DNA from: Endobacterium cereale | GTDB taxonomy: Bacteria > Pseudomonadota > Alphaproteobacteria > Rhizobiales > Rhizobiaceae | Assembly (NCBI RefSeq): GCF_009617585.1 | Contig: NZ_WIXI01000042.1 | Span: 62,001-126,000, forward strand | Reading direction: 5' to 3' | DNA: 64,000 bases | In this document: positions 1 through 64,000 of the stretch, piece after piece | Numbering within the stretch: the stretch's first letter is position 1 | How the letters are laid out: every line of letters starts with the position of its first letter | Made by a program: the position numbers and the translations under genes | Notes under the pieces: model-generated | Told to the model about the DNA's origin: nothing | What the model saw: the letters and a program-made list of their open reading frames with translations, nothing else | Database searches by the model: none

Positions 1-211
1 CCAACAGGATACCTCGCCCGAGATTGGCGCGGTAATTCTCATAGGCCTCCCGACCACCAACCGAAAACAGGTCACGCCCGTAGGCTATCGTTGCGATCAA
101 CACTCCAACCAGAATCACGCCGACGCCAAAAAATTCGAGGCCGATTGCGAGCGGCTTCAAAACGGGAGCGATCAGGCTGGAGAGACCGCTCGGATCATGT
201 CCGATATCCAT
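1..211 (-). CDS. DUF1622 family membrane protein (3' truncated by window edge)
   Basis: The start codon is at 211 and the reading frame runs off the left edge, so only the N-terminal 70 residues are visible. It begins MDIGHDPSGLSS and continues into a long hydrophobic stretch (roughly residues 14-42) and then GRDLFSVGGREAYENYRANL. That order, a membrane segment followed by an R-x-x-L-G-R-G-I-L stretch, is typical of the small inner-membrane DUF1622 proteins. No biochemical function is established for the family. The neighbouring gene on the same strand is also a small membrane protein (DUF1275). Confidence 0.75.
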   Translation of the reverse strand, partial: MDIGHDPSGLSSLIAPVLKPLAIGLEFFGVGVILVGVLIATIAYGRDLFSVGGREAYENYRANLGRGILL

Positions 212-265
212 TGGATGTCCTCTTAAACAACGGGTGAGAGGTAATTTTTGGGCTCTCGGCCACTA

Positions 266-943
266 TCAGGACTCAGCGCCTGCACTGCTCGCGAAGAGCG
301 CGATGACGGCAAGGAGGGCCGGCAAGCTGAAGGCGGCCACAGGCGCGAACATGAAACCGGCAGCGCCAAGCCCGCAGCCAAATGCAAACGTAATGACTGC
401 GGCTCCCATTTTCTTCGCCCGCGCCTTGGCGGCCGCAACCTCTTCGGTTTTCGCGTTGGCCAGAATGTCGGCAAGATCGAGCATGATCTGTGTGGTTGTT
501 CCTGTCATCAGCGTGGATGGCGGCGCTTTCGCCAGATGCGCCTTGTGCAGGCCGTTCTGGATCGCCATCGCCGACACGAGGGTCAGCGCAACCACCAGAG
601 TTATCAGGCTGTTATCGCCGTTGAACGGGCCGTATGCGAAAGCCATCACCGCCACCGCCGCCAGCAGGATCAGCTTGACCACCAGCATGGGGCGGATCGG
701 TGAGCGGTCCCGGCTTTGGAGCTTCAGGCAGATCAGTCGTGACACGAAGACGATCACGTAGAACATCGGAAGCGCCAGAAGTTACGACCACGCGCCATCC
801 AGACCATGAGCCATGGTTGCACCGAGTGTGACGAAGTTCCCTGTGATGTGTGCGGTGAACAACCCGGAAAGCGAAAGGAAGCCAAGCGTGTCGACATAAC
901 CGCCGTTGAAACTGAGGAGGGTAGGAAGCGAGGGAAGTTTCAT
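266..943 (-). pseudogene. DUF1275 (YoaK-like) membrane protein interrupted by one in-frame stop
   Basis: Reading from the ATG at 943 gives MKLPSLPTLLSFNGGYVDTL and then a segment containing SGLFTAHITGNF, the conserved N-terminal signature of DUF1275/YoaK membrane proteins. Codon 54 is TAA (plus-strand TTA at 782-784). The same frame continues past it as LLALPMFYVIVFVSRLICLK and ends normally at 266, so without the stop this would be a complete protein of about 225 residues with several membrane helices. There is no frameshift; a single base change would restore the gene. Either a genuine nonsense mutation or a sequencing error fits. A downstream fragment could start at the internal Met at 766. 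The family's function is unknown. Confidence 0.8.
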
Positions 944-1084
944 GGTCGTGCTCTCTGTCGACGCTACTGTTATCTCGAGTTTTGCCGCTCACAGCTCGCA
1001 TGTGCAATTGCATCAACTATTTAGAATCATTGCGCCAGACGACATAATGGAAAGGGCGGCCAAAGCCGCCCTGCCCGTTTCGCT

Positions 1085-2683
1085 TTATGCCGCCCCGGGC
1101 CGGTTGATGGTAAGGAAGTGGCGAACCACCGGCTTTTCGGGACCGACATGGTAGGTCAGAACCTTGCCCTGCAGGTCGGCATCGGCATTGGAAACCCGCT
1201 TGTGTTGGCGAAGATGCTCCGCCCAGGATTCCACCATGAACCATTCGACGATCTTTTCCGGATCGGCACTGTCTTCGGTCACACCCCATCCATAGGCACC
1301 ATCACGGCGGCGTTCCTTGGACAGATGATCGATGGCGTGCAGGAACGCGGCGCGGTGTTGCTTTTCTACCTTGTATTCGATCAGGATCAGAACCGGACCA
1401 CGATCGTGGGCAACGGGTTCGGCGACAAGCGGTTCTGGCCAATGGTTGGACGGCACCATGTCGGCATCACCAGCCGGGAGTTTGATGCGGTGCATGATGA
1501 ATCCTGCAACGAGCAGTCCGGCGGCACCGATGAGCAGGGTCGACTGGATGCCAACGGCCGTACCGACAGCACCCCAGCCGAGGCTTCCGGCCGTCATCGC
1601 ACCGTTGAAGACGGTTAGATAGACGGCAAGACCACGACCACGCACCCAGTTCGGGAGCACAGCCTGCGCCGTGCCATTCAGCGTGGTAAGAGCCGTGATC
1701 CACGCACCGCCAAGGAAGAGAAGCGCAATGATGGCGACTATCTTTGGCGGGGCAAGCGACAGCACGCCCATGACGGTTGCGGTAATCAGAGCCGCGCCAA
1801 GAAGCAGGCCGTCAGCGCTCAGGCGTTCACGCAGTTTCGGCATGACCAAAGCCCCACCGATTGCACCGGCACCAACGGCACCAAGCAGAATGCCGTAGAA
1901 GCTGGCATCGCCACCGAGCAGTTGGCGGGCAACGAGTGGAAGCAGCGCCCAGACAGCACTGGCAAAGGCGAAGAAGATGGCCGCACGAAGAAGAACGACA
2001 TGGAGGGGGCGGCTTGAGCGGGTGTAGCGAAGCCCGGCACGGAACGCGCCGAAGAAGTTTTCCTGAAGCGCATCATTGGCGTTTTTCGCACGTGGCCACC
2101 AAACCAGGGCAGCAATCACGAAGATGTAGCTGGCAACGTCCGCACCATAGGTGATGCCCGCACCGAAGGCGGCAAGCAGCAAGCCACCCGCGGCCGGTCC
2201 GATGGAGCGGGCGATATTGATGCCGAGCGAGTTTAAAGCGACAGCACTTTTCACGTCCTCCCGCTTCACCAGTTCAGGCACGATCGCCTGCCAGGTCGGC
2301 CCCATCAGAGCCGCACCGATGCCACCAAGGAAGGTCAGGCCGATCAGCGCACTGACGGACAGCATGCCCGTCTGGGACAGAACCATCAGCGAGATACTGA
2401 CGGATGCCAGCAGAAGCTGGACAGCAATCAGGAACTTGCGGCGGTCGAGGATGTCGGTGAGCACGCCTGCCGGGATAGCAAGCAGGAAGATCGGCAGCGT
2501 GCCGGCGGCCTGAACCATGGCAACCGCGGCAGGTGACGCAGACAGATCCGTCATCAGCCAGGAGCTGGCGACATCGCGCATGAAGCTTCCGGTGTTACCA
2601 AGAACCGTGGCAATCCAGAGAACCGCGAAGACAGGTTGTGCGAGAGGCGCGAAGCTGCCCCCGGAGGACTTTGCGGCACTCAT
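1085..2683 (-). CDS. MFS exporter of the MFS_3/EntS type with a C-terminal ABM-like domain
   Basis: This 532-residue protein has about twelve hydrophobic segments in residues 20-410. It carries family features such as GVLTDILDRRKFLIAVQ after helix 2 and SLGINIARSIGPAAGG in the middle, placing it in the group that includes the enterobactin exporter EntS. Residues 435-525 are soluble and read like an antibiotic-biosynthesis-monooxygenase (dimeric alpha/beta barrel) domain: VLILIEYKVEKQHRAAF, then WFMVESWAEHLRQHKRV. This fused tail is known in the family; its role is not. The start overlaps the stop of the upstream DoxX gene by 4 bp (ATGA), so the two are probably translationally coupled. The substrate cannot be told; an exported aromatic or electrophile fits the neighbourhood. 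Confidence 0.88.
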   Translation of the reverse strand: MSAAKSSGGSFAPLAQPVFAVLWIATVLGNTGSFMRDVASSWLMTDLSASPAAVAMVQAAGTLPIFLLAIPAGVLTDILDRRKFLIAVQLLLASVSISLMVLSQTGMLSVSALIGLTFLGGIGAALMGPTWQAIVPELVKREDVKSAVALNSLGINIARSIGPAAGGLLLAAFGAGITYGADVASYIFVIAALVWWPRAKNANDALQENFFGAFRAGLRYTRSSRPLHVVLLRAAIFFAFASAVWALLPLVARQLLGGDASFYGILLGAVGAGAIGGALVMPKLRERLSADGLLLGAALITATVMGVLSLAPPKIVAIIALLFLGGAWITALTTLNGTAQAVLPNWVRGRGLAVYLTVFNGAMTAGSLGWGAVGTAVGIQSTLLIGAAGLLVAGFIMHRIKLPAGDADMVPSNHWPEPLVAEPVAHDRGPVLILIEYKVEKQHRAAFLHAIDHLSKERRRDGAYGWGVTEDSADPEKIVEWFMVESWAEHLRQHKRVSNADADLQGKVLTYHVGPEKPVVRHFLTINRPGAA

Positions 2684-3123
2684 TTGCCTGCTCCCTTCGT
2701 GAGGTCAATTGCTGCGACGAAGATGAATGCGCCTGCCAAGCCGAGATGCTCAAAAAAGGCGTTGGTTGCCATCATGCGATCCATACCGGGAGCCATTTCC
2801 CAGAACCGGAGAGCGAGGACAGTTGCCAGAAGCGTGAACCCTGCAAGCGCCAGGGCGCCGGCCCAGCGGAAGAAGCCGGAGACCACCAAGGCCGAAGCTG
2901 TCAGTTCGAAGGCGATGACGGCGACAGCAAAGAACGCCGCGGGATGAAGACCGAAATGATCCATCTCGGCCAGCGCGCCGTTGAAATCGAAGATCTTGGT
3001 GAGCGGTCCCTGGATATAGGCTGCGCAAAGCGCCAGCAGCGAAACCGTTCGAATGACCGGGGAACCGACGATGCGCGCCAGACTGCTTCTGATGGGGTTC
3101 AAACTGTGAGATTGGTAGGTCAT
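2680..3123 (-). CDS. DoxX family membrane protein
   Basis: A 147-residue protein with four predicted membrane helices, beginning MTYQSHSLNPIRSSLARIVG. The helix pattern and short loops, with PLTKIFDFNGALAEMDHFGL between helices 1 and 2, fit the DoxX/MhqP group. DoxX-like proteins often sit beside quinone or thiosulfate oxidoreductases and exporters; MhqP of Bacillus belongs to a quinone-resistance operon. The start at 3123 is preferred because the longer in-frame extension (to 3177) lacks the look of a DoxX N-terminus. It is the first gene of a two-gene unit with the MFS exporter, and an operator-like sequence lies about 80-120 bp upstream. Confidence 0.82.
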   Translation of the reverse strand: MTYQSHSLNPIRSSLARIVGSPVIRTVSLLALCAAYIQGPLTKIFDFNGALAEMDHFGLHPAAFFAVAVIAFELTASALVVSGFFRWAGALALAGFTLLATVLALRFWEMAPGMDRMMATNAFFEHLGLAGAFIFVAAIDLTKGAGK

Positions 3124-3203
3124 GACTGCTCCTGCATGATCGCCGATCAGATCGAGCGGCTGCGTTTGATGGAGCAATATTGGCTGGTCATTACCTCGCC
3201 AAC

Positions 3204-3245
3204 AATTGCAGCAATAGTTTCGATTTAATTGCGAAATATGAAATT
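3204..3245. promoter_or_regulatory. Operator-like repeat, copy 1 (upstream of doxX-MFS)
   Basis: The sequence runs AATTGCAGCAATAGTTTCGA then TTTAATTGCGAAATATGAAA. Over 42 bases it matches the sequence at 12811-12852 at about 34 positions, with no gaps and in the same position relative to the downstream gene. The ATTGC...GCAAT and TTGCGAA elements recur at 6522 and 9419. The size and the T-N11-A character suit a LysR-type regulator box. It lies 81-122 bp upstream of the DoxX start. Confidence 0.6.
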
Positions 3246-3256
3246 ATCGTAACGGT

Positions 3257-3286
3257 CTTTCGGGCGATCACGTGACCGCCCGAAAG
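3257..3286. terminator. Perfect 10-bp hairpin after the amidohydrolase gene
   Basis: CTTTCGGGCG at 3257-3266 is the exact reverse complement of CGCCCGAAAG at 3277-3286, with a 10-base loop. It lies just after the amidohydrolase stop codon (minus strand) and before the operator of the next unit. There is no strong U-tract on the minus strand, so termination is likely but not certain. Confidence 0.5.
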
Positions 3287-3297
3287 TGATGCCGAGA

Positions 3298-5280
3298 TCA
3301 GACTGCCCAGCAGGAGCAACCGAGAGCGCCGAAGAAACCCTTGAGGTCGGCGATCGGCAGCTTGGATGTCCAGGCTCCCGCGTGATCGTGACCATGCACG
3401 CCGCAATCGCTGGCGCATCCGCACGTCGAGATTGCCGTACGGCGCAACGAGCGGGCGCCCGCACCGTCCGGCTCGCCCCAAGCAGCGTACCCACCGAACT
3501 TACGCACCGGAGACCAGTCGGGCATCGCGGGAGCCAAGTCACTCTCGTCCAGCGCCTTGAAGTCACCAGCGCCATAAACGATCTTGCCGCCGACCATGGT
3601 GAGTTCCGATACGAGGAAGGAGATCTCGTCCTCGGCGCAGGAGAAAAAGTCCTTGTCCGGCACGACGAGATCGGCGAACTGGCCCTTTTCGATGCGGCCC
3701 TTCTTGCCCTCCTCATTGGAAAACCATGTGACTTTTTCCGTCCACATGCGCAGCGCCGTCTCGCGGTCGAGGCAGTTGGCGCGCGGATAAAGCTGCATGC
3801 CGCCGACGGTCTTGCCGGTTACCATCCATGAAAGCGAAACCCACGGATTGTAGGAGGCGACGCGGGTAGCATCCGTGCCGGCCGAAACGTTGACACCCTT
3901 GTCGAGCATGCGTTTGATCGGCGGCGTGGCTTCAGCAACACCGTGGCCGTAACGTTCGACGAAATATTCGCCCTGATAGGCCATGCGGTGCTGGGTGGCG
4001 ATGCCGCCGCCGAGTGCCGCGATACGGTCGATGGAGCGTTCGGAAATGGTTTCCGCATGGTCGAAGAACCAGTTGAGCCCTTCAAGCGGAATATCCTTGT
4101 TGACCTTCTCGAACACATCGAGCGAACGCGAGATCGTCTCGTCATAGGTCGCATGCATACGCCAGGGCCAGCGGTTCTCGGCGAGGACTCGGACGACCTC
4201 TTCCAGTTCGCCTTCCATCTCCGGGGCCATTTCCGGCCGTGGCTGGCGGAAATCCTCGAAGTCAGCGGCCGAAAAGACCAGCATCTCGCCCGCACCGTTA
4301 TGTCGGAAGTAGTCGTTGCCCTGCTTGTATTTGACCGACTGCGTCCAGTTGAGGAAATCCTGCTTCTCTTCCTTCGGCTTCTGGGTGAACAGATTGTAGG
4401 CCAGACGCACCGTCATCTGGTTCTCGTCGGACAGCTTCTGGATCACCTCGTAATCGTCAGGATAGTTCTGGGAGCCGCCGCCGGCATCGATAACACCGGT
4501 AATGCCCAGACGGTTCAGTTCCCGCATGAAGTGGCGGGTCGAGTTGACCTGGTAATCAAGTGGAAGTTTTGGTCCCTTGCCCAGTGTCGAATACAGAATG
4601 CCTGCATTTGGTGTGGCCAGCAGCAGACCAGTGGGGTTGCCATTGGCATCACGGGTAATCTCGCCGCCCGGCGGGTTTGGCGTGTCGCGTGTATAACCGA
4701 CGGCACGAAGGGCTGCACCATTCAGCAAAGCACGATCATAAAGGTGGAGCAGGAAAACGGGCGTATCGGGGGCGACCGCGTTGATCTCCTCGATCGTCGG
4801 CAGGCGTTTTTCCGCAAACTGATGTTCTGTAAAGCCGCCGACGACGCGCACCCATTGTGGGGCGGGCGTGATCGCCACCTGACGCTTGAGCATGTCCATC
4901 GCGTCGGCCAGCGAACGGACACCATCCCAGCGGAGTTCCATATTGTAATTCAGGCCACCACGGACGACGTGGGTGTGGTTGTCGATCAGTCCCGGCAGGA
5001 CGCGGCGGCCCCTAAGGTCGACGATCTTTGTCTCTGGCCCGGCCAGCGCCATGATCTCGCTGCCCGAGCCGGCTTCCTGAAACAGGCCGTCCTTGATGGC
5101 GACAGCGGTTGCGTTCGGGTTGCTCCGGTCAAGTGTGGTGAGGCGGCCGTTATGAAGGATCAGGTCGGGATGCATCGTGTCTATTCTGGTCTGGTTGGGA
5201 TCGGCGGCATTTGCCGTTGCGAAGAGGTTCGAGAACGCCAGGCTCGAAGCGCCTCCGAGAAAGGTGCGGCGCGTGGTCAT
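3298..5280 (-). CDS. Exported amidohydrolase (YtcJ-like) with Cys/His-rich C-terminal tail
   Basis: The 660-residue product starts MTTRRTFLGGASSLAFSNLF, a twin-arginine signal (TRRTFLGG) followed by a hydrophobic stretch and ATANAA, so periplasmic export via Tat is likely. LILHNGRLTTLDRSNPNA and GRRVLPGLIDNHTHVVRGG give the metal-binding His-x-His of the amidohydrolase_3 group; FDHAETISERS, GGIATQHRMAYQ and VSAGTDATR supply later conserved positions. The last 45 residues contain TCGCASDCGVHGHDHA and end GALGCSCWAV, a cluster of Cys and His that looks metal-binding. The substrate is unknown. The start at 5280 is chosen because it opens the signal peptide and overlaps the stop of the XapX gene by one base (TGATG). 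Confidence 0.85.
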   Translation of the reverse strand: MTTRRTFLGGASSLAFSNLFATANAADPNQTRIDTMHPDLILHNGRLTTLDRSNPNATAVAIKDGLFQEAGSGSEIMALAGPETKIVDLRGRRVLPGLIDNHTHVVRGGLNYNMELRWDGVRSLADAMDMLKRQVAITPAPQWVRVVGGFTEHQFAEKRLPTIEEINAVAPDTPVFLLHLYDRALLNGAALRAVGYTRDTPNPPGGEITRDANGNPTGLLLATPNAGILYSTLGKGPKLPLDYQVNSTRHFMRELNRLGITGVIDAGGGSQNYPDDYEVIQKLSDENQMTVRLAYNLFTQKPKEEKQDFLNWTQSVKYKQGNDYFRHNGAGEMLVFSAADFEDFRQPRPEMAPEMEGELEEVVRVLAENRWPWRMHATYDETISRSLDVFEKVNKDIPLEGLNWFFDHAETISERSIDRIAALGGGIATQHRMAYQGEYFVERYGHGVAEATPPIKRMLDKGVNVSAGTDATRVASYNPWVSLSWMVTGKTVGGMQLYPRANCLDRETALRMWTEKVTWFSNEEGKKGRIEKGQFADLVVPDKDFFSCAEDEISFLVSELTMVGGKIVYGAGDFKALDESDLAPAMPDWSPVRKFGGYAAWGEPDGAGARSLRRTAISTCGCASDCGVHGHDHAGAWTSKLPIADLKGFFGALGCSCWAV

Positions 5281-5567
5281 CAGCCCCTCTCCTCGGTGCG
5301 GTGCTCGTCGCGATGAGCAACCTTCACATGATCGCCACCCTTCGGCATGTGACCGAACATGTGAGGCTTGATCTGATGAAGCCATGAGACGGCTGCCGGC
5401 TCCTTGCTCCACAGGGTCTTTGCGAGTGGAATGATCTGTTCGCCGACCAGAATGCCGAGAAGACCGACCAGTGCGATGACGGGCGGCGCCGGAGAGCGAA
5501 CGTTCAGGAGGCTGTAGACAATGCCGACAAGCAGGCCTGCGCCGAGAGACAGAAGGTAGATTTTCAT
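5280..5567 (-). CDS. XapX domain (DUF1427) membrane protein
   Basis: A 95-residue protein starting MKIYLLSLGAGLLVGIVYSL, followed by LNVRSPAPPVIALVGLLGIL and VGEQIIPLAK. This two-helix layout, with the P-A-P-P-x-I-A-L-x-G-L-x-G-I-L centre, is the XapX signature. A polar His-rich tail follows (HQIKPHMFGHMPKGGDHVKV). The function is unknown; xapX genes are often found next to amidohydrolases and isochorismatase-like hydrolases, as here. The ATG at 5567 is preceded by GGATCTCC with an AGGATCTCC-type ribosome site. Its stop overlaps the amidohydrolase start, so it is the middle gene of a three-gene unit. Confidence 0.82.
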   Translation of the reverse strand: MKIYLLSLGAGLLVGIVYSLLNVRSPAPPVIALVGLLGILVGEQIIPLAKTLWSKEPAAVSWLHQIKPHMFGHMPKGGDHVKVAHRDEHRTEERG

Positions 5568-5635
5568 TTGGAGATCCTCCACGGGATAGAGAAAGACCAC
5601 TCCGACGGGGTGATCGGAGTGGTCTGTTCCGGTCC

Positions 5636-6337
5636 TTACTTGCCGCTGTTCTGGGCGGGGTTCGGACCGATGCGCTTGCCGTGGGTGACGCGCTCGGCGG
5701 CCTTGTGGACATGGGTATAGGCATAGTCGATACCCATGCCGTAGGCGCCGGAATGCTCCTTCACCAGAGTGGTGACCGCATCGTAGGTTTCCTTGCGGGC
5801 CCAATCGCGCTGCCATTCAAGCAGAACCTGCTGCCAGGTGACCGGGATAACACCTGCCTGAACCATGCGATCCATCGCGCGATTGTGAGCCTCGAGCGAC
5901 GTGCCGCCGGATGCGTCGGCGACCATGTAGATCTCGTAGTCTGCAACATCATGAAGAGCCGAAAGCGCGAAGGTCGTATTGCAGACTTCCGTCCACAGAC
6001 CGGCGACCACGATTTTCTTGCGGCCTTCGGCGGCATTTTTCGCCAGCGCGTCGCGAACGTTCTGGTCGTCCCAGGAGTTCATCGAGGTGCGCTCGAGAAT
6101 ATCGTTTTCCGGGTATACGGCGAGCAACTCGGGAAAAGTGTTGCCGGAAAAACTGTCGGTTTCGACCGTGGTGATCGTGGTCGGAATGTCGAAGATCTTG
6201 GCGGCCTTGGCGAGACCGACGACGTTGTTCTTCAGCGTCTGACGGTCGATCGACTGAACACCGAAAGCCATCTGCGGCTGCTGGTCGATAAAGATGAGCT
6301 GGCTGTTTACCGGGGTCAGGACTTGGAGCTTGGACAT
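5636..6337 (-). CDS. Isochorismatase-like cysteine hydrolase (YcaC type)
   Basis: A 233-residue cytoplasmic hydrolase of the isochorismatase superfamily. The catalytic Asp is in LIFIDQQPQMAFGV near residue 18, and the nucleophile Cys lies in VVAGLWTEVCNTTFALSAL near residue 120, followed by YMVADASGGTS. The Q-P-Q-M after the Asp and the W-T-E-V-C block are typical of YcaC-like proteins, whose true substrates are not known. The C-terminal 35 residues, ending GKRIGPNPAQNSGK, go beyond the core fold. It is the first gene of the unit with xapX and the amidohydrolase, 68 bp before xapX. Confidence 0.85.
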   Translation of the reverse strand: MSKLQVLTPVNSQLIFIDQQPQMAFGVQSIDRQTLKNNVVGLAKAAKIFDIPTTITTVETDSFSGNTFPELLAVYPENDILERTSMNSWDDQNVRDALAKNAAEGRKKIVVAGLWTEVCNTTFALSALHDVADYEIYMVADASGGTSLEAHNRAMDRMVQAGVIPVTWQQVLLEWQRDWARKETYDAVTTLVKEHSGAYGMGIDYAYTHVHKAAERVTHGKRIGPNPAQNSGK

Positions 6338-6711
6338 GATCTGGTTCCTCGTAACGTGTTGGCCATCATTGTGGCGTCATGAAATGGGTAGCCGCACTCG
6401 ATCGGACGCCGCAGTACGGCGTTCGCTCTTCAATCCTTGAGGTTTTCCGGTTCCTTGAGGGAGCCGTTCACCCGTTGTCTTGGCTGCTGATAAGAAAACT
6501 ATCGCGTCTGACTTAGGTGTAGAATTGCAATATTCATTGCGAATGAATTCCACATTTTGCAATAATCGATCGATGTTCCCCGGTGGCATGCGGATAGTCG
6601 TCACGCTTGTCGCTTGAACTATCCGGCGAGGTCTTGTCGATTAGTCAGATCTATAGGATGAAAGGCAGGCAAATCTTGGTTGTCTGTAACAAGGGTGTGA
6701 GCAACCGATGC
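6338..6711. other. 374-bp non-coding region upstream of the isochorismatase-like gene
   Basis: No convincing gene is seen on either strand. The region carries operator copy 2 at 6522-6567 and is A+T-rich around it, in contrast to the flanking coding DNA. It must hold the promoter of the isochorismatase-xapX-amidohydrolase unit and the end of the araC-like gene. Confidence 0.6.
6522..6567. promoter_or_regulatory. Operator-like repeat, copy 2
   Basis: It begins GAATTGCAATATTCATTGCG and continues AATGAATTCCACATTTTGCA. Its first 28 bases match copy 3 (9419) at 26 positions. It is about 185-230 bp upstream of the isochorismatase-like start, farther than in the other three units. Confidence 0.6.
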
Positions 6712-7623
6712 TCAGGACGTGCGCCTCCACGTGCCGGGAGTGACGCCGACAACCGTTGAAAAGACCCGCGTGAAATGGCTCTGATCCGAGAAGCCGCATG
6801 CGATCGCCACGTCGGAAAGGGAGGCGTCACTTGCAAGAAGAAGCGTCCGGGCACGGCTTATCCGCTCTCGCAGCAGCCATTGGTAAGGGGTCATCCCTGT
6901 CGTCTCGCGGAAGGCATGAATGAAGTAGCCGCGCGATAGATTGCATGCCTGCGCAAGCTCTGCCACCGACACCGCACCTTGAAGATTTTCAAGAATCATC
7001 GACTTCGCAGTGTTTTCCTGTAGTCGCGATAGCCTCCGTGGTTTGGAGGCCCTTACGAGAGAGCGATCCCCGTACTGCTGAACGACATGGGTTCCGATCG
7101 CCGCCGTCAGTTGATCGACAAATAGCTTGCTTGCCTCTTCCGGATGGTCGAGAGCCGGGATCAGTGCCCGCGCCAGATTGGCGAGGACGGGATCGGGCTG
7201 CGCGGTGATGGTCTTCAGTGCGGATATTGTTGGCAGATCGGCTTCCTGCGCGATGGTCTCGAGAGAGGAATGCGAGAGTTCCAGGAGCAGGAAATCAAAC
7301 GGACCATCGAGATCGGCTTTGTAGTCCTCGGCCAGGCCGCGGATGTAGACGGTGTCGTGCAGGAAAACGTGGGTCGTAACGTGATGTGCATGGAAGATGC
7401 GTCGCGTATGGCCTGGAAGCGTTGAAACTCCAACGACGAATCCACGATCGCTAGCTGGGCTCTCCACCTGCTGCAGAAACGCGTCGCGAGAACCTTTACG
7501 CAAGACGGTCAGGCCCGCCCCGCGGATCATCTGGTTCTTATAGAGTTTATCAAACGGGCAGCCGTAGCTATCGGTCGATTCGTCGGCAGGATTTTTCGAG
7601 GCAGTGGTATCTTTCCTCAACAA
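6712..7623 (-). CDS. AraC family transcriptional regulator
   Basis: A 303-residue regulator. The last 100 residues form the double helix-turn-helix DNA-binding domain: ENLQGAVSVAELAQACNLSR then GYFIHAFRETTGMTPYQWLL, and LSDVAIACGFSDQSHFTRVF followed by VGVTPGTWRR. The N-terminal 190 residues are a sensory domain with HAHHVTTHVFLHDTV. The ligand is unknown. It lies on the same strand as, and upstream of, the isochorismatase unit, but 374 bp separate them. The sensory part resembles that of the truncated regulator at 7806, which is transcribed divergently. Confidence 0.9.
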   Translation of the reverse strand: MLRKDTTASKNPADESTDSYGCPFDKLYKNQMIRGAGLTVLRKGSRDAFLQQVESPASDRGFVVGVSTLPGHTRRIFHAHHVTTHVFLHDTVYIRGLAEDYKADLDGPFDFLLLELSHSSLETIAQEADLPTISALKTITAQPDPVLANLARALIPALDHPEEASKLFVDQLTAAIGTHVVQQYGDRSLVRASKPRRLSRLQENTAKSMILENLQGAVSVAELAQACNLSRGYFIHAFRETTGMTPYQWLLRERISRARTLLLASDASLSDVAIACGFSDQSHFTRVFSTVVGVTPGTWRRTS

Positions 7624-7805
7624 ATACGCTACCTTCCAGTTTGAACGAGCCAGCAGGAAACCTCGGAACCCGTACCTATCCGGGATATCCGCGACACTTC
7701 ACTACCCCAACACGGCAACAAGCGCCACAACGGCGGATTGAACGAATTTGCAACGCAACGGCTCGGACACTTTGACATTCCGATACCATTTCATACGAGA
7801 TTATT

Positions 7806-8366
7806 GTGATTGAAACATCGGCTGCAGCCGAAAACATGGGGGGCTGGTTTCAGGCTGGCAGTGTCCCCACAATCGTAACAAGGCCGCTGGGATTTGCCGA
7901 AGTGACGGTTGGCTATGTCGTCCGCGACTACGACGCTCAAGACCCTGCCGTGGTAATTCCGGCCTGCGACGCTTTCCTTATCATGTTGTATCTGACCGAT
8001 GTCGAGCATTCCGACATATGGCCGGACAAGCCTGCCGCGCCTCTGAAGATGTATCCTGAAGGATCCATCTGCCTGATCAGCCTCGCACGTGGGGCGGCGA
8101 TTGCTGTTCGTGGCTCGCTGGAGGCGCTGGTGATCCACCTTCCGCGCAGCCACCTGTCCGAACTGGCTGAACACACCGGAGAGCCCTGCGTCGATGATCT
8201 GGCAACATGCCGTGGGATGGATGACCCGACGGTGCGTGATATCGGCGCGGCCCTCCTCCCCCTCATCGATCAGGATCATTCCGATGGCTCTCTGGTCAAC
8301 CATATCGCGCTCGCGCTCAACGCCCATCTGGTTCATCGTTATGGCCGATCGCGCAGCACGCATTGA
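7806..8366 (+). CDS. AraC-type sensory domain without a DNA-binding domain
   Basis: The GTG at 7806 opens a 186-residue product (MIETSAAAENMGGWFQAGSV). It looks like the N-terminal half of an AraC-family regulator: RPLGFAEVTVGYVVRDYDAQ, a LEALVIHLPRSHLSEL block and the end of the sensor, LVNHIALALNAHLVHRYGRS. The stop follows at RSTH, exactly where the linker to the helix-turn-helix domain would begin, and no helix-turn-helix can be read downstream in any frame before the next gene. It is therefore either a 3'-truncated pseudogene or a sensor-only protein. A small hairpin (CGCGATC/GATCGCG) lies just beyond the stop. Confidence 0.65.
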   Translation: MIETSAAAENMGGWFQAGSVPTIVTRPLGFAEVTVGYVVRDYDAQDPAVVIPACDAFLIMLYLTDVEHSDIWPDKPAAPLKMYPEGSICLISLARGAAIAVRGSLEALVIHLPRSHLSELAEHTGEPCVDDLATCRGMDDPTVRDIGAALLPLIDQDHSDGSLVNHIALALNAHLVHRYGRSRSTH

Positions 8367-8420
8367 CACGCCGCGATCCGAAGATCGCGACGTTGCTACA
8401 TATTGACGTTGGTGCTTCGA

Positions 8421-9353
8421 TCAATCCGCTAGAGGCGCGAGGTTTGCCTGGATCTCATCCCGGAACTCCTCATATCGGCTAGGGAGCTTGAGCGCTTCGC
8501 CAAGATGTGCGGTGTCTTCATCCCTGTTGAAGCCAGGTTCGTGCGTGGCGACCTCGAAAAGAACGCCGCCCGGCGTGCGAAAGTAGATCGCCCAGAAATA
8601 GTCGCGATCGATAACGGGAGTGACCTGATATCCGGTATCCATCAGTGCCTTGCGCACTTCGAGCTGCTTCTCGCGATTGTCGACAGCGAACGCGATGTGG
8701 TGGACGGAGCCTGCACCTGGGCGAGCGAATGCCGTCTTGGGAAGCGATGCAAGATCGATCGTGTCCGCTCCGTTACCATTTGGAATGATGAAGCGGGTGA
8801 CATCCCCTTCCTTATCGGCCTTCTGATAGCCCATGAAGCCAAGCAGCTCCTCGGTTGCGGCGGTATCGTGCAGGCTAAATCGTGCCCCGGCGAAACCGCG
8901 GATGGCAGCATCATCAGGGATGCCCTGCGAAAGCCACGGAGCGCGTTTGTCGCCTGCGGATTCGATCAGGGAAAGACTGTCGCCGTCTGGTCCCATGAAG
9001 CAGAGACGCTCGGCTCCAAACACGGTATCGGTTTCAAGACCATCGACACCCTGAGCAACAAAGCGATCCTGCCAGAACTTCAGAGAACCCTTTGGAACGG
9101 AGAACTGCGTCTCGCCGACCTCACCTACCCCCGGACGGCCCAACATCATGTTCTGGAATGGGAAATAGGTCATGACCGTTCCAGCAGAACCGTTCTCGTC
9201 ACCGTAATACAGATGGTAGACGCTTGGATCGTCAAAATTGACCGTCTGCTTGACGCGGCGCAGCCCGAGCGTTTCCGTGAAGAAGCGGTTGTTCTGACCG
9301 GCATCCGATGCCATCGAGGTCACGTGATGCAGTCCCTTGATATCCTTGATCAT
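8421..9353 (-). CDS. Ring-cleaving dioxygenase, VOC/glyoxalase fold (MhqA/MhqO-like)
   Basis: A 310-residue protein with two glyoxalase-like modules. It starts MIKDIKGLHHVTSMASDAGQ; the His of GLHHVTSM, the His of GSVHHIAFAVDN near residue 215 and the Glu of GGVLFEVATHEPGF near 270 match the 2-His-1-Glu metal site of the family. FFTETLGLRRVKQTVNFDDP and YHLYYGDENGSAGTVMTYFP are diagnostic for the MhqA/MhqO/PcpA-like group, which cleaves hydroquinone-type rings. It is transcribed divergently from the LysR gene at 9467, with an operator-like sequence between them, so that regulator is the obvious candidate controller. Exact substrate unknown. Confidence 0.9.
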   Translation of the reverse strand: MIKDIKGLHHVTSMASDAGQNNRFFTETLGLRRVKQTVNFDDPSVYHLYYGDENGSAGTVMTYFPFQNMMLGRPGVGEVGETQFSVPKGSLKFWQDRFVAQGVDGLETDTVFGAERLCFMGPDGDSLSLIESAGDKRAPWLSQGIPDDAAIRGFAGARFSLHDTAATEELLGFMGYQKADKEGDVTRFIIPNGNGADTIDLASLPKTAFARPGAGSVHHIAFAVDNREKQLEVRKALMDTGYQVTPVIDRDYFWAIYFRTPGGVLFEVATHEPGFNRDEDTAHLGEALKLPSRYEEFRDEIQANLAPLAD

Positions 9354-9418
9354 GACGAAGCCTTCCTTGGCGTTATTTGATCTGTTGAAATGAAACTACG
9401 CCTGTTGATCACCTGCCG

Positions 9419-9465
9419 GAATTGCAATATTAATTGCGAATGAGTTGCAATATTTGAAATAATGC
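9419..9465. promoter_or_regulatory. Operator-like repeat, copy 3 (dioxygenase/LysR intergenic region)
   Basis: It begins GAATTGCAATATTAATTGCG, continues AATGAGTTGCAATATTTGAA and ends directly before the LysR start codon. It contains ATTGCAAT and TTGCAATA elements in a symmetrical setting and aligns with copy 2 at 26 of the first 28 bases. Its place between a LysR gene and its divergent target is the classical LysR operator position and implies autoregulation. Confidence 0.65.
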
Positions 9466-9466
9466 C

Positions 9467-10366
9467 ATGAACGATTACAAAGCCCTCCGTACCTTCCTCC
9501 TCGCTGCTGAGAAGCGAAACTTTGCCCAGGTAGCGCGCGAACTGGACATGACACCCGCAGCCGTCACCCGTGCCATCGCGGCACTCGAGGCAGAGCTCGG
9601 TGTTCAGCTTTTCGTGCGCACCACGCGGCAGGTGTCGCTAACCACCGACGGTGCGATTTTCGCCGCGCAGATCCAGCCTGCGGTGAAAACGCTGGAAGAC
9701 GCACGTCGCGAAGTGATGAATGCGCACAAGAGTGACGAAGGACGGCTTCGGATCAGCGCGCCGACATGGTTCGGCAAGACCGTGCTGCCGCCGATCCTGT
9801 CAGGGTTCAAGGAACGTTATCCGAAGATGAGTTTCGAGATCTCGTTGTCCGACGGACTGGTGAACATCGTCGATGACGATTACGACCTTGCGATCCGCAT
9901 CTCGTCGCAACCATCCGACAAGTTCACGATCTGGCGCAAGATCCGTGTCGTACCGCGTATCCTCGTCGCTGCACCAGGCAGTCGTTTTGCCGACATGCAG
10001 CATCCGAATGAGCTGAAACCGGACGACTGCCTCGCCTATAGTGGTGAAAGCCGTCGCGAGAACTGGGTCCTGTCCGATGGTGGCTCGAGCATGAATATCG
10101 CTGCGGGCCGGGCATTCAGCGCCAACAGTGGCGAGGTTCTGGCAGACATGGCGGCCGATGGCGCAGGCGTTGCACTGCTGCCGGGGTTCAACATCGCCGA
10201 TCACATCCGGAGCGGACGTCTCGTCCATGTCTTCAAGGGATGGTCACCGCCGGATCTCTGGCTGACGCTGTTCTATCCGCCCTATCAGGCGCTGCCGCCC
10301 CGCATCGCATCATTCTCGAAATTCTTCGAGGAACAGGTTGCGGCTCACATGGTGATGCTGGACTGA
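9467..10366 (+). CDS. LysR family transcriptional regulator (candidate master regulator of the left region)
   Basis: The 299-residue protein starts MNDYKALRTFLLAAEKRNFA with the winged helix-turn-helix QVARELDMTPAAVTRAIAAL and EAELGVQLFVRTTRQVSLT in residues 5-65. An effector-binding domain follows (LRISAPTWFGKTVLPPILSG; YDLAIRISSQPSDKFTIWRK). The sequence belongs to the large CrgA/DmlR-like LysR group. It is divergent from the ring-cleaving dioxygenase, and its own operator sequence recurs in front of three other nearby units, which suggests local regulon control. The inducer is unknown. Confidence 0.9.
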   Translation: MNDYKALRTFLLAAEKRNFAQVARELDMTPAAVTRAIAALEAELGVQLFVRTTRQVSLTTDGAIFAAQIQPAVKTLEDARREVMNAHKSDEGRLRISAPTWFGKTVLPPILSGFKERYPKMSFEISLSDGLVNIVDDDYDLAIRISSQPSDKFTIWRKIRVVPRILVAAPGSRFADMQHPNELKPDDCLAYSGESRRENWVLSDGGSSMNIAAGRAFSANSGEVLADMAADGAGVALLPGFNIADHIRSGRLVHVFKGWSPPDLWLTLFYPPYQALPPRIASFSKFFEEQVAAHMVMLD

Positions 10367-10386
10367 TGTGCTTCTGAAGACTGATC

Positions 10387-11106
10387 TCAGTCTTCAGGCA
10401 TGTCGCGAAGCTTGCTGGCAACCATTTCCTGAAGCTGCCACAAGTTTCGATCGTGGATGTTACGATCCACCAGATCCGAAACCGTTCGGTGCAGATATTC
10501 CGCACACGAGCCGGCAGGTCCGCAGGCCTGAGCGATCAGCACCGCAGCATCATCGAGCGAGATTTTCTCCGTGAGCTGGGATTGTTTCGTGCTTGCCCAG
10601 AAGGTCAGGGCGCGGCGTGTGCCCGTAGCGGTCCTGACCGTGACCCAACGAACCATGTCGCACACTTCCGAATATCGGATCTCGCGCGCGAGAAGAGTGC
10701 GCAGATCCTGCTTCTTGGTCGCACACGGAAGTTTGAGGATAAGCCCTGTACAACTCCCTCCCGGCCGAAGCGCCAGCATGAGGCCCGGCGCATCCGAAGT
10801 AGCCCTAAGGCGTTCTATCCTCAGCGAGAATGCACGGTGCCATCCGTGGGCGACCGCTTCCTCGCTGGCCGACACGTCGAACCCCGGATTCCACATCAGG
10901 GATCCGTAAGCGAACACCCAGATCTCCTCGTCACCGCCCCCCTGCTCGACGCTGCTGACGAGTTCATCGAGTTGGCGGGATGATATTGGGGTCCAGTTGG
11001 GTTCCGGGCCTTCGTCTTCGACAACCCTGATGGTTCTCTCAACAAGATCTGTCGTCAGCTGCATGGCAACAGGTGCACGTGTCTTGGCTACGGGTGTCTT
11101 AAGCAT
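10387..11106 (-). CDS. chaC: ChaC-like gamma-glutamylcyclotransferase
   Basis: A 239-residue protein. EEIWVFAYGSLMWNPGFDVS carries the YGSLMW substrate-binding loop of the ChaC family, and the rest follows the family: GWHRAFSLRIERLRATSDAP, GLMLALRPGGSCTGLILKLP and REIRYSEVCDMVRWVTVRTA, with the catalytic Glu region in REIRY. ChaC proteins split glutathione to 5-oxoproline and Cys-Gly. The family is clear although the N-terminal 60 residues are longer than in the E. coli protein. It is the last gene of the likely hydrolase-rid-chaC series and suggests thiol metabolism in this detoxification region. Confidence 0.88.
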   Translation of the reverse strand: MLKTPVAKTRAPVAMQLTTDLVERTIRVVEDEGPEPNWTPISSRQLDELVSSVEQGGGDEEIWVFAYGSLMWNPGFDVSASEEAVAHGWHRAFSLRIERLRATSDAPGLMLALRPGGSCTGLILKLPCATKKQDLRTLLAREIRYSEVCDMVRWVTVRTATGTRRALTFWASTKQSQLTEKISLDDAAVLIAQACGPAGSCAEYLHRTVSDLVDRNIHDRNLWQLQEMVASKLRDMPED

Positions 11107-11179
11107 CGTGATACCTGCTTCAACGAGGATACCGCCGGAGCGTGTAGGTCCGGCGGGTTATGATATGACTGCTATCGGA

Positions 11180-11638
11180 TCAGTCCGCAGAACCGTCGAT
11201 CACGGCGCGGAACGTGATCTCCACGATCTGTTCCGGGAATGCCAGCGATGTAACTCCGATCAGGTTGCTGGCGCATTGCGGCATGTCCGTCCCGTACATT
11301 TCCTTGCGCACCTTCGAGCCAGCGGCAAACGCACTCGGGACATCGAGAACGAAAAGAGTTTCTTCGACCACATCGTCAAGCGTCGCTCCGTATTCGGCAA
11401 GCAGTGTCTTGGCGTTGACATAGGTCTGGCGGATCTGCGCTTCCATCTGCGAGAAATCGGCAGGTCGACCGTCCGCATCGAGAGCGGCCGGGGCAATGAG
11501 CTTGCCGTCGCCATCGTGGCTCAACTGTCCCGATATGTAGATCGTGTCCTTAACCTTTACGGCCTGCACGTAACCGAATGCGCGTTCCCAGGCCACACCG
11601 AGATTGGCAACCTTCTTGGCAGATTGAGTGTTTGTCAT
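11180..11638 (-). CDS. Rid (YjgF/YER057c) family protein
   Basis: The 152-residue product starts MTNTQSAKKVANLGVAWERA. The fold signature is TIYISGQLSHDGDGKLIAPA, then QMEAQIRQTYVNAKTLLAEY and LDDVVEETLFVLDV. The final block reads DMPQCASNLIGVTSLAFPEQ with IVEITFRAVI. The archetypal RidA imine deaminase has an Arg in this block; here there is none, so it probably belongs to another Rid subfamily and enamine/imine deaminase activity is doubtful. The ATG at 11638 is preferred over an upstream in-frame start at 11677 because it begins the family-length N-terminus and has a GGAAAATATC ribosome site. Confidence 0.85.
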   Translation of the reverse strand: MTNTQSAKKVANLGVAWERAFGYVQAVKVKDTIYISGQLSHDGDGKLIAPAALDADGRPADFSQMEAQIRQTYVNAKTLLAEYGATLDDVVEETLFVLDVPSAFAAGSKVRKEMYGTDMPQCASNLIGVTSLAFPEQIVEITFRAVIDGSAD

Positions 11639-11740
11639 GATATTTTCCTTCGCGTCAGACAGAGGCGCTTCAAGCACATATGAATTTGTGGTCCGACTGG
11701 CGACGGGTGCGTGGGAGGCCGTACCCGTCGTCGGTGCCGA

Positions 11741-12721
11741 TCAAGCCTTTACGAAGGCCAGCAGATCGGCGTTGAGGACATCGGCATTGACGGTGAGCAT
11801 GCCATGCGAGAAGCCGGGATAGGTCTTGAGCGTGCCGTTCTTCAAAAGCTTCGCTGACTTCAGCGCCGAATCCGCAATCGGTACGATCTGGTCGTCCTCG
11901 CCATGCAACACCAGCGTAGGAACAGTGATCGCCCTCAGATCATCCGTCTGATCGGTTTCGGAGAAGGCCTTGATGCCATCGTAATGGGCTTTAGCGCCGC
12001 CCATCATGCCCTGCCGCCACCAGTTCTGGATCACGCCTTCCTGGACCTTTGCGCCGTCACGGTTGAAGCCGTAGAACGGACCTGCAGGAACGTCGCGGAA
12101 GAATTGCGCGCGGTTGGCGGCGAGCGCTGAACGGAAACCATCGAATACTTCCATCGGCAGCCCTTCCGGGTTGGAAGCAGTCTTCAGCATCAGCGGCGGA
12201 ACGGCGGAGACCAGGACGGCCTTGGCGACGCGACCGGAGGGCTGACCATGCTTGGCGACATAACGGGCCACCTCACCGCCGCCCGTCGAATGGCCGATAT
12301 GGACTGCATTCTTCAGGTCCAGCGCTTCAACGACAGCGAAGGCATCGGCCGCATAGTGGTCCATGTCGTGACCATCCGCCACCTGAGCCGAGCGGCCATG
12401 GCCACGGCGGTCATGTGCGACAACCCGGTAACCCTTGGAGAGGAAGAACAGCATCTGTGCATCCCAATCGTCAGACGAGAGCGGCCAGCCGTGGTGGAAC
12501 ACGATCGGCTGCGCGTCCTTCGGACCCCAGTCCTTGTAGAAGATTTCGACGCCGTCCGTTGTGGTCACGTAAGCCATGGTCTTGTTTCCTTCGATTGGAT
12601 TTGCAGTAGAGGCAGCCTTGGCTGCGAAGCTGAAAGTGGATGAAATTGCGACAGCCGCTGCGGCAGCGCCTGCGGAAAGCAGCGCTCCTCTGCGTGTCAT
12701 GGAAGAAATGTTCTGGGTCAT
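11741..12721 (-). CDS. Exported alpha/beta hydrolase (non-heme chloroperoxidase/esterase type)
   Basis: 326 residues starting [20 protein letters not shown], a twin-arginine-like signal ([11 protein letters not shown]) with a hydrophobic stretch ending FAAKAA. An internal Met ([20 protein letters not shown]) marks where cytoplasmic homologues begin. The catalytic Ser lies in [16 protein letters not shown] (G-H-S-T-G), the acid in [12 protein letters not shown] and the His in [14 protein letters not shown]. The oxyanion region [19 protein letters not shown] matches the chloroperoxidase/aryl-esterase group. It heads the series with the Rid and ChaC genes (103 and 74 bp gaps), and operator copy 4 lies 90-131 bp upstream. 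Confidence 0.88.
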
Positions 12722-12810
12722 CTTGCGTCCTGCGGTTTCGTTATTGAAAACTTCAGGCGACGCTGTGTTCGTCTGACGGGCTGATATTGCCGTCAGATGC
12801 ATCCGCTCAC

Positions 12811-12852
12811 AATTGCGGGAATAATTTCGAGTTTATTGCGGATTATGAAATA
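12811..12852. promoter_or_regulatory. Operator-like repeat, copy 4 (upstream of alpha/beta hydrolase)
   Basis: It reads AATTGCGGGAATAATTTCGA then GTTTATTGCGGATTATGAAA. It aligns without gaps to copy 1 at 3204 across 42 bases, with identity concentrated in AATTGC, AATA-TTTCGA, ATTGCG and TATGAAAT. Similar spacing to the downstream start codon supports a shared regulatory role. Confidence 0.6.
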
Positions 12853-13076
12853 GTGAAAGCGATCTCTGGCTGACGAGCGCGCTCGCGATATGAACCGGTT
12901 GCCCAAGCTCAGAAAGAAATGTCACGCGTTTTATAAGCCAAACAGATCTCGACCTTGGGCCATCTGCATCATCGTAACGCGATAATATGCAAACTGCCAG
13001 AAAAGCCGATTAGCCCCACAGTTGCACCCCATGGATTTCACATTGCGCAACTGAGGGGCGTGTCCATATTCGACCG

Positions 13077-14711
13077 TCAAATCTCCTTGATCAACTGCTC
13101 GGCGATGCGCACGCTGAGCGCCGCCCCCGTCAATGTCGGGTTCATACAAGAGGCTGACGGCATCACGCTGGTGCCGGCGATGAACATATTCGAATGGTCA
13201 TGTGTGCGGCAATCGCGATCCACAACAGAGTCCCTTGGATCATCGCCCATCCTGGTTGTGCCCATGACATGCTGGCGGTTCTGCCATTTGACGTCGGTGG
13301 AAAGGACCTCGGCATCGAGCAGTTCGGCGATCTTGTTCAGATCCTGCAAACCGCGGTCACGACCGGCGTTCCAGTAATCAGTGACGCTGTAATAGAGGAC
13401 CGGAACGGGGATGCCGAGCGCATCGAACTTGGTCTTCGACGGCGTCACGCGGTTTTCCGCCAGAGGTAGCGGTTCGAAATCGATCGCCCAGTTGAGCGAG
13501 CGAGCCGAATATTTGCGGATCTGCTCGTCCAGCTTGGAGCCGAGAATACCTTTCTTGATGAACCCTTCGGTCATCTGCGCGGTCGGCACGGTGTTGCGAA
13601 CCTTGATCTTGTAGCTCGGATAGTCCTTGCGGAATTCGCCGTCGCGCTGGTTGAGGTAGACCAGAAGCTCGGTCGGGCCTTCACCCGGCCACATGTCCTC
13701 TTTGGTCAGCATGTTCATGCTGATGCCCGTATGGTCCATGAGGTTTCGGCCGACCTGATCCGATGAGTTGGCGATGCCGTTCGGATATTTTTCCGAGGTG
13801 GAGATCAGCAAAAGTTTGGCCGATTCGATGCCGTAGGCGGCAAGCACGAAATATTTGGCCGTCAGCCGGTGTTCGGAATTGTCCGGTTTTTTGTACCAGA
13901 TCGCGGTGATCTTGCCGTCGTCGCCGGCTTCGATCTTGTAGACGGGCGAATTGTCCAAAAGCTTGGCGCCGTGGCGTTCGGCTTCGTCGATATGCATCGA
14001 CCCGTCATATTTGGCGCCGATCGGACAGACCGGATTGCAGTTGTTGTTGCCGGCGCAGACCGGGCGGTTGCCATATGGGCGCGAGGCGCGGCCATGCGGC
14101 TCCAGGACGGGATTGAAGCCGCCGACGAGAAGCTTTTCCGAAAGCGTATCGAACATGTAGCTGGAGTTCAGCTGCTTCATCGGGAAAGGCATGGTGCGAG
14201 GCGGCATTGGTTCGCCACCCTGTCCGCTTTCGTCTTGGCCGTCGGTGCCGGTGACGCCGAGTTCCAGTTCAGCCTTGTTGTAATACTGCTCCAGGTCGTC
14301 ATAGCCGATCGGCCAGTCGCGGCCGCGACCGTAGAGCGTCTGGATCTTGAAGTCGTTGGGGATCATCCGCCACAGGGCAGAGCCGAAATGCCATGTCGTG
14401 CCGCCGACGACGCGCAGATACGAGGTGTTGTATTTCACCGGACCTTCGAACTGCAGATAATCGCCATAGGTCGATGGCGCATGCGGCAAGCTCGGGAATG
14501 GAGAACCGGCACCCTGCAGCTTGGCATTGGCAAGCGACAGTTTGACCGGTGCGTTACGGTAGGTTTCGACGATCTCGCGGCGATTGACCCGCGGACCGGC
14601 CTCCAGCACGATGACCTTCTTGCCGGCCTTGGCGAGATTGGCGGCGACGATGCCGCCCATGACGCCCGAGCCGATGACAATCAGGTCGGCATCATAGGAT
14701 GTGTTAGCCAT
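13077..14711 (-). CDS. GMC-type FAD dehydrogenase, catalytic subunit of a three-subunit membrane complex
   Basis: A 544-residue flavoprotein. The N-terminus DLIVIGSGVMGGIVAANLAK with the E at KKVIVLEAGPRV is the FAD-binding Rossmann motif; VVGGTTWHFGSALWRMIPND and NNNCNPVCPIGAKYDGSMHI are typical of the large subunits of gluconate 2-dehydrogenase, sorbitol dehydrogenase and fructose dehydrogenase. The active-site His region is QNRQHVMGTTRMGDDPRDSV, and the end is CMNPTLTGAALSVRIAEQL. It lies 14 bp after the small subunit and downstream of the triheme cytochrome c, giving the usual three-part periplasmic dehydrogenase. The sugar or polyol oxidised cannot be told from sequence. Confidence 0.92.
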   Translation of the reverse strand: MANTSYDADLIVIGSGVMGGIVAANLAKAGKKVIVLEAGPRVNRREIVETYRNAPVKLSLANAKLQGAGSPFPSLPHAPSTYGDYLQFEGPVKYNTSYLRVVGGTTWHFGSALWRMIPNDFKIQTLYGRGRDWPIGYDDLEQYYNKAELELGVTGTDGQDESGQGGEPMPPRTMPFPMKQLNSSYMFDTLSEKLLVGGFNPVLEPHGRASRPYGNRPVCAGNNNCNPVCPIGAKYDGSMHIDEAERHGAKLLDNSPVYKIEAGDDGKITAIWYKKPDNSEHRLTAKYFVLAAYGIESAKLLLISTSEKYPNGIANSSDQVGRNLMDHTGISMNMLTKEDMWPGEGPTELLVYLNQRDGEFRKDYPSYKIKVRNTVPTAQMTEGFIKKGILGSKLDEQIRKYSARSLNWAIDFEPLPLAENRVTPSKTKFDALGIPVPVLYYSVTDYWNAGRDRGLQDLNKIAELLDAEVLSTDVKWQNRQHVMGTTRMGDDPRDSVVDRDCRTHDHSNMFIAGTSVMPSASCMNPTLTGAALSVRIAEQLIKEI

Positions 14712-14725
14712 TTTCGTGATTCCTG

Positions 14726-15253
14726 TCAGATCTTGCTGCCGGGTTTTGGTCCCCAGGCGTTGGGGCCGGGTCCATAAGACGGGATGGTGAGGAGGCCCTT
14801 GGTCGGGCGGTACATCAGCGAATCGGCATAGGTGATGAGCTCGGCATCTTCCGGCTCGCCGACGACGCCGAGATACCAGGCGGAAACGATCTTGGTGGCG
14901 GTCTTCATCAGAGCCGGATCGGTACCGGAAAGGGCGAGAAAACCGTCCATGTTCGGCACGCCGGACTGTTTGATCAGGCTCGAAAGCGCTGCCATGCTGG
15001 CATCGAGATCGGCATCTCGTTTTTTCAGCGCCGCCAGAAAGCGGCCGCCGAGGACCGGATCGAGCGTGTAGCCGGTCAGGAATTCAGACAGTTGGGTGAA
15101 GGAAGCGACGCCATCATCTGCCGCGACAGCAGAAAGAGGACCGGCAAGATCGGCCAAGAGGGCAAGGCCCGCAATGGCGACTGTGGTGCGCAGCAAACCG
15201 CGGCGCGAGACGTGCTGGCCAAACATGGCCGGGGAGGAACGATCGATAGGCAT
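14726..15253 (-). CDS. Small (TAT-signal) subunit of FAD/cytochrome c dehydrogenase
   Basis: 175 residues, starting MPIDRSSPAMFGQHVSRRGL with the twin-arginine motif SRRGLLRTT and a hydrophobic stretch ending LSAVAA. The mature part (FTQLSEFLTGYTLDPVLGGR; TKIVSAWYLGVVGEPEDAEL; YADSLMYRPTKGLLTIPSYG) fits the subunit-3 family of sorbitol, fructose and gluconate dehydrogenases, which carries the flavin subunit through the Tat pathway. The start at 15253 opens the signal peptide. It lies between the cytochrome c gene (44 bp) and the GMC gene (14 bp). Confidence 0.88.
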   Translation of the reverse strand: MPIDRSSPAMFGQHVSRRGLLRTTVAIAGLALLADLAGPLSAVAADDGVASFTQLSEFLTGYTLDPVLGGRFLAALKKRDADLDASMAALSSLIKQSGVPNMDGFLALSGTDPALMKTATKIVSAWYLGVVGEPEDAELITYADSLMYRPTKGLLTIPSYGPGPNAWGPKPGSKI

Positions 15254-15297
15254 CAGGATCTCCGGGGGAGCGTTCAATGCGGGAAAGGAAGGGTGCT

Positions 15298-16722
15298 TCA
15301 GGCGGTAGCCTGAGGTGAGCGGCGACGGCGCAGCAAAAGCCAAGCGATCAACGCGACGACGATGACGGCACCCGCAATCGCGGCAGGTGCTGCCAGCGGC
15401 GCCAGCCGGACGATCAGCGGCTTTTCACCACCTTCACGAATGATCGCGACATCCGCCGCACTGACCTTGACGGCAGGATTGCCGTAATTGGCCAGAACGT
15501 AATTGCTGACATCGGCGATATCCTTGTCCGACAGGCGGTCGGTATAGGATGCATCCGGTCCGAATGCCGGCATGAAGGCAACGTTTTCGCCGACCGTGCG
15601 GTGCAGCCCGTAAAGAATTGTGGCAATCAGGTTGTCGGGACGGTCGCCACCTGTCGCGGTGTTCTTGAACAGCGACGGATAATGTAGATTGCCCTGTCCT
15701 TCAGGCTGGTGACAGGCAGCGCAGCTGCCGCTGAAGACATGGAAGCCGTTCTCATTCGGCGCCTGTCCCGGCAGTCCACGCAAGGAGGCCTCGATCTCCG
15801 TGGACGGCTCCCCAAAAGTATCCCGAGCCTTTTTGTCGCCAGAGCCAACCGGCGGAACGTCCCTGAGATAGGTGACGATCGCCTTGATGTCACCGTCGGG
15901 CAGATGCTGGAAGCTTTGCTCGATGGCCTCGGCCATCGGTCCTGCTGCCTGCGCCTTGCCCGGTACGTTGCCGGTCTTGAGGTATTGCGTGAGGTCTTCA
16001 TCCGACCAGTCACCGATGCCGGCAATCTTGTCCGAGGTGATGTTGGGTGCAAACCACGGGCCGACAGCGCCGCCGGCCAACGGCTGGCTGCCGTCTTCCG
16101 CCATCAGACCGTTGCGTGGCGTATGACAGGTCGCGCAATGCGTAAGCGCTTCGGCAAGATAGGCGCCACGATTCCATTCGGCAGACTTGGCAGGATTCGG
16201 CTCGAAGCGAGTCTTGTCGAGGAAAAGCAGGTTCCACGCCGCCATCGACGTGCGGATGGAGAACGGGAACGGCAGTTCGGTCTGCTGCGGCTTATGATCG
16301 TCCGGCTTCACCTCGTTCATGAAATACGCATAGAGCGCCTTCATGTCGGCATCCGTGATCTTGGCATAGGCAGTATAGGGCATGGCCGGATAAAGGTGGC
16401 TGCCATCCTTGGCGACGCCATCGCGCACAGCGCGGGAAAAATCCGCTTCGCTATAATCACCGATGCCTGCAGTTTTCGAAGGCGTGATATTGGTCGAGAA
16501 AATCTGGCCTAGAGGCGTATCGATCGCATAACCGCCAGCAAACGGCGTGCCGCCATGCGGCGCGGTGTGACAGGCGGCGCAATCGGCCGCGGTGGCGAGA
16601 TAACGCCCGCGGGCTACAAGATCGGCTGTGTCGGTATCTTCGGCCAGCGCCATGCCGGATGTGGCGGCAAGCGCGGTGAGACAGAGAAGGAGTGGCCGCA
16701 CTGCGGGAAGGAGCTTGGGCAT
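15298..16722 (-). CDS. Triheme cytochrome c subunit of the FAD dehydrogenase
   Basis: A 474-residue secreted protein with a Sec signal (MPKLLPAVRPLLLCLTALAA, cleavage near GMALA-ED). Three haem-binding CXXCH motifs are visible: CAACH near residue 50, CATCH near 195 and CAACH near 325. The C-terminus has one membrane anchor (LAAPAAIAGAVIVVALIAWL) followed by a basic tail. This is the architecture of the electron-transfer subunit that passes electrons from the flavin to ubiquinone. The ATG at 16722 is chosen because it starts a normal signal peptide; the longer in-frame option at 16746 adds acidic residues ahead of it. It is the first gene of the operon and divergent from the LysR gene at 17004. 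Confidence 0.9.
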   Translation of the reverse strand: MPKLLPAVRPLLLCLTALAATSGMALAEDTDTADLVARGRYLATAADCAACHTAPHGGTPFAGGYAIDTPLGQIFSTNITPSKTAGIGDYSEADFSRAVRDGVAKDGSHLYPAMPYTAYAKITDADMKALYAYFMNEVKPDDHKPQQTELPFPFSIRTSMAAWNLLFLDKTRFEPNPAKSAEWNRGAYLAEALTHCATCHTPRNGLMAEDGSQPLAGGAVGPWFAPNITSDKIAGIGDWSDEDLTQYLKTGNVPGKAQAAGPMAEAIEQSFQHLPDGDIKAIVTYLRDVPPVGSGDKKARDTFGEPSTEIEASLRGLPGQAPNENGFHVFSGSCAACHQPEGQGNLHYPSLFKNTATGGDRPDNLIATILYGLHRTVGENVAFMPAFGPDASYTDRLSDKDIADVSNYVLANYGNPAVKVSAADVAIIREGGEKPLIVRLAPLAAPAAIAGAVIVVALIAWLLLRRRRSPQATA

Positions 16723-17003
16723 GGGCAACGTGCTTTCATCAAGCATGAAGGATTGGCGCCAGATCCAGCTTCTCCTCCCACGAGCAAGACTGTTCCGTGT
16801 CATCACCAGTCCGGCGCCACACCGGATCAGATGCCAAACCTACTCAAGCGCTTCTTTTATCAGAAACATCTGTGGTTGCCCGCAACCGGGCCGAACGGCG
16901 TGTCGATGTGTCGCGGTGGCGACTTGATCTGGGTCATATCGCCGGCATGATGGCTTTGAATATCAATTTGTCGTAGAAGCAGCTTTCACATCAGGTGAAA
17001 GCA

Positions 17004-17921
17004 ATGCAAAAATTCGATTTTACCGATCTCAAGATATTCGTCTCTGCGCTCGACCGCGGAAGCCTTTCGGCAGCAGCCGAGGAGAACAACCTCGTCGTTG
17101 CTGCTTTGAGCACCCGGCTGAAGCGGCTGGAACGCGCTTTCAATCTCATTTTTTTCGAGCGAACGGGACGTGGCATAAGGCCGACGCTCGCGGGTCACAT
17201 GTTCGCCCGGCACGCCCGCACGATACTCGACGACGCCCGCAAGCTCGAGGTCAATCTCGAGGCTTTTGCCGAGGGGCGCAGCGGCACTGTCCGGGTTCTT
17301 TCCAACACGAACATGTTGTCGGAGCACATGCCGCAGGCACTCGCGCCATTCCTGAAAGACCACCCGGATATATTCGTATCGATGATCGACAAACCCAGCC
17401 ACGAGGTGGTCAATCTGCTTCGCAACGGTGATGCGGACATCGGTGTGGTTGCCGCATCGGCCGACATGAGTGGTCTCGAGCGCTGGAAATTTGTCCGCGA
17501 TCGGCTCGTGCTGATCGTGCCCGCCTTGTCGCCACTATCGGAGGCAACCCGTTTTTCGACCATTCTCGACTACCCGCTGATCAGCCTCCCGGAGAAAGTG
17601 GCGCTGTCACAGTTCCTTCGTCGTCAGGCCAATGAACTCGGTCGCAGGCCAAACGTTCGGCTTCGGTGTGAAAACTTCGAATCCATGAGCCGCATGGTAG
17701 AAAGAGGGGTGGGGATCGGCATCGTGCCCCAGTCCGCCGCACTTCGATATGGGCTGGCAATGAATTTCCGGGTTCTCCAGATCGATGAACCGTGGGCAGA
17801 GAGAGAATTGTATCTTTGCGTGCGAAACAGATCTCATCTGCCCAGCTATGCTGCCAATCTGCTGGATCATCTCCTTGCATATGTCGAATTGGTTCAATGC
17901 CAGGATATGAAAGTGCTTTAG
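17004..17921 (+). CDS. LysR family regulator divergent from the dehydrogenase operon
   Basis: A 305-residue LysR protein. MQKFDFTDLKIFVSALDRGS, LSAAAEENNLVVAALSTRLK and NLIFFERTGRGIRPTLAGHM form the winged helix-turn-helix; the effector domain has GTVRVLSNTNMLSEHMPQAL and DIGVVAASADMSGLERWKFV. The ATG at 17004 is preferred to a GTG three codons earlier because CAGG lies 8 bases before it. Its position, divergent from the cytochrome/FAD dehydrogenase operon with 281 bp between, makes that operon the probable target. The C-terminus has no unusual features. Confidence 0.88.
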   Translation: MQKFDFTDLKIFVSALDRGSLSAAAEENNLVVAALSTRLKRLERAFNLIFFERTGRGIRPTLAGHMFARHARTILDDARKLEVNLEAFAEGRSGTVRVLSNTNMLSEHMPQALAPFLKDHPDIFVSMIDKPSHEVVNLLRNGDADIGVVAASADMSGLERWKFVRDRLVLIVPALSPLSEATRFSTILDYPLISLPEKVALSQFLRRQANELGRRPNVRLRCENFESMSRMVERGVGIGIVPQSAALRYGLAMNFRVLQIDEPWAERELYLCVRNRSHLPSYAANLLDHLLAYVELVQCQDMKVL

Positions 17922-18066
17922 CAACTTAGGCTCTATATGCCTCTAGCCTTGGAAGGATTCTAACCATTGGCGCCTGTATCGCACCTTATCAAGCACTGAA
18001 ATAATGTTCTTATTCAAAAAGGGGAATTATCACAGCGATTTTTCTGCGGAATTCCAAGACAGAAGT

Positions 18067-18972
18067 TCAGATCTTTCCGCCTAAAGCATCCTTTGGGAAT
18101 TCGGCTGCAAGCCGGTCGATGAATTTTCGCACGGCAGGCGGAAGGCCGCGGCGGGTCGTGAACACGAGATGGACCAGCCCCTTCATGCCGCGCCATGAGG
18201 GCAAGACGCGGACGAGCTTGCCTTCTTCAAGCGCCTGCCGGCAGGTGTGATCCGGTAGCAGCGCCACGCCGATCCCGGCGATTGCCGCGGCTCTCACTGC
18301 GGTGAAATCCGCGCAGCCCATCCTCGGCTCGTGACGCAGGCTGTGGGTAAGACCGTCCTCCGTTTCCAAAAACCAGTCGATCTCGCCTTGGTCGTCGACC
18401 GTCGACAGTGTTGGATGATCGGCAAGGTCCTTGATGCTACCGATCCGACTTGCAATCTGCGGGCTTGCGACAAGAATGCGGATCGAATGTCCGAGCGAGC
18501 GCATGGTGAGCGAGGCATCCCCATCCAGCGATGTGCGCACGCGCAGCGCGATATCGATCTGCTCCTCGATCAGGTCGACGGGCCGGTCAATCGCGACGAG
18601 CTGCAGGCGAACTTTCGGATATTGCGAAAGGAACCGTGTCACAAGCCCGGAGATCGGCTCAACCAGGCCGGTCGGACAGCTCATCCGGATCAGGCCATGC
18701 GGCTCCGACTGCGCCTCCGCAACCAGCCCCTCGGCCCGCTCGGCCTCCGCCAGCATCGCCTTGCAGCGTTCGTAGAAGGATTGGCCGACATCCGTGACCC
18801 GGAAACGCCGGCTCGACCGTTCGATCAGCCTGACGCCGAGACGCGCCTCCAACCCGGCAATCCGCCTGCTCAGCTTCGACTTCGGCTCCCTCAGCGCGCG
18901 TCCTGCCGCCGCAAAGCCGCCATGCGACACCACCTCGGCGAAATAGACCAGATCGTTGAGATCGGACCGCAT
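18067..18972 (-). CDS. LysR family regulator divergent from an SDR gene
   Basis: 301 residues beginning [20 protein letters not shown], with [20 protein letters not shown] as the recognition region and [40 protein letters not shown] and [20 protein letters not shown] belong to the effector domain. The [10 protein letters not shown] element is typical of LysR proteins that control neighbouring short-chain dehydrogenases or quinone reductases. The SDR gene is transcribed the opposite way, 111 bp away, and is the likely target. Confidence 0.9.
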
Positions 18973-19083
18973 AATCGTTCTCCATATGGAACGCTAGGTG
19001 ATGAAATTGCTGACTATTGCTTTCAGCGTTCTACATTCATGTTCTCCTTCAGCGGCAACGGGCCGTCAACAAGGAGCAGAACA
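18973..19083. promoter_or_regulatory. Divergent promoter region between LysR and SDR genes
   Basis: A 111-bp region with a 10-bp palindrome TCCATATGGA at 18981-18990, close to the LysR start, and a GCGTTCTACATTCATG stretch nearer the SDR gene. AAGGAG at about 19071 is the SDR ribosome site. Assignment as the LysR operator is positional inference. Confidence 0.35.
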
Positions 19084-19836
19084 ATGACCGGTAAGTTTGA
19101 AAACAAAGTCGTCGTCGTCACCGGCGGAACAAGCGGTATCGGCCTCGCAACCGCAAAGGCCTTCTCCAGCCAAGGCGCCTTCGTCTTCATCACCGGCCGC
19201 CGCAAGGAAGCACTCGACGCCGCCGTCAGGGAGATTGGTGGACGCGTGACCGGCGTACAGGCCGATATGAGCAAGCTTTCCGATATCGACCGTCTCTATG
19301 ACGCCGTACAGCAGCAGCACGCCCAGATCGACGTCATCTTCGCCAATGCCGGCGGCGGCGAGATGGCGGTCCTCGGAGCGATCACGGAAGAGCATTTCCA
19401 GAAGACATTCGACACCAATGTCAAAGGCACGCTCTTTACCGTCCAGAAGGCATTACCGCTGCTGCGCGACGGTGCGTCGATCATTCTCACCTCGTCTACG
19501 ACCAGCATTTCGGGTACGCCGGCCTTCAGCGTCTATTCGGCGACGAAGGCGGCCGTGCGGAACTTTGCCCGCAACTGGATTCTCGACCTGAAGGACCGCC
19601 ATATCCGCGTCAACGCCGTCAGCCCTGGCGTCACCGATACGGCCGGCCTCAACGAGCTGTTCGGCAATGGCGAGAGCGCCGAGAACACCAAGGCCTATCT
19701 CGCCAGCCTCATTCCCGCCGGCCGGATCGGCCAGCCGGAAGAGATCGCGAAGGCCGTGCTCTTCCTCGCCTCAGACGAGGCTTCATTCGTCAACGGCGTC
19801 GAACTCTTCGTCGATGGTGGGCAGGTGCAGATCTGA
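19084..19836 (+). CDS. Short-chain dehydrogenase/reductase
   Basis: A 250-residue classical [23 protein letters not shown] is the TGxxxGIG cofactor loop (residues 8-27); [20 protein letters not shown] has the NAG motif; the catalytic Ser is in [20 protein letters not shown] and the Tyr-x-x-x-Lys in [10 protein letters not shown], followed by [14 protein letters not shown]. The sequence after the Gly-rich loop ([10 protein letters not shown]) favours NADPH. The ATG at 19084 has AAGGAG 7 bases upstream. The following SnoaL/NTF2-like gene is decayed. Substrate unknown. Confidence 0.92.
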
Positions 19837-19863
19837 TCGCCCTTGATTGAAAGGAGCACGACG

Positions 19864-20202
19864 CTGGCAGACATCGCCACATTGCTGGAGCGAAACCTGC
19901 AGGAGATCTTCGCGGAGGGCGACGACGCCCTCCGCCGCAAGGTCGCCGGCGAGATTCTTTACGAAGACGCAGTCTTTGTGGAACCCCATGGGGATCTATC
20001 GCGGCCGTGACGAGATTGTCCGCGTTGACGGCGTCATCCGCGCCCTGCATCCGACTTTCCGGTACACGACCATCGCGGCAGCGGACGTGCTCCACGACAA
20101 GGCGGGACCGACTTCATCATCGCAAGGGACGGAAACATCGCCGCGGTCTATCTCTTCTTTGACGGTACGCCCGATCCGACAAATCCGCCGATCCTACTCT
20201 GA
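19864..20202 (+). pseudogene. SnoaL/NTF2-like protein, decayed (start lost, frameshift, internal deletion)
   Basis: Directly after the SDR gene, AAAGGAG precedes a CTG where an ATG would be expected. The frame then reads LADIATLLERNLQEIFAEGD and reaches ILYEDAVFVEPHG. One extra G in the GGGG run near 19990 shifts the frame; the next reads IYRGRDEIVRVDGVIRALHP and TFRYTTIAAADVLHDKAG. A second break, apparently a deletion of some tens of bases near 20103, is followed by DFIIARDGNIAAVYLFFDGT and a normal stop at 20200. The pieces together are typical of the nuclear-transport-factor-2-like proteins often paired with SDR genes. Confidence 0.75.
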
Positions 20203-20495
20203 TCCCCAAAATCTGGAACAGGTTGTGGCGCTCAGATCAAGCGTCGAGCGACACATGAAGGATCAAGCTCTAGAACATATATGGCATCGCGACCCGTAAG
20301 ATATTGTGATTAAACAAGTAATCCCCGTCCATTCGGCGCTAACCAACCATAGAATCGCCAATCAACATACGTTTGCGCGCAACGTTTTTATCGCGCCACG
20401 GGTTGGCATTGGGTGCCGGTGGGATCAAATGTCACAACAAAATACGAGAATGCCTCTTCAATGCAGACGGAATTTATACGTGAAAGCCACGCCAG

Positions 20496-22541
20496 TCATA
20501 TCTTGGCGATCTCGTTCGCCAGTTGATCCTGCGTATATGGCTTTGAAAGCCGCGCGGCATCCACATCCACTCCCGCTGGCAAATCCGCATAACCGGTGGC
20601 CAAGAGGACTGGAAGATTGGGCCGCAATTGTTTCGTGTGCCTTACCAACTCTCCGCCGTTCATGCCCGGCATCGAATAATCCGTAATCATCAGATCGAAC
20701 GCCTCGCCCGTCTGGAGGACATCGAGCGCTTCCGCACCCGAGTGAACCTCGACGACCTCGTGGCCGAGATCCATGATCATATCTGCAGAACTCATGGCGA
20801 TAAGCACATCGTCGTCGACCAGAAGTATCCGTTTCGGCCCCTGATTGATGATTGGCGTTATCGGCACTGGGGTGAGGTCCAAAGCCTGAATGACGTCTGC
20901 CGCAGCCACCGGAATCCATAATTCCGCAGTCGTGCCGACACCGACAGCACTTTCGAGAACAAATTTGCCTCCAAGCTGCAAGGCTAGGCCATGGATCATC
21001 GAAAGGCCGAGCCCCGTCCCTTTGCCCAATTCCTTGGTCGAAAAGAACGGTTCAACGGCCTTAGCGAGTGTGGCGCTATCCATCCCGTTCCCGGTATCCG
21101 TGAGCGCCAAAACATTATAACGCCCGTCGACCAGATCGCTTTGGTCGCCTTCGACCATCTTCTCCGACAATCGTATCCGGATGGCACCACCATCCGGCAT
21201 GGCATCGCGTGAATTGACGGCGAGATTGAGCAGCGCCAACTCCACCTGGTTGGCATCGGCAAGTACAGGCGGCAGGTTGTCGGAAAATTCGGTTTCGAGA
21301 GAGACCTCAGGCCCGACAGACCGGCTGAGCAATTCCTGCATGCCCTCAACGAGTTGGCGAAGGTCTACCGGCTTGACCTGAAGGTCTTGCCGGCGGGCGA
21401 ATGCCAGCAATCGCTGGGTCAAAGACGCACCCCGCCGCGCGCCTTGCAACGCGCCGTCGGTCAACCGGACAAGCCGCGGATCATCGGCAACCGATTTCCT
21501 GAGCATCTCGAGATTGCCAAGCACAGCCATGAGGAGGTTGTTGAAATCGTGAGCGACGCCACCCGTCAACTGGCCGATCGCTTCGAGTTTCTGTGACTGC
21601 CTGAGCTGATCCTCCGCCTTTTGTCGTTGAGCGACCTCCGCAAGCACGACCGAATGTGCATCCTCCAGTTCGGCAGTTCGGGCAGCAACCCGCTCTTCAA
21701 GGACTTCATTCAGCCGTCTCTGGTGTTCTTCGGCGTTTCGCCTTTCAGTAATATTGGCGGACACTCCAACAAGTTTTACAGCCTGCCCTGCCCGATTTCG
21801 GTAGAGTTGTGCCCTGATTTCCGCCCAATGAACGCTACCATCCGGCCAGATCGTCCGATATTCGATCGCGTAGTCGATACCCGTTTCGATTGTCGCCGCA
21901 ACGGCAGTCTGCATGCGCTCCTGGTCTTCCGGATGGATGCTGGCGATAAGATCACCGTAGGTGAAACCATCGTCTGCGCTGCGGCCGAATATTGATCGAC
22001 ATGTGGTCGAGGTCGTCAGGACCAGACTATCGAGATCAAGTTCCCAGGCACCGAGCCGGCCGGCTTCCAGCGCTGTCGCCAATCGGCGCTCGCCCTCGTC
22101 GAGAGCTTCAATTCTCGAACGCGCTTCATATTGGCGGCGTCGCCCGCGCATGGCCGTGCGCGCGACGCTGACGAAGGTCGTTGCGTGAAACGGCCGTTCG
22201 ATAAAGTTCACATTGCCCAAAACTTCCAAAAGCCGCGCTGCGGCCGGATTTCGCTCCGGCCCTCCGCCGCGCTGAGTCAGGACGATGAACGGTATATCCG
22301 ACCAGCTCGGTTGGTTCTTGACCCACTGCGAAAGCGGTCGAAGGTCGGCACTACGCACAGCCTCTTCAGTGACCACGACGAGACCGACATCCTCGTTCAT
22401 CTGCCTGAGCAGATCCGGCAGATCTCGAACAACGGCCGCCTTGTACCCCGCCTCAAGCAGAAGCGAACAAGCGATCTGAGAATCGCGCCCGGTCGGCGCG
22501 AGGACAAGATTGAGAATGCCGCTGTCAGGAATTGCCGTCAC
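20496..22541 (-). CDS. Hybrid sensor histidine kinase with N-terminal degenerate receiver and PAS domain
   Basis: From the GTG at 22541 the product has 681 residues. Residues 8-120 look like a receiver domain but the usual phospho-Asp strand reads VGLVVVTEEAV and the usual Lys is Arg (NFIERPFH), so it is probably inactive. A PAS domain follows (about 150-265, with WELDLDSLVLTTS and IEYRTIWPDGSVHWAEIRAQ), then a coiled coil. QSQKLEAIGQLTGGVAHDFN holds the phosphorylated His (about 331). HATPase boxes are NLAVNSRDAMPDGG, DTGNGM and GKGTGLGLSM. A C-terminal receiver has RILLVDDDV and the phospho-Asp in LMITDYSMPGMNG (about 621). The start is uncertain: longer TTG-initiated forms are possible. 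The gene overlaps the end of the KaiC-like gene. Confidence 0.88.
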   Translation of the reverse strand: MTAIPDSGILNLVLAPTGRDSQIACSLLLEAGYKAAVVRDLPDLLRQMNEDVGLVVVTEEAVRSADLRPLSQWVKNQPSWSDIPFIVLTQRGGGPERNPAAARLLEVLGNVNFIERPFHATTFVSVARTAMRGRRRQYEARSRIEALDEGERRLATALEAGRLGAWELDLDSLVLTTSTTCRSIFGRSADDGFTYGDLIASIHPEDQERMQTAVAATIETGIDYAIEYRTIWPDGSVHWAEIRAQLYRNRAGQAVKLVGVSANITERRNAEEHQRRLNEVLEERVAARTAELEDAHSVVLAEVAQRQKAEDQLRQSQKLEAIGQLTGGVAHDFNNLLMAVLGNLEMLRKSVADDPRLVRLTDGALQGARRGASLTQRLLAFARRQDLQVKPVDLRQLVEGMQELLSRSVGPEVSLETEFSDNLPPVLADANQVELALLNLAVNSRDAMPDGGAIRIRLSEKMVEGDQSDLVDGRYNVLALTDTGNGMDSATLAKAVEPFFSTKELGKGTGLGLSMIHGLALQLGGKFVLESAVGVGTTAELWIPVAAADVIQALDLTPVPITPIINQGPKRILLVDDDVLIAMSSADMIMDLGHEVVEVHSGAEALDVLQTGEAFDLMITDYSMPGMNGGELVRHTKQLRPNLPVLLATGYADLPAGVDVDAARLSKPYTQDQLANEIAKI

Positions 22542-24033
22542 CCTCTTCGGACGCAACCATGAGTGTCTTGTCGCCTCCGACAAATGTCGGAACGCCGCGC
22601 AGAACACCCTGGAAGGACGAAAGCGGTTCGCCAAGTGTCAGACCGTTACCACCGATAGTGAATTCGCGGATAGTATCCTCGTGTTTTCCTGTTCGTTTTT
22701 TGATGACCGAGACCGCTCTTCGAACCTTGCCGAGAGCTTCGAAGTAGCGAAGCAAAATGACGGTATCGGCAAGATAGGTGACATCTACCGGCGACTTCAT
22801 GTCTCCGACGAGGCCATGTTGCGCAACCGTCAAGAAAGTGGTCGCCCCTTGACGGTTCAGGAATTGCAAAAGCTCGTGCATGTGCAGGATGAGGGCGTTT
22901 TCTTCCGGCATCGATGCCTGATAGCCGTTGATGCTGTCGATCACCACCGTCTTTGCCTCGAACACTGCAACGCGATCGCGGACGCGTTGTGCAAACTCAC
23001 CCGGCGACAACTCAGCAGCGTCAAGCTGCTCGATGTGGAGCTTTCCTTCGTCGCGAAGTCGCTCGAAATCGAAGCCCAGGGCTTTCATCCTGTCGAACAG
23101 CAATCCGAGTTCTTCGTCGAATACAAAGACCGCCGCTTTCTCGCCGCGCCGAACCGCCGCATCGACAAACTGCAAAGCAAAAAGGCTTTTGCCAGTGCCC
23201 GCCGGGCCGATCAGCAACGTGCTGGAGCCGCGCTCGAGGCCACCACCCAGCAGACCATCGAGAGCCGGGACGCCACTTCCCACCGGCTCTCTGGTAAAAC
23301 TCGTCTTGTGCTCGATGGCACGCAGCCGCGGAAAGACGTCCACGCCTCCTGTGCGAATGATGAAATCATGAAAGCCGCCGCGAAACGCCTGACCGCGATA
23401 TTTGACGACACGTACGCGCCGACGCTCGGAGCCGTAGTCGGGCGCAAGTTGCTCGAGGTGAATGACACCGTGCACCACGCTATGGACCGTTTTATCCAGA
23501 ACGTCGGACGTCATGTCATCAAGGAGCAGAACGGTGGCACCTGACCGCGCGAAGAAGTGTTTCAGGGCAAGTATCTGGCGCCGATAACGCAATGAACTCT
23601 GTGCCAGCAGACGGATTTCAGACAGGCTGTCGATAACAACCCGACTTGGCTTCAAGCGCTCGAAGGATTCAAATATCAGTTTTGTCGTTTCGCCGAGCTC
23701 GAGGTCTGACGAATAGAGAAGGCTTTGTTGCTGATCCGCGTCAAGAAGACTTTCAGGCGGAACAAGCTCGAATATCTTGAGATTATCACCCAGTTCGAAG
23801 TCATGGGAGACGGCAGTATCCCTTAGCTCCTCCTCTGTTTCCGAAAGCGTAATGTAAAGGCACGGCTCGCCCAGATTTACACCTTCCATAAGAAACTGAA
23901 GCGCAATCGTGGTCTTTCCCGAACCGGGAGCACCTTCCAATAGAAAAACATGCTTCCGGGTCAGTCCACCCGCCAGGATTTCATCAAGACCGGCGACGCC
24001 TGTCCTAGCTTTGGCTTTACGCCCTTCTGTCAT
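22525..24033 (-). CDS. KaiC-like double-domain RecA ATPase
   Basis: 502 residues with two tandem KaiC/RecA domains. The first begins RTGVAGLDEILAGGLTRKHV with Walker A GAPGSGKT at 34-41, a catalytic Glu pair in LSETEEEL at 67-68, and RVVIDSLSEIRLL as Walker B. The second begins VGSGVPALDGLLGGGLERGS with Walker A GPAGTGKS at 276-283 and Walker B TVVIDSINGYQASM. No KaiA or KaiB genes are present, so a circadian role is not implied; non-clock KaiC homologues are paired with histidine kinases in many bacteria. It overlaps the downstream kinase gene by at least 17 bp, implying coupled expression. Confidence 0.9.
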   Translation of the reverse strand: MTEGRKAKARTGVAGLDEILAGGLTRKHVFLLEGAPGSGKTTIALQFLMEGVNLGEPCLYITLSETEEELRDTAVSHDFELGDNLKIFELVPPESLLDADQQQSLLYSSDLELGETTKLIFESFERLKPSRVVIDSLSEIRLLAQSSLRYRRQILALKHFFARSGATVLLLDDMTSDVLDKTVHSVVHGVIHLEQLAPDYGSERRRVRVVKYRGQAFRGGFHDFIIRTGGVDVFPRLRAIEHKTSFTREPVGSGVPALDGLLGGGLERGSSTLLIGPAGTGKSLFALQFVDAAVRRGEKAAVFVFDEELGLLFDRMKALGFDFERLRDEGKLHIEQLDAAELSPGEFAQRVRDRVAVFEAKTVVIDSINGYQASMPEENALILHMHELLQFLNRQGATTFLTVAQHGLVGDMKSPVDVTYLADTVILLRYFEALGKVRRAVSVIKKRTGKHEDTIREFTIGGNGLTLGEPLSSFQGVLRGVPTFVGGDKTLMVASEEGDGNS

Positions 24034-24240
24034 TATCTACTCCGCTCGATATCTGAACGGGTTATATCAATGAAATCCCGTCAGGGCATTCAATATAAGA
24101 TTGGTCTGATAGCGTACAATTCAAGTTTTTGGCGACGGACGGCACCAAAAAATCTTGGAGGACCTCGACGACAACAGAGCGGCAATACCGCAACACGCGA
24201 TTGCCTGAAGATCTCATCGGACAGCAAGAAACATCCGGAA

Positions 24241-24852
24241 TCACGTCGCGACCGGCGCCGGCAACACCCGTGCAGGAAAAATGTTGAGCGCAGCATACTG
24301 CAGCAGCATGATCGTCTTCGCGTCTCGAATGGCGCCGGCTGCGATCATCGCCAGCGCTTCCTCGATCGTCGTCTCCATCACAGCAATATCTTCGCCCTCA
24401 TCCTCATTTCCACCGCCCTGTGACCTGCGATCGTCAGGTTCGTATTCACCAACAAAGAAATGCAACCGCTCCGTGACCGAGCCTGGGCTCATGAAGGCAT
24501 CGAATATCTGGCGGACGTCGCGAACCTGAAACCCCGTCTCTTCCTCGACCTCCGCCCGGATCCGCACGTCCGGCTCTGCATTGTCGAGAAGCCCCGCGGG
24601 TGCTTCGATCAGCAGATCATCATGGCCGTTCACGAAAGCCGGATAGCGGAACTGCCGCGTCAGGATCACAGTCCGTCGGGCAAGATCGTAGAGCAGGATA
24701 GTCGCGCCGTTTCCACGGTCATATGTTTCGCGCGATTGCTTTTGCCAGCTGCCGTCTGTCCGGCGAAATGAGAAGATCGTCTTTCTCAGCACGTACCAAT
24801 CATCGGAGAGGATAGTCACGTTTTCAACGCGAATGCGATCGGCAATGCTCAT
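24241..24852 (-). CDS. NudK-like Nudix hydrolase (nucleotide-sugar pyrophosphatase)
   Basis: A 203-residue Nudix protein starting MSIADRIRVENVTILSDDWY. The Nudix box region is APAGLLDNAEPDVRIRAEVE then EETGF, with the catalytic Glu residues in place but the usual Arg replaced by Ala, as accepted in NudK-type proteins. The preceding VILTRQFRYPAFVNG and the following FDAFMSPGSVTERLHFFVGE are typical of NudK, which splits GDP-mannose. The start at 24852 is preferred because GGAGCC lies upstream; an ATG four codons earlier has no ribosome site. It is divergent from the DeoR gene. Confidence 0.86.
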   Translation of the reverse strand: MSIADRIRVENVTILSDDWYVLRKTIFSFRRTDGSWQKQSRETYDRGNGATILLYDLARRTVILTRQFRYPAFVNGHDDLLIEAPAGLLDNAEPDVRIRAEVEEETGFQVRDVRQIFDAFMSPGSVTERLHFFVGEYEPDDRRSQGGGNEDEGEDIAVMETTIEEALAMIAAGAIRDAKTIMLLQYAALNIFPARVLPAPVAT

Positions 24853-24956
24853 GGCTGGCTCCATTTAAACGAGCGCGCGTCAGGCGGGCTCTGGATTAGC
24901 GCGAGCATTCGTGCAATATCGTGCAGAGTCAAGAAATTTCCTGCAGTGAGTGATTT

Positions 24957-25712
24957 ATGCTGACGACCGAACGAAAAGCGTTGATTCAACAGGTCCTTCG
25001 CCGCGACGGACGATTGATCGCCAAATCATTCGCCCACGAACTCGGCGTATCCGAAGATACGATCCGCCGAGACTTGCGTGAACTGGCGACTGAGGGGTTG
25101 TTGCAAAGAGTGCATGGCGGCGCCCTTCCTGCGTCAGGAGCCACCGCGGATTTTCCATCACGCCAGACGACTGCGTCGTCGGCCAAGAACGCCCTTGGGC
25201 TTGCGGCCGCTCGCATGATCCAACCGGGCCAAATCGCCTTTCTGGATGGCGGCACGACGAATGTGCAACTCGCGCGGCAACTGCCTCCCGGTCTGAAAGC
25301 GACGATCATCACCCACAGTCCCAGCATCGCCGTGGAGTTGGCACAACATCCACTGGTAGACGTGGAGCTGATTGGCGGCAGAATTTTCAAGCATTCGATC
25401 GTCACGATGGGATCGATCAGTGCGGAGGCAATCTCGCGCATTCGCGCTGATCTGTTTTTCATGGGCGTAACGGGCCTCCACCCCGAAACCGGAGCGACCA
25501 CAGGCGATGGTGAAGAAGCTGCAATCAAACGGTTGATCGCTTGCCAGTCTGCCGAAACAGTCGTCCTCGCAACCCGTGAGAAGCTTGGTGCAGCATCTCC
25601 TTACCGGATCGTCCCATTGGCTGAGATCACGACCCTGGTCGTGGAAACTGGAGATTATGCGGACGCAAAGCAGATGTTCCAGCATGAAACTATTAGCGTC
25701 GTGAACGCGTAA
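24957..25712 (+). CDS. DeoR family transcriptional regulator
   Basis: 251 residues. The helix-turn-helix is in MLTTERKALIQQVLRRDGRL and LGVSEDTIRRDLRELATEGL, followed by the hallmark QRVHGGALP. The C-terminal sugar-phosphate-sensor domain has QIAFLDGGTTNVQLARQLPP, ATIITHSPSIAVELA, VELIGGRIFKHSIVTMGSIS and LFFMGVTGLHPETGATTGDG. Most DeoR proteins repress sugar or nucleoside pathways, but no such operon lies beside this gene. Inducer and targets unknown. Confidence 0.9.
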   Translation: MLTTERKALIQQVLRRDGRLIAKSFAHELGVSEDTIRRDLRELATEGLLQRVHGGALPASGATADFPSRQTTASSAKNALGLAAARMIQPGQIAFLDGGTTNVQLARQLPPGLKATIITHSPSIAVELAQHPLVDVELIGGRIFKHSIVTMGSISAEAISRIRADLFFMGVTGLHPETGATTGDGEEAAIKRLIACQSAETVVLATREKLGAASPYRIVPLAEITTLVVETGDYADAKQMFQHETISVVNA

Positions 25713-25899
25713 TCTGCGTAAGGCCAGCGAACGGGAGCGGTTCAAGAGATGCTGCATCGTCCGCAAAGTGGACTTTGGACGAGGAAAGAGACCGCTATCG
25801 CGGCTATCCAGCCGGAGGGATGGATTTGCAAGGTGCAGCTATGATCCGCAAAAATAATTACAATAGGATTGGAAGCCGTACAACCTCGCTGGTTTGCGC

Positions 25900-26430
25900 A
25901 TGAGCGGCGAACGGGCAGTTATCGACCCACTGACCCAGGCTTCGGTTACGATCGCCTGGGTCATTCTGCTGAACAAGCCATTCTACCCACTCTATGTCTG
26001 GTATCTCGCTGGCAACGGCGTGATCGCTTCGCTCGCCACTTTGATCGCCGCTCCATTCTATCTCGCGATCCCTCTCATCGCCCATCGTTCGTCACTTGCT
26101 GCACGGGTCGCCCTTCCCGTTATCGGAACGCTGGACACGCTGTTCGAGACAAAACTGTTTGGTCAGGGGTCCGGCACGGAACTGTTATTTGCGGCCTGCA
26201 TCATGCTGGCAGCGCTTTCCTTTCGGGACCAGGAAAGATGGTGGCAGCGCGGCGTTGCCGTTTTGGTGTTCGGCGTCTTCGTGATTTCGCGTAGCTTCGC
26301 AGCATCGCCCCTGTATCACTGGTCAGAGCACGATCTTGCTGCATTCTTCAATCTGAACACTTTTGCAGCTGCGAGCCTGATGACCTTCATCGCCTTACGG
26401 TACGCAGGCAGCAGAGACCGTGGGACCTAA
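25900..26430 (+). CDS. Integral membrane protein of unknown function
   Basis: A 176-residue protein starting MSGERAVIDPLTQASVTIAW. Five or six hydrophobic segments cover most of its length (VTIAWVILLNKPFYPLYVWY; GVIASLATLIAAPFYLAIPL; VALPVIGTLDTLFETKLFGQ; TELLFAACIMLAALSF; GVAVLVFGVFVISRSFA; AASLMTFIAL). Polar conserved-looking spots are GTLDTLFETKLFGQGSGTE and YHWSEHDLAAFFNLN. I do not recognise the family. An in-frame TTG two codons earlier is an alternative start; neither has a strong ribosome site. Confidence 0.7.
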   Translation: MSGERAVIDPLTQASVTIAWVILLNKPFYPLYVWYLAGNGVIASLATLIAAPFYLAIPLIAHRSSLAARVALPVIGTLDTLFETKLFGQGSGTELLFAACIMLAALSFRDQERWWQRGVAVLVFGVFVISRSFAASPLYHWSEHDLAAFFNLNTFAAASLMTFIALRYAGSRDRGT

Positions 26431-26481
26431 AACACCGGACAATTGTTAGCTTGGCCAGAAGACTTAATAGGGAGGAAGGCG

Positions 26482-27012
26482 ATGAGGATCTTTTCGAAAC
26501 TGTGCGGTGTGGGAGCTTTTGCGACAATGACGCTGTTCGGCACTGCCGCCGTAGTATCCGCCGAGCCCAGTGTCGTCGCCGTCGGCAAAGAGCACTACCG
26601 CGGAACGTGGCTGGAGATCGGCCGCACCCCGATGTGGCTGACCGACGGCTGCGTTGCAGGATATTCCACCTATAAGCCTGGCAAGACGGCAGGCGAAATC
26701 AACGTCGAGGATGGATGCCGTGTCGATACACCGAAGGGCCGCTTGAAGACGGTGACCGGCACAGGACGTATTCTGGATTTCGGAAAAACCAATGCCAAGA
26801 TGCGGGTGCGCTATCCCTTGTTCGTCACGTTCAACTACTGGGTCCTCTACAAGTCGCCGGACAGATCGTGGTTCATCAGCGCCGATCCAGACATGAAAAA
26901 CTTATGGATCTACGCGCGGTCCGTTCCATCGAAAACAAAGCTTAAAACGATGGTGCGCAAGGCGAGCGAGCTTGGTTACGATGTTCGAAAGCTCGAATTC
27001 CCGCGGCAGTAA
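26482..27012 (+). CDS. Lipocalin family protein (Blc-like), secreted
   Basis: A 176-residue protein with a Sec signal, MRIFSKLCGVGAFATMTLFG, cleaved near VVSA-EP. The mature part has the lipocalin G-x-W motif in HYRGTWLEIGRTPMWLTDGC, then AGYSTYKPGKTAGEINVEDG and later YPLFVTFNYWVLYKSPDRSW with FISADPDMKNLWIYARSVPS, matching strands of Blc-type bacterial lipocalins. There is no lipobox Cys at the cleavage site, so it appears periplasmic rather than lipid-anchored. The start at 26482 has GGGAGGAAGG upstream. Bacterial lipocalins bind lysophospholipids or fatty acids. Confidence 0.82.
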   Translation: MRIFSKLCGVGAFATMTLFGTAAVVSAEPSVVAVGKEHYRGTWLEIGRTPMWLTDGCVAGYSTYKPGKTAGEINVEDGCRVDTPKGRLKTVTGTGRILDFGKTNAKMRVRYPLFVTFNYWVLYKSPDRSWFISADPDMKNLWIYARSVPSKTKLKTMVRKASELGYDVRKLEFPRQ

Positions 27013-27030
27013 TACACCTTGGTCGAGAAA

Positions 27031-27602
27031 ACCGATGCTCAGGATCGGCGGACGGATACCGCCTGCCCAATGCTCTTCAATCTTGAAGGGTTCCATTGCT
27101 AGGTTCGGGTGACAGGCGGGAAAAGCCGAGATTGATCAGGGTGTAAAACAGTACCTGATATGCGCCATTTCTCGACTTTCTCAATCAACGAACAGGCGCG
27201 AGGTGTTCACGCCTGCCTTGCCTTGCGGTTCGCATACCGCTTGTCTCGTTCGGCTTTGCGAGCAGCTTCATCTTCGATTACACGGGAAATGCGAGTGTTC
27301 TCGGCCGACGCGCGCGACCGATGCTCCGGATCGGCGTATGGACACCGCCTGCCCGACGCTCTTCAATCTTGAAAGGTTCCATTACCAAGGTAGGGTGATA
27401 GGCAGGAAAAGCCGAGATTGATCAGGGTGTAAAACAGTACCTGATCTGCGCCATTTCTCGACTTTCTCAGTCAACGAACAGGCACGGGGGGCTCAGGCCT
27501 GCCTTGCCTTGCGGTTCGCATAGCGCTTGTCTCGTTCGGCTTTGCGAGCAGCTTCATCTTCGATTACACGGGAAATGCGAGTGTTCTCGGCCGACGCGCG
27601 CG
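27031..27602. repeat. 286-bp tandem duplication (two units)
   Basis: Unit 1 (27031-27316) and unit 2 (27317-27602) abut directly and are nearly identical; most differences lie in the first 60 bp and around the gene stop. Each unit holds the downstream flank and the last 36 or so codons of the DUF6481 gene (minus strand). Only unit 2 is continuous with the whole gene; unit 1 is a dead C-terminal copy. Confidence 0.85.
27207..27316 (-). pseudogene. Duplicated C-terminal fragment of the DUF6481 gene
   Basis: The minus strand reads RASAENTRISRVIEDEAARK and AERDKRYANRKARQA to a stop at 27207, exactly 286 bp from the matching stop of the intact gene at 27493. No start is present; the fragment is a by-product of the 286-bp tandem duplication. 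Confidence 0.8.
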
Positions 27603-27873
27603 CTCTGGCATCTGCTGTCGCAGCGTGCTCAGCTGCCGCCTGCTCTTCAGCCGCCTTTGTCTCATGGAGTACGCGCTCCTCGTGCTTCAAACGGTCTCTC
27701 TCGACGCGGCGGGCTTCGCGCGCTTCAATGAGCGAAGCCCGCTCGGCTTGCTTCGCCGCCTGCAACGGCGCTGCCACCGTCCTGGCAGCCTGATAGGCTT
27801 TCAAAAGAGAGGCCTTTGCATCCGCAGCTGCAGATCTGCGGTCGGCAAGTTCGTTTTGTCTAACGTTCTTCAA
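27493..27873 (-). CDS. DUF6481-type small coiled-coil protein
   Basis: A 126-residue, highly charged, Ala/Arg/Glu-rich protein predicted to be almost wholly helical and coiled-coil. It starts MKNVRQNELADRRSAAADAK and ends RDKRYANRKARQA. The initiation codon is TTG, with AGGAAG six bases before it. The sequence fits the small DUF6481 proteins of Rhizobiaceae (family assignment from memory); no function is known. It is the last of three related small genes downstream of the cold-shock gene, all on the minus strand, and its 3' end is duplicated downstream. Confidence 0.72.
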   Translation of the reverse strand: MKNVRQNELADRRSAAADAKASLLKAYQAARTVAAPLQAAKQAERASLIEAREARRVERDRLKHEERVLHETKAAEEQAAAEHAATADARARASAENTRISRVIEDEAARKAERDKRYANRKARQA

Positions 27874-28423
27874 ATTGACTTCCTAAAAGTTGAGAGGGGT
27901 AATCAACGCATCGGATAGCGTTTGGCGAGCAAAGCAGATGTTGCAGCGGCCTGGTCAGCCTGTTCTTTGGCGTGCCGTGCCTCCCGCAAACGTTGCGTCT
28001 TGGCGTCTCGAGACTGGGTGATCGCTTCCAGTTCGTCCATTGCGTGATTTTTGGCGAAAAAAGGAGCCTGGAGACTGTTGAAGGCAATCTCCGCCGTCTG
28101 GTTGGCAGCCTGATAGGCGTTCAGAAGAGAGGCCTTTGCATCCGCAGCTGCAGATCTTCGGTCGGCAAGGTCGTTTTGTCTAACGTTCTTCAAATTGACT
28201 TCCTAAAAGTCGAGAGGGGTAATCAGCGCATCGGATTGCGTTTGGCGAGCAAAGCCGATGTTGCAGCGGCCTGGTCAGCCAATTCTTTGGCCTGTCGTGC
28301 CTCCCGCAAACGTTGCGTCTTGGCGTCTCGAGACTGGGTGATTGCTTCCAGTTCGTCCATTGCGTGATTTTTGGCGAAAAAAGGAGCCTGGAGACTGTTG
28401 AAGGCAATCTCCGCCGTCTGGCG
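27784..28423. repeat. 320-bp tandem duplication (two units) producing a chimeric gene
   Basis: Unit A (27784-28103) and unit B (28104-28423) are near-identical and abut. Two anchors confirm the period: GGCAGCCTGATAGG at 27784 and 28104, and AAGGCAATCTCCGCCGTCTG at 28081 and 28401. The ends fall inside coding sequences: each unit starts within the 5' third of one gene and ends within the body of the other, so the duplication built the hybrid gene at 27903-28193. Confidence 0.88.
27903..28193 (-). CDS. Chimeric small protein created by tandem duplication
   Basis: 96 residues. The first 30 (MKNVRQNDLADRRSAAADAK ... YQAA) match the N-terminus of the DUF6481 protein next door. The rest, from QTAEIAFNSLQAPFFAKNHA through DELEAITQSRDAKTQRLREA to LAKRYPMR, matches the 74-residue protein encoded at 28223-28447. 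The reading frame is intact, with the same TTG start and ribosome site as the DUF6481 gene. Whether it is expressed is not known; its few differences from the parents (H for Q, Y for N near the end) suggest a fairly recent event. Confidence 0.7.
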   Translation of the reverse strand: MKNVRQNDLADRRSAAADAKASLLNAYQAANQTAEIAFNSLQAPFFAKNHAMDELEAITQSRDAKTQRLREARHAKEQADQAAATSALLAKRYPMR

Positions 28424-28447
28424 TGATTTGCTATGGCTTTGTGTCAT
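28223..28447 (-). CDS. Small helical protein of unknown function
   Basis: A 74-residue protein, MTQSHSKSRQTAEIAFNSLQ, then APFFAKNHAMDELEAITQSR and ending ALLAKRNPMR. It is predicted helical and is charged. AGGA lies 7 bases before the ATG. It is the parent of the C-terminal part of the chimeric gene. The cold-shock gene lies upstream on the same strand, but a strong terminator separates them. I do not recognise a named family. Confidence 0.68.
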   Translation of the reverse strand: MTQSHSKSRQTAEIAFNSLQAPFFAKNHAMDELEAITQSRDAKTQRLREARQAKELADQAAATSALLAKRNPMR

Positions 28448-28489
28448 CGAAAAATCCTGACGGGTCCACGCCGTGAACCAAAATGAAAA

Positions 28490-28510
28490 GGCCAGGCAGA
28501 ATGCCTGGCC
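28490..28510 (-). terminator. Rho-independent terminator after the cold-shock gene
   Basis: GGCCAGGCA at 28490-28498 pairs exactly with TGCCTGGCC at 28502-28510 (3-base loop). On the minus strand it is followed by TTTTCATTTT. It lies 64 bp after the cold-shock stop codon. Confidence 0.85.
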
Positions 28511-28574
28511 CGAGATCGAAAACGTGCTTCCGGCAGTGCCAGTACATCCGTGGTCAAAGGGAAGCAGATACCGA

Positions 28575-28784
28575 TCAGGCTGCCTGCAAGTTGCAAGCGG
28601 ACATTTTGCCCGACTTTGCGTCACGCTCGAGTTCGAAGCCGATCTTCTGGCCTTCGATGAGCTCGCGCATCCCGGCGCGCTCGACAGCGGAGATGTGGAC
28701 GAACGCGTCAGCGCCGCCATTGTCAGGCTCGATGAAACCGAAACCCTTGGTGGAATTGAACCATTTTACAGTGCCTGTGGTCAT
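28575..28784 (-). CDS. cspA: CspA-family cold-shock protein
   Basis: 69 residues, [20 protein letters not shown], then [20 protein letters not shown]. The RNA-binding motifs RNP1 (KGFGFI) and RNP2 (AFVHIS) are intact; length and the tail ([11 protein letters not shown]) are normal for alphaproteobacterial CspA proteins, which act as RNA chaperones. The start at 28784 is the family start; an in-frame ATG five codons upstream is less likely. It has its own terminator and a long upstream leader-like region. Confidence 0.95.
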
Positions 28785-29105
28785 GATGAACCCTTTCAAA
28801 GCAACGTTGATCGATCGCGGAACCCAAGGTCACGCGAGTGGTGAAACCGATGTTCTGAAGAGGGAAGTTCGTTCAAGACGCGGTGCTAAGGCGCAATAAG
28901 CAAAGCTCAGAAAGCAAAAGATCGATGAGACAAAAGTAGGTCGGACAACGCGAAATGTCAACTTTTAGTTTTTTTCGAGCGCGACGGCTAGCGAATACGT
29001 TGTGTTTTTTGCTTCGTATCTCATATGCAAGCGAAGGTTTCTGATAACGTTGTCACGCGCGATATTCTGCGCGTAAGATGCAGGTTCAAAAGCGCGGTCC
29101 AAGGT
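28785..29105. other. Upstream region of the cold-shock gene
   Basis: No gene is seen. The stretch near 28930-29020 is A+T-rich (GTTTTTTTCG-like runs on either strand) and probably includes the csp promoter; CspA messages usually have long 5' leaders, and the region directly upstream of 28784 would fit one. I could not identify a specific cold-box. Confidence 0.4.
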
Positions 29106-29282
29106 TTACCGGGCGGGTATCGTCTGGCTGCGGAAGCGAGTTTGCAAAAGCGGCGGCCTCACCTGAGTAGGGGAAATCATCACCAACCTGGTTGGTTCCT
29201 TCGTAAACTGGAAGGTCGGGCCATCGATCTCGACGATCTTGTAATCGTTGACGTATTCGAATTTCGGTGTTCTCCTACCCAT
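29106..29282 (-). CDS. Possible small protein, perhaps frameshifted
   Basis: The ATG at 29282 opens MGRRTPKFEYVNDYKIVEID then GPTFQFTKEPTRLVMISP, which looks like real coding sequence, and stops after 58 residues at 29106. After the C4 run near 29171 the -1 frame reads YSGEAAAFANSLPQPDDTRP and VNLGPRF to a stop at 29086, which looks more protein-like than the TQVRPPLLQTRF of the original frame. Either the gene is frameshifted there, or the similarity to coding sequence is chance. Only a weak GAGGAA site precedes the start. Confidence 0.35.
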   Translation of the reverse strand: MGRRTPKFEYVNDYKIVEIDGPTFQFTKEPTRLVMISPTQVRPPLLQTRFRSQTIPAR

Positions 29283-29496
29283 GCGGTACTATTCCTCGTC
29301 AAGATAACTCGGCACATTTGATTACACCACATTCCTATAGCACGCACGTCTAAGAGCCAGGACCGGTTTATTTGCAGGTTCGCCTGCTGTGTTTCTTTAG
29401 CCTTTGAGCAGCAGTACTACCTTGGAGTAGCATTTCGACTGCGTAATCTCACACAGGAACCATCGGCTGGCAGGTTCTACTTCGGGATCGGACATA

Positions 29497-29520
29497 AAAA
29501 GGCCCGCTAATAAGCGGACT
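29497..29520 (-). terminator. Rho-independent terminator after csbD
   Basis: On the minus strand GTCCGC, a TTATTA loop and GCGGGC form a six-pair stem (one G-U), followed by CCTTTTTATG. It lies about 26 bp after the csbD stop codon. Confidence 0.75.
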
Positions 29521-29545
29521 TTCTGTCTACAGGAATGCCTCGAGT

Positions 29546-29725
29546 TTAAGTTTTGTCGACGACGTCCTTGGCATGGCCCTTGGCCTGCTGAGCATCACCC
29601 TTTACGCCTTGTGCAGCACCTTTGGCTTCCATGCCGCGGCTGTCGGTGGTGTCGCCGACCGCTTGCTTGGCCTTGCCGGCCAACTCGTTCACCTTTCCCG
29701 AAACGCTGTCGGATGTCGAACCCAT
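29546..29725 (-). CDS. CsbD family stress protein
   Basis: A 59-residue protein, MGSTSDSVSGKVNELAGKAK, then QAVGDTTDSRGMEAKGAAQG and VKGDAQQAKGHAKDVVDKT. The G-K-x-x-E-x-x-G-K-x-K-x-x-x-G-x-x-x repeat is the CsbD signature; these small soluble proteins are induced by general stress in many bacteria, with no known biochemical role. TAGGAG precedes the start at good spacing and a terminator follows. It is shorter than many annotation cut-offs and easily missed. Confidence 0.88.
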   Translation of the reverse strand: MGSTSDSVSGKVNELAGKAKQAVGDTTDSRGMEAKGAAQGVKGDAQQAKGHAKDVVDKT

Positions 29726-29778
29726 ATTGGTATTCTCCTATTCGACGGTATCGCACGGCATTCAAGTTGCTTACTGAT

Positions 29779-30306
29779 TGCTCTGACCCCACAAAACTGG
29801 ACCGTTCATAGCTGGAGTTTCCACGGTAATTTCCCGGCAGGGAAAAGGAGCGGAAGCATGAAGGCCTCTCGCCCGCCCAGAAAGCGTTCATTTTGAAGCA
29901 GGGCGATGATGGCGTGCCGGTTGCCCAGATCTGCCGGAAGGCAGGGATCAGCCAAGCGACCTATTTCAGCTGGAGTAAGAAATATGCGGCCCTACTGCCG
30001 GACGAGATGCGCCGATTAAAGGTATTGGAGGACGAGAATAACCGCTTGAAGAATATTGTCGCCGACACACGTATTCAACAGCAAGCTGCGTCCCGAGTGC
30101 CTGAACGCCCATTGGTTCTTGACCCTTGCGGATTCGCCCGAAAATTCGAAGACTTGGCGTCGATACTACAAAGTAGGATCGTCCTCACTCGGCAAATGGC
30201 TAGGTCCCGATTGCCATGCATAATCCCGGTGGCGCAACCAGCACGTCATCATGATAGGAGCCGGAAAACGCCAATTCCCGGCGATCCTGGACTTGGTCCC
30301 AGAGCA
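29779..30306 (+). mobile_element. Remnant of an IS3-family element with a large internal deletion
   Basis: The left part (29858-30075) is the transposase OrfA: AFILKQGDDGVPVAQICRKA, ISQATYFSWSKKYAALLPDE, RLKVLEDENNRLKNIVAD. Its start is broken by a small deletion after MKASR. It runs at about 30076 straight into the C-terminus of OrfB: FNSKLRPECLNAHWFLTLAD, TWRRYYK and later VPIAMHNPGGATSTSS. The bulk of OrfB, including its catalytic residues, is missing. Ends resembling inverted repeats are TGCTCTGACCCCACAAAACT at 29779 and, reversed, TGCTCTGGGACCAAGTCCAG near 30306. The element cannot transpose by itself. Confidence 0.75.
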
Positions 30307-30342
30307 AGCACACGGTGGACGCGTAAAAATGTCGCAAGCCAT

Positions 30343-31145
30343 TCATTGATCACCAGACATGCCATACAGGAGTTTTATTCCGTGTGTTGCATAGAAGCGT
30401 GTCGCACTCTTTATGAATTCCCGAACGTGCCATGGCCCCTTGCGAGAGGCATACCCACCCGCATGAACAGTTTTTATGCCGGGCACATAGGCTATATCCG
30501 CAACTTCCCCGCATCTGATTGATAGATAGAAATCCTCGAAATAGAGAAAATATTCTGGATCAAACTCCTTCAACTCGCGAAGCATTGAGCTGCGAAACAA
30601 CATGAAGCAGCCGCTAGCTATCGGTGGGTTCCAGAGTACGTCAGCTTGCGTTTCGCCCTGCATTTCATAACGGGCCAGTCGCCTCCTGAAGAGATTCCCT
30701 ATCTTCTGCGGCGCATAGCCTCGGATGAAAAGATCAAAGGCGGCTGGATAGCGCTTGCACAAATATTGTCGCTCTCCGTCGGGCCAAACCGCATGAGGCG
30801 ACAACTGGGCGCACGACGGATTTTTCGCATGAAGTCTAGTGCGAGTTCTAAAGCCTCGGGCGCCATTTCGACATCGGGATTAAGAACAAGATGATATTCT
30901 CCGAGCCCGCGAGCGCGAGATTATGCCCGCGAGCAAAGCCGATGTTCCCCTGCCCGTGAATGAGCGAAAAATTCCATTCCGACAATGCAGGTTGCAAGAA
31001 ATCAGAAAGCGTATTCTGCTCAGAATTATCGATGATCGTTATTGGAGAGCGCTCTTTGAAGGCTCTCAAGTGTCCAATTCAGTTCGGAAAGATCTGGCTT
31101 GTAAATGACGATCGACACGGTCAGTAAGGGAGGCGAAGAGTGCAT
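30343..31145 (-). pseudogene. Glycosyltransferase family 2 (rhamnosyltransferase-like), multiply frameshifted
   Basis: Starting at 31145 (MHSSPPLLTVSIVIYKPDLS) the frame breaks near 31050 and continues as PITIIDNSEQNTLSDFLQPA and GQGNIGFARGHNLALAG. It shifts again near 30905 into YHLVLNPDVEMAPEALELAL and once more near 30830 before the last section, SPHAVWPDGERQYLCKRYPA, PPIASGCFMLFRSSMLRELK, FLYFEDFYLSIR. These are the conserved blocks of GT2 O-antigen/exopolysaccharide rhamnosyltransferases (GNIGFARGHN, LNPDV, D-x-D-like FEDFYLS). At least three frameshifts show it is dead. It lies beside the IS3 remnant. Confidence 0.8.
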
Positions 31146-31556
31146 GATATTTCAGCATTTCATGGGTTTTGATCACGCGTAATTACGCATCATCCATTCA
31201 CGCTTGCGCTGTTTTCATACTGGTCTTCTGGCAACGCATATTTACGCCTCGTGCAATGCATAGGCGTCGTCATCTGAATTTCGGCGGCGCTATAACATTT
31301 TATCGAGGGACGGAAAAGGGCGTAGCTGCAGGCACTCTGCTAAAAACCCATGGATTTTCAGGTATACGCTCAATGGCAGCGCGTCCGGCATAACCTAGCA
31401 GCATTCTTCGGATGCAACCGCAAAATGCTGGATCGGTTCCAGAAGGTGACGGTCAGGGACCGGTCGAGCCGATCGCCCCTTGCAAATTTCGAGGCTCCGA
31501 ACTCATGCCACGTCTGCTTCACAGTGACTGAGCTTCGATGTCTCCAAAAAATATCT
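31146..31556. other. Non-coding stretch between the glycosyltransferase remnant and the PRC-barrel promoter
   Basis: About 410 bp with no reading frame that looks like protein on either strand and no hairpin worth naming. Base composition is more A+T-rich than in the surrounding genes. It may be debris from the decayed polysaccharide region. Confidence 0.5.
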
Positions 31557-31582
31557 GGAACAAAACCTGAGGCAGGAGGTTG
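31557..31582 (+). promoter_or_regulatory. EcfG-type stress promoter for PRC-barrel gene 1
   Basis: GGAAC at 31557-31561, 17 bases, then GTTG at 31579. The same arrangement, GGAAC-AAAA...-GTTGG, is present in front of the paralogous gene at 59829 with the same distance to the start codon (38 and 39 bp). It matches the alphaproteobacterial general-stress promoter (GGAAC-N16/17-cGTT) except for the first base of the -10 element. Confidence 0.55.
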
Positions 31583-31616
31583 GTTTTTCAGAACAAATCG
31601 AAAAGGAGGATTTCCC

Positions 31617-31913
31617 ATGGACCATACCAATCACGTTCGCCTCAGCACCGCTGAACTCATTCCCGGCACGCTTGAAGGTGCGACCATTTACGGTGCGGAC
31701 GACCATAAGGTCGGCAAGGTTGATCATATCCACGGCGCCGGTGCTGGCAGCACCGCGATTATTGATGTGGGCGGCTTTTTGGGTATCGGGGTAAAGCCGG
31801 TCGCAGTACCCCCCACCGATCTGGAATTCATGCGAGATGAAGATGGCGACGTTCATGCCGTTACGAGTTGGACAAAAGATCAGCTGAAGCAGATGCCTGA
31901 GCACAAACACTGA
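31617..31913 (+). CDS. PRC-barrel domain protein, copy 1
   Basis: 98 residues starting MDHTNHVRLSTAELIPGTLE, with the PRC-barrel core EGATIYGADDHKVGKVDHIH and AIIDVGGFLGIGVKPVAVPP, then DLEFMRDEDGDVHAVTSWTK. These one-domain proteins resemble stress-induced PRC-barrel proteins of alphaproteobacteria; the molecular role is unknown. AAGGAGG precedes the ATG at optimal spacing. It is about 92% identical to the protein at 59829. A strong terminator follows. Confidence 0.88.
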   Translation: MDHTNHVRLSTAELIPGTLEGATIYGADDHKVGKVDHIHGAGAGSTAIIDVGGFLGIGVKPVAVPPTDLEFMRDEDGDVHAVTSWTKDQLKQMPEHKH

Positions 31914-32228
31914 TCAGGCGGCAAACAATTGGCAGAAAGGCCCGGCTTAACACCGGGCCTTTCTGTTTGGGGTCGCCCCCTCCTACCTCATTAAAAATTG
32001 ATATTTTAAGGAATACCCTTCACTTTCCGGCGCGGAAAATTTGAAGTTCGGCATTACTTTGTGCCGTTGCAAAATTCACAATCGACAAGACGAAAGCGGA
32101 TGCACCTATTGCGCCGGCCTTCCACAGGCTGACAGCCGCAATCTCAATAAACCGTAGGCCACGATCGCGACGACGGCAGATCAGCAGCTATTGCTGCGTT
32201 CATTTCTCTCCATGTCCTTGCCACGTGC
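31914..32228. other. Intergenic region with terminator, otherwise empty
   Basis: A 315-bp region that holds the terminator at 31933. The remaining 260 bp shows no convincing gene; a short minus-strand stretch that looks hydrophobic lacks a start codon. Confidence 0.5.
31933..31965. terminator. Strong terminator hairpin after PRC-barrel gene 1
   Basis: CAGAAAGGCCCGG at 31933-31945 pairs perfectly with CCGGGCCTTTCTG at 31953-31965 (7-base loop), followed by TTTGG. Thirteen base pairs; may work in both directions. Confidence 0.85.
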
Positions 32229-32831
32229 TCACGCGCGTTCCTCCTTGTAGGTGATGACGCGGTAGATGTAGACGGCGACCAGAACGACGAGCACACCAGT
32301 GGAGACCGGATCGACATAATCTGCGACAACACTGTAGGCCTGCCCCAAAAGGTATCCGGCGACTGCGAGTGCTGCTGTCCAGACAAGCGTGCCGACAAAG
32401 GATAGTGCCAGAAACTGGCCAATCGGCATGTTCGCGACACCCGCTGGCACAGAGATCAGTGTGCGAACTGTCGGGATCAGCCTGCCAACAAGCACCGAAA
32501 CCGCACCATGTCGCTTGAAGCGGTCGGCAGCCGCATCCACATCGGACGCAGTCATGGTCAGCCATCGGCCGTGGCGCGCGGCAAATTTCCGCACGCCATC
32601 GTGACCGAGCTTTCGCCCCAGAAAATACCAGGGAAGTATGCCGAGCATCGACCCGATGGTTCCGGCCGAGATAACGACAAAAATATTCATGTCCCCCCGC
32701 GTCGCAAGATAGCCCGCAAGTGGCATTATCAGTTCTGACGGAATGGGGGGGAAGACATTCTCGAGAAACATGAGAAGCGCGATGCCCACAGGCCCGAGCT
32801 TTTCCATCAGCATATGCACCAGGTTTTCCAT
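32229..32831 (-). CDS. DedA family membrane protein
   Basis: 200 residues starting MENLVHMLMEKLGPVGIALL. The DedA/SNARE-associated core is clear: FLENVFPPIPSELIMPLAGY, GSMLGILPWYFLGRKLGHDG, and GRLIPTVRTLISVPAGVANM with the conserved Arg, then FLALSFVGTLVWTAALAVAG. Family members are inner-membrane proteins now linked to undecaprenyl-phosphate or phospholipid flipping and needed for proton-motive-force and drug resistance. The start at 32831 is the family start. It is divergent from the DUF1206 gene. Confidence 0.9.
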   Translation of the reverse strand: MENLVHMLMEKLGPVGIALLMFLENVFPPIPSELIMPLAGYLATRGDMNIFVVISAGTIGSMLGILPWYFLGRKLGHDGVRKFAARHGRWLTMTASDVDAAADRFKRHGAVSVLVGRLIPTVRTLISVPAGVANMPIGQFLALSFVGTLVWTAALAVAGYLLGQAYSVVADYVDPVSTGVLVVLVAVYIYRVITYKEERA

Positions 32832-32992
32832 TCTTGACCTCGACTGTGGCTGCGTTGCCAAACGTTCGACGGGTCGAAAAGTTACATCGGACCATAAGCT
32901 GACCGTAGCCAATCGCCGGCGGAGCTCCACTCCGGGCAGATATCCCCCAGTGATCACAGTGACGACAACCTTCCCGTTTCTGGCGCGTTGTC

Positions 32993-33841
32993 ATGCAAAT
33001 TCCAGATTTGCGGAGCAAACCAGTGCCGACAAAACCTCGTTTCGAATGGCTCGCCAAAGCCGGATACACCGCACGCGGCGTCGTCTTTTTGCTGATAGCG
33101 GGCCTAGCGCTGTTTTCCGGTGTGTCCGGAGGAAAACCGGAAACAAAATCGGCACTCTCGACGCTTCTCGACCAACCCTTTGGTCGCGTCTGGGTTGGTC
33201 TGATTGGCCTTGGACTTCTTGGTTTTGTGGCCTGGCGGCTCGCTCAGGCTCTTACTGATAGTGACGGTCATGGCAGGGATGCGAAAGGCGTCGTCATTCG
33301 TGGCGCGCTGTTGGGGAGCGCAGTGACATATCTCGGTTTGGCCGGTTACGCACTCGGCCATGCCGTGAACATGGGCGGCGGCAACGAGGGATCAGGTGAG
33401 CGTGGCCTTGCGGAATGGATCATGGCGCAGCCCTTTGGATCCTACCTTGCGATTGCCATCGGACTTGGCTTTATCGTTGGTGGCGTAGTCACAGCTTCCA
33501 AGGGTGTCATGCGCAAGTTCGAGAAATACATCCGCATTCCCGATCAAAAAGGTATTCTAACGACGATCTGCATCTATGGCCTTGTTGCGCGCGGCGTGGT
33601 GTTTGCCGTTACCGGCCTTCTATTTGCCTATGCGGGCTTCCGGGTCGATCCGAACAGAGCGGGGAGCATGTCCGATGCGCTGGATTGGTTGAGCCAGCTT
33701 CCGTTCGGTTCGGTGATCTATGTCGTGATCGCAGTCGGGCTGGCGGCATTCGGCGTCTACAATCTCATCGAAGCACGATACCGGACCGTCCGTGGACCGA
33801 CAAAACATGATGTTGAGAGCGCGATACCATTCCGCAATTAA
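32993..33841 (+). CDS. DUF1206 membrane protein
   Basis: A 282-residue protein with three repeats of a two-helix unit, the layout of DUF1206. Each repeat opens with an A-G-Y-T-A-R-G-V-V-F-type helix: FEWLAKAGYTARGVVFLLIA, GSAVTYLGLAGYALGHAVNM and TTICIYGLVARGVVFAVTGL. Each also carries a P-F-G element (LLDQPFGRVWVGLIGLGLLG; MAQPFGSYLAIAIGLGFIVG; SQLPFGSVIYVVIAVGLAAF). Function unknown. It converges on the cytochrome c gene at 33853 with an 11-bp gap. Confidence 0.88.
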   Translation: MQIPDLRSKPVPTKPRFEWLAKAGYTARGVVFLLIAGLALFSGVSGGKPETKSALSTLLDQPFGRVWVGLIGLGLLGFVAWRLAQALTDSDGHGRDAKGVVIRGALLGSAVTYLGLAGYALGHAVNMGGGNEGSGERGLAEWIMAQPFGSYLAIAIGLGFIVGGVVTASKGVMRKFEKYIRIPDQKGILTTICIYGLVARGVVFAVTGLLFAYAGFRVDPNRAGSMSDALDWLSQLPFGSVIYVVIAVGLAAFGVYNLIEARYRTVRGPTKHDVESAIPFRN

Positions 33842-33852
33842 ATTACGAGGCT

Positions 33853-34905
33853 CTACCTTTGGCTGAAATAGGCAGACAGCGCGTCGATATCTTCCGGTGC
33901 AAGCCCCTTTGCCGCATCGATCATCAGGTGTCCATAGGATGATCCGCCCCGTGTCCCGGCCTGAAACAATGCCAGTTGCTGACGCAGATAAGCGGCATTC
34001 TGGCCGGACAGCTTTGGATAGGCCGGATTGGCACCTGCCCTGTCGTGACAACTCAAGCAAGCCGGCACTTTGTCCGATACCCGCCCGCTCTCGGCAAGCA
34101 CCCTGCCCTTTTCGATCAGCGCAGGATCTTGAGCCGTCTTTTGTCGAACGGCCGGTGCTTGCCCGGCGTAATAGGCAGCGAGTTCGGGAAGACTTTCTAC
34201 AGGCAATGTGCCGACCGCCACCTGCATGATGCCGCTTGGTCGCTCCTTGGCCGTGTATGACTTCAAGGCGTTGAGAAGATAGAGTTCCGACTGCCCCGCA
34301 AGCCTTGGAATGTGGCTGCCGTCGTTTAGCTTACTTTCGGCGTGGCAGCTTTCGCAGGTGATCGGCAAGGGGGACACTTCGCCAGAATGGCCAATGCCGT
34401 GCAAACCGGAAGCCTTGATGTAGTCCTCGGCATTCATCTCCGGCAGTTTTTTCAGAAAGGCCACCATCGACCAGACCTCGTCGTCGCGTGACTGTGCAGG
34501 CCATGCCGGCATGCCGGTAAAACGCACACCATGCTTGACGATTTCGAACAGTTCGCCGTCAGACCATTCAGGCACGACCGTCTTCAAGTCCGGCGGCGGC
34601 GGCAGCATGGCCATCACCGAAGCCGGCCGGCCTTGCGCTGGCGAACCGTGACAGATGGCACAGCCGGTCTCGAAATGCCCCGCGGCGCCGGGTATCAGGG
34701 CGAGGTCATCCAGAGGCGGCGCCTTTTCAGTCGTGACAGCGCGCGCGGAAACGGAATTGCGCATCACCCAATGCAGGAACCAGTCAGTGACGGCCCAGTG
34801 ACCGGTGGAGGCGCGTACGCTCATCAGGCCGGACCAGCCGAAGGCAAGACCCAGAAGTGGCGCAAGGATAGCAAGCACAATCAGGTGCTTCCAGCGGATG
34901 CTCAT
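33853..34905 (-). CDS. Triheme c-type cytochrome of the caa3 oxidase module
   Basis: 350 residues with an N-terminal membrane anchor/signal (HLIVLAILAPLLGLAFGWSG) and three CXXCH haem sites: CAICH near residue 83, CESCH near 185 and CLSCH near 288. Each has a later Met candidate (MPAW; SGIMQVAVG; SYGHLMIDA). It is the last gene of the caa3 module and overlaps ctaG by 4 bp. It probably delivers electrons to the oxidase, or from a periplasmic donor such as the Mo-aldehyde oxidoreductase encoded just upstream; this is inference. Confidence 0.88.
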   Translation of the reverse strand: MSIRWKHLIVLAILAPLLGLAFGWSGLMSVRASTGHWAVTDWFLHWVMRNSVSARAVTTEKAPPLDDLALIPGAAGHFETGCAICHGSPAQGRPASVMAMLPPPPDLKTVVPEWSDGELFEIVKHGVRFTGMPAWPAQSRDDEVWSMVAFLKKLPEMNAEDYIKASGLHGIGHSGEVSPLPITCESCHAESKLNDGSHIPRLAGQSELYLLNALKSYTAKERPSGIMQVAVGTLPVESLPELAAYYAGQAPAVRQKTAQDPALIEKGRVLAESGRVSDKVPACLSCHDRAGANPAYPKLSGQNAAYLRQQLALFQAGTRGGSSYGHLMIDAAKGLAPEDIDALSAYFSQR

Positions 34906-35546
34906 TCGCCTCTCCCTCTCGAAACCTCGGGGATCCCGGTATTGAGTGTCGTGGCCAGCAATGAGACGCCACCGGCAAGGTAGACTGCGGCTCCCACCAG
35001 CAGCATGATGACACCTCCGGCCTGTTGGTCGACGACCGGGCTGAGCGGAATGCCGAAACAGGTCACCTCATCTGATCCATAAAGAGCGCGTGGTGAAAGG
35101 GCGAGAAGCGCACCGAGAAGCGTCATGTGCATGGAAGTGAACAATAGGCCGACCGCACCTGCCAGACGCCGCGCGTCTCTTCCTGTTTTCAGCCCGCCGA
35201 GGCAGGACAGCCAGAGCATCAGGCCAGCGAGAAGAAACGTTATCTGCTCCAGTCCCGCAACCGGTGCTGATTTTTCCGATAGCGCTCGCAAAACAGGGAT
35301 ATGCCATGCCCAGACCGCAATAAGCTCGATGATTGAAGCCAGGATCGGCGAGAACCACGGCAAGCGTGCCGGAAAATCGAAACGCGTCCCTGACAGACTG
35401 ACGGCGATCAGAGGCGCAGCACACGCGACCACACCCATATGGACGAGCATATGCACGGTGAAGGAAGACCGATCCGCAAAGGGCAGCACCACACCCCATA
35501 AGATCGCAAGCAGGATCAGACCTGCGAGGAATGTCGCTCGTCTCAT
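34902..35546 (-). CDS. ctaG: CtaG-like (caa3-type) cytochrome oxidase assembly protein
   Basis: A 214-residue membrane protein with about six helices starting MRRATFLAGLILLAILWGVV. FTVHMLVHMGVVACAAPLIA, ELIAVWAWHIPVLRALSE and LFTSMHMTLLGALLALSPRA carry His/Met-rich helices typical of the caa3_CtaG family, which helps insert copper into the oxidase. This family differs from Cox11-type CtaG. The ATG at 35546 gives a 4-bp ATGA overlap with the upstream gene, and its stop overlaps the triheme cytochrome start in the same way. Confidence 0.88.
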   Translation of the reverse strand: MRRATFLAGLILLAILWGVVLPFADRSSFTVHMLVHMGVVACAAPLIAVSLSGTRFDFPARLPWFSPILASIIELIAVWAWHIPVLRALSEKSAPVAGLEQITFLLAGLMLWLSCLGGLKTGRDARRLAGAVGLLFTSMHMTLLGALLALSPRALYGSDEVTCFGIPLSPVVDQQAGGVIMLLVGAAVYLAGGVSLLATTLNTGIPEVSRGRGE

Positions 35547-35926
35547 CGCTGGCACTCCGCAATGAAGATCAGCGGGATCGCCGCATAAACGACGGCCACG
35601 AAGCTGAGGCCGGACAGAAGAAGCGTTGCAAAGCCCTGAAAAAGCGCGCGATCCTTGCGCGTCGGCTCGTCATGCGGCGGATCGCCGGAACCGAAACCCC
35701 ATTGCCGCCATGCGAGATAAGCCGAGAGCACGATGACAGCAAGCGCGATGATCGTGAAGCCACCCAATGCCAGCCGTACCGTGTCGAAGCTGATATCAAG
35801 CGTGGCGGCCTTGGCGCAATAGACGGCGACGGCGGCATAACAGCCGATGAAATGCATTGCCCAGACTGTCGGAGCCGTGAACAGGGTCCAGAGGCTCTCC
35901 ACCTCGCGCGGAATAAAGCTTTTCAT
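35543..35926 (-). CDS. Small membrane protein of the caa3 oxidase operon
   Basis: 127 residues with four hydrophobic segments. It starts MKSFIPREVESLWTLFTAPT, continues WAMHFIGCYAAVAVYCAKAA, then GFTIIALAVIVLSAYLAWRQ and LLLSGLSFVAVVYAAIPLIF. The His, Cys and Met in VWAMHFIGC are in the first helix. Similar small proteins sit between coxAC and ctaG in other caa3 operons; their role in assembly is unproven. Both ends overlap neighbours by 4 bp. Confidence 0.8.
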   Translation of the reverse strand: MKSFIPREVESLWTLFTAPTVWAMHFIGCYAAVAVYCAKAATLDISFDTVRLALGGFTIIALAVIVLSAYLAWRQWGFGSGDPPHDEPTRKDRALFQGFATLLLSGLSFVAVVYAAIPLIFIAECQR

Positions 35927-38436
35927 GTGCTCACCATCGGGAAGAGGCCGAGAACGGCGAAGGTAACCACGGCAGTAAAGGCCATGAAATGCCAGTAGAG
36001 CGTGACGTTGCGGATATCCTGATCATGCTCAGCCGTCATGCAACCTGCGAAACTGCGGGCCAGACAATAGGCCAGCATCACAACGCCCACTGCACCGTGA
36101 ACAACCGTCCAGATCGCGATCACCCAGACCGTGGCGGGATAGACGTTGGATGTCGGATCCATGCCTTGGAGATATGGTCCTGCGAGACCTGCGAGGCAGG
36201 CGGCGATCGTGACGATGATGCCGGCAACCAGCGCGATGCGGCAGCCCGCCGGCCCCTTCTCGTTGAGCGCCCGTGCGGCAATGGTCAGAAGCCACGCGAT
36301 AACGAACAGGACGAGCGCCACCATCGGCCAGAACGCACCCGGTCCAGCAGAGCCGGCTGTAAAATCGTCATGCACCGTCCAGTAGAAGAAATAACCGAAG
36401 ATCAGGCTGGCAAAGGCGGTGCCGTCGCCGACCATGGTGATGAACATTGCCCACCAGCCAACGGAGGCGGGACCGGACACATAGGCGGGGAGTTTTTGTC
36501 CGAGCCCGACATCGACTTCCTCCGCCTCGGGGATCTGTGCAGTACCGGTCCATAGCCACCAGATGATGGCAATGAAGGTGATAACGGCGCAGATGATGGT
36601 AGGTATCCACCAGTGGAAGGTGAGTGCAATAAACACGCCACCGAGCGCCATCGCCGAAATCATCGGCACGTAAGATACGCCGCCGACACGCAGGCATTGG
36701 ATAGGTTCGGCATCGAGAACGGACGTGACGAGGGTTTCGCGTTTGCCGGATTTGGCGTCCGGCAGGTAATAGCGCCCTGCCTCGATATCGGCCTGCAGGT
36801 TTTCCTGTTCCCAGAGCGGATAACGGCTGGTGATAATCGGCACCGAACGCATGCCCCAGTCCTCTGATGGATCATTGGTCCATTCCAGCGTTCCGGCATT
36901 CCATGGGTTGAGGTTGCGTGTCTCCGGCTCGGGCTTCGGGCGGAAAATGTCGATGACGAAGGTCAAAACCCCGGCGGCGAAGATGAAAGCACCGATCGTC
37001 GAGACGAGATTGAACAGGTCCCAGCCAAACTCTTCCGGATAGGTGAAGACACGGCGCGGCATGCCGCGCAGGCCGGAAAAATGCATGGGGAAGAACGCGA
37101 TGTTGAAGCCGACAAACATCAACCAGAAGGCAACCTTACCCCAAGCATCCGACAGCTTCTTTCCCGTCACGAAGGGGAAGTAATAATAGATGCCCGCCAC
37201 GATCGGGAAGAACATGCCGCCGATCAGCACGTAATGCAGGTGGGCGACGATGAAATAGGTATCATGCGCCTGCCAGTCGAAGGGCGCGAGCGCCACCATG
37301 ACGCCGGTGAGGCCGCCGATGGTGAAAATCGCCAGCCCCCCTGCCCCGAACAGCATCGGCACGGAAAAGATCACACGGCCCGCCAGCATGGTGGCGACAA
37401 AGACAAAAATCTGCACGCCTGTCGGGATCGCCACCGCTTCCGATGCGGCGGAGAAGAATGCGAGTGAGATCTGCGGCAGACCTGTGGTGAACATGTGATG
37501 CACCCACAGACCGAAACTGAGGAAACCCGTTCCGACGGCGGCCAGCACGATCCACGAATAACCAACGATCGGTCGCTGCGAAAAGGTTGGCACGATCATC
37601 GCCATCAGGGCGATGGCCGGCAGGAAGATGATGTAGACTTCCGGGTGGCCAAAAATCCAGAACAGGTGCTGCCACAAAAGCGGATCGCCGCCACGCGAAA
37701 CGTCGAAAAACGGCCAGTCGAACATCCGCTCCATTTCGAAAAGGATGTCGCCGGCGATCAGCGGTGGAAAAGCGAAAAGGATCATGCCGGCGACGATCAG
37801 CAGATACCAGGCGAACATCGGCATCATGTTGATACGCATGCCCGGCGCGCGGCATTTCATGATGCCGACAATGATCTCGACGGCCGCCGCAATAGACGCC
37901 ACCTCGATGAAGGAAAGACCGAGCAGCCAGATATCCGCGCCGATGCCAGCATATTCCTTGTCGGTTGCGAGCGGCGGATACATGAACCATCCGGCATTGG
38001 GAGCGGCGTTGAAAAAGATCGAGCCGCAGACAAAGATGCCGCCGAGCAGAAAGCTCCAGAAACCGAAGGCCGAGAGACGCGGAAACGGCAATTCGCGTGC
38101 GCCGAGCATGGAAGGCAGGAGAAAGATCGCCACCGCCTCGAAGATCGGCACGGCAAACAGAAACATCATCACCGTGCCGTGCAGGGTAAAGGCCTGATTG
38201 TAGAGCTCAGCCGAGATGAGGTTGTTGTTGGGAGTGGCGAGCTGGGCGCGCATGAGAAGCCCGAGCGCGCCGGCAAACAGCATGAATACGAAGGCGGTGA
38301 CACCGTACCAGAGGCCGATCTCGCTATTGTTGACCGAGGTCCAGTATCGCCAGCCGCCCGGTGTCTTCCAGACCTTGCGTAAGCGCTCTTCCTGTGCGGC
38401 CCGCTCTTCGGGCGAAAAATTGCCGAGCTCCACCAT
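35923..38436 (-). CDS. Cytochrome c oxidase subunit I-III fusion (caa3 type)
   Basis: An 837-residue fusion. Residues 1-560 are subunit I: LHGTVMMFLFAVPIFEAVAI (haem a His), FGHPEVYIIFLPA with the CuB His and cross-linked Tyr, VHHMFTTG (CuB His pair), and AHLHYVLIGGMFFPI with the haem a3 and haem a His residues. Residues 600-837 are a subunit III-like domain: GWWAMFITMVGDGTAFASLI, FGYFFYWTVHDDF and VYPATVWVIAIWTVVHGAVG. The fusion is typical of a class of caa3 oxidases. The ATG at 38436 is used (TGATG overlap with coxB); a GTG one codon earlier is possible. Confidence 0.95.
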   Translation of the reverse strand: MVELGNFSPEERAAQEERLRKVWKTPGGWRYWTSVNNSEIGLWYGVTAFVFMLFAGALGLLMRAQLATPNNNLISAELYNQAFTLHGTVMMFLFAVPIFEAVAIFLLPSMLGARELPFPRLSAFGFWSFLLGGIFVCGSIFFNAAPNAGWFMYPPLATDKEYAGIGADIWLLGLSFIEVASIAAAVEIIVGIMKCRAPGMRINMMPMFAWYLLIVAGMILFAFPPLIAGDILFEMERMFDWPFFDVSRGGDPLLWQHLFWIFGHPEVYIIFLPAIALMAMIVPTFSQRPIVGYSWIVLAAVGTGFLSFGLWVHHMFTTGLPQISLAFFSAASEAVAIPTGVQIFVFVATMLAGRVIFSVPMLFGAGGLAIFTIGGLTGVMVALAPFDWQAHDTYFIVAHLHYVLIGGMFFPIVAGIYYYFPFVTGKKLSDAWGKVAFWLMFVGFNIAFFPMHFSGLRGMPRRVFTYPEEFGWDLFNLVSTIGAFIFAAGVLTFVIDIFRPKPEPETRNLNPWNAGTLEWTNDPSEDWGMRSVPIITSRYPLWEQENLQADIEAGRYYLPDAKSGKRETLVTSVLDAEPIQCLRVGGVSYVPMISAMALGGVFIALTFHWWIPTIICAVITFIAIIWWLWTGTAQIPEAEEVDVGLGQKLPAYVSGPASVGWWAMFITMVGDGTAFASLIFGYFFYWTVHDDFTAGSAGPGAFWPMVALVLFVIAWLLTIAARALNEKGPAGCRIALVAGIIVTIAACLAGLAGPYLQGMDPTSNVYPATVWVIAIWTVVHGAVGVVMLAYCLARSFAGCMTAEHDQDIRNVTLYWHFMAFTAVVTFAVLGLFPMVST

Positions 38437-39467
38437 CACCTGAGCTCCTTCAGAAAGGCTGCGATTTTCTTGATGTCGTGTTCGGGAAGCATGCCGAAAT
38501 GCGGCATCTTTACACCCGGCTTGATCCTGCCTGGATGGGCAACGAAGCGCGCGATGTCTTCTGCGGTATGCGGCAATGTTCCGGCGGCCAGCGTGCCGCG
38601 CTCGCCGAACGCCGTCAGGTCCGGGCCTATACGGCCACTGGCTGCCGTGCCGGAGATCGCGTGACAGGCACCGCAGCCGTTGTTGAGAAAAACGGCCAGC
38701 CCTTCAGCATCCTGCGGATCTGATGTCCGGCGCTCGGCAAGCCATGCCTCATGCTCCGCAGGCGCGACTGCCCGGACAGTGAAAGCCATCAGCGCATGGG
38801 ACTCGCCGCAGAATTCGGCACAGACACCGCGATAGGTCCCCTCTCGGTCTGCCGTCAGCGTCAGCGGGTTGGTGCGACCCGGGATCATATCCATTTTCCC
38901 TCCGAGCGAGGGGACCCAGAAGGAATGGATAACGTCCGCTGCCTTGAGCGAAAAATGTGTGGGTTGGCCGACCGGTATACGCACCTCGTTGGCCGTCTCG
39001 AACACCACGCTGCCTGCTTCATCCAGATAGCGTACCCGCCACCAGAACTGTTCGCCGGTCACCTCGACACGACGCACCTGCTGGTCGTCCGGCACCCATG
39101 GCCGGATCGCCGGCATCAGCCACATGCCATAGGAAAGAAGAGCGCAGAGAATGACCGTCGGAATGATCGCGCCGCACCAGAGAATGACACGCCCGGCGGT
39201 CTGTTCACTATGCTGATGTTTCTTGCGTGCGGAATAGATGAGGGCAGACACAAGCCCGATCCAGATCACCGCGCCACCAACCAGCATTACGTAAAATAGC
39301 TGCGCGACTTTAGCCGCCTCCGGCCCGGCAGGATCGAGCGTGGAATGGTTGCCGGAGCAGGAACTGACGAGACAGGTAGCCAAGAGGAGTGCGATCGGAC
39401 AGAGCGGCGCCGAAAATCTTCTGTTTCGGGTTGGCCGACATCGGTCGGTCAATCGCTCATCCGTCAT
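38436..39467 (-). CDS. Cytochrome c oxidase subunit II with fused cytochrome c (caa3 type)
   Basis: 343 residues. A lipoprotein-like signal (LLLATCLVSSC, Cys 37) precedes two membrane helices (LFYVMLVGGAVIWIGLVSAL; RVILWCGAIIPTVILCALLS). The CuA site is present: His 181 (IHSFWVPSLGGKMD), then Cys 216, Glu 218, Cys 220, His 224 and Met 227 in VCAEFCGESHALM. A cytochrome c domain follows with CGACH at 265-269 and a Met ligand candidate in PGVKMPHFGM. It is the first gene of the caa3 series, 58 bp downstream of mocA. Confidence 0.94.
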   Translation of the reverse strand: MTDERLTDRCRPTRNRRFSAPLCPIALLLATCLVSSCSGNHSTLDPAGPEAAKVAQLFYVMLVGGAVIWIGLVSALIYSARKKHQHSEQTAGRVILWCGAIIPTVILCALLSYGMWLMPAIRPWVPDDQQVRRVEVTGEQFWWRVRYLDEAGSVVFETANEVRIPVGQPTHFSLKAADVIHSFWVPSLGGKMDMIPGRTNPLTLTADREGTYRGVCAEFCGESHALMAFTVRAVAPAEHEAWLAERRTSDPQDAEGLAVFLNNGCGACHAISGTAASGRIGPDLTAFGERGTLAAGTLPHTAEDIARFVAHPGRIKPGVKMPHFGMLPEHDIKKIAAFLKELR

Positions 39468-39525
39468 CTATGTCAGCACCCCTGCCGGTGCGCGAATCTC
39501 GGTTTCGCGCCTGTCCATTCGGTAC

Positions 39526-40212
39526 TTAACTCGCAGATGACCAAACAGTTCCCTGAGCATTCCGCGCAGACGGCATGCCGCCTGCCGCGCTCAGGTCTTC
39601 CGGTGTGTCGACATCCAGCAAGGCCGCCTCGCCGATTTCGACATCGACAATGACAGCCGCGCTATCCTTCAGTAGTGCTCGCGCTCCCACATCCCCGGAA
39701 AGACCTTTAAGGCGCTCGAACCATGTGGAGGGAAAAACAACCGGGTTGCCGGGCTTCCTATTGCCCGTGGCACGTATAACGCATGCGCCTTGCTGCTTGC
39801 GAAAGGCCGCCATAAGCTGATCCAGTTGCGAGGCTTCGATCCCCGGCATATCGGCAAGAGCGATCAAAACGCCATCCGGCTTGTTTTCCTGCGCCGCCAT
39901 CACCCCAACACGAATGGAGGATGCCATGCCGGAGGCGTCATCAGGATTTTCAACCACGCGCACATCCAGATCTCCGATGGTATCCTTCAACGCGTTGTGT
40001 CCCTCGCCTATGACGACCACTACGGCCAGGCGGTCACTTCCGATGGCAGACAGGACCGATTTTCTGAGAAGCGGCACGCCGTTAAAACCTGACAGGAGCT
40101 TATGCCCCGCTTGTTTCATACGGCTAGACCGACCGGCCGCCAGCATAACGATGCTGACGGACGGAGATGTGTTCCGTTCGGTATTCTCGACCGTTTGCAT
40201 AATGTCATCCAT
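39526..40212 (-). CDS. MocA-like molybdenum cofactor cytidylyl-/guanylyltransferase
   Basis: 228 residues. The nucleotide-binding motif is SIVMLAAGRSSRMKQAGHKL near residue 18, followed by VPLLRKSVLSAIGSDRLAVV, ASGMASSIRVGVMAAQENKP and VLIALADMPGIEASQLDQLM. IRATGNRKPGNPVVFPSTWF and LSGDVGARALLKD complete the MobA-like fold. It attaches a nucleotide to Mo-cofactor; with a PaoABC-type enzyme, cytidylyl transfer (MocA) is the likely reaction. The start is uncertain: ATG at 40212 (8-bp overlap with the XdhC gene) or the ATG four codons later. Confidence 0.86.
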   Translation of the reverse strand: MDDIMQTVENTERNTSPSVSIVMLAAGRSSRMKQAGHKLLSGFNGVPLLRKSVLSAIGSDRLAVVVVIGEGHNALKDTIGDLDVRVVENPDDASGMASSIRVGVMAAQENKPDGVLIALADMPGIEASQLDQLMAAFRKQQGACVIRATGNRKPGNPVVFPSTWFERLKGLSGDVGARALLKDSAAVIVDVEIGEAALLDVDTPEDLSAAGGMPSARNAQGTVWSSAS

Positions 40213-41164
40213 ATAAAGCCAACCGACTGGCTGCGATATCCGCGACAACCGAAAGTGCCAATGCCGTCGCATCCCGAGTTGGCCCAAAGATCCCAATCGG
40301 CGCCTTGATCCGATCGATGTCCTGTCGGGAGAAACCCCGTCGTTGCATGCGCTCCGAGCGTTGGTGGTGAGTACGAGCGCTGCCCAAAGCTCCGACATAG
40401 AAGGCTGAAGACACCATGGCAGCGTCCAGGAGACGCTCCTCGGCATCGAGGTCATGGTGCAACAGCACAACGGCCGTAAAAGCATCCATCGTGCTGGCGA
40501 GATCTTGTTGAAGACCATTCTGTAAAATGACATCCCAACGAGAGGTCGTAGCGAGCCGGGCAACCGCGTCGGCCTCCATGTTAGCTCCCGAAATAACGAC
40601 ACGCGTCACCGGGCGGTAGACCGTGACGAATTCGGCACCTTGCCAACAGGGGCGTTGAGGACATTCAGAAAGCTGGAGCAACTGGGCCTCGGGAGAATAT
40701 CGCAGAGCCATCGGCATTCTGTCGGCAACGCCATCGAGAATGGCGCGCAGCGGTTCAGCGTTCCGCAGCACATGGATCGCCACCGTTATTCCGCCACCGC
40801 AAGGCAGCACGATATCGAAGAATGGCGAGCCTTCACCATAGGTGACGCTGCGGTCCTTGCCTTTGGCAATCGCCTGCATGGCTTCCGACGCCACAGCGGC
40901 CTCAACACAACCGCCTGAAACATACCCGCAGAAACGTCCATCGGCGGCGATGGCGATATGCGAGCCGAGTGCCCTCGCCGCACCGCCCCGAATGTCCACC
41001 AGCGTCGCCAGTGCAACTCCCCCCTCACCAAAAGCGTCGACAGCAAACCTCAGGATGTCGGCAGGCTGATCTCCACCATCAATTCGAACCGGCGTTGGTC
41101 TGCCCCCACTGTCATTGTCGAATTGCGATGGAGGTTTTGCCATCATGGCTCCGTCAAGCGACAT
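40205..41164 (-). CDS. XdhC/PaoD-like molybdenum-enzyme maturation factor
   Basis: 319 residues. The N-terminal XdhC domain has FGEGGVALATLVDIRGGAAR, ALGSHIAIAADGRFCGYVSG and GCVEAAVASEAMQAIAKGK, then YGEGSPFFDIVLPCGGGITV. The C-terminal Rossmann-type domain has TRVVISGANMEADAVARLAT, VVLLHHDLDAEERLLDAAMV and GALGSARTHHQRSERMQRRG. Such proteins bind, modify and insert Mo-cofactor into xanthine-oxidase-family enzymes. GGAGG lies 8 bases before the ATG at 41164, which overlaps the end of the large subunit gene by 11 bp. Confidence 0.88.
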   Translation of the reverse strand: MSLDGAMMAKPPSQFDNDSGGRPTPVRIDGGDQPADILRFAVDAFGEGGVALATLVDIRGGAARALGSHIAIAADGRFCGYVSGGCVEAAVASEAMQAIAKGKDRSVTYGEGSPFFDIVLPCGGGITVAIHVLRNAEPLRAILDGVADRMPMALRYSPEAQLLQLSECPQRPCWQGAEFVTVYRPVTRVVISGANMEADAVARLATTSRWDVILQNGLQQDLASTMDAFTAVVLLHHDLDAEERLLDAAMVSSAFYVGALGSARTHHQRSERMQRRGFSRQDIDRIKAPIGIFGPTRDATALALSVVADIAASRLALYG

Positions 41165-43358
41165 CAGGCAGTCCTCCAATCAGCTTGTCGAGCGTAATCG
41201 GATAATCCCGCACCCGCACGCCCGTCGCATTGTAGATCGCGTTGGCGATCGCGGCTGCCACGCCACACAGACCAAGTTCACCCACGCCCTTCGCCTTCAT
41301 CGGCGACGAATAGGGATCCGTCTCATCCATAAAGATGACCTCCTGATGCGGAATGTCGGCGTGGACCGGCACTTCGTAACCGGCGAGATCATGATTGACG
41401 AAAAAGCCGCGACGGGTATCCACGGCAAGTTCTTCCGAAAGCGCACCGCCCGCACCCATCGTCATCGCGCCGATCATCTGGCTGCGGGCCGTGATCGGAT
41501 TGAGGATGCGACCGGCAGCGCAGACGGCCAACATGCGACGGATACGGGTCTCGCCCGTTGCAACATCAACTCCGACCTCGACAAAATGCCCGCCGAATGT
41601 CGATTGCTGATGGGTCTCGGTCAGATCGCCCCAGGTCATCGTATCCTCGCCTACGAGACCATCCGCGCCTGCGGCCTCCGCAAGGGGCACGGTCCTGTTG
41701 CCCGACCTGACACTGCCGTCCTCGAAAATAACGTCCACCGAATTGAAGCCGAGCTTGCGAGCAACCGCTTCGCGCAGCTTGATGCAGGCCGCATAAACAC
41801 CGGAGGTCGAGGAGTTGGCACCGAACTGGCCGCCGGAACCGGCCGAGACGGGAAAACGGGAATCCCCAAGCTGCACGGCGACCCTGTCGATACCGACGCC
41901 CATCATTTCGGCGGCGGTCTGGGCAATGATCGTGTAGCTGCCGGTGCCGATATCAGTCATGTCGGTTTCGACCGTGACAATCCCATCGCCATCCAACCGC
42001 ACACGTGCACCGGATGGCAGAACGAGGTTGTTGCGGAATGCAGCGGCCACACCGAGACCTATCATCCAGTTTCCTTCGCGACGCGCGGCAGGCGCCTTGC
42101 GTGCATGCCATCCGAAACGTTCGGCACCCAACTTGAGACAGCCAATGAGATCGCGGTGCGAAAATGGCCGTTCAGGGTTTTCCGGGTCGACCTGGGTGTC
42201 GTTGATGATACGAAATGCGATCGGGTCGATCCCAAGTTTCTCTGCCATCTCGTCAACGGCGATTTCCAGCGCCATCAGCCCCGGAGCCTCGCCCGGCGCA
42301 CGCATGGCATTGCCTTCCGGCAGATCCAGCGCGGCAAGCCGCATCGCTGTCATACGGTTTTCCCCGGCATACAGAAGCCGGGTCTGCATGACGGCGGTTT
42401 CCAATGATCCGTCCGGAAGATTGCCTGACCAGCTTTCATGCCCGATGGCGGTGATTTTTCCATCCCGCTGCGCGCCTATGCGGATACGTTGCAGCGTTGC
42501 CGGGCGATGCGTCGTGTTGTTTGCAATGAATGGCCGCGGCAGTGCGACCTTGACGGGCCGCCCACAGGCCTTCGCTCCAAAGGCAGCCAGAACCGCATCG
42601 ACACGCAGAAACAGCTTTCCGCCAAACCCTCCGCCGATGAAGGGCGACATCAGATGCACCTTTTCCTTATCAATGCCGAGCGTCTGCGCAAAATCGCCGC
42701 GCCACCAGTCGATCATCTGGCTTGATGTCCACAATGTCACCTCGTCGCCATTCCAGGCGGCGATGGACGCGTGCGGTTCCATCATTGCATGCGACTGGTC
42801 CGGGGTGGCGTATCTCGCGTCTAGCGTGACCGGAGCGGCCCGGAAAGCTGCATCGAAATCACCGGCAGCGCTGTCGGGCTGTTGTGATTCATCCGGTTTG
42901 ACAGCCTTCTCTGCCGCCGTTTCGAGATCGAAAACGCCCTTTTCCTCAGCGTAGTCGACCTTGATCAGAGACGCTGCGGATCGGGCCTCCTCAAACGTTT
43001 CGGCAACAACCACCGCGATCGCCTGATGATAATGCTGGATCTGGGTTCCACCAAAAAGGTTTGCTGTGTTGAACTGCCCTTTCTTCAGGTCCCCAACGTC
43101 AAGCGTTGTCACGACCGCCAAAACGCCGGGTGCAGCCTTCGCGGCAGACGTATCCATCGATGTGATGCGGCCCTTGGCGATGGCGGAGCCGACGGGATAA
43201 CCATAACCATAGGCATAGGCGACATCCGCATCATGCCACTCATACGCATATTTGGCGCGCCCGGTGGTTTTGAGTTGCCCATCGATGCGGTGGATCGGTT
43301 TGCCCACGACCTTCATCCGGTCGATCGGATTGGTAGTTGCCGGTGTGTCGAACTGCAT
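41154..43358 (-). CDS. Molybdopterin-binding large subunit, PaoC/YagR-type aldehyde oxidoreductase
   Basis: A 734-residue xanthine-oxidase-family large subunit. It opens MQFDTPATTNPIDRMKVVGK and has RIDGQLKTTGRAKYAYEWHD, SHAMMEPHASIAAWNGDEVT, PFIGGGFGGKLFLRVDAVLA and AMRAPGEAPGLMALEIAVDE. The active-site Glu region is KGVGELGLCGVAAAIANAIY near the C-terminus. SAGSGGQFGANSSTSGVYAA is a cofactor-binding stretch of the PaoC subgroup. It oxidises aldehydes, probably aromatic, in the periplasm together with the two smaller subunits. It lies 4 bp after the FAD subunit gene. Confidence 0.93.
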   Translation of the reverse strand: MQFDTPATTNPIDRMKVVGKPIHRIDGQLKTTGRAKYAYEWHDADVAYAYGYGYPVGSAIAKGRITSMDTSAAKAAPGVLAVVTTLDVGDLKKGQFNTANLFGGTQIQHYHQAIAVVVAETFEEARSAASLIKVDYAEEKGVFDLETAAEKAVKPDESQQPDSAAGDFDAAFRAAPVTLDARYATPDQSHAMMEPHASIAAWNGDEVTLWTSSQMIDWWRGDFAQTLGIDKEKVHLMSPFIGGGFGGKLFLRVDAVLAAFGAKACGRPVKVALPRPFIANNTTHRPATLQRIRIGAQRDGKITAIGHESWSGNLPDGSLETAVMQTRLLYAGENRMTAMRLAALDLPEGNAMRAPGEAPGLMALEIAVDEMAEKLGIDPIAFRIINDTQVDPENPERPFSHRDLIGCLKLGAERFGWHARKAPAARREGNWMIGLGVAAAFRNNLVLPSGARVRLDGDGIVTVETDMTDIGTGSYTIIAQTAAEMMGVGIDRVAVQLGDSRFPVSAGSGGQFGANSSTSGVYAACIKLREAVARKLGFNSVDVIFEDGSVRSGNRTVPLAEAAGADGLVGEDTMTWGDLTETHQQSTFGGHFVEVGVDVATGETRIRRMLAVCAAGRILNPITARSQMIGAMTMGAGGALSEELAVDTRRGFFVNHDLAGYEVPVHADIPHQEVIFMDETDPYSSPMKAKGVGELGLCGVAAAIANAIYNATGVRVRDYPITLDKLIGGLPDVA

Positions 43359-43362
43359 GGCC

Positions 43363-44313
43363 TTACCCCCTTGCTTCTGCGATCACGGCACCGAGCGTGC
43401 GCTCGACCAGATCGATCTTGAACCGGTTATCGTCGGTGGGACGAGCGCCCTCGAGCAGAATGCCGGACGTTGCTCTCGCACCATTGGACAGTTCAGCGTC
43501 TGCTGCCTCCAAGCGCCACGGTTTCGGCGCCACGCCTCCCACCGCCACGCGCCCTCTCCCGTCAGGCTGGACCACGGCAGCGATGGAAACGAGTGCAAAA
43601 GCGTAGGATGCCCGGTCGCGCACCTTTCGGTAGATCTGTTTGCCGCCGATCGGCTTCGGCAAAACGACGGCCGTGATAAATTCGCCGTCTTCAAGCGCCG
43701 TCTCGATATGCGGCGCATCACCCGGCAGGCGATGGAAATCAGCAATCGGTATCGAGCGCGTCGCACCATCGCTTTTCACGGTTTCGATCTCGGCATCGAG
43801 CGCGCGCATGGCGACGGCCATATCGCTAGGATGCGTTGCGATACAGGCATCGCTCGTGCCGATCACGCCGAGCTGGCGCGTCACGCCGCCAATGGCGGAA
43901 CAGCCGGACCCCGCCAGCCTTTTGTTGCAGGGCTGGTTGGGATCGTAAAAGTAGGGACATCGCGTCCGCTGCAACAGATTACCGGCTGTCGTCGCCTTGT
44001 TGCGAAGCTGACCGGAAGCGCCGGCCACGAGCGCACGCGACAGAAGTCCGTAATCCCGCCGGACAGTTTCGTTTGCGGCCAGATCGGTATTGCGCACCAG
44101 CGCGCCGATACGTAGCCCACCTTCGGGCGTTGCCGCAATTTTATCCAAGCCGGTACCGTTTACGTCGATGAGATGCTGCGGCGTTTCGATCTCCAGCTTC
44201 ATCAAATCGAGAAGGTTGGTGCCGCCAGCAATATATTTGGCGCCGGGATTTTCGGCTGCGGCCCTTGCTGCCGCTTCCGCTGTCGAGGCGCGTTCATAGG
44301 TGAAGGCTTTCAT
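43363..44313 (-). CDS. FAD-binding subunit with extra 4Fe-4S site (PaoB/YagS-type)
   Basis: 316 residues starting [20 protein letters not shown]. The FAD loop is [40 protein letters not shown] is the second FAD motif. A Cys-rich insertion, [20 protein letters not shown] followed by CSAIGG, is the 4Fe-4S site that distinguishes PaoB from other xanthine-dehydrogenase FAD subunits. The C-terminal domain has [20 protein letters not shown]. The start at 44313 gives a 4-bp ATGA overlap with the iron-sulfur subunit gene. Confidence 0.92.
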
Positions 44314-44966
44314 GGGCGTGCCTCCGCAACCTCGACAATGGCGTCGAGGATGTTGGAGTACGCCCCGCATCGACAGAGATTGCCGCTCATGCGCTCGCGA
44401 ATTTCGGCCTCCGAAATTTTTGCCTGTTGGGTCAGATCGGATGTGGCGTGGCTGGGAATATTGGCCCTGATCTCCTCCAGGACCGCCAGGGAGGAACAGA
44501 TCTGGCCGGGCGTGCAATAACCGCACTGAAACCCGTCATGCTTGACGAATGCTGCCTGCATCGGATGCAGATTACCGGGCGCGCCCAATCCTTCGATCGT
44601 CGTGACATTGTCGCCTTCATGCATGACAGCGAGCGTCAGACAGGCATTGATGCGCCGACCATCGACGAGAACGGTGCAGGCGCCACACTGCCCGTGGTCG
44701 CAGCCCTTTTTGGTACCGGTCATGTGAAGATGTTCACGCAGCGCATCGAGAAGCGTCGTACGGTTGTCGACGTTCAACTGCTGTTGCTCTCCATTCACCG
44801 TAAAGGAGACCTGGGTTTTGTAATCCGTACTGGTGCTGTAATCCATATCGCTCCCCATCGATTGTGCCGCCACGGGACTGGCGGCGTGTCCGCTTACCGC
44901 GACTGTCGCGGCTGATGAGATAAGCAGGTCTCGGCGTGAAAGTTCCAAATGAAGCGGGCTTGTCAC
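44310..44966 (-). CDS. 2Fe-2S subunit with TAT signal (PaoA/YagT-type)
   Basis: 218 residues. The GTG at 44966 has GGAGG six bases upstream and opens [20 protein letters not shown], a twin-arginine signal that exports the whole complex. Four Cys of the plant-type 2Fe-2S cluster are in [20 protein letters not shown] and INAC; the second cluster is in [20 protein letters not shown] and [11 protein letters not shown]. It is the first gene of a five-gene series with the FAD and Mo subunits, the XdhC factor and MocA. An upstream ATG at 45002 adds 12 residues with no ribosome site. Confidence 0.92.
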
Positions 44967-45156
44967 GTTCACCTCCGTGCTGAAGTCAGGCCCGCGCAGC
45001 ATTGCGGGCGTCTCACATCAAACAATACGGTTCAAGCGAGGGCTTCGTTCCGAAACGATCAGGCAAGGATGTCAGCAAGGCCATATGCGCCTCATTCATG
45101 AATGACGCTTCAGGGCGGCCCCGCTGATATCCCGTGAAGAACACCAAAGGAGAGGT

Positions 45157-45182
45157 GGAACGATCCCTCGCCCTCTTCCGTT
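45157..45182 (+). promoter_or_regulatory. EcfG-type stress promoter for osmC
   Basis: GGAAC at 45157-45161, 17 bases, CGTT at 45179-45182, about 34 bp before the OsmC start. It has the full -10 consensus and is the best match to the alphaproteobacterial EcfG promoter with clear gene context in the window. Confidence 0.65.
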
Positions 45183-45215
45183 GAACCATCTCCAACGACA
45201 AACGAGGAGATAATC

Positions 45216-45647
45216 ATGGCGATCAATAAAAGCGGTTCCGCGCACTGGGTCGGCGGCATCAAGGACGGCAAGGGCGAAATTTCGACCGAGAGCGGCGCGC
45301 TGAAAGCGCAGCCTTACGGCTTCAACACCCGTTTCGAGGGCGTGCCGGGCAGCAATCCGGAGGAACTGATCGGCGCAGCGCACGCCGCCTGCTTCACCAT
45401 GGCGCTGTCGAAAATTCTCGGTGAAGCCGGCTTTACGGCAACCGCACTCGATACCAAAGCAACGGTCACGCTGGACAAGGTCGGAGATGGGTTCGGCATC
45501 ACAGCCATCAAGCTCGATCTCACCGGCACCGTTCCCGGCACAGATGAGGCGACATTCAAGGAACTGGCAGAAAAGGCGAAAGCCGGATGCCCTGTTTCAA
45601 AGGCATTGGCGGCCGTGCCGATCAGCCTTACTGTTTCGTTTTCTTGA
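45216..45647 (+). CDS. osmC: OsmC-type peroxiredoxin
   Basis: 143 residues starting MAINKSGSAHWVGGIKDGKG. GALKAQPYGFNTRFEGVPGS and NPEELIGAAHAACFTMALSK hold the peroxidatic Cys near residue 59; LAEKAKAGCPVSKALAAVPI holds the resolving Cys near 126. Length and order are those of OsmC hydroperoxide reductases, cytosolic enzymes that reduce organic hydroperoxides. AGGAGAT precedes the ATG. An EcfG-type promoter lies upstream and a strong terminator follows, so it is a single-gene unit. Confidence 0.93.
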   Translation: MAINKSGSAHWVGGIKDGKGEISTESGALKAQPYGFNTRFEGVPGSNPEELIGAAHAACFTMALSKILGEAGFTATALDTKATVTLDKVGDGFGITAIKLDLTGTVPGTDEATFKELAEKAKAGCPVSKALAAVPISLTVSFS

Positions 45648-45652
45648 CAAAC

Positions 45653-45683
45653 AAGGCGACCGGCCATTGTGTCCGGTCGCCTT
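45653..45683 (+). terminator. Terminator after osmC
   Basis: AAGGCGACCGG at 45653-45663 pairs with CCGGTCGCCTT at 45673-45683 (11 pairs, 9-base loop), followed by TCAACG. It begins a few bases after the OsmC stop. Confidence 0.8.
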
Positions 45684-45764
45684 TCAACGCCGGGCAACGT
45701 CGCGCTTCGCGGCATCATCTGATCCAGAACCGTAAACCAGCGCGAATGTTAAGTCGGAGGAAAC

Positions 45765-46091
45765 TCAGCGAAGATGCTGAAGATCCACCAGGATTCGATG
45801 GATCTGGATACGCGCCGGCAATTCGATCAGCAATTCTGCATCACGCGGCAGATGATGAACCGCCACCGGATCGCCCTTGGTAAAGCTGGTCATTGAATCG
45901 ATGTCGGCCCAATAGGAGATGGTCGTAAACCACGTCTCCTCCTCACGATCCTCCCGCAAAAGCTGAACACCCAGCGCCGCCTTTTCAAGGGGCGGAACGC
46001 CATAAGCGCGGTTATATGCTTCGTATTCATCGGCTCGGTCTGGCCGGGTTCGGCCCCGCCAGATACGGGCAACTGCCGGTTTTTGTGCCAT
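45765..46091 (-). CDS. Antibiotic-biosynthesis-monooxygenase-like small protein
   Basis: A 108-residue protein, MAQKPAVARIWRGRTRPDRA, DEYEAYNRAYGVPPLEKAAL, GVQLLREDREEETWFTTISY, then WADIDSMTSFTKGDPVAVHH. The I-W-R-G-R-T start and W-x-D-x-x-S-M-x-x-F segment suggest the dimeric alpha/beta barrel (ABM) fold. Function unknown. It is the last of several small minus-strand genes between osmC and the FAD oxidoreductase. Confidence 0.75.
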   Translation of the reverse strand: MAQKPAVARIWRGRTRPDRADEYEAYNRAYGVPPLEKAALGVQLLREDREEETWFTTISYWADIDSMTSFTKGDPVAVHHLPRDAELLIELPARIQIHRILVDLQHLR

Positions 46092-46115
46092 GGCCCCGAT
46101 CTCGCTGCTGTCGTT

Positions 46116-46325
46116 TCAAGAGTTCATCGATTTCAGATGACTGACGACTTCCGCCTGTTTTTTGTCATCGAGAATCTCGACCTTTTCCTTCCAAAAGGCC
46201 GAGGCTGCATCTGGCTCGTCTTCCCATTGACGCGTGGAGACGACGTTGTCGTCCATCTTTGCCAGCCTTGTTCCGCCGAGCTTTTTATATTCCTTGGCAA
46301 GGTCCAATGCTTTTGCTTCTGTCAT
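46116..46325 (-). CDS. Small conserved-looking protein of unknown function
   Basis: 69 residues, MTEAKALDLAKEYKKLGGTR, LAKMDDNVVSTRQWEDEPDA, then ASAFWKEKVEILDDKKQAEV. It is soluble, acidic and probably helical. An in-frame ATG four codons earlier exists. It lies 24 bp upstream of the ABM-like gene on the same strand and may be co-transcribed. I do not recognise the family. Confidence 0.65.
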   Translation of the reverse strand: MTEAKALDLAKEYKKLGGTRLAKMDDNVVSTRQWEDEPDAASAFWKEKVEILDDKKQAEVVSHLKSMNS

Positions 46326-46400
46326 GACAGTCTCCATTGCTGGGTAATTCCTAACCGGCCTTCACTACCGCTTCGCGGACAGCAAAACCCGATCATGCCG

Positions 46401-46703
46401 TTACCGGCTGGTGATGTGGAGCGCTCCGGCGTCTCCAAGACTTCTCTGAACGGCCGAATACTGATTTGAGGTGATGTCTGCAGAGACTTCGATTTCACCT
46501 TTAATTGGTGCATCGCCGAGACGGCTCTCACCGGCGTCGCCACCTGATGGACGCGTGCCTACGGTATTTTTTTTATCGGCAGCCTGGATAAAAATGTCCG
46601 ACCTCGGCACACCGTGTTGCTGCACGAGATGCTCGACGGCGATATCAGCATCCGCTCGCGTCTCGAAAGTGGCCCGAATTGTCATCGTGCTGGTGTCAGC
46701 CAT
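46401..46703 (-). CDS. Small protein of unknown function, possibly stress related
   Basis: 100 residues, MADTSTMTIRATFETRADAD, IAVEHLVQQHGVPRSDIFIQ, then a polar region with a G-D-A-G-E-S-R-L-G-D-A-P stretch, and GEIEVSADITSNQYSAVQRS. The first 40 residues look like a ferredoxin-like fold seen in general-stress proteins. AAAGGAG precedes the ATG by 7 bases. No named function. Confidence 0.7.
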   Translation of the reverse strand: MADTSTMTIRATFETRADADIAVEHLVQQHGVPRSDIFIQAADKKNTVGTRPSGGDAGESRLGDAPIKGEIEVSADITSNQYSAVQRSLGDAGALHITSR

Positions 46704-46786
46704 TACAATCTCCTTTGGTTACAGTAACCAAACGCCGACAAGCACACATGGTTTCGAGGTCCGGCCATTGTTTTAGGCTGAAGATG

Positions 46787-47026
46787 TCAACCGCGCAGAA
46801 GACCGGCATTTTTTGCGGCACTTCGGAAGACAGCAGCAGCCACTTCGGAGTCGACTTGTCCTTCTGTCGCCTTGATGCAGACCTTCCGGGCTTTGCCGGC
46901 CTCGGTACACTCCTTGGGGAAATCATGAGACAAGGACACAAGCGCGTCCCGGCTGTTTCGCACGCAGCGGGGTCCACCTGAAACGTCGCTCAGGACTTGC
47001 ACGGGATGTTCCCAGAATTCGGTCAT
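46787..47026 (-). CDS. DUF982 family protein
   Basis: 79 residues, MTEFWEHPVQVLSDVSGGPR, CVRNSRDALVSLSHDFPKEC, then AVFRSAAKNAGLL. The P-V-x-V-x-x-x-x-G-x-x-R-x-V-x-x-x-x-D-A-L order is the DUF982 signature, a small family with many copies in rhizobial genomes and no known function. It is one of a series of small minus-strand genes. Confidence 0.8.
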   Translation of the reverse strand: MTEFWEHPVQVLSDVSGGPRCVRNSRDALVSLSHDFPKECTEAGKARKVCIKATEGQVDSEVAAAVFRSAAKNAGLLRG

Positions 47027-47103
47027 TTGTTATTCCAATCATTCATATGTACGGGCGAGCAGCGCGGCCTAACCAGCCTCAGCTCCGTTCCAGACAGCCG
47101 ACT

Positions 47104-47292
47104 TCAGAATGAGCCTGCCGCATAGGAAACGTTCAAAAATCCCTTTGCGTAGATGCCTGCCGAAAAAACAGCGGCAAACAGCGCAAGCGCTGGTACAAAA
47201 TCTTCAGCCAAGGTTCTTGTGCCGGCCATAACTGTGACTGCAACCTTACGCATTACCCCGACCTCGAAACTGTTTTTTCGTTCCGTCGACAT
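47104..47292 (-). CDS. Possible small membrane protein
   Basis: 62 residues, MSTERKNSFEVGVMRKVAVT, VMAGTRTLAEDFVPALALFA, then AVFSAGIYAKGFLNVSYAAG. One hydrophobic segment (VPALALFAAVFSAGIYA) suggests a membrane protein. CACGGAATT precedes the ATG, a weak ribosome site. No family recognised; it could be a chance frame. Confidence 0.45.
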   Translation of the reverse strand: MSTERKNSFEVGVMRKVAVTVMAGTRTLAEDFVPALALFAAVFSAGIYAKGFLNVSYAAGSF

Positions 47293-47411
47293 AATTCCGT
47301 GAGTAGCAATCAGTTCCCATGAATTTTGAGGTATATGCGCATTGGCAATAGCGACAGTCCAAATGGATGGTCGGGCATTGAATGCACGTTGCTCCCAAGC
47401 ATCGGAAAAGC

Positions 47412-48644
47412 CTATTCCGCGGGGAAAAGGTCCCAATCTGAATCCTTGGCGCCGAGAATGGCCGAAGATATGAGACTTGCCGCAATTTGCGAGAAGGTGA
47501 TGCCATTTCCGCCGTAGCCCATGGTCACGAACACGTTGCGCATGCCCGGCGCATGATCGATAATCGGAAGGCCGTTTGGGGTCACCCCGAAAGCTGCCGA
47601 CCATACGAAGTCGGGTCTGCCGATTGATATGCCGGTGAGGTCGTGAAGCTTTTCCGTAAGCGCCCTCACCTTCCCCTCGGTCTTACCGGCGTCCTTATAG
47701 GCCTCCGGGCTATCCTCATCTTCACCTCCGGCGATCACGCGACCGTCGGGCGTTGAGCGGAAATAGAGATATGGGTCAGCTCCCTCCCAGACGAGATAGT
47801 CGTCCAGCCATTCGGGTCGCTTCAGGTGCGGGCGGCTCGCCAAAGCCCAGGTCGAAATGATGGTGTGTTTCCGATTGGCGACGCCTTCGAGGAACTCATA
47901 GCCCGTGCAGAACACGATATTGCGCGCCGAGATTATCTGCCCCTGCGACGTCGCGACGAAAGCCGCACCGCTATGTTCACGCACATCCGTGATTTCGACA
48001 TCGGAGACGATCTCGACACCTTTTTGCCGAGCCTGACGCAACAAGCCGGCTGTCAGTTGCACGGGATTCGCCGATGCGGATATGGCGCTAACGATCGCAG
48101 CTTTTCGCGACGCGATGCCATATCGTTCTTCAAGTGCCACATGATCAACAAATTCGGCCTTGATACCGGCGCTCTTGCGCGCCTCCACTTCTTTTTTCAA
48201 AGCGCGAGCACCGTAGCTCTCGCCCGCGAGAAACAGGCTGCGCCGGCGTTCGAAGGAACATTGAATGTCGAGGTCGCGCACGATGCCTGAAAGCTCCTCG
48301 ACCGCGCGCGCGGACCGCCGCCAGACCCGCGCTGATTTTTCGGCTCCCATCTGTCGCTCAAGGCGATGGAGGGGAATGTCGATTTCATGCTGGATCATGG
48401 CGGTGCTTGCGGCGCTGCTGCCTCGCACCGGCATTCTGCGATCTATGATGAGCACGCTCAGATTTGTTCCCGACAATGCATGCGCCATGAGTGCACCGCT
48501 GATGCCGGCTCCGACGATGATAACGTCATATGTCCGCGCAGACGGGCTCTTGCGCGTGACAATCGAAGTTCGCGTTCCGGTCAGCCACAAAGGCTGATCC
48601 TGTCGCAGCTTCTGTTTATGGGTCAGGCTTTGGGGATTGTTCAA
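47412..48644 (-). CDS. FAD-dependent oxidoreductase of the DAO family
   Basis: 410 residues. The Rossmann FAD motif is YDVIIVGAGISGALMAHALS near residue 40, followed by LSVLIIDRRMPVRGSSAAST. ISARNIVFCTGYEFLEGVAN and PDFVWSAAFGVTPNGLPIID fit the DAO group (glycine oxidase, glycerol-3-phosphate dehydrogenase and relatives). RNVFVTMGYGGNGITFSQIA closes the FAD site. There is no signal peptide; an N-terminal extension of about 35 residues precedes the core. Substrate unknown. It is divergent from the ABC exporter gene. Confidence 0.88.
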   Translation of the reverse strand: MNNPQSLTHKQKLRQDQPLWLTGTRTSIVTRKSPSARTYDVIIVGAGISGALMAHALSGTNLSVLIIDRRMPVRGSSAASTAMIQHEIDIPLHRLERQMGAEKSARVWRRSARAVEELSGIVRDLDIQCSFERRRSLFLAGESYGARALKKEVEARKSAGIKAEFVDHVALEERYGIASRKAAIVSAISASANPVQLTAGLLRQARQKGVEIVSDVEITDVREHSGAAFVATSQGQIISARNIVFCTGYEFLEGVANRKHTIISTWALASRPHLKRPEWLDDYLVWEGADPYLYFRSTPDGRVIAGGEDEDSPEAYKDAGKTEGKVRALTEKLHDLTGISIGRPDFVWSAAFGVTPNGLPIIDHAPGMRNVFVTMGYGGNGITFSQIAASLISSAILGAKDSDWDLFPAE

Positions 48645-48946
48645 GTGAAAATTCCAGATGGGAATGGAGATTGGCTGATTTTGCCGGGTAACGGACGCGA
48701 TCGCCTATTGTTCCGCGCCCAAACATCTCTGCAAACAGGCATGACCAAAGCGGAACACAGCGTCATGCGGCGCGTTGTTGCGCCACCCACAACAGCGTGG
48801 GCCAGTTTCTGGATGCACTTGATGCCATCAGTTCGCACTACCCTGCAAAACTCCGTCAGCCAGCGCCCACACCACCAACTGGCCTGCTTCTGCTTCAGCT
48901 CGCTCAATGCGGCCCCCATGTATTTTCCGATCAGGAGAGCACGTTG
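48645..48946. other. 302-bp divergent region before the ABC exporter gene
   Basis: No convincing gene. At 48752 a plus-strand GGAAC is followed after 16 bases by CGTT, an exact EcfG pattern, 170 bp before the ABC start. One such match is about what chance would give in a window of this size, so I do not call it a promoter. The ABC frame stays open upstream to 48797 (GTG). Confidence 0.4.
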
Positions 48947-50812
48947 ATGTCCGCCACAGAAACGTCACCCGAAGCTCTCGACAGCAAGACCGACATGACA
49001 CCCGAAGAGGCTGAACGTGCTCGCAAGCGCTATCTGCTAAAACGCTTCTGGATAAGCGCGCGTGGTTACTGGAGCCGCAAGGGGGACCGGCTCGCCTGGC
49101 CCTGCACCATTGCGCTTCTCGTTCTGATCGGCATCAACGTTGCCTTCCAATACGGCATCAATGTCTGGAACCGCGAACTCTTCGACGCTATCGAACAACG
49201 CAATGCATCGACGGTCTACTATCTGGGCACCGTTTTTCCGTTGCTTGTGCTTGGCAGCGTGACGCTTGTTACCACCCAGGTTTTTGGCCGCATGATGATT
49301 CAGCGGCGTTGGCGGTCGTGGTTGACCAAGGCGCTGATTGCACGCTGGCTCGACCACGGACGCTATTATCAATTAAACCTCATCGGCGGTGATCATCAAA
49401 ACCCGGAGGCCCGCATCTCGGAGGATATGCGGATCGCAACCGAGGCCCCGGTCGATTTCGTTTCAGGTGTGATCTCGGCTTTCGTATCCGCATCGACGTT
49501 CATCGTCGTGCTCTGGACAATCGGCGGCGCACTGACCCTGCCCATTGCCGGGTCATATGTCACCATCCCCGGTTTTCTCGTCATCGCCGCAGTCATCTAT
49601 GCCACAGTTACATCGGGATCGATTGCCTTTATCGCTCGTCACTTTGTCCAGGTGTCCGAGGTAAAGAATCAGGTCGAGGCAGAGTTTCGTTATTCGCTGA
49701 CACGCGTGCGGGAAAACGGCGAGAGTATCGCGCTGCTGGGCGGCGAAGAGGAAGAACGCAACGAACTCGACCGCTCCTTCAAGACCGTTCGCAAACAATG
49801 GCGTCTGCTCGCGCATCAGTACATGCGGACGACGGTTGTCTCCCATGGCTCCCTGCTGATTGCGCCCGTCGTGCCCGTCCTGTTGTGCGCTCCCAAATTC
49901 CTTGATGGCAGCATGTCGCTTGGCGAGGTGATGCAGGCAGCATCCGCATTTACCATCGTGCAGACGGCCTTTGGCTGGCTTGTCGACAACTATCCGCGCC
50001 TTGCCGACTGGAATGCCTGTGCCCGGCGCGTCGCATCACTGATGATGTCGCTTGATGGGCTGGAGAAAGCCGAAGAGAGCGAAACGGTCGGACGCATCAA
50101 GCGTGGAGGGACTGAGGGGAACACCATTCTCAGCCTCAATGACCTATCCGTCTCGCTCGGCGACGGCACCGCCGTGGTCAAGGAAACAGAGGTCGAGATT
50201 GAGCCGGGTGAGCGGGTCCTCGTTGCCGGAGAGTCCGGTTCGGGCAAAAGCACTCTGGTTCGCGCCATTGCCGGGCTTTGGCCATGGGGCGATGGAAGCG
50301 TCAATTTTCGCGATGGTGCAAATCTCTTCATGCTGCCGCAAAAACCATACATTCCATCCGGGACACTCAAACGGGCCGTTGCCTACCCCCACGGGGCAGA
50401 CGAGTGGGATACGGAGACCATGACGACCGCACTCGAAAAGGTCGGGCTCGGTCATCTTGCCGACAAGCTTGAGGAAGATGCGCCATGGGACCACACATTA
50501 TCGGGTGGAGAAAAGCAGCGTCTGGCTTTCGCACGGTTATTGCTCCATCATCCCGAAATTGTCATCATGGACGAGGCAACTTCAGCCCTCGATGACAAAA
50601 GCCAGGACAAGATCATGCAGATGCTGATCGACGAGTTGCCTGATGTGACCATCGTCAGCGTCGGACACCGGACAGAACTGGAAGCATTCCATAGCCGCAA
50701 GATCACGCTCGAAAAACGTGAGGGCGGAGCGCGGCTGGTGAGCGACATCGACCTCATTCCACATGTCAGAAAACGGACGGTATTGTCACGGCTTCTGCCG
50801 CGGTCTCGGTGA
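48947..50812 (+). CDS. ABC transporter, fused permease-ATPase (YddA/SbmA-like)
   Basis: 621 residues. The permease half (residues about 30-340) starts RYLLKRFWISARGYWSRKGD and has DRLAWPCTIALLVLIGINVA, NVWNRELFDAIEQRNASTVY and TKALIARWLDHGRYYQLNLI, hallmarks of the ABC_membrane_2 family that includes SbmA/BacA peptide transporters. The ATPase half has Walker A in VAGESGSGKSTLVRAIAGLW, the signature TLSGGEKQRLAFARLLLHHP and Walker B IVIMDEATSALDD. The ATG at 48947 follows CAGGAGAGC. The substrate is unknown; peptides or lipid-like molecules are imported by relatives. Confidence 0.92.
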   Translation: MSATETSPEALDSKTDMTPEEAERARKRYLLKRFWISARGYWSRKGDRLAWPCTIALLVLIGINVAFQYGINVWNRELFDAIEQRNASTVYYLGTVFPLLVLGSVTLVTTQVFGRMMIQRRWRSWLTKALIARWLDHGRYYQLNLIGGDHQNPEARISEDMRIATEAPVDFVSGVISAFVSASTFIVVLWTIGGALTLPIAGSYVTIPGFLVIAAVIYATVTSGSIAFIARHFVQVSEVKNQVEAEFRYSLTRVRENGESIALLGGEEEERNELDRSFKTVRKQWRLLAHQYMRTTVVSHGSLLIAPVVPVLLCAPKFLDGSMSLGEVMQAASAFTIVQTAFGWLVDNYPRLADWNACARRVASLMMSLDGLEKAEESETVGRIKRGGTEGNTILSLNDLSVSLGDGTAVVKETEVEIEPGERVLVAGESGSGKSTLVRAIAGLWPWGDGSVNFRDGANLFMLPQKPYIPSGTLKRAVAYPHGADEWDTETMTTALEKVGLGHLADKLEEDAPWDHTLSGGEKQRLAFARLLLHHPEIVIMDEATSALDDKSQDKIMQMLIDELPDVTIVSVGHRTELEAFHSRKITLEKREGGARLVSDIDLIPHVRKRTVLSRLLPRSR

Positions 50813-50936
50813 ATTCGAAAGCGAGACGAAAATCGCAAGATAGCAATCGTGTTGATTGCCCCAAAAGGAGTTCCGGCGGAACTTTTATCGCGCAATCGAA
50901 TTCTTTCCATTCTTTAGGGGGCATTTGCGCGGAACC

Positions 50937-52445
50937 ATGGACCAGCACATCTTCAGGATCGGTAACAACGTCTCAACAACAGCAAAAGCCGAAAGCGTTT
51001 CATTCCTGATCGATGCGGCCGACTACTACTCGGAATTGGCCTGCGCCATACGATCCGCAAAGAAGCAGATCTGGATCGTCGGCTGGGATTTTCATGCGCA
51101 TCTTGCGCTCACTCCCGATCGAGAAGATCCGACATGGCTCGATGAGCTTCTGCTCGCGCAACTCGAAGCTTCGGATGATCTCGTCATCCACATTCTGGTC
51201 TGGGGAATGGGACCAATATATTCTGGAAAATCCCTAAAAATTTTCCGCAGAGAAGGCTTTTTGAGCCACCCTCGCGTCAAGATCTGTTTTGATTTCAAGC
51301 ACCCGTTTATGGCGTCTCATCACCAGAAGATCGTTTCGATCGACAGCGAGGTCGCATTCATGGGCGGCATCGACCTGACGGAGGGGCGCTGGGACGACAG
51401 CCGCCACCTCGCACGCAATCCACTGCGGGTCAAACGAGACGGAATACCATATGAGCCGGTCCACGATGTTCAGGTGCGGGTGACGGGCGAGGCCGCAACC
51501 GCAGTTCAGGATATAGCGCGTCAGCGGTGGCTGCGGGCAACCCGCGAGCAGGTGGCGAATGCCGAACGTAACACCGCGGCCTCACCGTGGCCTGTGAACA
51601 GACCCGCCGATCTGTCCGATGCGACGATTGCCCTCTCCCTGACCGATCCTCAAGCGAGAGGTGGCAAGTTCCAGTCCCTGGCTCTTGCGCTGGACGCCAT
51701 TGCCGCCGCAAAATCGCATATCTACATCGAGGCTCAGTATCTTGCGTCCTTTCGGGTCGCCCGGGCTCTTGCAGCCCGGTTGCAGAGCATGGATGCCCCC
51801 GAGATCGTAATCATCGTCACCCGCATATCGCATGGCTTTATCGAACGACAGATCATGGGCCGTAACCGAACCCGGATCATCCGCAAGCTGAAACGTCAGG
51901 ACCTCTATGATCGTCTCTGGGTAATGTATGCCGTTGTTGCGGATGAAGACAGCGCCAACAGCCAGGACATTCTCATCCATTCGAAGCTTATGATTGTCGA
52001 TGACGCGTTTTTGCGGATCGGCTCTTCGAACCTGAACAACCGATCAGAACGTTTTGACACGGAAGCCGATCTGTCGCTTGTCGCGACGAATGCCAGGGAC
52101 AAGAAGGCCATAGCCGGGTTACGCAACAGGCTGATGGCGGAGCATCTTGGCAGTTCTCCCGAGGTGATTTCCGCAGTATTCCGCAAGACAGGCTCGCTGC
52201 AGGCGGTCATTCGCGCAAACAACAGCTTGTCACGTGGCCTTCGACATTTCGATGTCGATCTCCAGCAGGGCTCAGTTTCACCCGCCCTTGCAACGCCTGT
52301 TGTCGATCCTTCGGAAAGGTCTCTGTTTCGCAGTCTGGTGCAGGGCGTCTGGCGAAAGACGTTAGCCCGCGGACGTTACGTCTTTCGCTTTTTTGGCCGG
52401 AATCGCGAACTCGCTTGCGGCAAGAAGGAGAAGGCCTCCCGCTAG
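50937..52445 (+). CDS. Phospholipase D/cardiolipin-synthase-like protein (ClsB/YbhO type)
   Basis: 502 residues starting MDQHIFRIGNNVSTTAKAES. Two HKD motifs are visible: ASHHQKIVSIDSEVAFMGGI near residue 145 and ILIHSKLMIVDDAFLRIGSS near 350, each H-x-K with the Asp and Gly-Ser/Gly-Gly pattern. DLTEGRWDDSRHLA and SSNLNNRSERFDTEADLSLV are typical of the ClsB group. Its 3' end overlaps the opposite-strand YbhN-like gene by 84 bp. E. coli has the order ybhP-clsB-ybhN as one operon; here the three genes lie together but in mixed orientation. Cardiolipin or other phosphatidyl transfer is the expected role. Confidence 0.88.
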   Translation: MDQHIFRIGNNVSTTAKAESVSFLIDAADYYSELACAIRSAKKQIWIVGWDFHAHLALTPDREDPTWLDELLLAQLEASDDLVIHILVWGMGPIYSGKSLKIFRREGFLSHPRVKICFDFKHPFMASHHQKIVSIDSEVAFMGGIDLTEGRWDDSRHLARNPLRVKRDGIPYEPVHDVQVRVTGEAATAVQDIARQRWLRATREQVANAERNTAASPWPVNRPADLSDATIALSLTDPQARGGKFQSLALALDAIAAAKSHIYIEAQYLASFRVARALAARLQSMDAPEIVIIVTRISHGFIERQIMGRNRTRIIRKLKRQDLYDRLWVMYAVVADEDSANSQDILIHSKLMIVDDAFLRIGSSNLNNRSERFDTEADLSLVATNARDKKAIAGLRNRLMAEHLGSSPEVISAVFRKTGSLQAVIRANNSLSRGLRHFDVDLQQGSVSPALATPVVDPSERSLFRSLVQGVWRKTLARGRYVFRFFGRNRELACGKKEKASR

Positions 52446-53297
52446 CGGAAGGAAATAATAAACCACCCGGAATGCGATGACTGCTGCAACGGCGTGGACA
52501 CCCGGCATGATGGCCGCCACTGTTGCCTCCAGAACCCCCACTCCTCCCGGAACGTGGCTGATGATTGCGGCAACGTTTGCGATGATGGATACGGCGGCAA
52601 CTTTCAGGTAATTGGCGTCGGAGAAGGCCGACAGCATCTGATGCAGGCTGGCCGCAACAAGCGCGAAGTTGACCGTCCCCACAAGGAGTTGCAGGCAAGC
52701 GAGCTTCAGATTGGGCAATTTGAGAACCTGCCCGCGAATGGTGATGGAGCGGCGCGAAAAAGCGGCAGCACAAAGATATCCGATCGGCAACAGAATGCCG
52801 GCACAAGCCAGTGCCATTATGCCGCTGTGCCCGAGCCCGGTCAGCTCCGAGGCTTCTGTAGCCCTCAGGAAGAGCGAAGCGCTGCCCAGTGTCGACAATC
52901 CAAGCGCGACCGTCACGCCGCAAAACGTGATCACAAGCCCGACCTCGGCCGCGCTCAGCCCCCAACGAGAATAATAACGATAGCGGATTGCGCCGCTGCT
53001 CAGTGCGGCGACACCGATATTGTGCCCCAAGGACAAGGCAACGAATGATGTCAGCGTCGTCTGCCAGAGCGGCAGAACCTTGCCGATATAGCGAATGGCC
53101 AGAGCATCAAACAGTGAAAGGCAGAGATAGGAAGCCAAGGCAAACGCAAGTCCGAGCGCCAGATGGTCGCCGGGGATCTGCAGGACTGTCCGATATATCT
53201 CGTCGAACGTGTATTGGCTCAGCGTCTTCCACAGAAGATAACACGCGCCGGCTATTGCCAGGATTATCAGTATCTTGAACAGGTATCTCAGGATCAT
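52362..53297 (-). CDS. YbhN-like UPF0104 integral membrane protein
   Basis: 311 residues, about eight membrane helices, starting MILRYLFKILIILAIAGACY. FVALSLGHNIGVAALSSGAI with RYRYYSRWGLSAAEVGLVIT, and SIIANVAAIISHVPGGVGVL with EATVAAIMPG are the conserved blocks of the UPF0104/LPG-synthase transmembrane family; the GHNIG and PGGVGVLE motifs are exact. YbhN proteins have no synthase domain and are linked to phospholipid movement. The start at 53297 is the family start. It converges on the PLD gene and diverges from the EEP gene, 59 bp away. Confidence 0.88.
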   Translation of the reverse strand: MILRYLFKILIILAIAGACYLLWKTLSQYTFDEIYRTVLQIPGDHLALGLAFALASYLCLSLFDALAIRYIGKVLPLWQTTLTSFVALSLGHNIGVAALSSGAIRYRYYSRWGLSAAEVGLVITFCGVTVALGLSTLGSASLFLRATEASELTGLGHSGIMALACAGILLPIGYLCAAAFSRRSITIRGQVLKLPNLKLACLQLLVGTVNFALVAASLHQMLSAFSDANYLKVAAVSIIANVAAIISHVPGGVGVLEATVAAIMPGVHAVAAVIAFRVVYYFLPLAGGLLLLAASEFAIPAKKAKDVTSAG

Positions 53298-53356
53298 CTG
53301 CCGGCTCTCGTTGCAACGTGCTGGAACGAAAACACACACGGTCGGGTTCCCATGCC

Positions 53357-54097
53357 ATGATTGAAAAGCGCAAGAAAGAATTTTCGGTACTCACCTACAA
53401 TGTCCATGGATGCGTGGGCACGGACCGGCAGCTTGATATCGACCGCGTTGCCGCGGTCATACAGGCCACCGATGCTGATATCGTGATGCTGCAAGAGCTC
53501 GACGTCGGCCGCCAACGCTCAGGGGGGGCGGACCAGGCCCATGAATTGGCCGCACGATTGGAGATGGCCTATCATTTCAATGCCGCCCTTCACATCGAGA
53601 GCGAACAGTATGGTGACGCAATTCTGACCCGCCATCCGATGGAGCTTATCCGCGCCGGCCATCTGTCATCAGTCGGCGAGACGCGCGGCGCAATCTGGGT
53701 CGAAGTGACCGTTGGCGATCAAACACTCAACGTGATCAATACGCATCTGGGATTACGGCGTAGCGAGCGGCTGGCGCAGATACGTGAACTTCATGGACCA
53801 GATTGGCTGGGCAACGATCGTTGCCAGCAAAATCCGACCATTTTTGGCGGAGATCTTAATGCGGTTCCCTCATCACAGGCATTCAGGAACGTGAAGCTGC
53901 AGACGCAGATCTGTTCGAATTCACGGTGGCGCCGTTACAGTCCAACCTTTCCCTCGCGATATCCCCTTCTGCGACTGGACCATATTTTTCATTCGCAGGA
54001 TCTGGAAATGACCGCGATTGCAGCGATTGACAGCGGAGATGCCAAAATAGCTTCAGATCATCTGCCGCTGTTGGCGCAGCTGTGTTTGGAATTCTAA
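53357..54097 (+). CDS. Endonuclease/exonuclease/phosphatase (EEP) family protein (YbhP-like)
   Basis: 246 residues starting MIEKRKKEFSVLTYNVHGCV, with the catalytic Asn in LTYNVHG, Glu in DIVMLQELDVGR, the TRGAIWVEVTVGDQTLNVIN strand, THLGLRRSER, IFGGDLNAVPSS and the final ASDHLPLLAQL. This is the metal-dependent EEP phosphodiesterase fold. The position next to YbhN- and YbhO-like genes makes YbhP the best match. An earlier ATG at 53352 is out of frame. The substrate, possibly a lipid head-group or nucleic acid phosphodiester, is unknown. Confidence 0.88.
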   Translation: MIEKRKKEFSVLTYNVHGCVGTDRQLDIDRVAAVIQATDADIVMLQELDVGRQRSGGADQAHELAARLEMAYHFNAALHIESEQYGDAILTRHPMELIRAGHLSSVGETRGAIWVEVTVGDQTLNVINTHLGLRRSERLAQIRELHGPDWLGNDRCQQNPTIFGGDLNAVPSSQAFRNVKLQTQICSNSRWRRYSPTFPSRYPLLRLDHIFHSQDLEMTAIAAIDSGDAKIASDHLPLLAQLCLEF

Positions 54098-54317
54098 TTG
54101 ATAGTCATCAGCCTTCCCAGCTTTCGTGGCTCGTAAATCTGGTTCTTCCAGTCGATATGCCCTTCAGTCTCCTGATCGTTCAGTTCGCCGCGATCGAACT
54201 GCAGCAGCCGTCACTGGATGAGGTTGGCGGAAACGCCGTACGTGCGCTGTGCGTCGCTCCGTCTGGCCGCCGGAATAGGTCGAAGCAAGCCCACGCACGA
54301 CTTGACGCCAGGATGAC

Positions 54318-54343
54318 GGAACGATTCCCTATTCCAGTCGGTT
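54318..54343 (+). promoter_or_regulatory. Possible EcfG-type promoter for the first Ku gene
   Basis: GGAAC at 54318-54322, 17 bases, GGTT at 54340-54343, 33 bp before the Ku start. The -10 element differs by one base from CGTT. Stress control of Ku genes by the EcfG homologue RpoE2 has been reported in Sinorhizobium meliloti, which supports the idea. Confidence 0.45.
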
Positions 54344-54375
54344 TATCGGGACGACTATCGCTGGAGTAAGCCGAC

Positions 54376-55254
54376 ATGAATGCGCCGCGTGCGAATTGGA
54401 AAGGTCATATCACCTTCGGCGAGGTCACCTGCCCCGTCGCGCTTTATACCGCCGCCTCTTCTTCAGAACGGATCAGCTTCAATATCCTCAATCGCAAGAC
54501 GGGCAACCGCGTCCGCCGCGAATTTGTCGATAGCGAGACAGGCGATACAATCGGGCACGACGATCAGGTCAAGGGATACGAGACCGGCAATGGCCGATAT
54601 GTCGTTCTCGAGCCGGAAGAAATCGCGGCGGCCATTCCCGATAGCGACAAGACGCTCACCATCGATGCGTTCATACCCTGCGTTGAGATCGACGATGTCT
54701 ACTTTGACAAACCCTACTATCTGGCACCCCAGAAATCCGGCGAGGAAGCGTTTGCACTGCTACGTGACGGAATGAAGGAAGCCAAGGTTGCGGCGATTGC
54801 CAGCACTGTCCTGTTTCGACGCCTGCGAACCGTCCTGATCTGCCCGTATGGCGACGGTCTGATCGGCACGACATTGAATTTTGACTATGAGGTCCGTTCC
54901 GCCGAAGAAGCGTTCGACGATATGCCCGACGTCAAGATCGACGAGGAGATGCTCGATCTTGCAGCTCACATCATCGGCACGAAAAAGAGCCGTTATGACG
55001 CATCCAAATTCGACGATCAATATGAGGAGGCACTGGCCGAACTGGTGAAGGCGAAGGTCGAAGGAAAGCCGTTCAAGAAGATAAAAACCGTCAAGGCCTC
55101 GAAGCCCAGCGATTTGTTACAGGCGCTGAAGGACAGCGCCGGAGCGACAAAAAAATCGGCCGGCAAGCCCAGATCCGCCAATTCCAACAGCGCTCGAAAG
55201 AAAGTCGCCAAATCGTCGGCAGGCAGTTCATCATCAAGGCGGAAGGCCGGATAG
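54376..55254 (+). CDS. ku: Ku homodimer-forming DNA end-binding protein, copy 1
   Basis: 292 residues starting MNAPRANWKGHITFGEVTCP. The Ku core is clear: ALYTAASSSERISFNILNRK and TGNRVRREFVDSETGDTIGH, VVLEPEEIAAAIPDSDKTLT, DDVYFDKPYYLAPQKSGEEA and KVAAIASTVLFRRLRTVLIC. The C-terminal 70 residues are Lys/Ser-rich (KKSAGKPRSANSNSARKKVA), a DNA- and LigD-binding tail. Bacterial Ku binds double-strand ends and recruits LigD for end joining. The second Ku gene follows after 15 bp, and ligD converges from the right. Confidence 0.94.
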   Translation: MNAPRANWKGHITFGEVTCPVALYTAASSSERISFNILNRKTGNRVRREFVDSETGDTIGHDDQVKGYETGNGRYVVLEPEEIAAAIPDSDKTLTIDAFIPCVEIDDVYFDKPYYLAPQKSGEEAFALLRDGMKEAKVAAIASTVLFRRLRTVLICPYGDGLIGTTLNFDYEVRSAEEAFDDMPDVKIDEEMLDLAAHIIGTKKSRYDASKFDDQYEEALAELVKAKVEGKPFKKIKTVKASKPSDLLQALKDSAGATKKSAGKPRSANSNSARKKVAKSSAGSSSSRRKAG

Positions 55255-55269
55255 GCGGGAGGTCACCAA

Positions 55270-56085
55270 ATGGCATTGCGCCCCTATTGGAAAGGTTATC
55301 TGAAACTTTCGCTGGTCACCTGTTCGGTCGAGATGACGCCTGCGACATCGGATAGCGACAGGGTCAAGTTTCATACGCTCAATCGCGACACCGGCAATCG
55401 GGTGCTAAGCCAGTATGTGGATTCTGTCACGGGCAAACCTGTCCGCGACAAGGACGAGGTCAAAGGTTATCAGCGCGGCGAAGACGATTACGTCATGCTG
55501 GAAGACGATGATCTCGACCACGTGGCTCTCGAAAGCACCAAGACGATCGACATCTCGACCTTTGCGCCGCGTGACGAAATCGATTGGATCTGGCTCGACA
55601 ATCCCTATTACCTGACGCCGAACGATAAGATCAGCGACGAAGCGTTCGCTGTCATCCGCGCTGCGATGGAAAAGCAGAAGATGGTCGGCATTTCCCGGCT
55701 GGTGCTGGGGCGTCGCGAGCGGGCTGTGATGCTGGAGCCCCGTGGCAAAGGCATCGTTTTGTGGACACTCCGATATGGTGACGAGGTGCGGGATGAAGCG
55801 GACTATTTCAAGGGGCTGGATGAGGAAAAGCCGGAGAAAGCCGCGTTGCCACTGATCCGCAAGCTCATCAAGAAACAGACCCGGCACTGGGATGCAAAAA
55901 TGGTGTCCGACCCCGTGCAGGAAAACCTTCTCGACATCATCAAGTCGAAGAAGAAACATCGCCGGGCACCTGCGCCGAAGAAAGCCGCGCCTTCCGACAA
56001 CGACAAGCCGAGCAATGTCATCAACATCATGGATGCGCTGCGCAAGTCTATCGAGGCGGACAACAAACGTTCGAAGAAGAAGTAG
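55270..56085 (+). CDS. ku: Ku protein, copy 2
   Basis: 271 residues, MALRPYWKGYLKLSLVTCSV, then SDSDRVKFHTLNRDTGNRVL, EDDDLDHVALESTKTIDIST, DWIWLDNPYYLTPNDKISDE and VGISRLVLGRRERAVMLEPR. It is clearly paralogous to copy 1 but divergent, with a differently composed Lys-rich tail (KSKKKHRRAPAPKKAAPS). GGGAGGT precedes the ATG. Paired Ku proteins in rhizobia can form heterodimers, so this pair may act together. The stop is 20 bp from the convergent ligD stop. Confidence 0.94.
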   Translation: MALRPYWKGYLKLSLVTCSVEMTPATSDSDRVKFHTLNRDTGNRVLSQYVDSVTGKPVRDKDEVKGYQRGEDDYVMLEDDDLDHVALESTKTIDISTFAPRDEIDWIWLDNPYYLTPNDKISDEAFAVIRAAMEKQKMVGISRLVLGRRERAVMLEPRGKGIVLWTLRYGDEVRDEADYFKGLDEEKPEKAALPLIRKLIKKQTRHWDAKMVSDPVQENLLDIIKSKKKHRRAPAPKKAAPSDNDKPSNVINIMDALRKSIEADNKRSKKK

Positions 56086-56105
56086 AGGAAAGATTGACCA
56101 ACAGC

Positions 56106-58742
56106 TTACCGCGTTTTGTAGAGCCGGCGGATGGCTTCGCCAAGTGGTCGTTCCGATTGGCAATAATCCTTCCAGGCATCGCTCTTGCTGATCAGCCCCG
56201 GCACCGTTCGGATCGTGAAGCGGGCCGGATCCAGATCGGTTTTCACCTGCCCCCATGTCAAAGGCATGGACACCGTCGCCCCTGGCCTTGCTCTCGGTGA
56301 AAGAGGAGCAACGGCCGTGGCCATGCGGTCATTACGCAGATAGTCGAGAAAGATGCGCCCATTTCGCAGCTTCTTTGCCATTTTGGTCAGGTAGAGATCC
56401 GGCTGTTCCTCGACCATCTGCTCGCATACACGCCGGGCAAAATCCTTGGCGTTGTCCCAGCTTGGCGATTTGCCTTTCTCCGTCTTGAGCGGGGTCACCA
56501 CATGCAGCCCCTTGCCGCCTGTCGTCTTGCAGAAGCCAAGCAGGCCAAGAGCATCCAGGCGGTCCCGAAGTTCCCTTGCCGTGTCGACCACGGTCGAGAA
56601 CGCCACATCCGGGCCGGGATCAAGATCGAAAACAAGTCGACCGGGAACCTCCAGCTCATTCGGCTGGCAGTTCCAGGGATGCAGTTCAAGAGCCGCCACT
56701 TGAGCCAGCGCTGCCAGTCCCTCGATGCGATCGACCTGCAGGTAGGGTTTCTTGTCGCCGGTCACCTTTACCAGTTCCAGAAGGTTCGACGTGCCTGGCA
56801 TGGCGTGACGCTGGAAGAACTGCTCACCCTCAATTCCATCCGGCGCGCGGATGACGGAACAGGGACGACCACGCACATGCTCGATCAACCACGTGCCAAC
56901 GGCCTCGTGATAATGTGCGAGATCTTCCTTGGTGACCGGATTTTCCCCGTCCGGCCAGAGCACCTTGTCGGGGTGGGAAAGGAGAACGCCCATAACCTCC
57001 GCCTTGCCCGAACTGGATAGCGATCCGGCAGACGCAGACTTGCGAACAACGGGTTTAGCAGCTTTCGATGGGGAGGGCGAAGCCGGTTCATCCGTCGTCA
57101 CCTCGTCGGCAGGTTTGTCCTCCCGCAATCCCTTGAAAGCCGCCTGACGCACAAGTCCGTTGGCTCCCCATCCGGCAAATTCGATCTCGGCGACCTTTTC
57201 CGGCTTCACCCAGTGAACGCCGGCTTCCTTTTTTGGTGCGCCTATGCCCGTGAAAGGCGAATGGGACACTGTCAGAGGCTGCAAAGTCTCCAGCAACAAT
57301 CTGGATCTGCCGGCGCCAAAGCCTGTGCCAACGCGGCCGAGATAGACAAAATGATCGTCGCGATAGACGCCGACCAGCAGCGATCGGAACTGACTCCCAT
57401 TCGTGGCATAACCGCCGATAACTACCTCATGCCCTGCCCTGCATTTGGATTTTATCCAGCTATCGCTGCGACCGGACTTATAAGGTGCGTCCAGCTTTTT
57501 GGAGACGATGCCCTCGAGCGACAATTTGCAGGCCGAACGAAGCACGGCATCACCGCCGGTCTCGAAATGGTCGACATATCGGATAAGAGGACCGCCCTTG
57601 TTATCGGCCAGCAGGTTTTTGAGGCGGTTCTTGCGGTCGCTCAAGGGCAGTTCGCGCATGTCCTCTTCTCCATCGAACAGAAGATCAAATGCAAAGAAGA
57701 CGAGAGCCTTTGTCCTACCTTCTGAGAGCGCTGCCTGAAGGGCCGCAAAATCGGGAGCCCCATGGCCGTCGAGGGCACAGATTTCGCCATCGACAATGGC
57801 ATCAGGGAGACCGGCGGCATCCATCGCGGTCTGCTGAAACCGGCTTGTCCAATCCAGACCCTTGCGCGTTTTCAGACAGACCTTGCCCGCGTCGATACGC
57901 ATCTGGGTACGATAGCCGTCGAATTTGATTTCATGCAGCCATGCCGATCCGGGCGGTGGGCGATCCTGCGTCTTGCAAAGCTGCGGGGCAATGAAATCCG
58001 GCATCGTACTCTGATGACAAGGCTTGCTCTTCGAAGCGCGTTTCTTACCTTGAGTGGCCCGATTTTCTGCAGCAAGACCTTCGCTGCTATCCCACACCGC
58101 GTCGGCGCTCACAACCGGCTCGCTCAGCATGAACGGTCTTGGTTTGCGCCCCCTGCCCGCCGCAATCGTTGCCATATCGCGGCCGGAGGCGACCGAGTTT
58201 TTTTCCGCGCCAAGGATCGCTCCACCATTCTTGGCCACGGCATGCTCATCGCTATGTTTAATCAGCAGCCAGTTGGTTCGCTTGCCGCCATCGCGATCTT
58301 TCTTCATGCGCACCAGCACAAAGCTACCGTGCAGCCGGGCACCGTTCAGAACGAATTTCAGGTCGCCTTTTCGAAGCGCCTCTTCCGGATCAAGATGACC
58401 TTCCGGCTGCCACGTGCCGCGATCCCACAACATGACAGTGCCGCCGCCATATTCGCCATTCGGGATCGTGCCTTCAAAATCCCCGTAATCGAGCGGATGA
58501 TCCTCCACCTCCACGGCGAGGCGCTTGTCTGCCGGATCGAGCGACGGACCGCGCGTCACGGCCCAGGATTTGAAAACGCCGTCCAGTTCCAGCCGCAGAT
58601 CGTAATGCAGGCGCGTTGCATCATGCTTCTGGATGACGAAGCGCAGACGATTGGACGGTTTCACCTCAACCAAACCACCGGGTTCGGTGGTGCGCTTGAA
58701 GTCTCGTTTTTGTTTGTAGGTTCGGAGCTTGTCGTTAGCCAT
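56106..58742 (-). CDS. ligD: ATP-dependent DNA ligase D (LigD), three-domain NHEJ protein
   Basis: 878 residues in the order phosphoesterase-ligase-polymerase. The 3'-phosphoesterase domain (1-190) has [20 protein letters not shown] with His 40 and His 46, and [20 protein letters not shown]. The ligase domain (about 245-560) has the adenylated Lys 273 in [34 protein letters not shown] and [20 protein letters not shown]. The polymerase domain (about 600-878) has [20 protein letters not shown], the metal-binding [15 protein letters not shown] and [20 protein letters not shown]. It repairs double-strand breaks with Ku. It follows the SDR gene by 21 bp and probably shares its promoter. Confidence 0.95.
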
Positions 58743-58763
58743 CGAAACGCACCCACGTTACCG

Positions 58764-59657
58764 TCAATCGACGCCCTTGCCGCCGGTGGCACCAAACACC
58801 TCGCCATTGAGATAGCTGCCTTCCTGAGAGGCGAGCAGAACATAAATAGGCGCCAGTTCGACCGGCTGACCGGGCCTGCCGAAATCGCTATCCTTGCCAA
58901 AGTTTTTCACCTTTTCGTCCGGCTGGCCACCGCTCGGCTGCAACACCGTCCAGAACGGACCCGGCGCAACGACATTGGCGCGAACACCCTTCTCGATAAG
59001 CTGCTTTGCTAGCGCTTTGGTATAGGCAACGATGCCCGCTTTGGTCGTGGCATAGTCGAGAAGAATGGGCGACGGCTGGTAGGCCTGAATGGAGGCTGTG
59101 GTGATCACCGATGCGCCTGCCGGCAGATGCGGAACGGCGGCCTGCGCAATCCAGTGCAAGGCGTAAAGATTGGTTTTCATGGTCGCGTCGAAATCGTCCG
59201 TGGACAATTGCGACACATCCTCGCGGTATTGCTGGCGGGCCGCGTTGATGACAAGAATGTCGAGACCGCCGAGTTCCTGAACGGCCTTGGATACCATCTC
59301 CCGGCACCAGTTTTCCTGCTTGATGTCGCCGGGCAAGGCGACACCCTTGCGACCTGCGGCAGTGATCATGTCGATGACCTCGCGGGCATCTTTTTCTTCT
59401 TCCGCCAGATAGGCGATGGCGACATCAGCGCCTTCGCGCGCAAAGGCGATGGCTGCGGCGCGACCGATACCGGAATCCGCACCGGTCACCAGCGCCTTAC
59501 GCCCGGTTAACCGTCCTGATCCTCTGTAAGACTGCTCACCATGATCCGGCTTCGGCGACATCTTGCCCGCGATTCCGGGCATTGCCTGTGGCTGGGCATC
59601 AAAAGGCGGAGACGGATATTGGGTTCTTGGATCCTGCATCTGCAAACGGTCTGACAT
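58764..59657 (-). CDS. Short-chain dehydrogenase with N-terminal extension (stress-type SDR)
   Basis: 297 residues starting MSDRLQMQDPRTQYPSPPFD. A 45-residue polar extension (QAMPGIAGKMSPKPDHGEQS) precedes the SDR core, GRKALVTGADSGIGRAAAIA (TGxxxGIG). Further motifs are LDILVINAARQQYREDVSQL, ASVITTASIQAYQPSPILLD with the catalytic Ser, and YATTKAGIVAYTKALAKQLI with the Tyr-x-x-x-Lys. This extended type (YhdF/YghA group) is often stress-induced. AAGGA precedes the ATG at 59657. It heads the ligD transcription unit, with an EcfG-type promoter just upstream. Confidence 0.92.
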   Translation of the reverse strand: MSDRLQMQDPRTQYPSPPFDAQPQAMPGIAGKMSPKPDHGEQSYRGSGRLTGRKALVTGADSGIGRAAAIAFAREGADVAIAYLAEEEKDAREVIDMITAAGRKGVALPGDIKQENWCREMVSKAVQELGGLDILVINAARQQYREDVSQLSTDDFDATMKTNLYALHWIAQAAVPHLPAGASVITTASIQAYQPSPILLDYATTKAGIVAYTKALAKQLIEKGVRANVVAPGPFWTVLQPSGGQPDEKVKNFGKDSDFGRPGQPVELAPIYVLLASQEGSYLNGEVFGATGGKGVD

Positions 59658-59684
59658 TAAAAATCCTTCCATGAAGTCCTGTTG

Positions 59685-59710
59685 TAACTCGTAGAATGGA
59701 GTGCGGTTCC
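59685..59710 (-). promoter_or_regulatory. EcfG-type promoter for the SDR-ligD unit
   Basis: On the minus strand GGAAC (plus 59706-59710), 17 bases and GTTA (plus 59685-59688), ending 28 bp before the SDR start. A plus-strand promoter of the same kind for the PRC-barrel gene lies 58 bp away in the same 171-bp intergenic region, a back-to-back pair. Confidence 0.55.
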
Positions 59711-59767
59711 TGCGGAAGTGAGCGCGTACGGTTAATCCTCGCCGCGGTGAAAACATGAACGTTGTCA

Positions 59768-59793
59768 GGAACAAAATCGCAGACGAACGGTTG
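59768..59793 (+). promoter_or_regulatory. EcfG-type promoter for PRC-barrel gene 2
   Basis: GGAAC at 59768-59772, 17 bases, GTTG at 59790, 39 bp before the ATG; nearly the same arrangement as at 31557. Confidence 0.55.
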
Positions 59794-59828
59794 GCTTTCA
59801 CAACAATCCAAAAAAAGGAGGATACCCG

Positions 59829-60125
59829 ATGGATCATACCAATCACGTTCGTCTCAGCACCGCTGAACTCATTCCGGCCGCGCTGGAAGGTGCAACCATT
59901 TATGGTGCCGATGACCACAAGGTCGGCAAGGTCGATCATATCCACGGCGCTGGCGCCGGTAGTACAGCGATCATTGATGTCGGCGGTTTTCTCGGCATCG
60001 GCGCGAAGCCTGTCGCAGTCCCGCTCACCGACCTCGAATTCATGCGCGATGAGGACGGCGACGTTCACGCCGTGACAACCTGGACCAAGGACCAGTTGAA
60101 ACAGATGCCGGAACACCGGCACTAA
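59829..60125 (+). CDS. PRC-barrel domain protein, copy 2
   Basis: 98 residues, MDHTNHVRLSTAELIPAALE, then AIIDVGGFLGIGAKPVAVPL and DLEFMRDEDGDVHAVTTWTK. It differs from copy 1 (31617) at roughly eight positions, mostly conservative (P/L, S/T, K/R). AAAGGAGG precedes the ATG. It is divergent from the SDR-ligD unit, and its own terminator follows. Function unknown; the promoter suggests general-stress induction. Confidence 0.88.
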   Translation: MDHTNHVRLSTAELIPAALEGATIYGADDHKVGKVDHIHGAGAGSTAIIDVGGFLGIGAKPVAVPLTDLEFMRDEDGDVHAVTTWTKDQLKQMPEHRH

Positions 60126-60442
60126 ATCGACCCGACGAAAGAAAAAGCCTGGCCAATGCGCCGGGCTTTTTTTGATCAAGCCGCCTCTTGAACCTCGATC
60201 GGCATAATCAGCCGCGACAATAACGAGCAAACATGGACGCGATGCTACCAGCAGCGATCGCAACGATGATGCCCTTTGGTATCAGCATGGAGATCATCCG
60301 AAGGCCATTTGCTATCGAGGCCCGGGCCACTGAGCATTGCTCTCCCCATTGCTGCGAAGACGCCGTCACCCAAGTTGGGATGCTCCGCCCAACACGCAGG
60401 CATCGACGGGTCTGGTGCGTGCCATATCCGAGATTTCGGGGC
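60126..60442. other. 317-bp intergenic region between PRC-barrel gene 2 and the MOSC gene
   Basis: Holds the terminator at 60144 and no other supported feature. A short minus-strand frame ending near 60208 (MISMLIPKGIIVAIAAGSIA) looks like one hydrophobic helix, but has no ribosome site and no recognisable family. Confidence 0.45.
60144..60172 (+). terminator. Rho-independent terminator after PRC-barrel gene 2
   Basis: AAAGCCTGGC (60144-60153), a 6-base loop, then GCCGGGCTTT with one T-G pair, followed directly by a T-run (TTTTTTT). It lies 19 bp after the stop. Confidence 0.85.
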
Positions 60443-61075
60443 TCAAAACTTTGCAGGTTTGCCGGCAAGGATGGCTGCGCGCATATCGACGTGGATCGGA
60501 GCCTGCAGGAAGCGAGCAGTGTCGGCCTCGTTGAGCCGCTTTCCGAATTTTTCCAGCATTTCCGGAATCTGCACGCCGGAACCGTCATGCCGTATGTGTT
60601 GGACCGCATCTCCCGCACATGCCGTACCGGATGTAAGCACGCGGCAATAAATGCCGGGACGCATTGCCTGCCGATAGGTTTTCACGATTGACGGATCACC
60701 CATGCGTGCGGCCAGCGTGCCACACGGCGTACGGGCGGAAGTAGCCTGCAGCTCAAGACCATCGCCGATGATGAAACGGTCTCCAGCACTGACGTCACGA
60801 TTGTCGAGTCCCTCGATCACCAGGTTTTCGCCGAAGGCGCCGGGCGCGAGCGATCGACCCAACCGTTCCGACCACCAGTCAATGGTCAAGGATCCTTCAA
60901 GGAGAACGGCTTGTTCCGGACCGCCATGATATTTGCCGTTACAAACGGCGTCCCCCAACACTCCCTCCCGGTCGATCATCACGGGCATGCTGACACCAAT
61001 CTTGTTGATACCGGTCTTGTAGGATTTGCCGGCAAGCTTTTCCGGGCTGCCGATACAGATTGCGAGAAGTTTCAT
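60443..61075 (-). CDS. MOSC domain protein (YiiM-like)
   Basis: 210 residues starting MKLLAICIGSPEKLAGKSYK. The MOSC core has VMIDREGVLGDAVCNGKYHG, then GPEQAVLLEGSLTIDWWSER, PGAFGENLVIEGLDNRDVSA, GDRFIIGDGLELQATSARTP and the invariant Cys in ARTPCGTLAARMGD. GIYCRVLTSGTACAGD closes the domain. MOSC proteins such as YiiM and YcbX handle sulfur bound to molybdenum cofactor and reduce N-hydroxylated compounds. There is a functional echo of the Mo-enzyme genes at 39.5-45 kb, but no direct linkage. Confidence 0.88.
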   Translation of the reverse strand: MKLLAICIGSPEKLAGKSYKTGINKIGVSMPVMIDREGVLGDAVCNGKYHGGPEQAVLLEGSLTIDWWSERLGRSLAPGAFGENLVIEGLDNRDVSAGDRFIIGDGLELQATSARTPCGTLAARMGDPSIVKTYRQAMRPGIYCRVLTSGTACAGDAVQHIRHDGSGVQIPEMLEKFGKRLNEADTARFLQAPIHVDMRAAILAGKPAKF

Positions 61076-61254
61076 GCTTCCACTCTTTCGGCGTCTGTGC
61101 CGCACGGTTTCAGATCAAGGTCTTTAAACAAACCGCTCAACATTGCCAATTTCCAGATTAACACCGACTTGTCGCGGCGCGTCCAGGCAGCGGCACGAGG
61201 GGCGCTGCCTGTGTTTTTGTTTGGCATAGAAGCAAAGCAGAACCCTGCACATTG

Positions 61255-62110
61255 TTAGATGTCGGCAGGAGCCTCCCACAGTACCTTGTCCAGCGTCATG
61301 GGCAGGTCACGAACCCGAATGCCTGTTTCGTTATAAACGGCGTTGGCAACCGCTGCCCCGACCCCGGTAATGCCGATTTCGCCAATGCCGCGAGCGCCCA
61401 TCGGTGCCTGCGGATCGGGTGCATTGGTATAAAGGATATCAATCCCTGGAACATCCATCTGCACCGGCACGTGGTATTCGGCCAGCGAAGCATTCACAAC
61501 GCGGCCGCTCCGCTCGTCGAAATTGGTTTCTTCGGTAAGGGCCAAACCAATGCCCATGACGATACCACCCTTGAACTGGCTGGTCGCCATTTTTGCATTG
61601 AGGATCTGGCCGGCATCGAAGGAACCCAGGAAACGCGATACTCGGATTTCGCCCGTCAATGCGCTGACCCGCACCTCACAGAACTGCACGCCATAGGAGT
61701 GCATGGAAAACGCTTCCATTTCCGCAGGCGCAGGTGCATCAGCCTGACAAACCAGCTCATCACGGCCGGCCCGGCTCAGAATAGATTGATAGCTCTCAAA
61801 GCGATGAGGGTCATCACGATGGCCGAGACCGCCATCCCGAGGCTCGAGATCCGCGAGCGACAAGCCGGCCAGCTTGATCAACTCCTCGACAAAAACTTCG
61901 CTCGCCGCGATTATGGCCCCGCCGATCGAAGCCGTCTGGGTCGAACCGCCGGCGATCACTCCACGCGGCAGGTTGCTGTCGCCATATTCGAAAGTGACGT
62001 TTTCAATCGGTACGCCGAGCCGAACCGCGATATGCTGAGCCTGAGCCGTCGCGGTGCCCATGCCCATGTCCGTGCACGGCGGTCGAGACTGTCACGTGGC
62101 CTTCCACCAG
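61255..62110 (-). pseudogene. Xanthine-dehydrogenase-type molybdopterin subunit, 5' two-thirds deleted
   Basis: The intact C-terminal 270 residues run from MGMGTATAQAQHIAVRLGVP through GVIAGGSTQTASIGGAIIAA, SFDAGQILNAKMATSQFKGG and ARGIGEIGITGVGAAVANAV to VLWEAPADI, the end of a large subunit related to PaoC. Just upstream, EGHVTVSTAV belongs to the same protein but is joined out of frame: one extra C near 62070 breaks the frame. Before that the sequence turns into the opposite-strand TetR gene near 62105-62140. The first 450 or so residues, with the substrate channel, are absent, so it cannot work. Confidence 0.8.
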
Positions 62111-62697
62111 GGAACAGGCGGCAACCGCAGAAGCAGCCGAGGTTACGCGCAGATACGCAGCGCAGTCGTGGAAAGCTGATCGAAGTTGCAGCAGACGCCT
62201 TTGCCGAACGTGGAGCAGATGCTTCGCTGGAAGAGATCGCCCGGCAGGCGGGGGTGGGGATCGGTACGCTTTATCGGCACTTTCCGACCCGCGAACATCT
62301 CGTCGAGGTCGTCTATCGGCGCGAACTGGAATTATTCGCCGTCGCCGCAACCGAACTCATGGCAGAAAACGCGCCCGATATTGCGCTTGCAGAATGGATG
62401 CACCGGTTCGTCAGCTACATGGCCGCCAAACGTGGGATGGCGAGCAGTCTGAAACTGCTGTTCACATCGAACGCCGCTCTTTTCACGGAGGGCTCGGCAC
62501 TGATGAATTCCACACTCGACAAGCTTCTGCGCACGGCGACAGAGGCTGGCACGATAAAAAGCGACATCGAAACGACGGATGTCCTTTATACCCTGTTCGG
62601 CACCTACTCGACACCGGACACCCCCGACTGGCGGGCACGTGCGCACAGGATCGTTCGTCTGATCATGGACGGACTGCGTATTCGGCCTGAAGCCTGA
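62032..62697 (+). CDS. TetR family regulator whose 5' end is joined to XDH sequence
   Basis: The TetR part is clear from RLRADTQRSRGKLIEVAADA and FAERGADASLEEIARQAGVG, with IGTLYRHFPTREHLVEVVYR as the helix-turn-helix, and MAAKRGMASSLKLLFTSNAA further on. No ATG, GTG or TTG lies where a TetR N-terminus should begin (about 62125). The frame instead stays open through antisense xanthine-dehydrogenase sequence; its nearest ATG is at 62032 (MLSLSRRGAHAHVRARRSRL). The original start has probably been deleted, so the gene may make a fusion protein, be silent, or use a non-standard start. The original target was probably the neighbouring dehydrogenase operon. Confidence 0.6.
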   Translation: MLSLSRRGAHAHVRARRSRLSRGLPPGNRRQPQKQPRLRADTQRSRGKLIEVAADAFAERGADASLEEIARQAGVGIGTLYRHFPTREHLVEVVYRRELELFAVAATELMAENAPDIALAEWMHRFVSYMAAKRGMASSLKLLFTSNAALFTEGSALMNSTLDKLLRTATEAGTIKSDIETTDVLYTLFGTYSTPDTPDWRARAHRIVRLIMDGLRIRPEA

Positions 62698-62721
62698 CAC
62701 GCCGAACGACCTTCAAGGATG

Positions 62722-63600
62722 TCAGCCAGCAGTCAAACGCGAAGAGGCCCTGAAGGTCTTGAAATCACTGAGTGACTGTATCGAGCGCCCGTCATCGATC
62801 GACGCGAGGTCGAGAATGACGGCATTGGCGACAGTCATCGGCACCACCAGGGACTGCGATTCACCGGGGTCACCCCGAGAGACGAGGATCTGATGGTCCG
62901 GTGCCGGATCGATGCGCGTGCCGCCGACATCCGTCACCGCCAGGGTTTTTGCTCCCCGTTGTGCCGCAATCTCGCGCACTTCCTGCATGAGCGGCGGCGC
63001 TCTTCTAAAAGCGAGCAGCCAGACGACATCCTGCGCAGATAAGGTAGACAGCATTTCGGTCAGCTGGTGCATCTGGCTGCTGAGATCCACAGCTTCGTAA
63101 CCGGATCGGTTGAGGCGAAGGGCGATCAGAGACGACAGGGCTGCAAAATGCCCTCGCCCGAAGACGAAAATCCGGCGACTGTCGCGCAGGCTTGTCGAGA
63201 ATGCGCGAATATCCGCATCGGAGACACTGTTGCGCGCCTGCTGCAGAGCTGCAATCTCGCTGTCCAGTACCGATGCCAGCAAGCCATCGCTTTCGGCCTT
63301 CACTAGGCGTGCGGCCATGCGTGCGGCAGGGCTTTCGAAGTCGCCGCCGCCTTCGGTCAGGCTGGATTGCAGAAATCCACGAAATTCCGGATATCCTTTG
63401 AAACCCAGGCGCCGTGCAAGCCGCACCGCAGAGGCGGGATGGACCCCTGCCCGCGAGGAAACATCCTTGCCGTTTTCCATCGCCGCACGGATCGGATCCT
63501 GTATCAGCACATCAAGCAGGCGCGTGTCGGCGTCGGTCAGTCGCGTCGAATGACGGCTGATGAGATCGCTCAGTGCGAGCGGTGTATCCTGCTTGTCCAT
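62722..63600 (-). CDS. RpiR/MurR family transcriptional regulator
   Basis: 292 residues, MDKQDTPLALSDLISRHSTR, with the helix-turn-helix in MENGKDVSSRAGVHPASAVR and LARRLGFKGYPEFRGFLQSS. The SIS sugar-isomerase domain has RRIFVFGRGHFAALSSLIAL and DVVWLLAFRRAPPLMQEVRE, then AQRGAKTLAVTDVGG. RpiR proteins sense phosphosugars. It lies upstream of the ABC transporter ATPase gene's 3' end with the same orientation, so it may regulate the sugar transporter that runs off the window. Confidence 0.9.
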   Translation of the reverse strand: MDKQDTPLALSDLISRHSTRLTDADTRLLDVLIQDPIRAAMENGKDVSSRAGVHPASAVRLARRLGFKGYPEFRGFLQSSLTEGGGDFESPAARMAARLVKAESDGLLASVLDSEIAALQQARNSVSDADIRAFSTSLRDSRRIFVFGRGHFAALSSLIALRLNRSGYEAVDLSSQMHQLTEMLSTLSAQDVVWLLAFRRAPPLMQEVREIAAQRGAKTLAVTDVGGTRIDPAPDHQILVSRGDPGESQSLVVPMTVANAVILDLASIDDGRSIQSLSDFKTFRASSRLTAG

Positions 63601-63624
63601 CGGCTTCCCAAGGCTTGGCTATCG

Positions 63625-64000
63625 TTACGGCTGCATTGCAACCGAAAGGTCAACACGGTCGCCATTCTCGCTATCGAAAAACAGCGCGCGGTCAAGATCG
63701 AAAGCAATCCAGAATTGTTCTTTATCCTTCGGCATATCCTGACGCGAAGCCGAGACCGTCAGACGCCCAGCCGGGCTTTCGCAATGGAGAAGCATGTCGG
63801 CACCGGTCATCTCGGACAGAAGCATACGCGCGGGGAGTGCCGCCTTGCTCGGCTTTTCAGCATGTACGGAAAGGATTTCAGGACGCAGCCCGGCCGTCAG
63901 ACCATGTGGCCCGGTCCAGCCTGGCAGCATGTCGGCGGCGACAAAATTCATCGGAGGGCTGCCGAGAAAACTTGCCACAAAACGATTGGCGGGCCGGTCG
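63625..64000 (-). CDS. Sugar ABC transporter ATPase, C-terminal (TOBE) part, cut by window edge
   Basis: The visible 125 residues hold the end of the ATPase and its regulatory TOBE domain: RPANRFVASFLGSPPMNFVA, LTAGLRPEILSVHAEKPSKA, MTGADMLLHCESPAGRLTVS and DLDRALFFDSENGDRVDL. NRFVASFLGSPPMNF and GLRPE are diagnostic of UgpC/MalK-like ATPases of carbohydrate uptake systems. The catalytic motifs lie beyond 64000. The RpiR-type regulator immediately downstream is on the same strand. Confidence 0.9.
   Translation of the reverse strand, partial: DRPANRFVASFLGSPPMNFVAADMLPGWTGPHGLTAGLRPEILSVHAEKPSKAALPARMLLSEMTGADMLLHCESPAGRLTVSASRQDMPKDKEQFWIAFDLDRALFFDSENGDRVDLSVAMQP

Follow-up and report, generated by a model that had tools for sequence, protein, structure and literature searches.

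The PcpR/PcpA system serves a chlorophenol pathway, and the MhqP protein of Bacillus subtilis is DoxX-like. In LysR regulons generally, a T-N11-A box lies near -65, a further element extends to -35 and the regulator is divergent from its target (PMC8407307, in the extract used here). The YhaJ regulon of E. coli (yqjF, yhaK, ybiJ and others) is governed by a LysR protein that activates a DoxX-family gene through a T-N11-A box of the form TCA-N7-TGA, and the inducers at YhaJ targets include hydroquinone and catechol (PMC5031710, as outlined in the portion drawn on). In the MhqR regulon of Bacillus and Staphylococcus, a single quinone-sensing regulator controls ring-cleaving dioxygenases and an alpha/beta-hydrolase; it is a MarR-type repressor with a 9-9 palindrome over the start site (PMC6798810, in part). 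The locus described here lies in the window, the whole stretch of 64,000 nucleotides analysed, and its genes are as follows:

266..943, minus strand: DUF1275/YoaK-like gene, in-frame stop at 782-784 (PF06912 match in the frame 266-766)
1085..2683, minus strand: MFS_3 transporter (PF05977), 4-bp overlap with doxX
2680..3123, minus strand: DoxX-family membrane protein (PF07681, scanned from 3177)
3298..5280, minus strand: amidohydrolase, Amidohydro_3 (PF07969)
5280..5567, minus strand: XapX/DUF1427 small protein (PF07235, scanned as ORF 5280-5816)
5636..6337, minus strand: YcaC-type isochorismatase-fold hydrolase (PF00857; 1yac, 1.1e-26)
6712-7620: AraC-type gene
8421..9353, minus strand: MhqO/PcpA-family ring-cleaving dioxygenase (3oaj MhqO, 1.1e-68; 4huz, 5.5e-41)
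9467..10366, plus strand: LysR-type regulator (N-terminal HTH_1, PF00126, 9.2e-20; C-terminal LysR_substrate, PF03466, 2.7e-34)
10387..11106, minus strand: ChaC-like gamma-glutamylcyclotransferase (PF04752), downstream of RidA
11180..11638, minus strand: Rid-family protein (PF01042), downstream of the hydrolase
11741..12721, minus strand: alpha/beta hydrolase of the non-haem chloroperoxidase/arylesterase family (1zoi, 8.8e-135)

With LysR regulons generally, as the same extract of PMC8407307 presents them, the locus shares a protein with HTH_1 and LysR_substrate domains, the T-N11-A box and a regulator divergent from its target. Unlike those regulons, one LysR is here assigned to at least five units, mostly in a contiguous accessory cluster, and the operator is long (45 bp) and strongly conserved. 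A LysR with a T-N11-A box and a DoxX-family target also characterizes the YhaJ regulon in the portion of PMC5031710 drawn on, although the box here is ATTGC-N7-G(C/A)AA rather than TCA-N7-TGA, and the gene set differs. The DoxX protein bears a distant likeness to YqjF, itself annotated as DoxX family (29% over 95 aa). Membership of the YhaJ regulon was rejected: in pairwise comparison the LysR matches YhaJ at 33% over 61 aa, in the DNA-binding domain only. In common with the MhqR regulon there is a dioxygenase of the MhqO/MhqE family whose best solved match is MhqO itself, but the regulator is of LysR type with an upstream site, not a MarR-type repressor, and in contrast to that regulon no azoreductase or nitroreductase occurs among the profile-scanned units. 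The dioxygenase is homologous to PcpA (4huz), as in the PcpR/PcpA pathway, although MhqO is its closer solved relative. The kind of gene switch is familiar, and this predicted regulon is clearly a new example of it. Among the matches listed from the open-licence literature, judged by title or start of abstract, no description of this regulon was found. RhizoBindingSites, which according to the part of PMC7674921 used offers computed motifs for nine symbiotic species, may include parts of the 45-bp motif.

The predicted regulatory elements are:

1005..1048, plus strand: predicted operator 5 (44 nt), upstream of the DUF1275/YoaK gene; two-block scan, 42.0 bits
3177..3182, minus strand: -10-like hexamer CAATAT; distance to operator 1, 20 bp
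3203..3247, plus strand: predicted operator 1, upstream of doxX-MFS
6496..6501, minus strand: -10-like hexamer TAGTTT; distance to operator 2, 20 bp
6522..6566, plus strand: predicted operator 2, preceding the YcaC-XapX-amidohydrolase unit
9393..9398, minus strand: -10-like hexamer TAGTTT in the dioxygenase promoter; distance to operator 3, 20 bp
9419..9463, plus strand: predicted operator 3, between the divergent dioxygenase and lysR genes, ending 3 bases before the LysR ATG at 9467
9444..9460, no strand: 17-bp dyad of operator 3 (columns 26-42), here GTTGC-N7-GAAAT, T-N11-A
12784..12789, minus strand: -10-like hexamer CAATAT; distance to operator 4, 20 bp
12810..12854, plus strand: predicted operator 4, preceding the alpha/beta hydrolase-RidA-ChaC run

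Operators 1-4 align with one another without gaps over 45 columns, with identities of 36/45 between copies 1 and 4, 38/45 between 2 and 3, and 29-32/45 for the remaining pairs. The sequence-only reading had located all four copies correctly, and the coordinates bear out its placing of them before doxX-MFS, the isochorismatase unit, the dioxygenase/LysR pair and the alpha/beta-hydrolase unit; the gap-free stretch, which it had given as 42 or 28 columns, is 45 in all four. A chance origin was rejected, as a leave-one-out matrix gives each held-out copy 44-55 bits vs 7.6-10.2 for the best other position in the 64-kb window. A fixed-length pattern, with up to 3 mismatches, matches solely operators 1-4 in the 6.11-Mb genome, and the same pattern read backwards as a control gives 0 matches there. 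Gap variants were scanned in the window and in 80 loci with a LysR orthologue. In the window, this two-block scan yielded operator 5, which the sequence-only reading had overlooked and which is one base short between its two halves; the rest of the top ten were wrong-gap readings of operators 1-4 (23.2 down to 6.6 bits), and the reversed window reached only -3.3 bits. In the 80 loci, the best 25 of 51 hits above 15 bits were for the most part known sites read in a shifted register. In relatives, a full-length site stands in the place of operator 5, and the DUF1275 gene has an intact reading frame. All copies run in the same direction relative to a minus-strand target.

Each copy contains a 17-bp dyad, ATTGC-N7-G(C/A)AA, of the T-N11-A type. 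Over 208 sites, column 28 is T at 0.99 and column 40 is A at 0.98, with the best symmetry centre at column 34, and columns 26-42 are the probable recognition site. The dyad centre falls near -66 of the predicted starts, as computed from the constant 20-bp distance to the -10-like hexamer, and the 45-bp element extends to the -35 region. At this exact offset, NAnnnT is found in 100% of 49 distinct DoxX promoters of relatives, 98% of 47 hydrolase promoters and 95% of 37 YcaC promoters; dioxygenase promoters of relatives keep the TA of the -10 but not the final T. Operator 5 has a weak -10, CAAAAC.

The predicted conservation of the boxes holds in relatives: a matrix scan found 231 sites above 20 bits in 79 of the 80 loci, with the same units downstream, whereas the reversed matrix and each of 20 column-permuted matrices found 0 in the same loci. 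Operon heads are preceded by a site in 67/67 cases for the dioxygenase, 50/52 for DoxX, 49/52 for the hydrolase and 9/11 for DUF1275. YcaC is preceded by one in 39/65, and all 26 others stand behind the dioxygenase. The other genes of the units rarely have one (amidohydrolase 0/58, XapX 0/62, ChaC 0/21, MFS 1/51, RidA 2/14). LysR starts carry a site in 78 of 80 loci (the exceptions are L060 and L073, the latter without any site in the locus); of the 79 cases measured, 75 have it 3-5 bases 5' of the start codon. Where units have been moved or inverted, the site-to-gene orientation is kept (L012, L018, L028, L049, L056, L079); for 11 of the 231 sites, no gene of a type present in the window lies on the target side within 600 bp.

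Among 297 genomes of the family, a sample that partly overlaps the 80 loci, a LysR of at least 80% identity occurs in 22, and the motif, scored on the 7 best first-look candidates of each genome, is present in 22/22 of these vs 4/275 others (Fisher p 1.5e-29, ignoring kinship). In genomes without this LysR, 26 of 27 regions preceding a hydrolase or YcaC homologue have no site; these regions comprise 20 of the 22 top-ranked hydrolase matches beyond G180, G224 and G245 (minus G034 and G136) and all 7 YcaC homologues. Within LysR genomes, 0/13 hydrolase paralogues, selected from a longer list, have a site. LysRs of 39-52% identity are present in 32 genomes, and in the 20 loci fetched they are divergent to the dioxygenase in 19; a site above 15 bits occurs at the same place in 13/20 and none above 15 bits in 7/20. 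In G273, with a LysR at 70% identity, the site is weak. Class-wide, a LysR match at E <= 1e-65 was obtained among 289 evenly drawn genomes solely in the window's own genome; at that sampling and cut-off, relatives of this LysR are seen only within the family. Sites, register, orientation, spacing, conservation and LysR co-occurrence are all read directly from sequence.

Binding, the tetramer, activation, autorepression and operon extents we infer. The copies are in all likelihood operators of the LysR at 9467-10366, activating five units leftward and covering the lysR start. A LysR tetramer would occupy the 45-bp element, which stands 20 bp away from the -10 hexamer, through the recognition dyad near -66 and at least one further half-site (ATTGC/TTTCG) down to the -35 region; with inducer bound, it would contact RNA polymerase and promote leftward transcription of DUF1275, doxX-MFS, ycaC-xapX-amidohydrolase, the dioxygenase and alpha/beta hydrolase-ridA-chaC. 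Because the 45-base site is repeated before these genes and conserved in relatives, LysR very probably turns the units on together, and because the dioxygenase/lysR intergenic site also covers the lysR start, it very probably represses its own gene. The LysR regulon of four units originally proposed is supported by conservation and co-occurrence, but has to be enlarged to take in the LysR gene itself and no fewer than five target units. Likewise, copy 3, read as the LysR's own operator, does sit at the LysR start, and by orientation and -10 spacing it would also be the dioxygenase activation site.

Four similar copies inside 10 kb could have no regulatory meaning, being either a dispersed repeat or promoter fragments that were duplicated recently. 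This is extremely improbable: the fixed-length pattern has no match elsewhere in the genome, orientation and -10 spacing are fixed, and the conserved columns stand beside unconserved flanks across many species (1.26-1.42 bits per column in the site vs 0.13-0.15 in the 30 bases beyond, for DoxX, hydrolase and YcaC). Furthermore, the two site classes each retain their own -10 type, CAATAT vs TAnnnT. The sites might instead be read by another local regulator, either the AraC-type gene present in the window or another LysR copy, since further LysR genes lie near some clusters and three genomes (G180, G224, G245) have a good site before the hydrolase and no intact LysR of this type, that of G224 being a fragment; with these three counted, a site precedes 3/23 of the hydrolase genes examined in LysR-less genomes. 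We consider this very unlikely, because only 10 AraC orthologues pass the filter across the 80 loci (0/10 preceded by a site) vs sites in 79, the dyad is of LysR type and adjoins the LysR start at a nearly constant distance, and the genome-wide partner of the motif is a LysR of the 9467 type.

A plain repressor at every site, with induction as derepression, is somewhat easier to reconcile with the data but still unlikely. A protein bound to the element, which extends to the -35 region, could obstruct polymerase there; however, the element lies upstream of the -10 of the leftward genes and not across it, the YcaC and dioxygenase promoters, read from sequence, have poor -35 hexamers at 17-bp spacing, and the -66 dyad is close to where LysR activators usually have their recognition site, as given in the extract of PMC8407307. 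Activation of the leftward units combined with autorepression is the preferred reading. For an accessory regulator found in rhizobia and agrobacteria, it would define the operator precisely, as a conserved element of 45 bp set at a fixed 20 bp from the -10, and it would offer a proposed common control for poorly understood genes (YcaC, XapX, DoxX, DUF1275, DUF1622, RidA, ChaC). The long conserved element and the matched close and distant LysRs form a natural data set on recognition vs activation half-sites of LysR tetramers.

Because the dioxygenase is MhqO-like, quinone or hydroquinone detoxification is suggested as a likely role. The inducer is tentatively proposed to be a quinone, hydroquinone or related aromatic detoxified by the regulon, a proposal drawn only from dioxygenase homology and parallels with other systems; the candidate signal pointed to is aromatic electrophile stress. 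It is conceivable, at somewhat less than an even chance, that this LysR regulon of Rhizobiaceae, accessory and frequently carried on plasmids, senses (hydro)quinones and switches on a dioxygenase/DoxX/esterase/transporter/Rid/glutathione-turnover set, as a convergent counterpart to MhqR control, with operators that move together with the genes. If so, sources of quinones or hydroquinones could be, for instance, plants or competitors. The match of the dioxygenase to 3oaj spans residues 2-308, with aligned H, H and E columns that we take to be the metal ligands. The alpha/beta hydrolase at 11741..12721 begins with a twin-arginine-like leader, as read by eye.

The sequence-only reading had described four similar A+T-rich sequences ahead of four gene units, and these are present and can be aligned over 45 columns without gaps:

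3203-3247, + strand, operator 1, gap-free 45-column alignment
6522-6566, + strand, operator 2, gap-free 45-column alignment
9419-9463, + strand, operator 3, gap-free 45-column alignment
12810-12854, + strand, operator 4, gap-free 45-column alignment

With leave-one-out weight matrices, the left-out operator scores 44-55 bits vs. 7.6-10.2 for the best other position in the 64-kb window. The shared-column pattern (≤3 mismatches permitted) has 4 matches in the 6,114,623-base genome, namely operators 1-4, and its backwards control has none. A two-block scan of the window with a variable middle gap adds operator 5 (1005-1048), one base shorter and scoring 42.0 bits; the rest of its best ten are operators 1-4 and their wrong-gap readings (23.2 bits and below), and the best score in the reversed window is -3.3. 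Operator 5 precedes one further gene:

266-943, - strand, DUF1275/YoaK-like gene, start 943, operator 5 upstream, in-frame stop at 782-784

In relatives, copies of this gene are intact. Agrobacterium fabrum pAt1D1478 carries a full-length operator ahead of a YoaK gene annotated as whole, and four further operators ahead of DoxX, YcaC, dioxygenase/LysR and the alpha/beta hydrolase. The minus-strand stretch at 13077-16806 encodes a membrane dehydrogenase set (GMC oxidoreductase, FAD-SLDH-like small subunit and cytochrome c gene); no such operator was found ahead of this set in the window scan.

The boxes are conserved in relatives, upstream of the window's unit-head genes. With LysR as query, 80 loci (LysR 82-98% identical) were retrieved from named genomes, and the window matrix finds 231 sites above 20 bits in 79 of the 80; neither the reversed matrix nor any of 20 column-permuted matrices yields a site above 20 bits in the same loci.

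Operators upstream of genes in the 80 loci. A gene is counted where 400 bp of sequence upstream of it was available; the site lies within 350 bp in target orientation.
Dioxygenase: 67/67
DoxX: 50/52
Hydrolase: 49/52
YcaC: 39/65
DUF1275: 9/11
RidA: 2/14
MFS: 1/51
Amidohydrolase: 0/58
XapX: 0/62
ChaC: 0/21
AraC: 0/10
AraC-N: 0/4
LysR: 78/80, divergent direction

All 26 site-less YcaC genes lie directly behind the dioxygenase. For 11 of the 231 sites, the first 600 bp on the target side contain no gene of a type present in the window. Two adjacent YcaC matches occur in three loci, each with its own operator in L096 (genome G290) and L056, which may be the same genome, and with one site found in L049. 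Where units have been moved or inverted (loci L012, L018, L028, L049, L056 and L079), the operator accompanies the gene and keeps its orientation. Mean information per site column is 1.41 (DoxX), 1.26 (hydrolase) and 1.42 bits (YcaC), against 0.13-0.15 bits in the 30 bases beyond the site; the gene-side flank is intermediate (0.4-1.0). For the dioxygenase, the site holds 1.58 and the far flank, which extends into the LysR gene, 0.87.

Across 297 family genomes, which overlap partly with the 80 loci, the motif occurs in 26 and LysR of at least 80% identity in 22, all of which carry the motif (Fisher p 1.5e-29, uncorrected for kinship). Outside these 22, the match in G068 is G+C-rich and chance-like, and the remaining three genomes, G180, G224 and G245 (loci L086, L087 and L088), have a good operator before the hydrolase without an intact LysR of the window type, G224 retaining only a LysR fragment. 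These three operators may be relics or may be read by another LysR. The regions ahead of another 20 hydrolase and 7 YcaC homologues, all in genomes lacking the window-type LysR, were fetched as well, and in 26 of these 27 no position scores above 0 bits. Only YcaC of G068, a genome that encodes a LysR of 46% identity, departs from this, with a 43.5-bit site like those that accompany distant LysRs. None of 13 hydrolase paralogues picked from LysR genomes has a site, and genome G273, with a LysR of 70% identity, has only a weak one (28 bits). Conservation and co-occurrence thus support the proposal that the LysR at 9467 controls the units, and comparison of sequences makes a regulon of this protein highly probable.

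Operators 1-5 have an identical orientation relative to the minus-strand gene at their left, and in operators 1-4 column 1 lies exactly 20 bp from a -10-like hexamer, CAATAT for doxX and the hydrolase and TAGTTT for ycaC and the dioxygenase. In relatives, NAnnnT stands at the exact 20-bp offset in 100% of 49 DoxX, 98% of 47 hydrolase and 95% of 37 YcaC promoters, compared with 2% on average at the remaining offsets tested; dioxygenase promoters (n=65) mostly keep the TA but not the final T. The strongest symmetry centre among 208 distinct sites is column 34, giving the dyad ATTGC-N7-G(C/A)AA, i.e., T28-N11-A40. The distance from -10 to transcription start is usually 7 nt. Assuming this spacing to the predicted start, the dyad centre would fall at about -66 and the operator's left end on the -35. 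LysR regulators typically occupy 50-60 bp of DNA: the recognition site, a T-N11-A sequence, lies near -65, an activation site lies in the -35 and -10 regions, and the regulator's own divergent gene is often repressed (PMC8407307); the binding form is a tetramer, with a shift between activation sites (PMC11739112). Operator 3 ends 3 bases ahead of the LysR start codon; this gap was measured in 79 cases in relatives and is 3-5 bases in 75 of them. No Shine-Dalgarno-like stretch was seen by eye ahead of LysR, because the operator occupies the ribosome-binding-site position (9419-9469); translation of LysR may start from a very short leader.

Matches of the dioxygenase include MhqO (3oaj, 1.1e-68) and PcpA (4huz, 5.5e-41), and the H, H and E columns, the metal ligands, are aligned. 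The hydrolase belongs to the non-haem chloroperoxidase/arylesterase family and has a twin-arginine-like leader, and YcaC matches 1yac. MhqR regulons of Firmicutes combine such dioxygenases and an alpha/beta hydrolase in one quinone-controlled set (PMC6798810), a pairing also present among the window's units. In E. coli, the LysR protein YhaJ activates yqjF, a gene of the DoxX family, in response to hydroquinone (PMC5031710); a DoxX-family gene is also among the proposed targets here. From these parallels and the dioxygenase homology, quinone or hydroquinone may tentatively be put forward as the most likely signal. Sequence comparison rules out the window LysR as a YhaJ orthologue.

Among LysRs of 39-52% identity, whose DNA-binding domains are 50-65% identical, the dioxygenase is divergent to LysR in 19 of 20 loci; a site above 15 bits (19-38) occupies the equivalent position in 13 of the 20, and none was found in the other 7. 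One outlying site in genome G051 (locus L094, 7482-7526) is separated from the LysR locus by 78 kb and precedes, at a distance of ~60 bp, a DUF1622-like gene, a relative of which lies right behind YoaK in A. fabrum.
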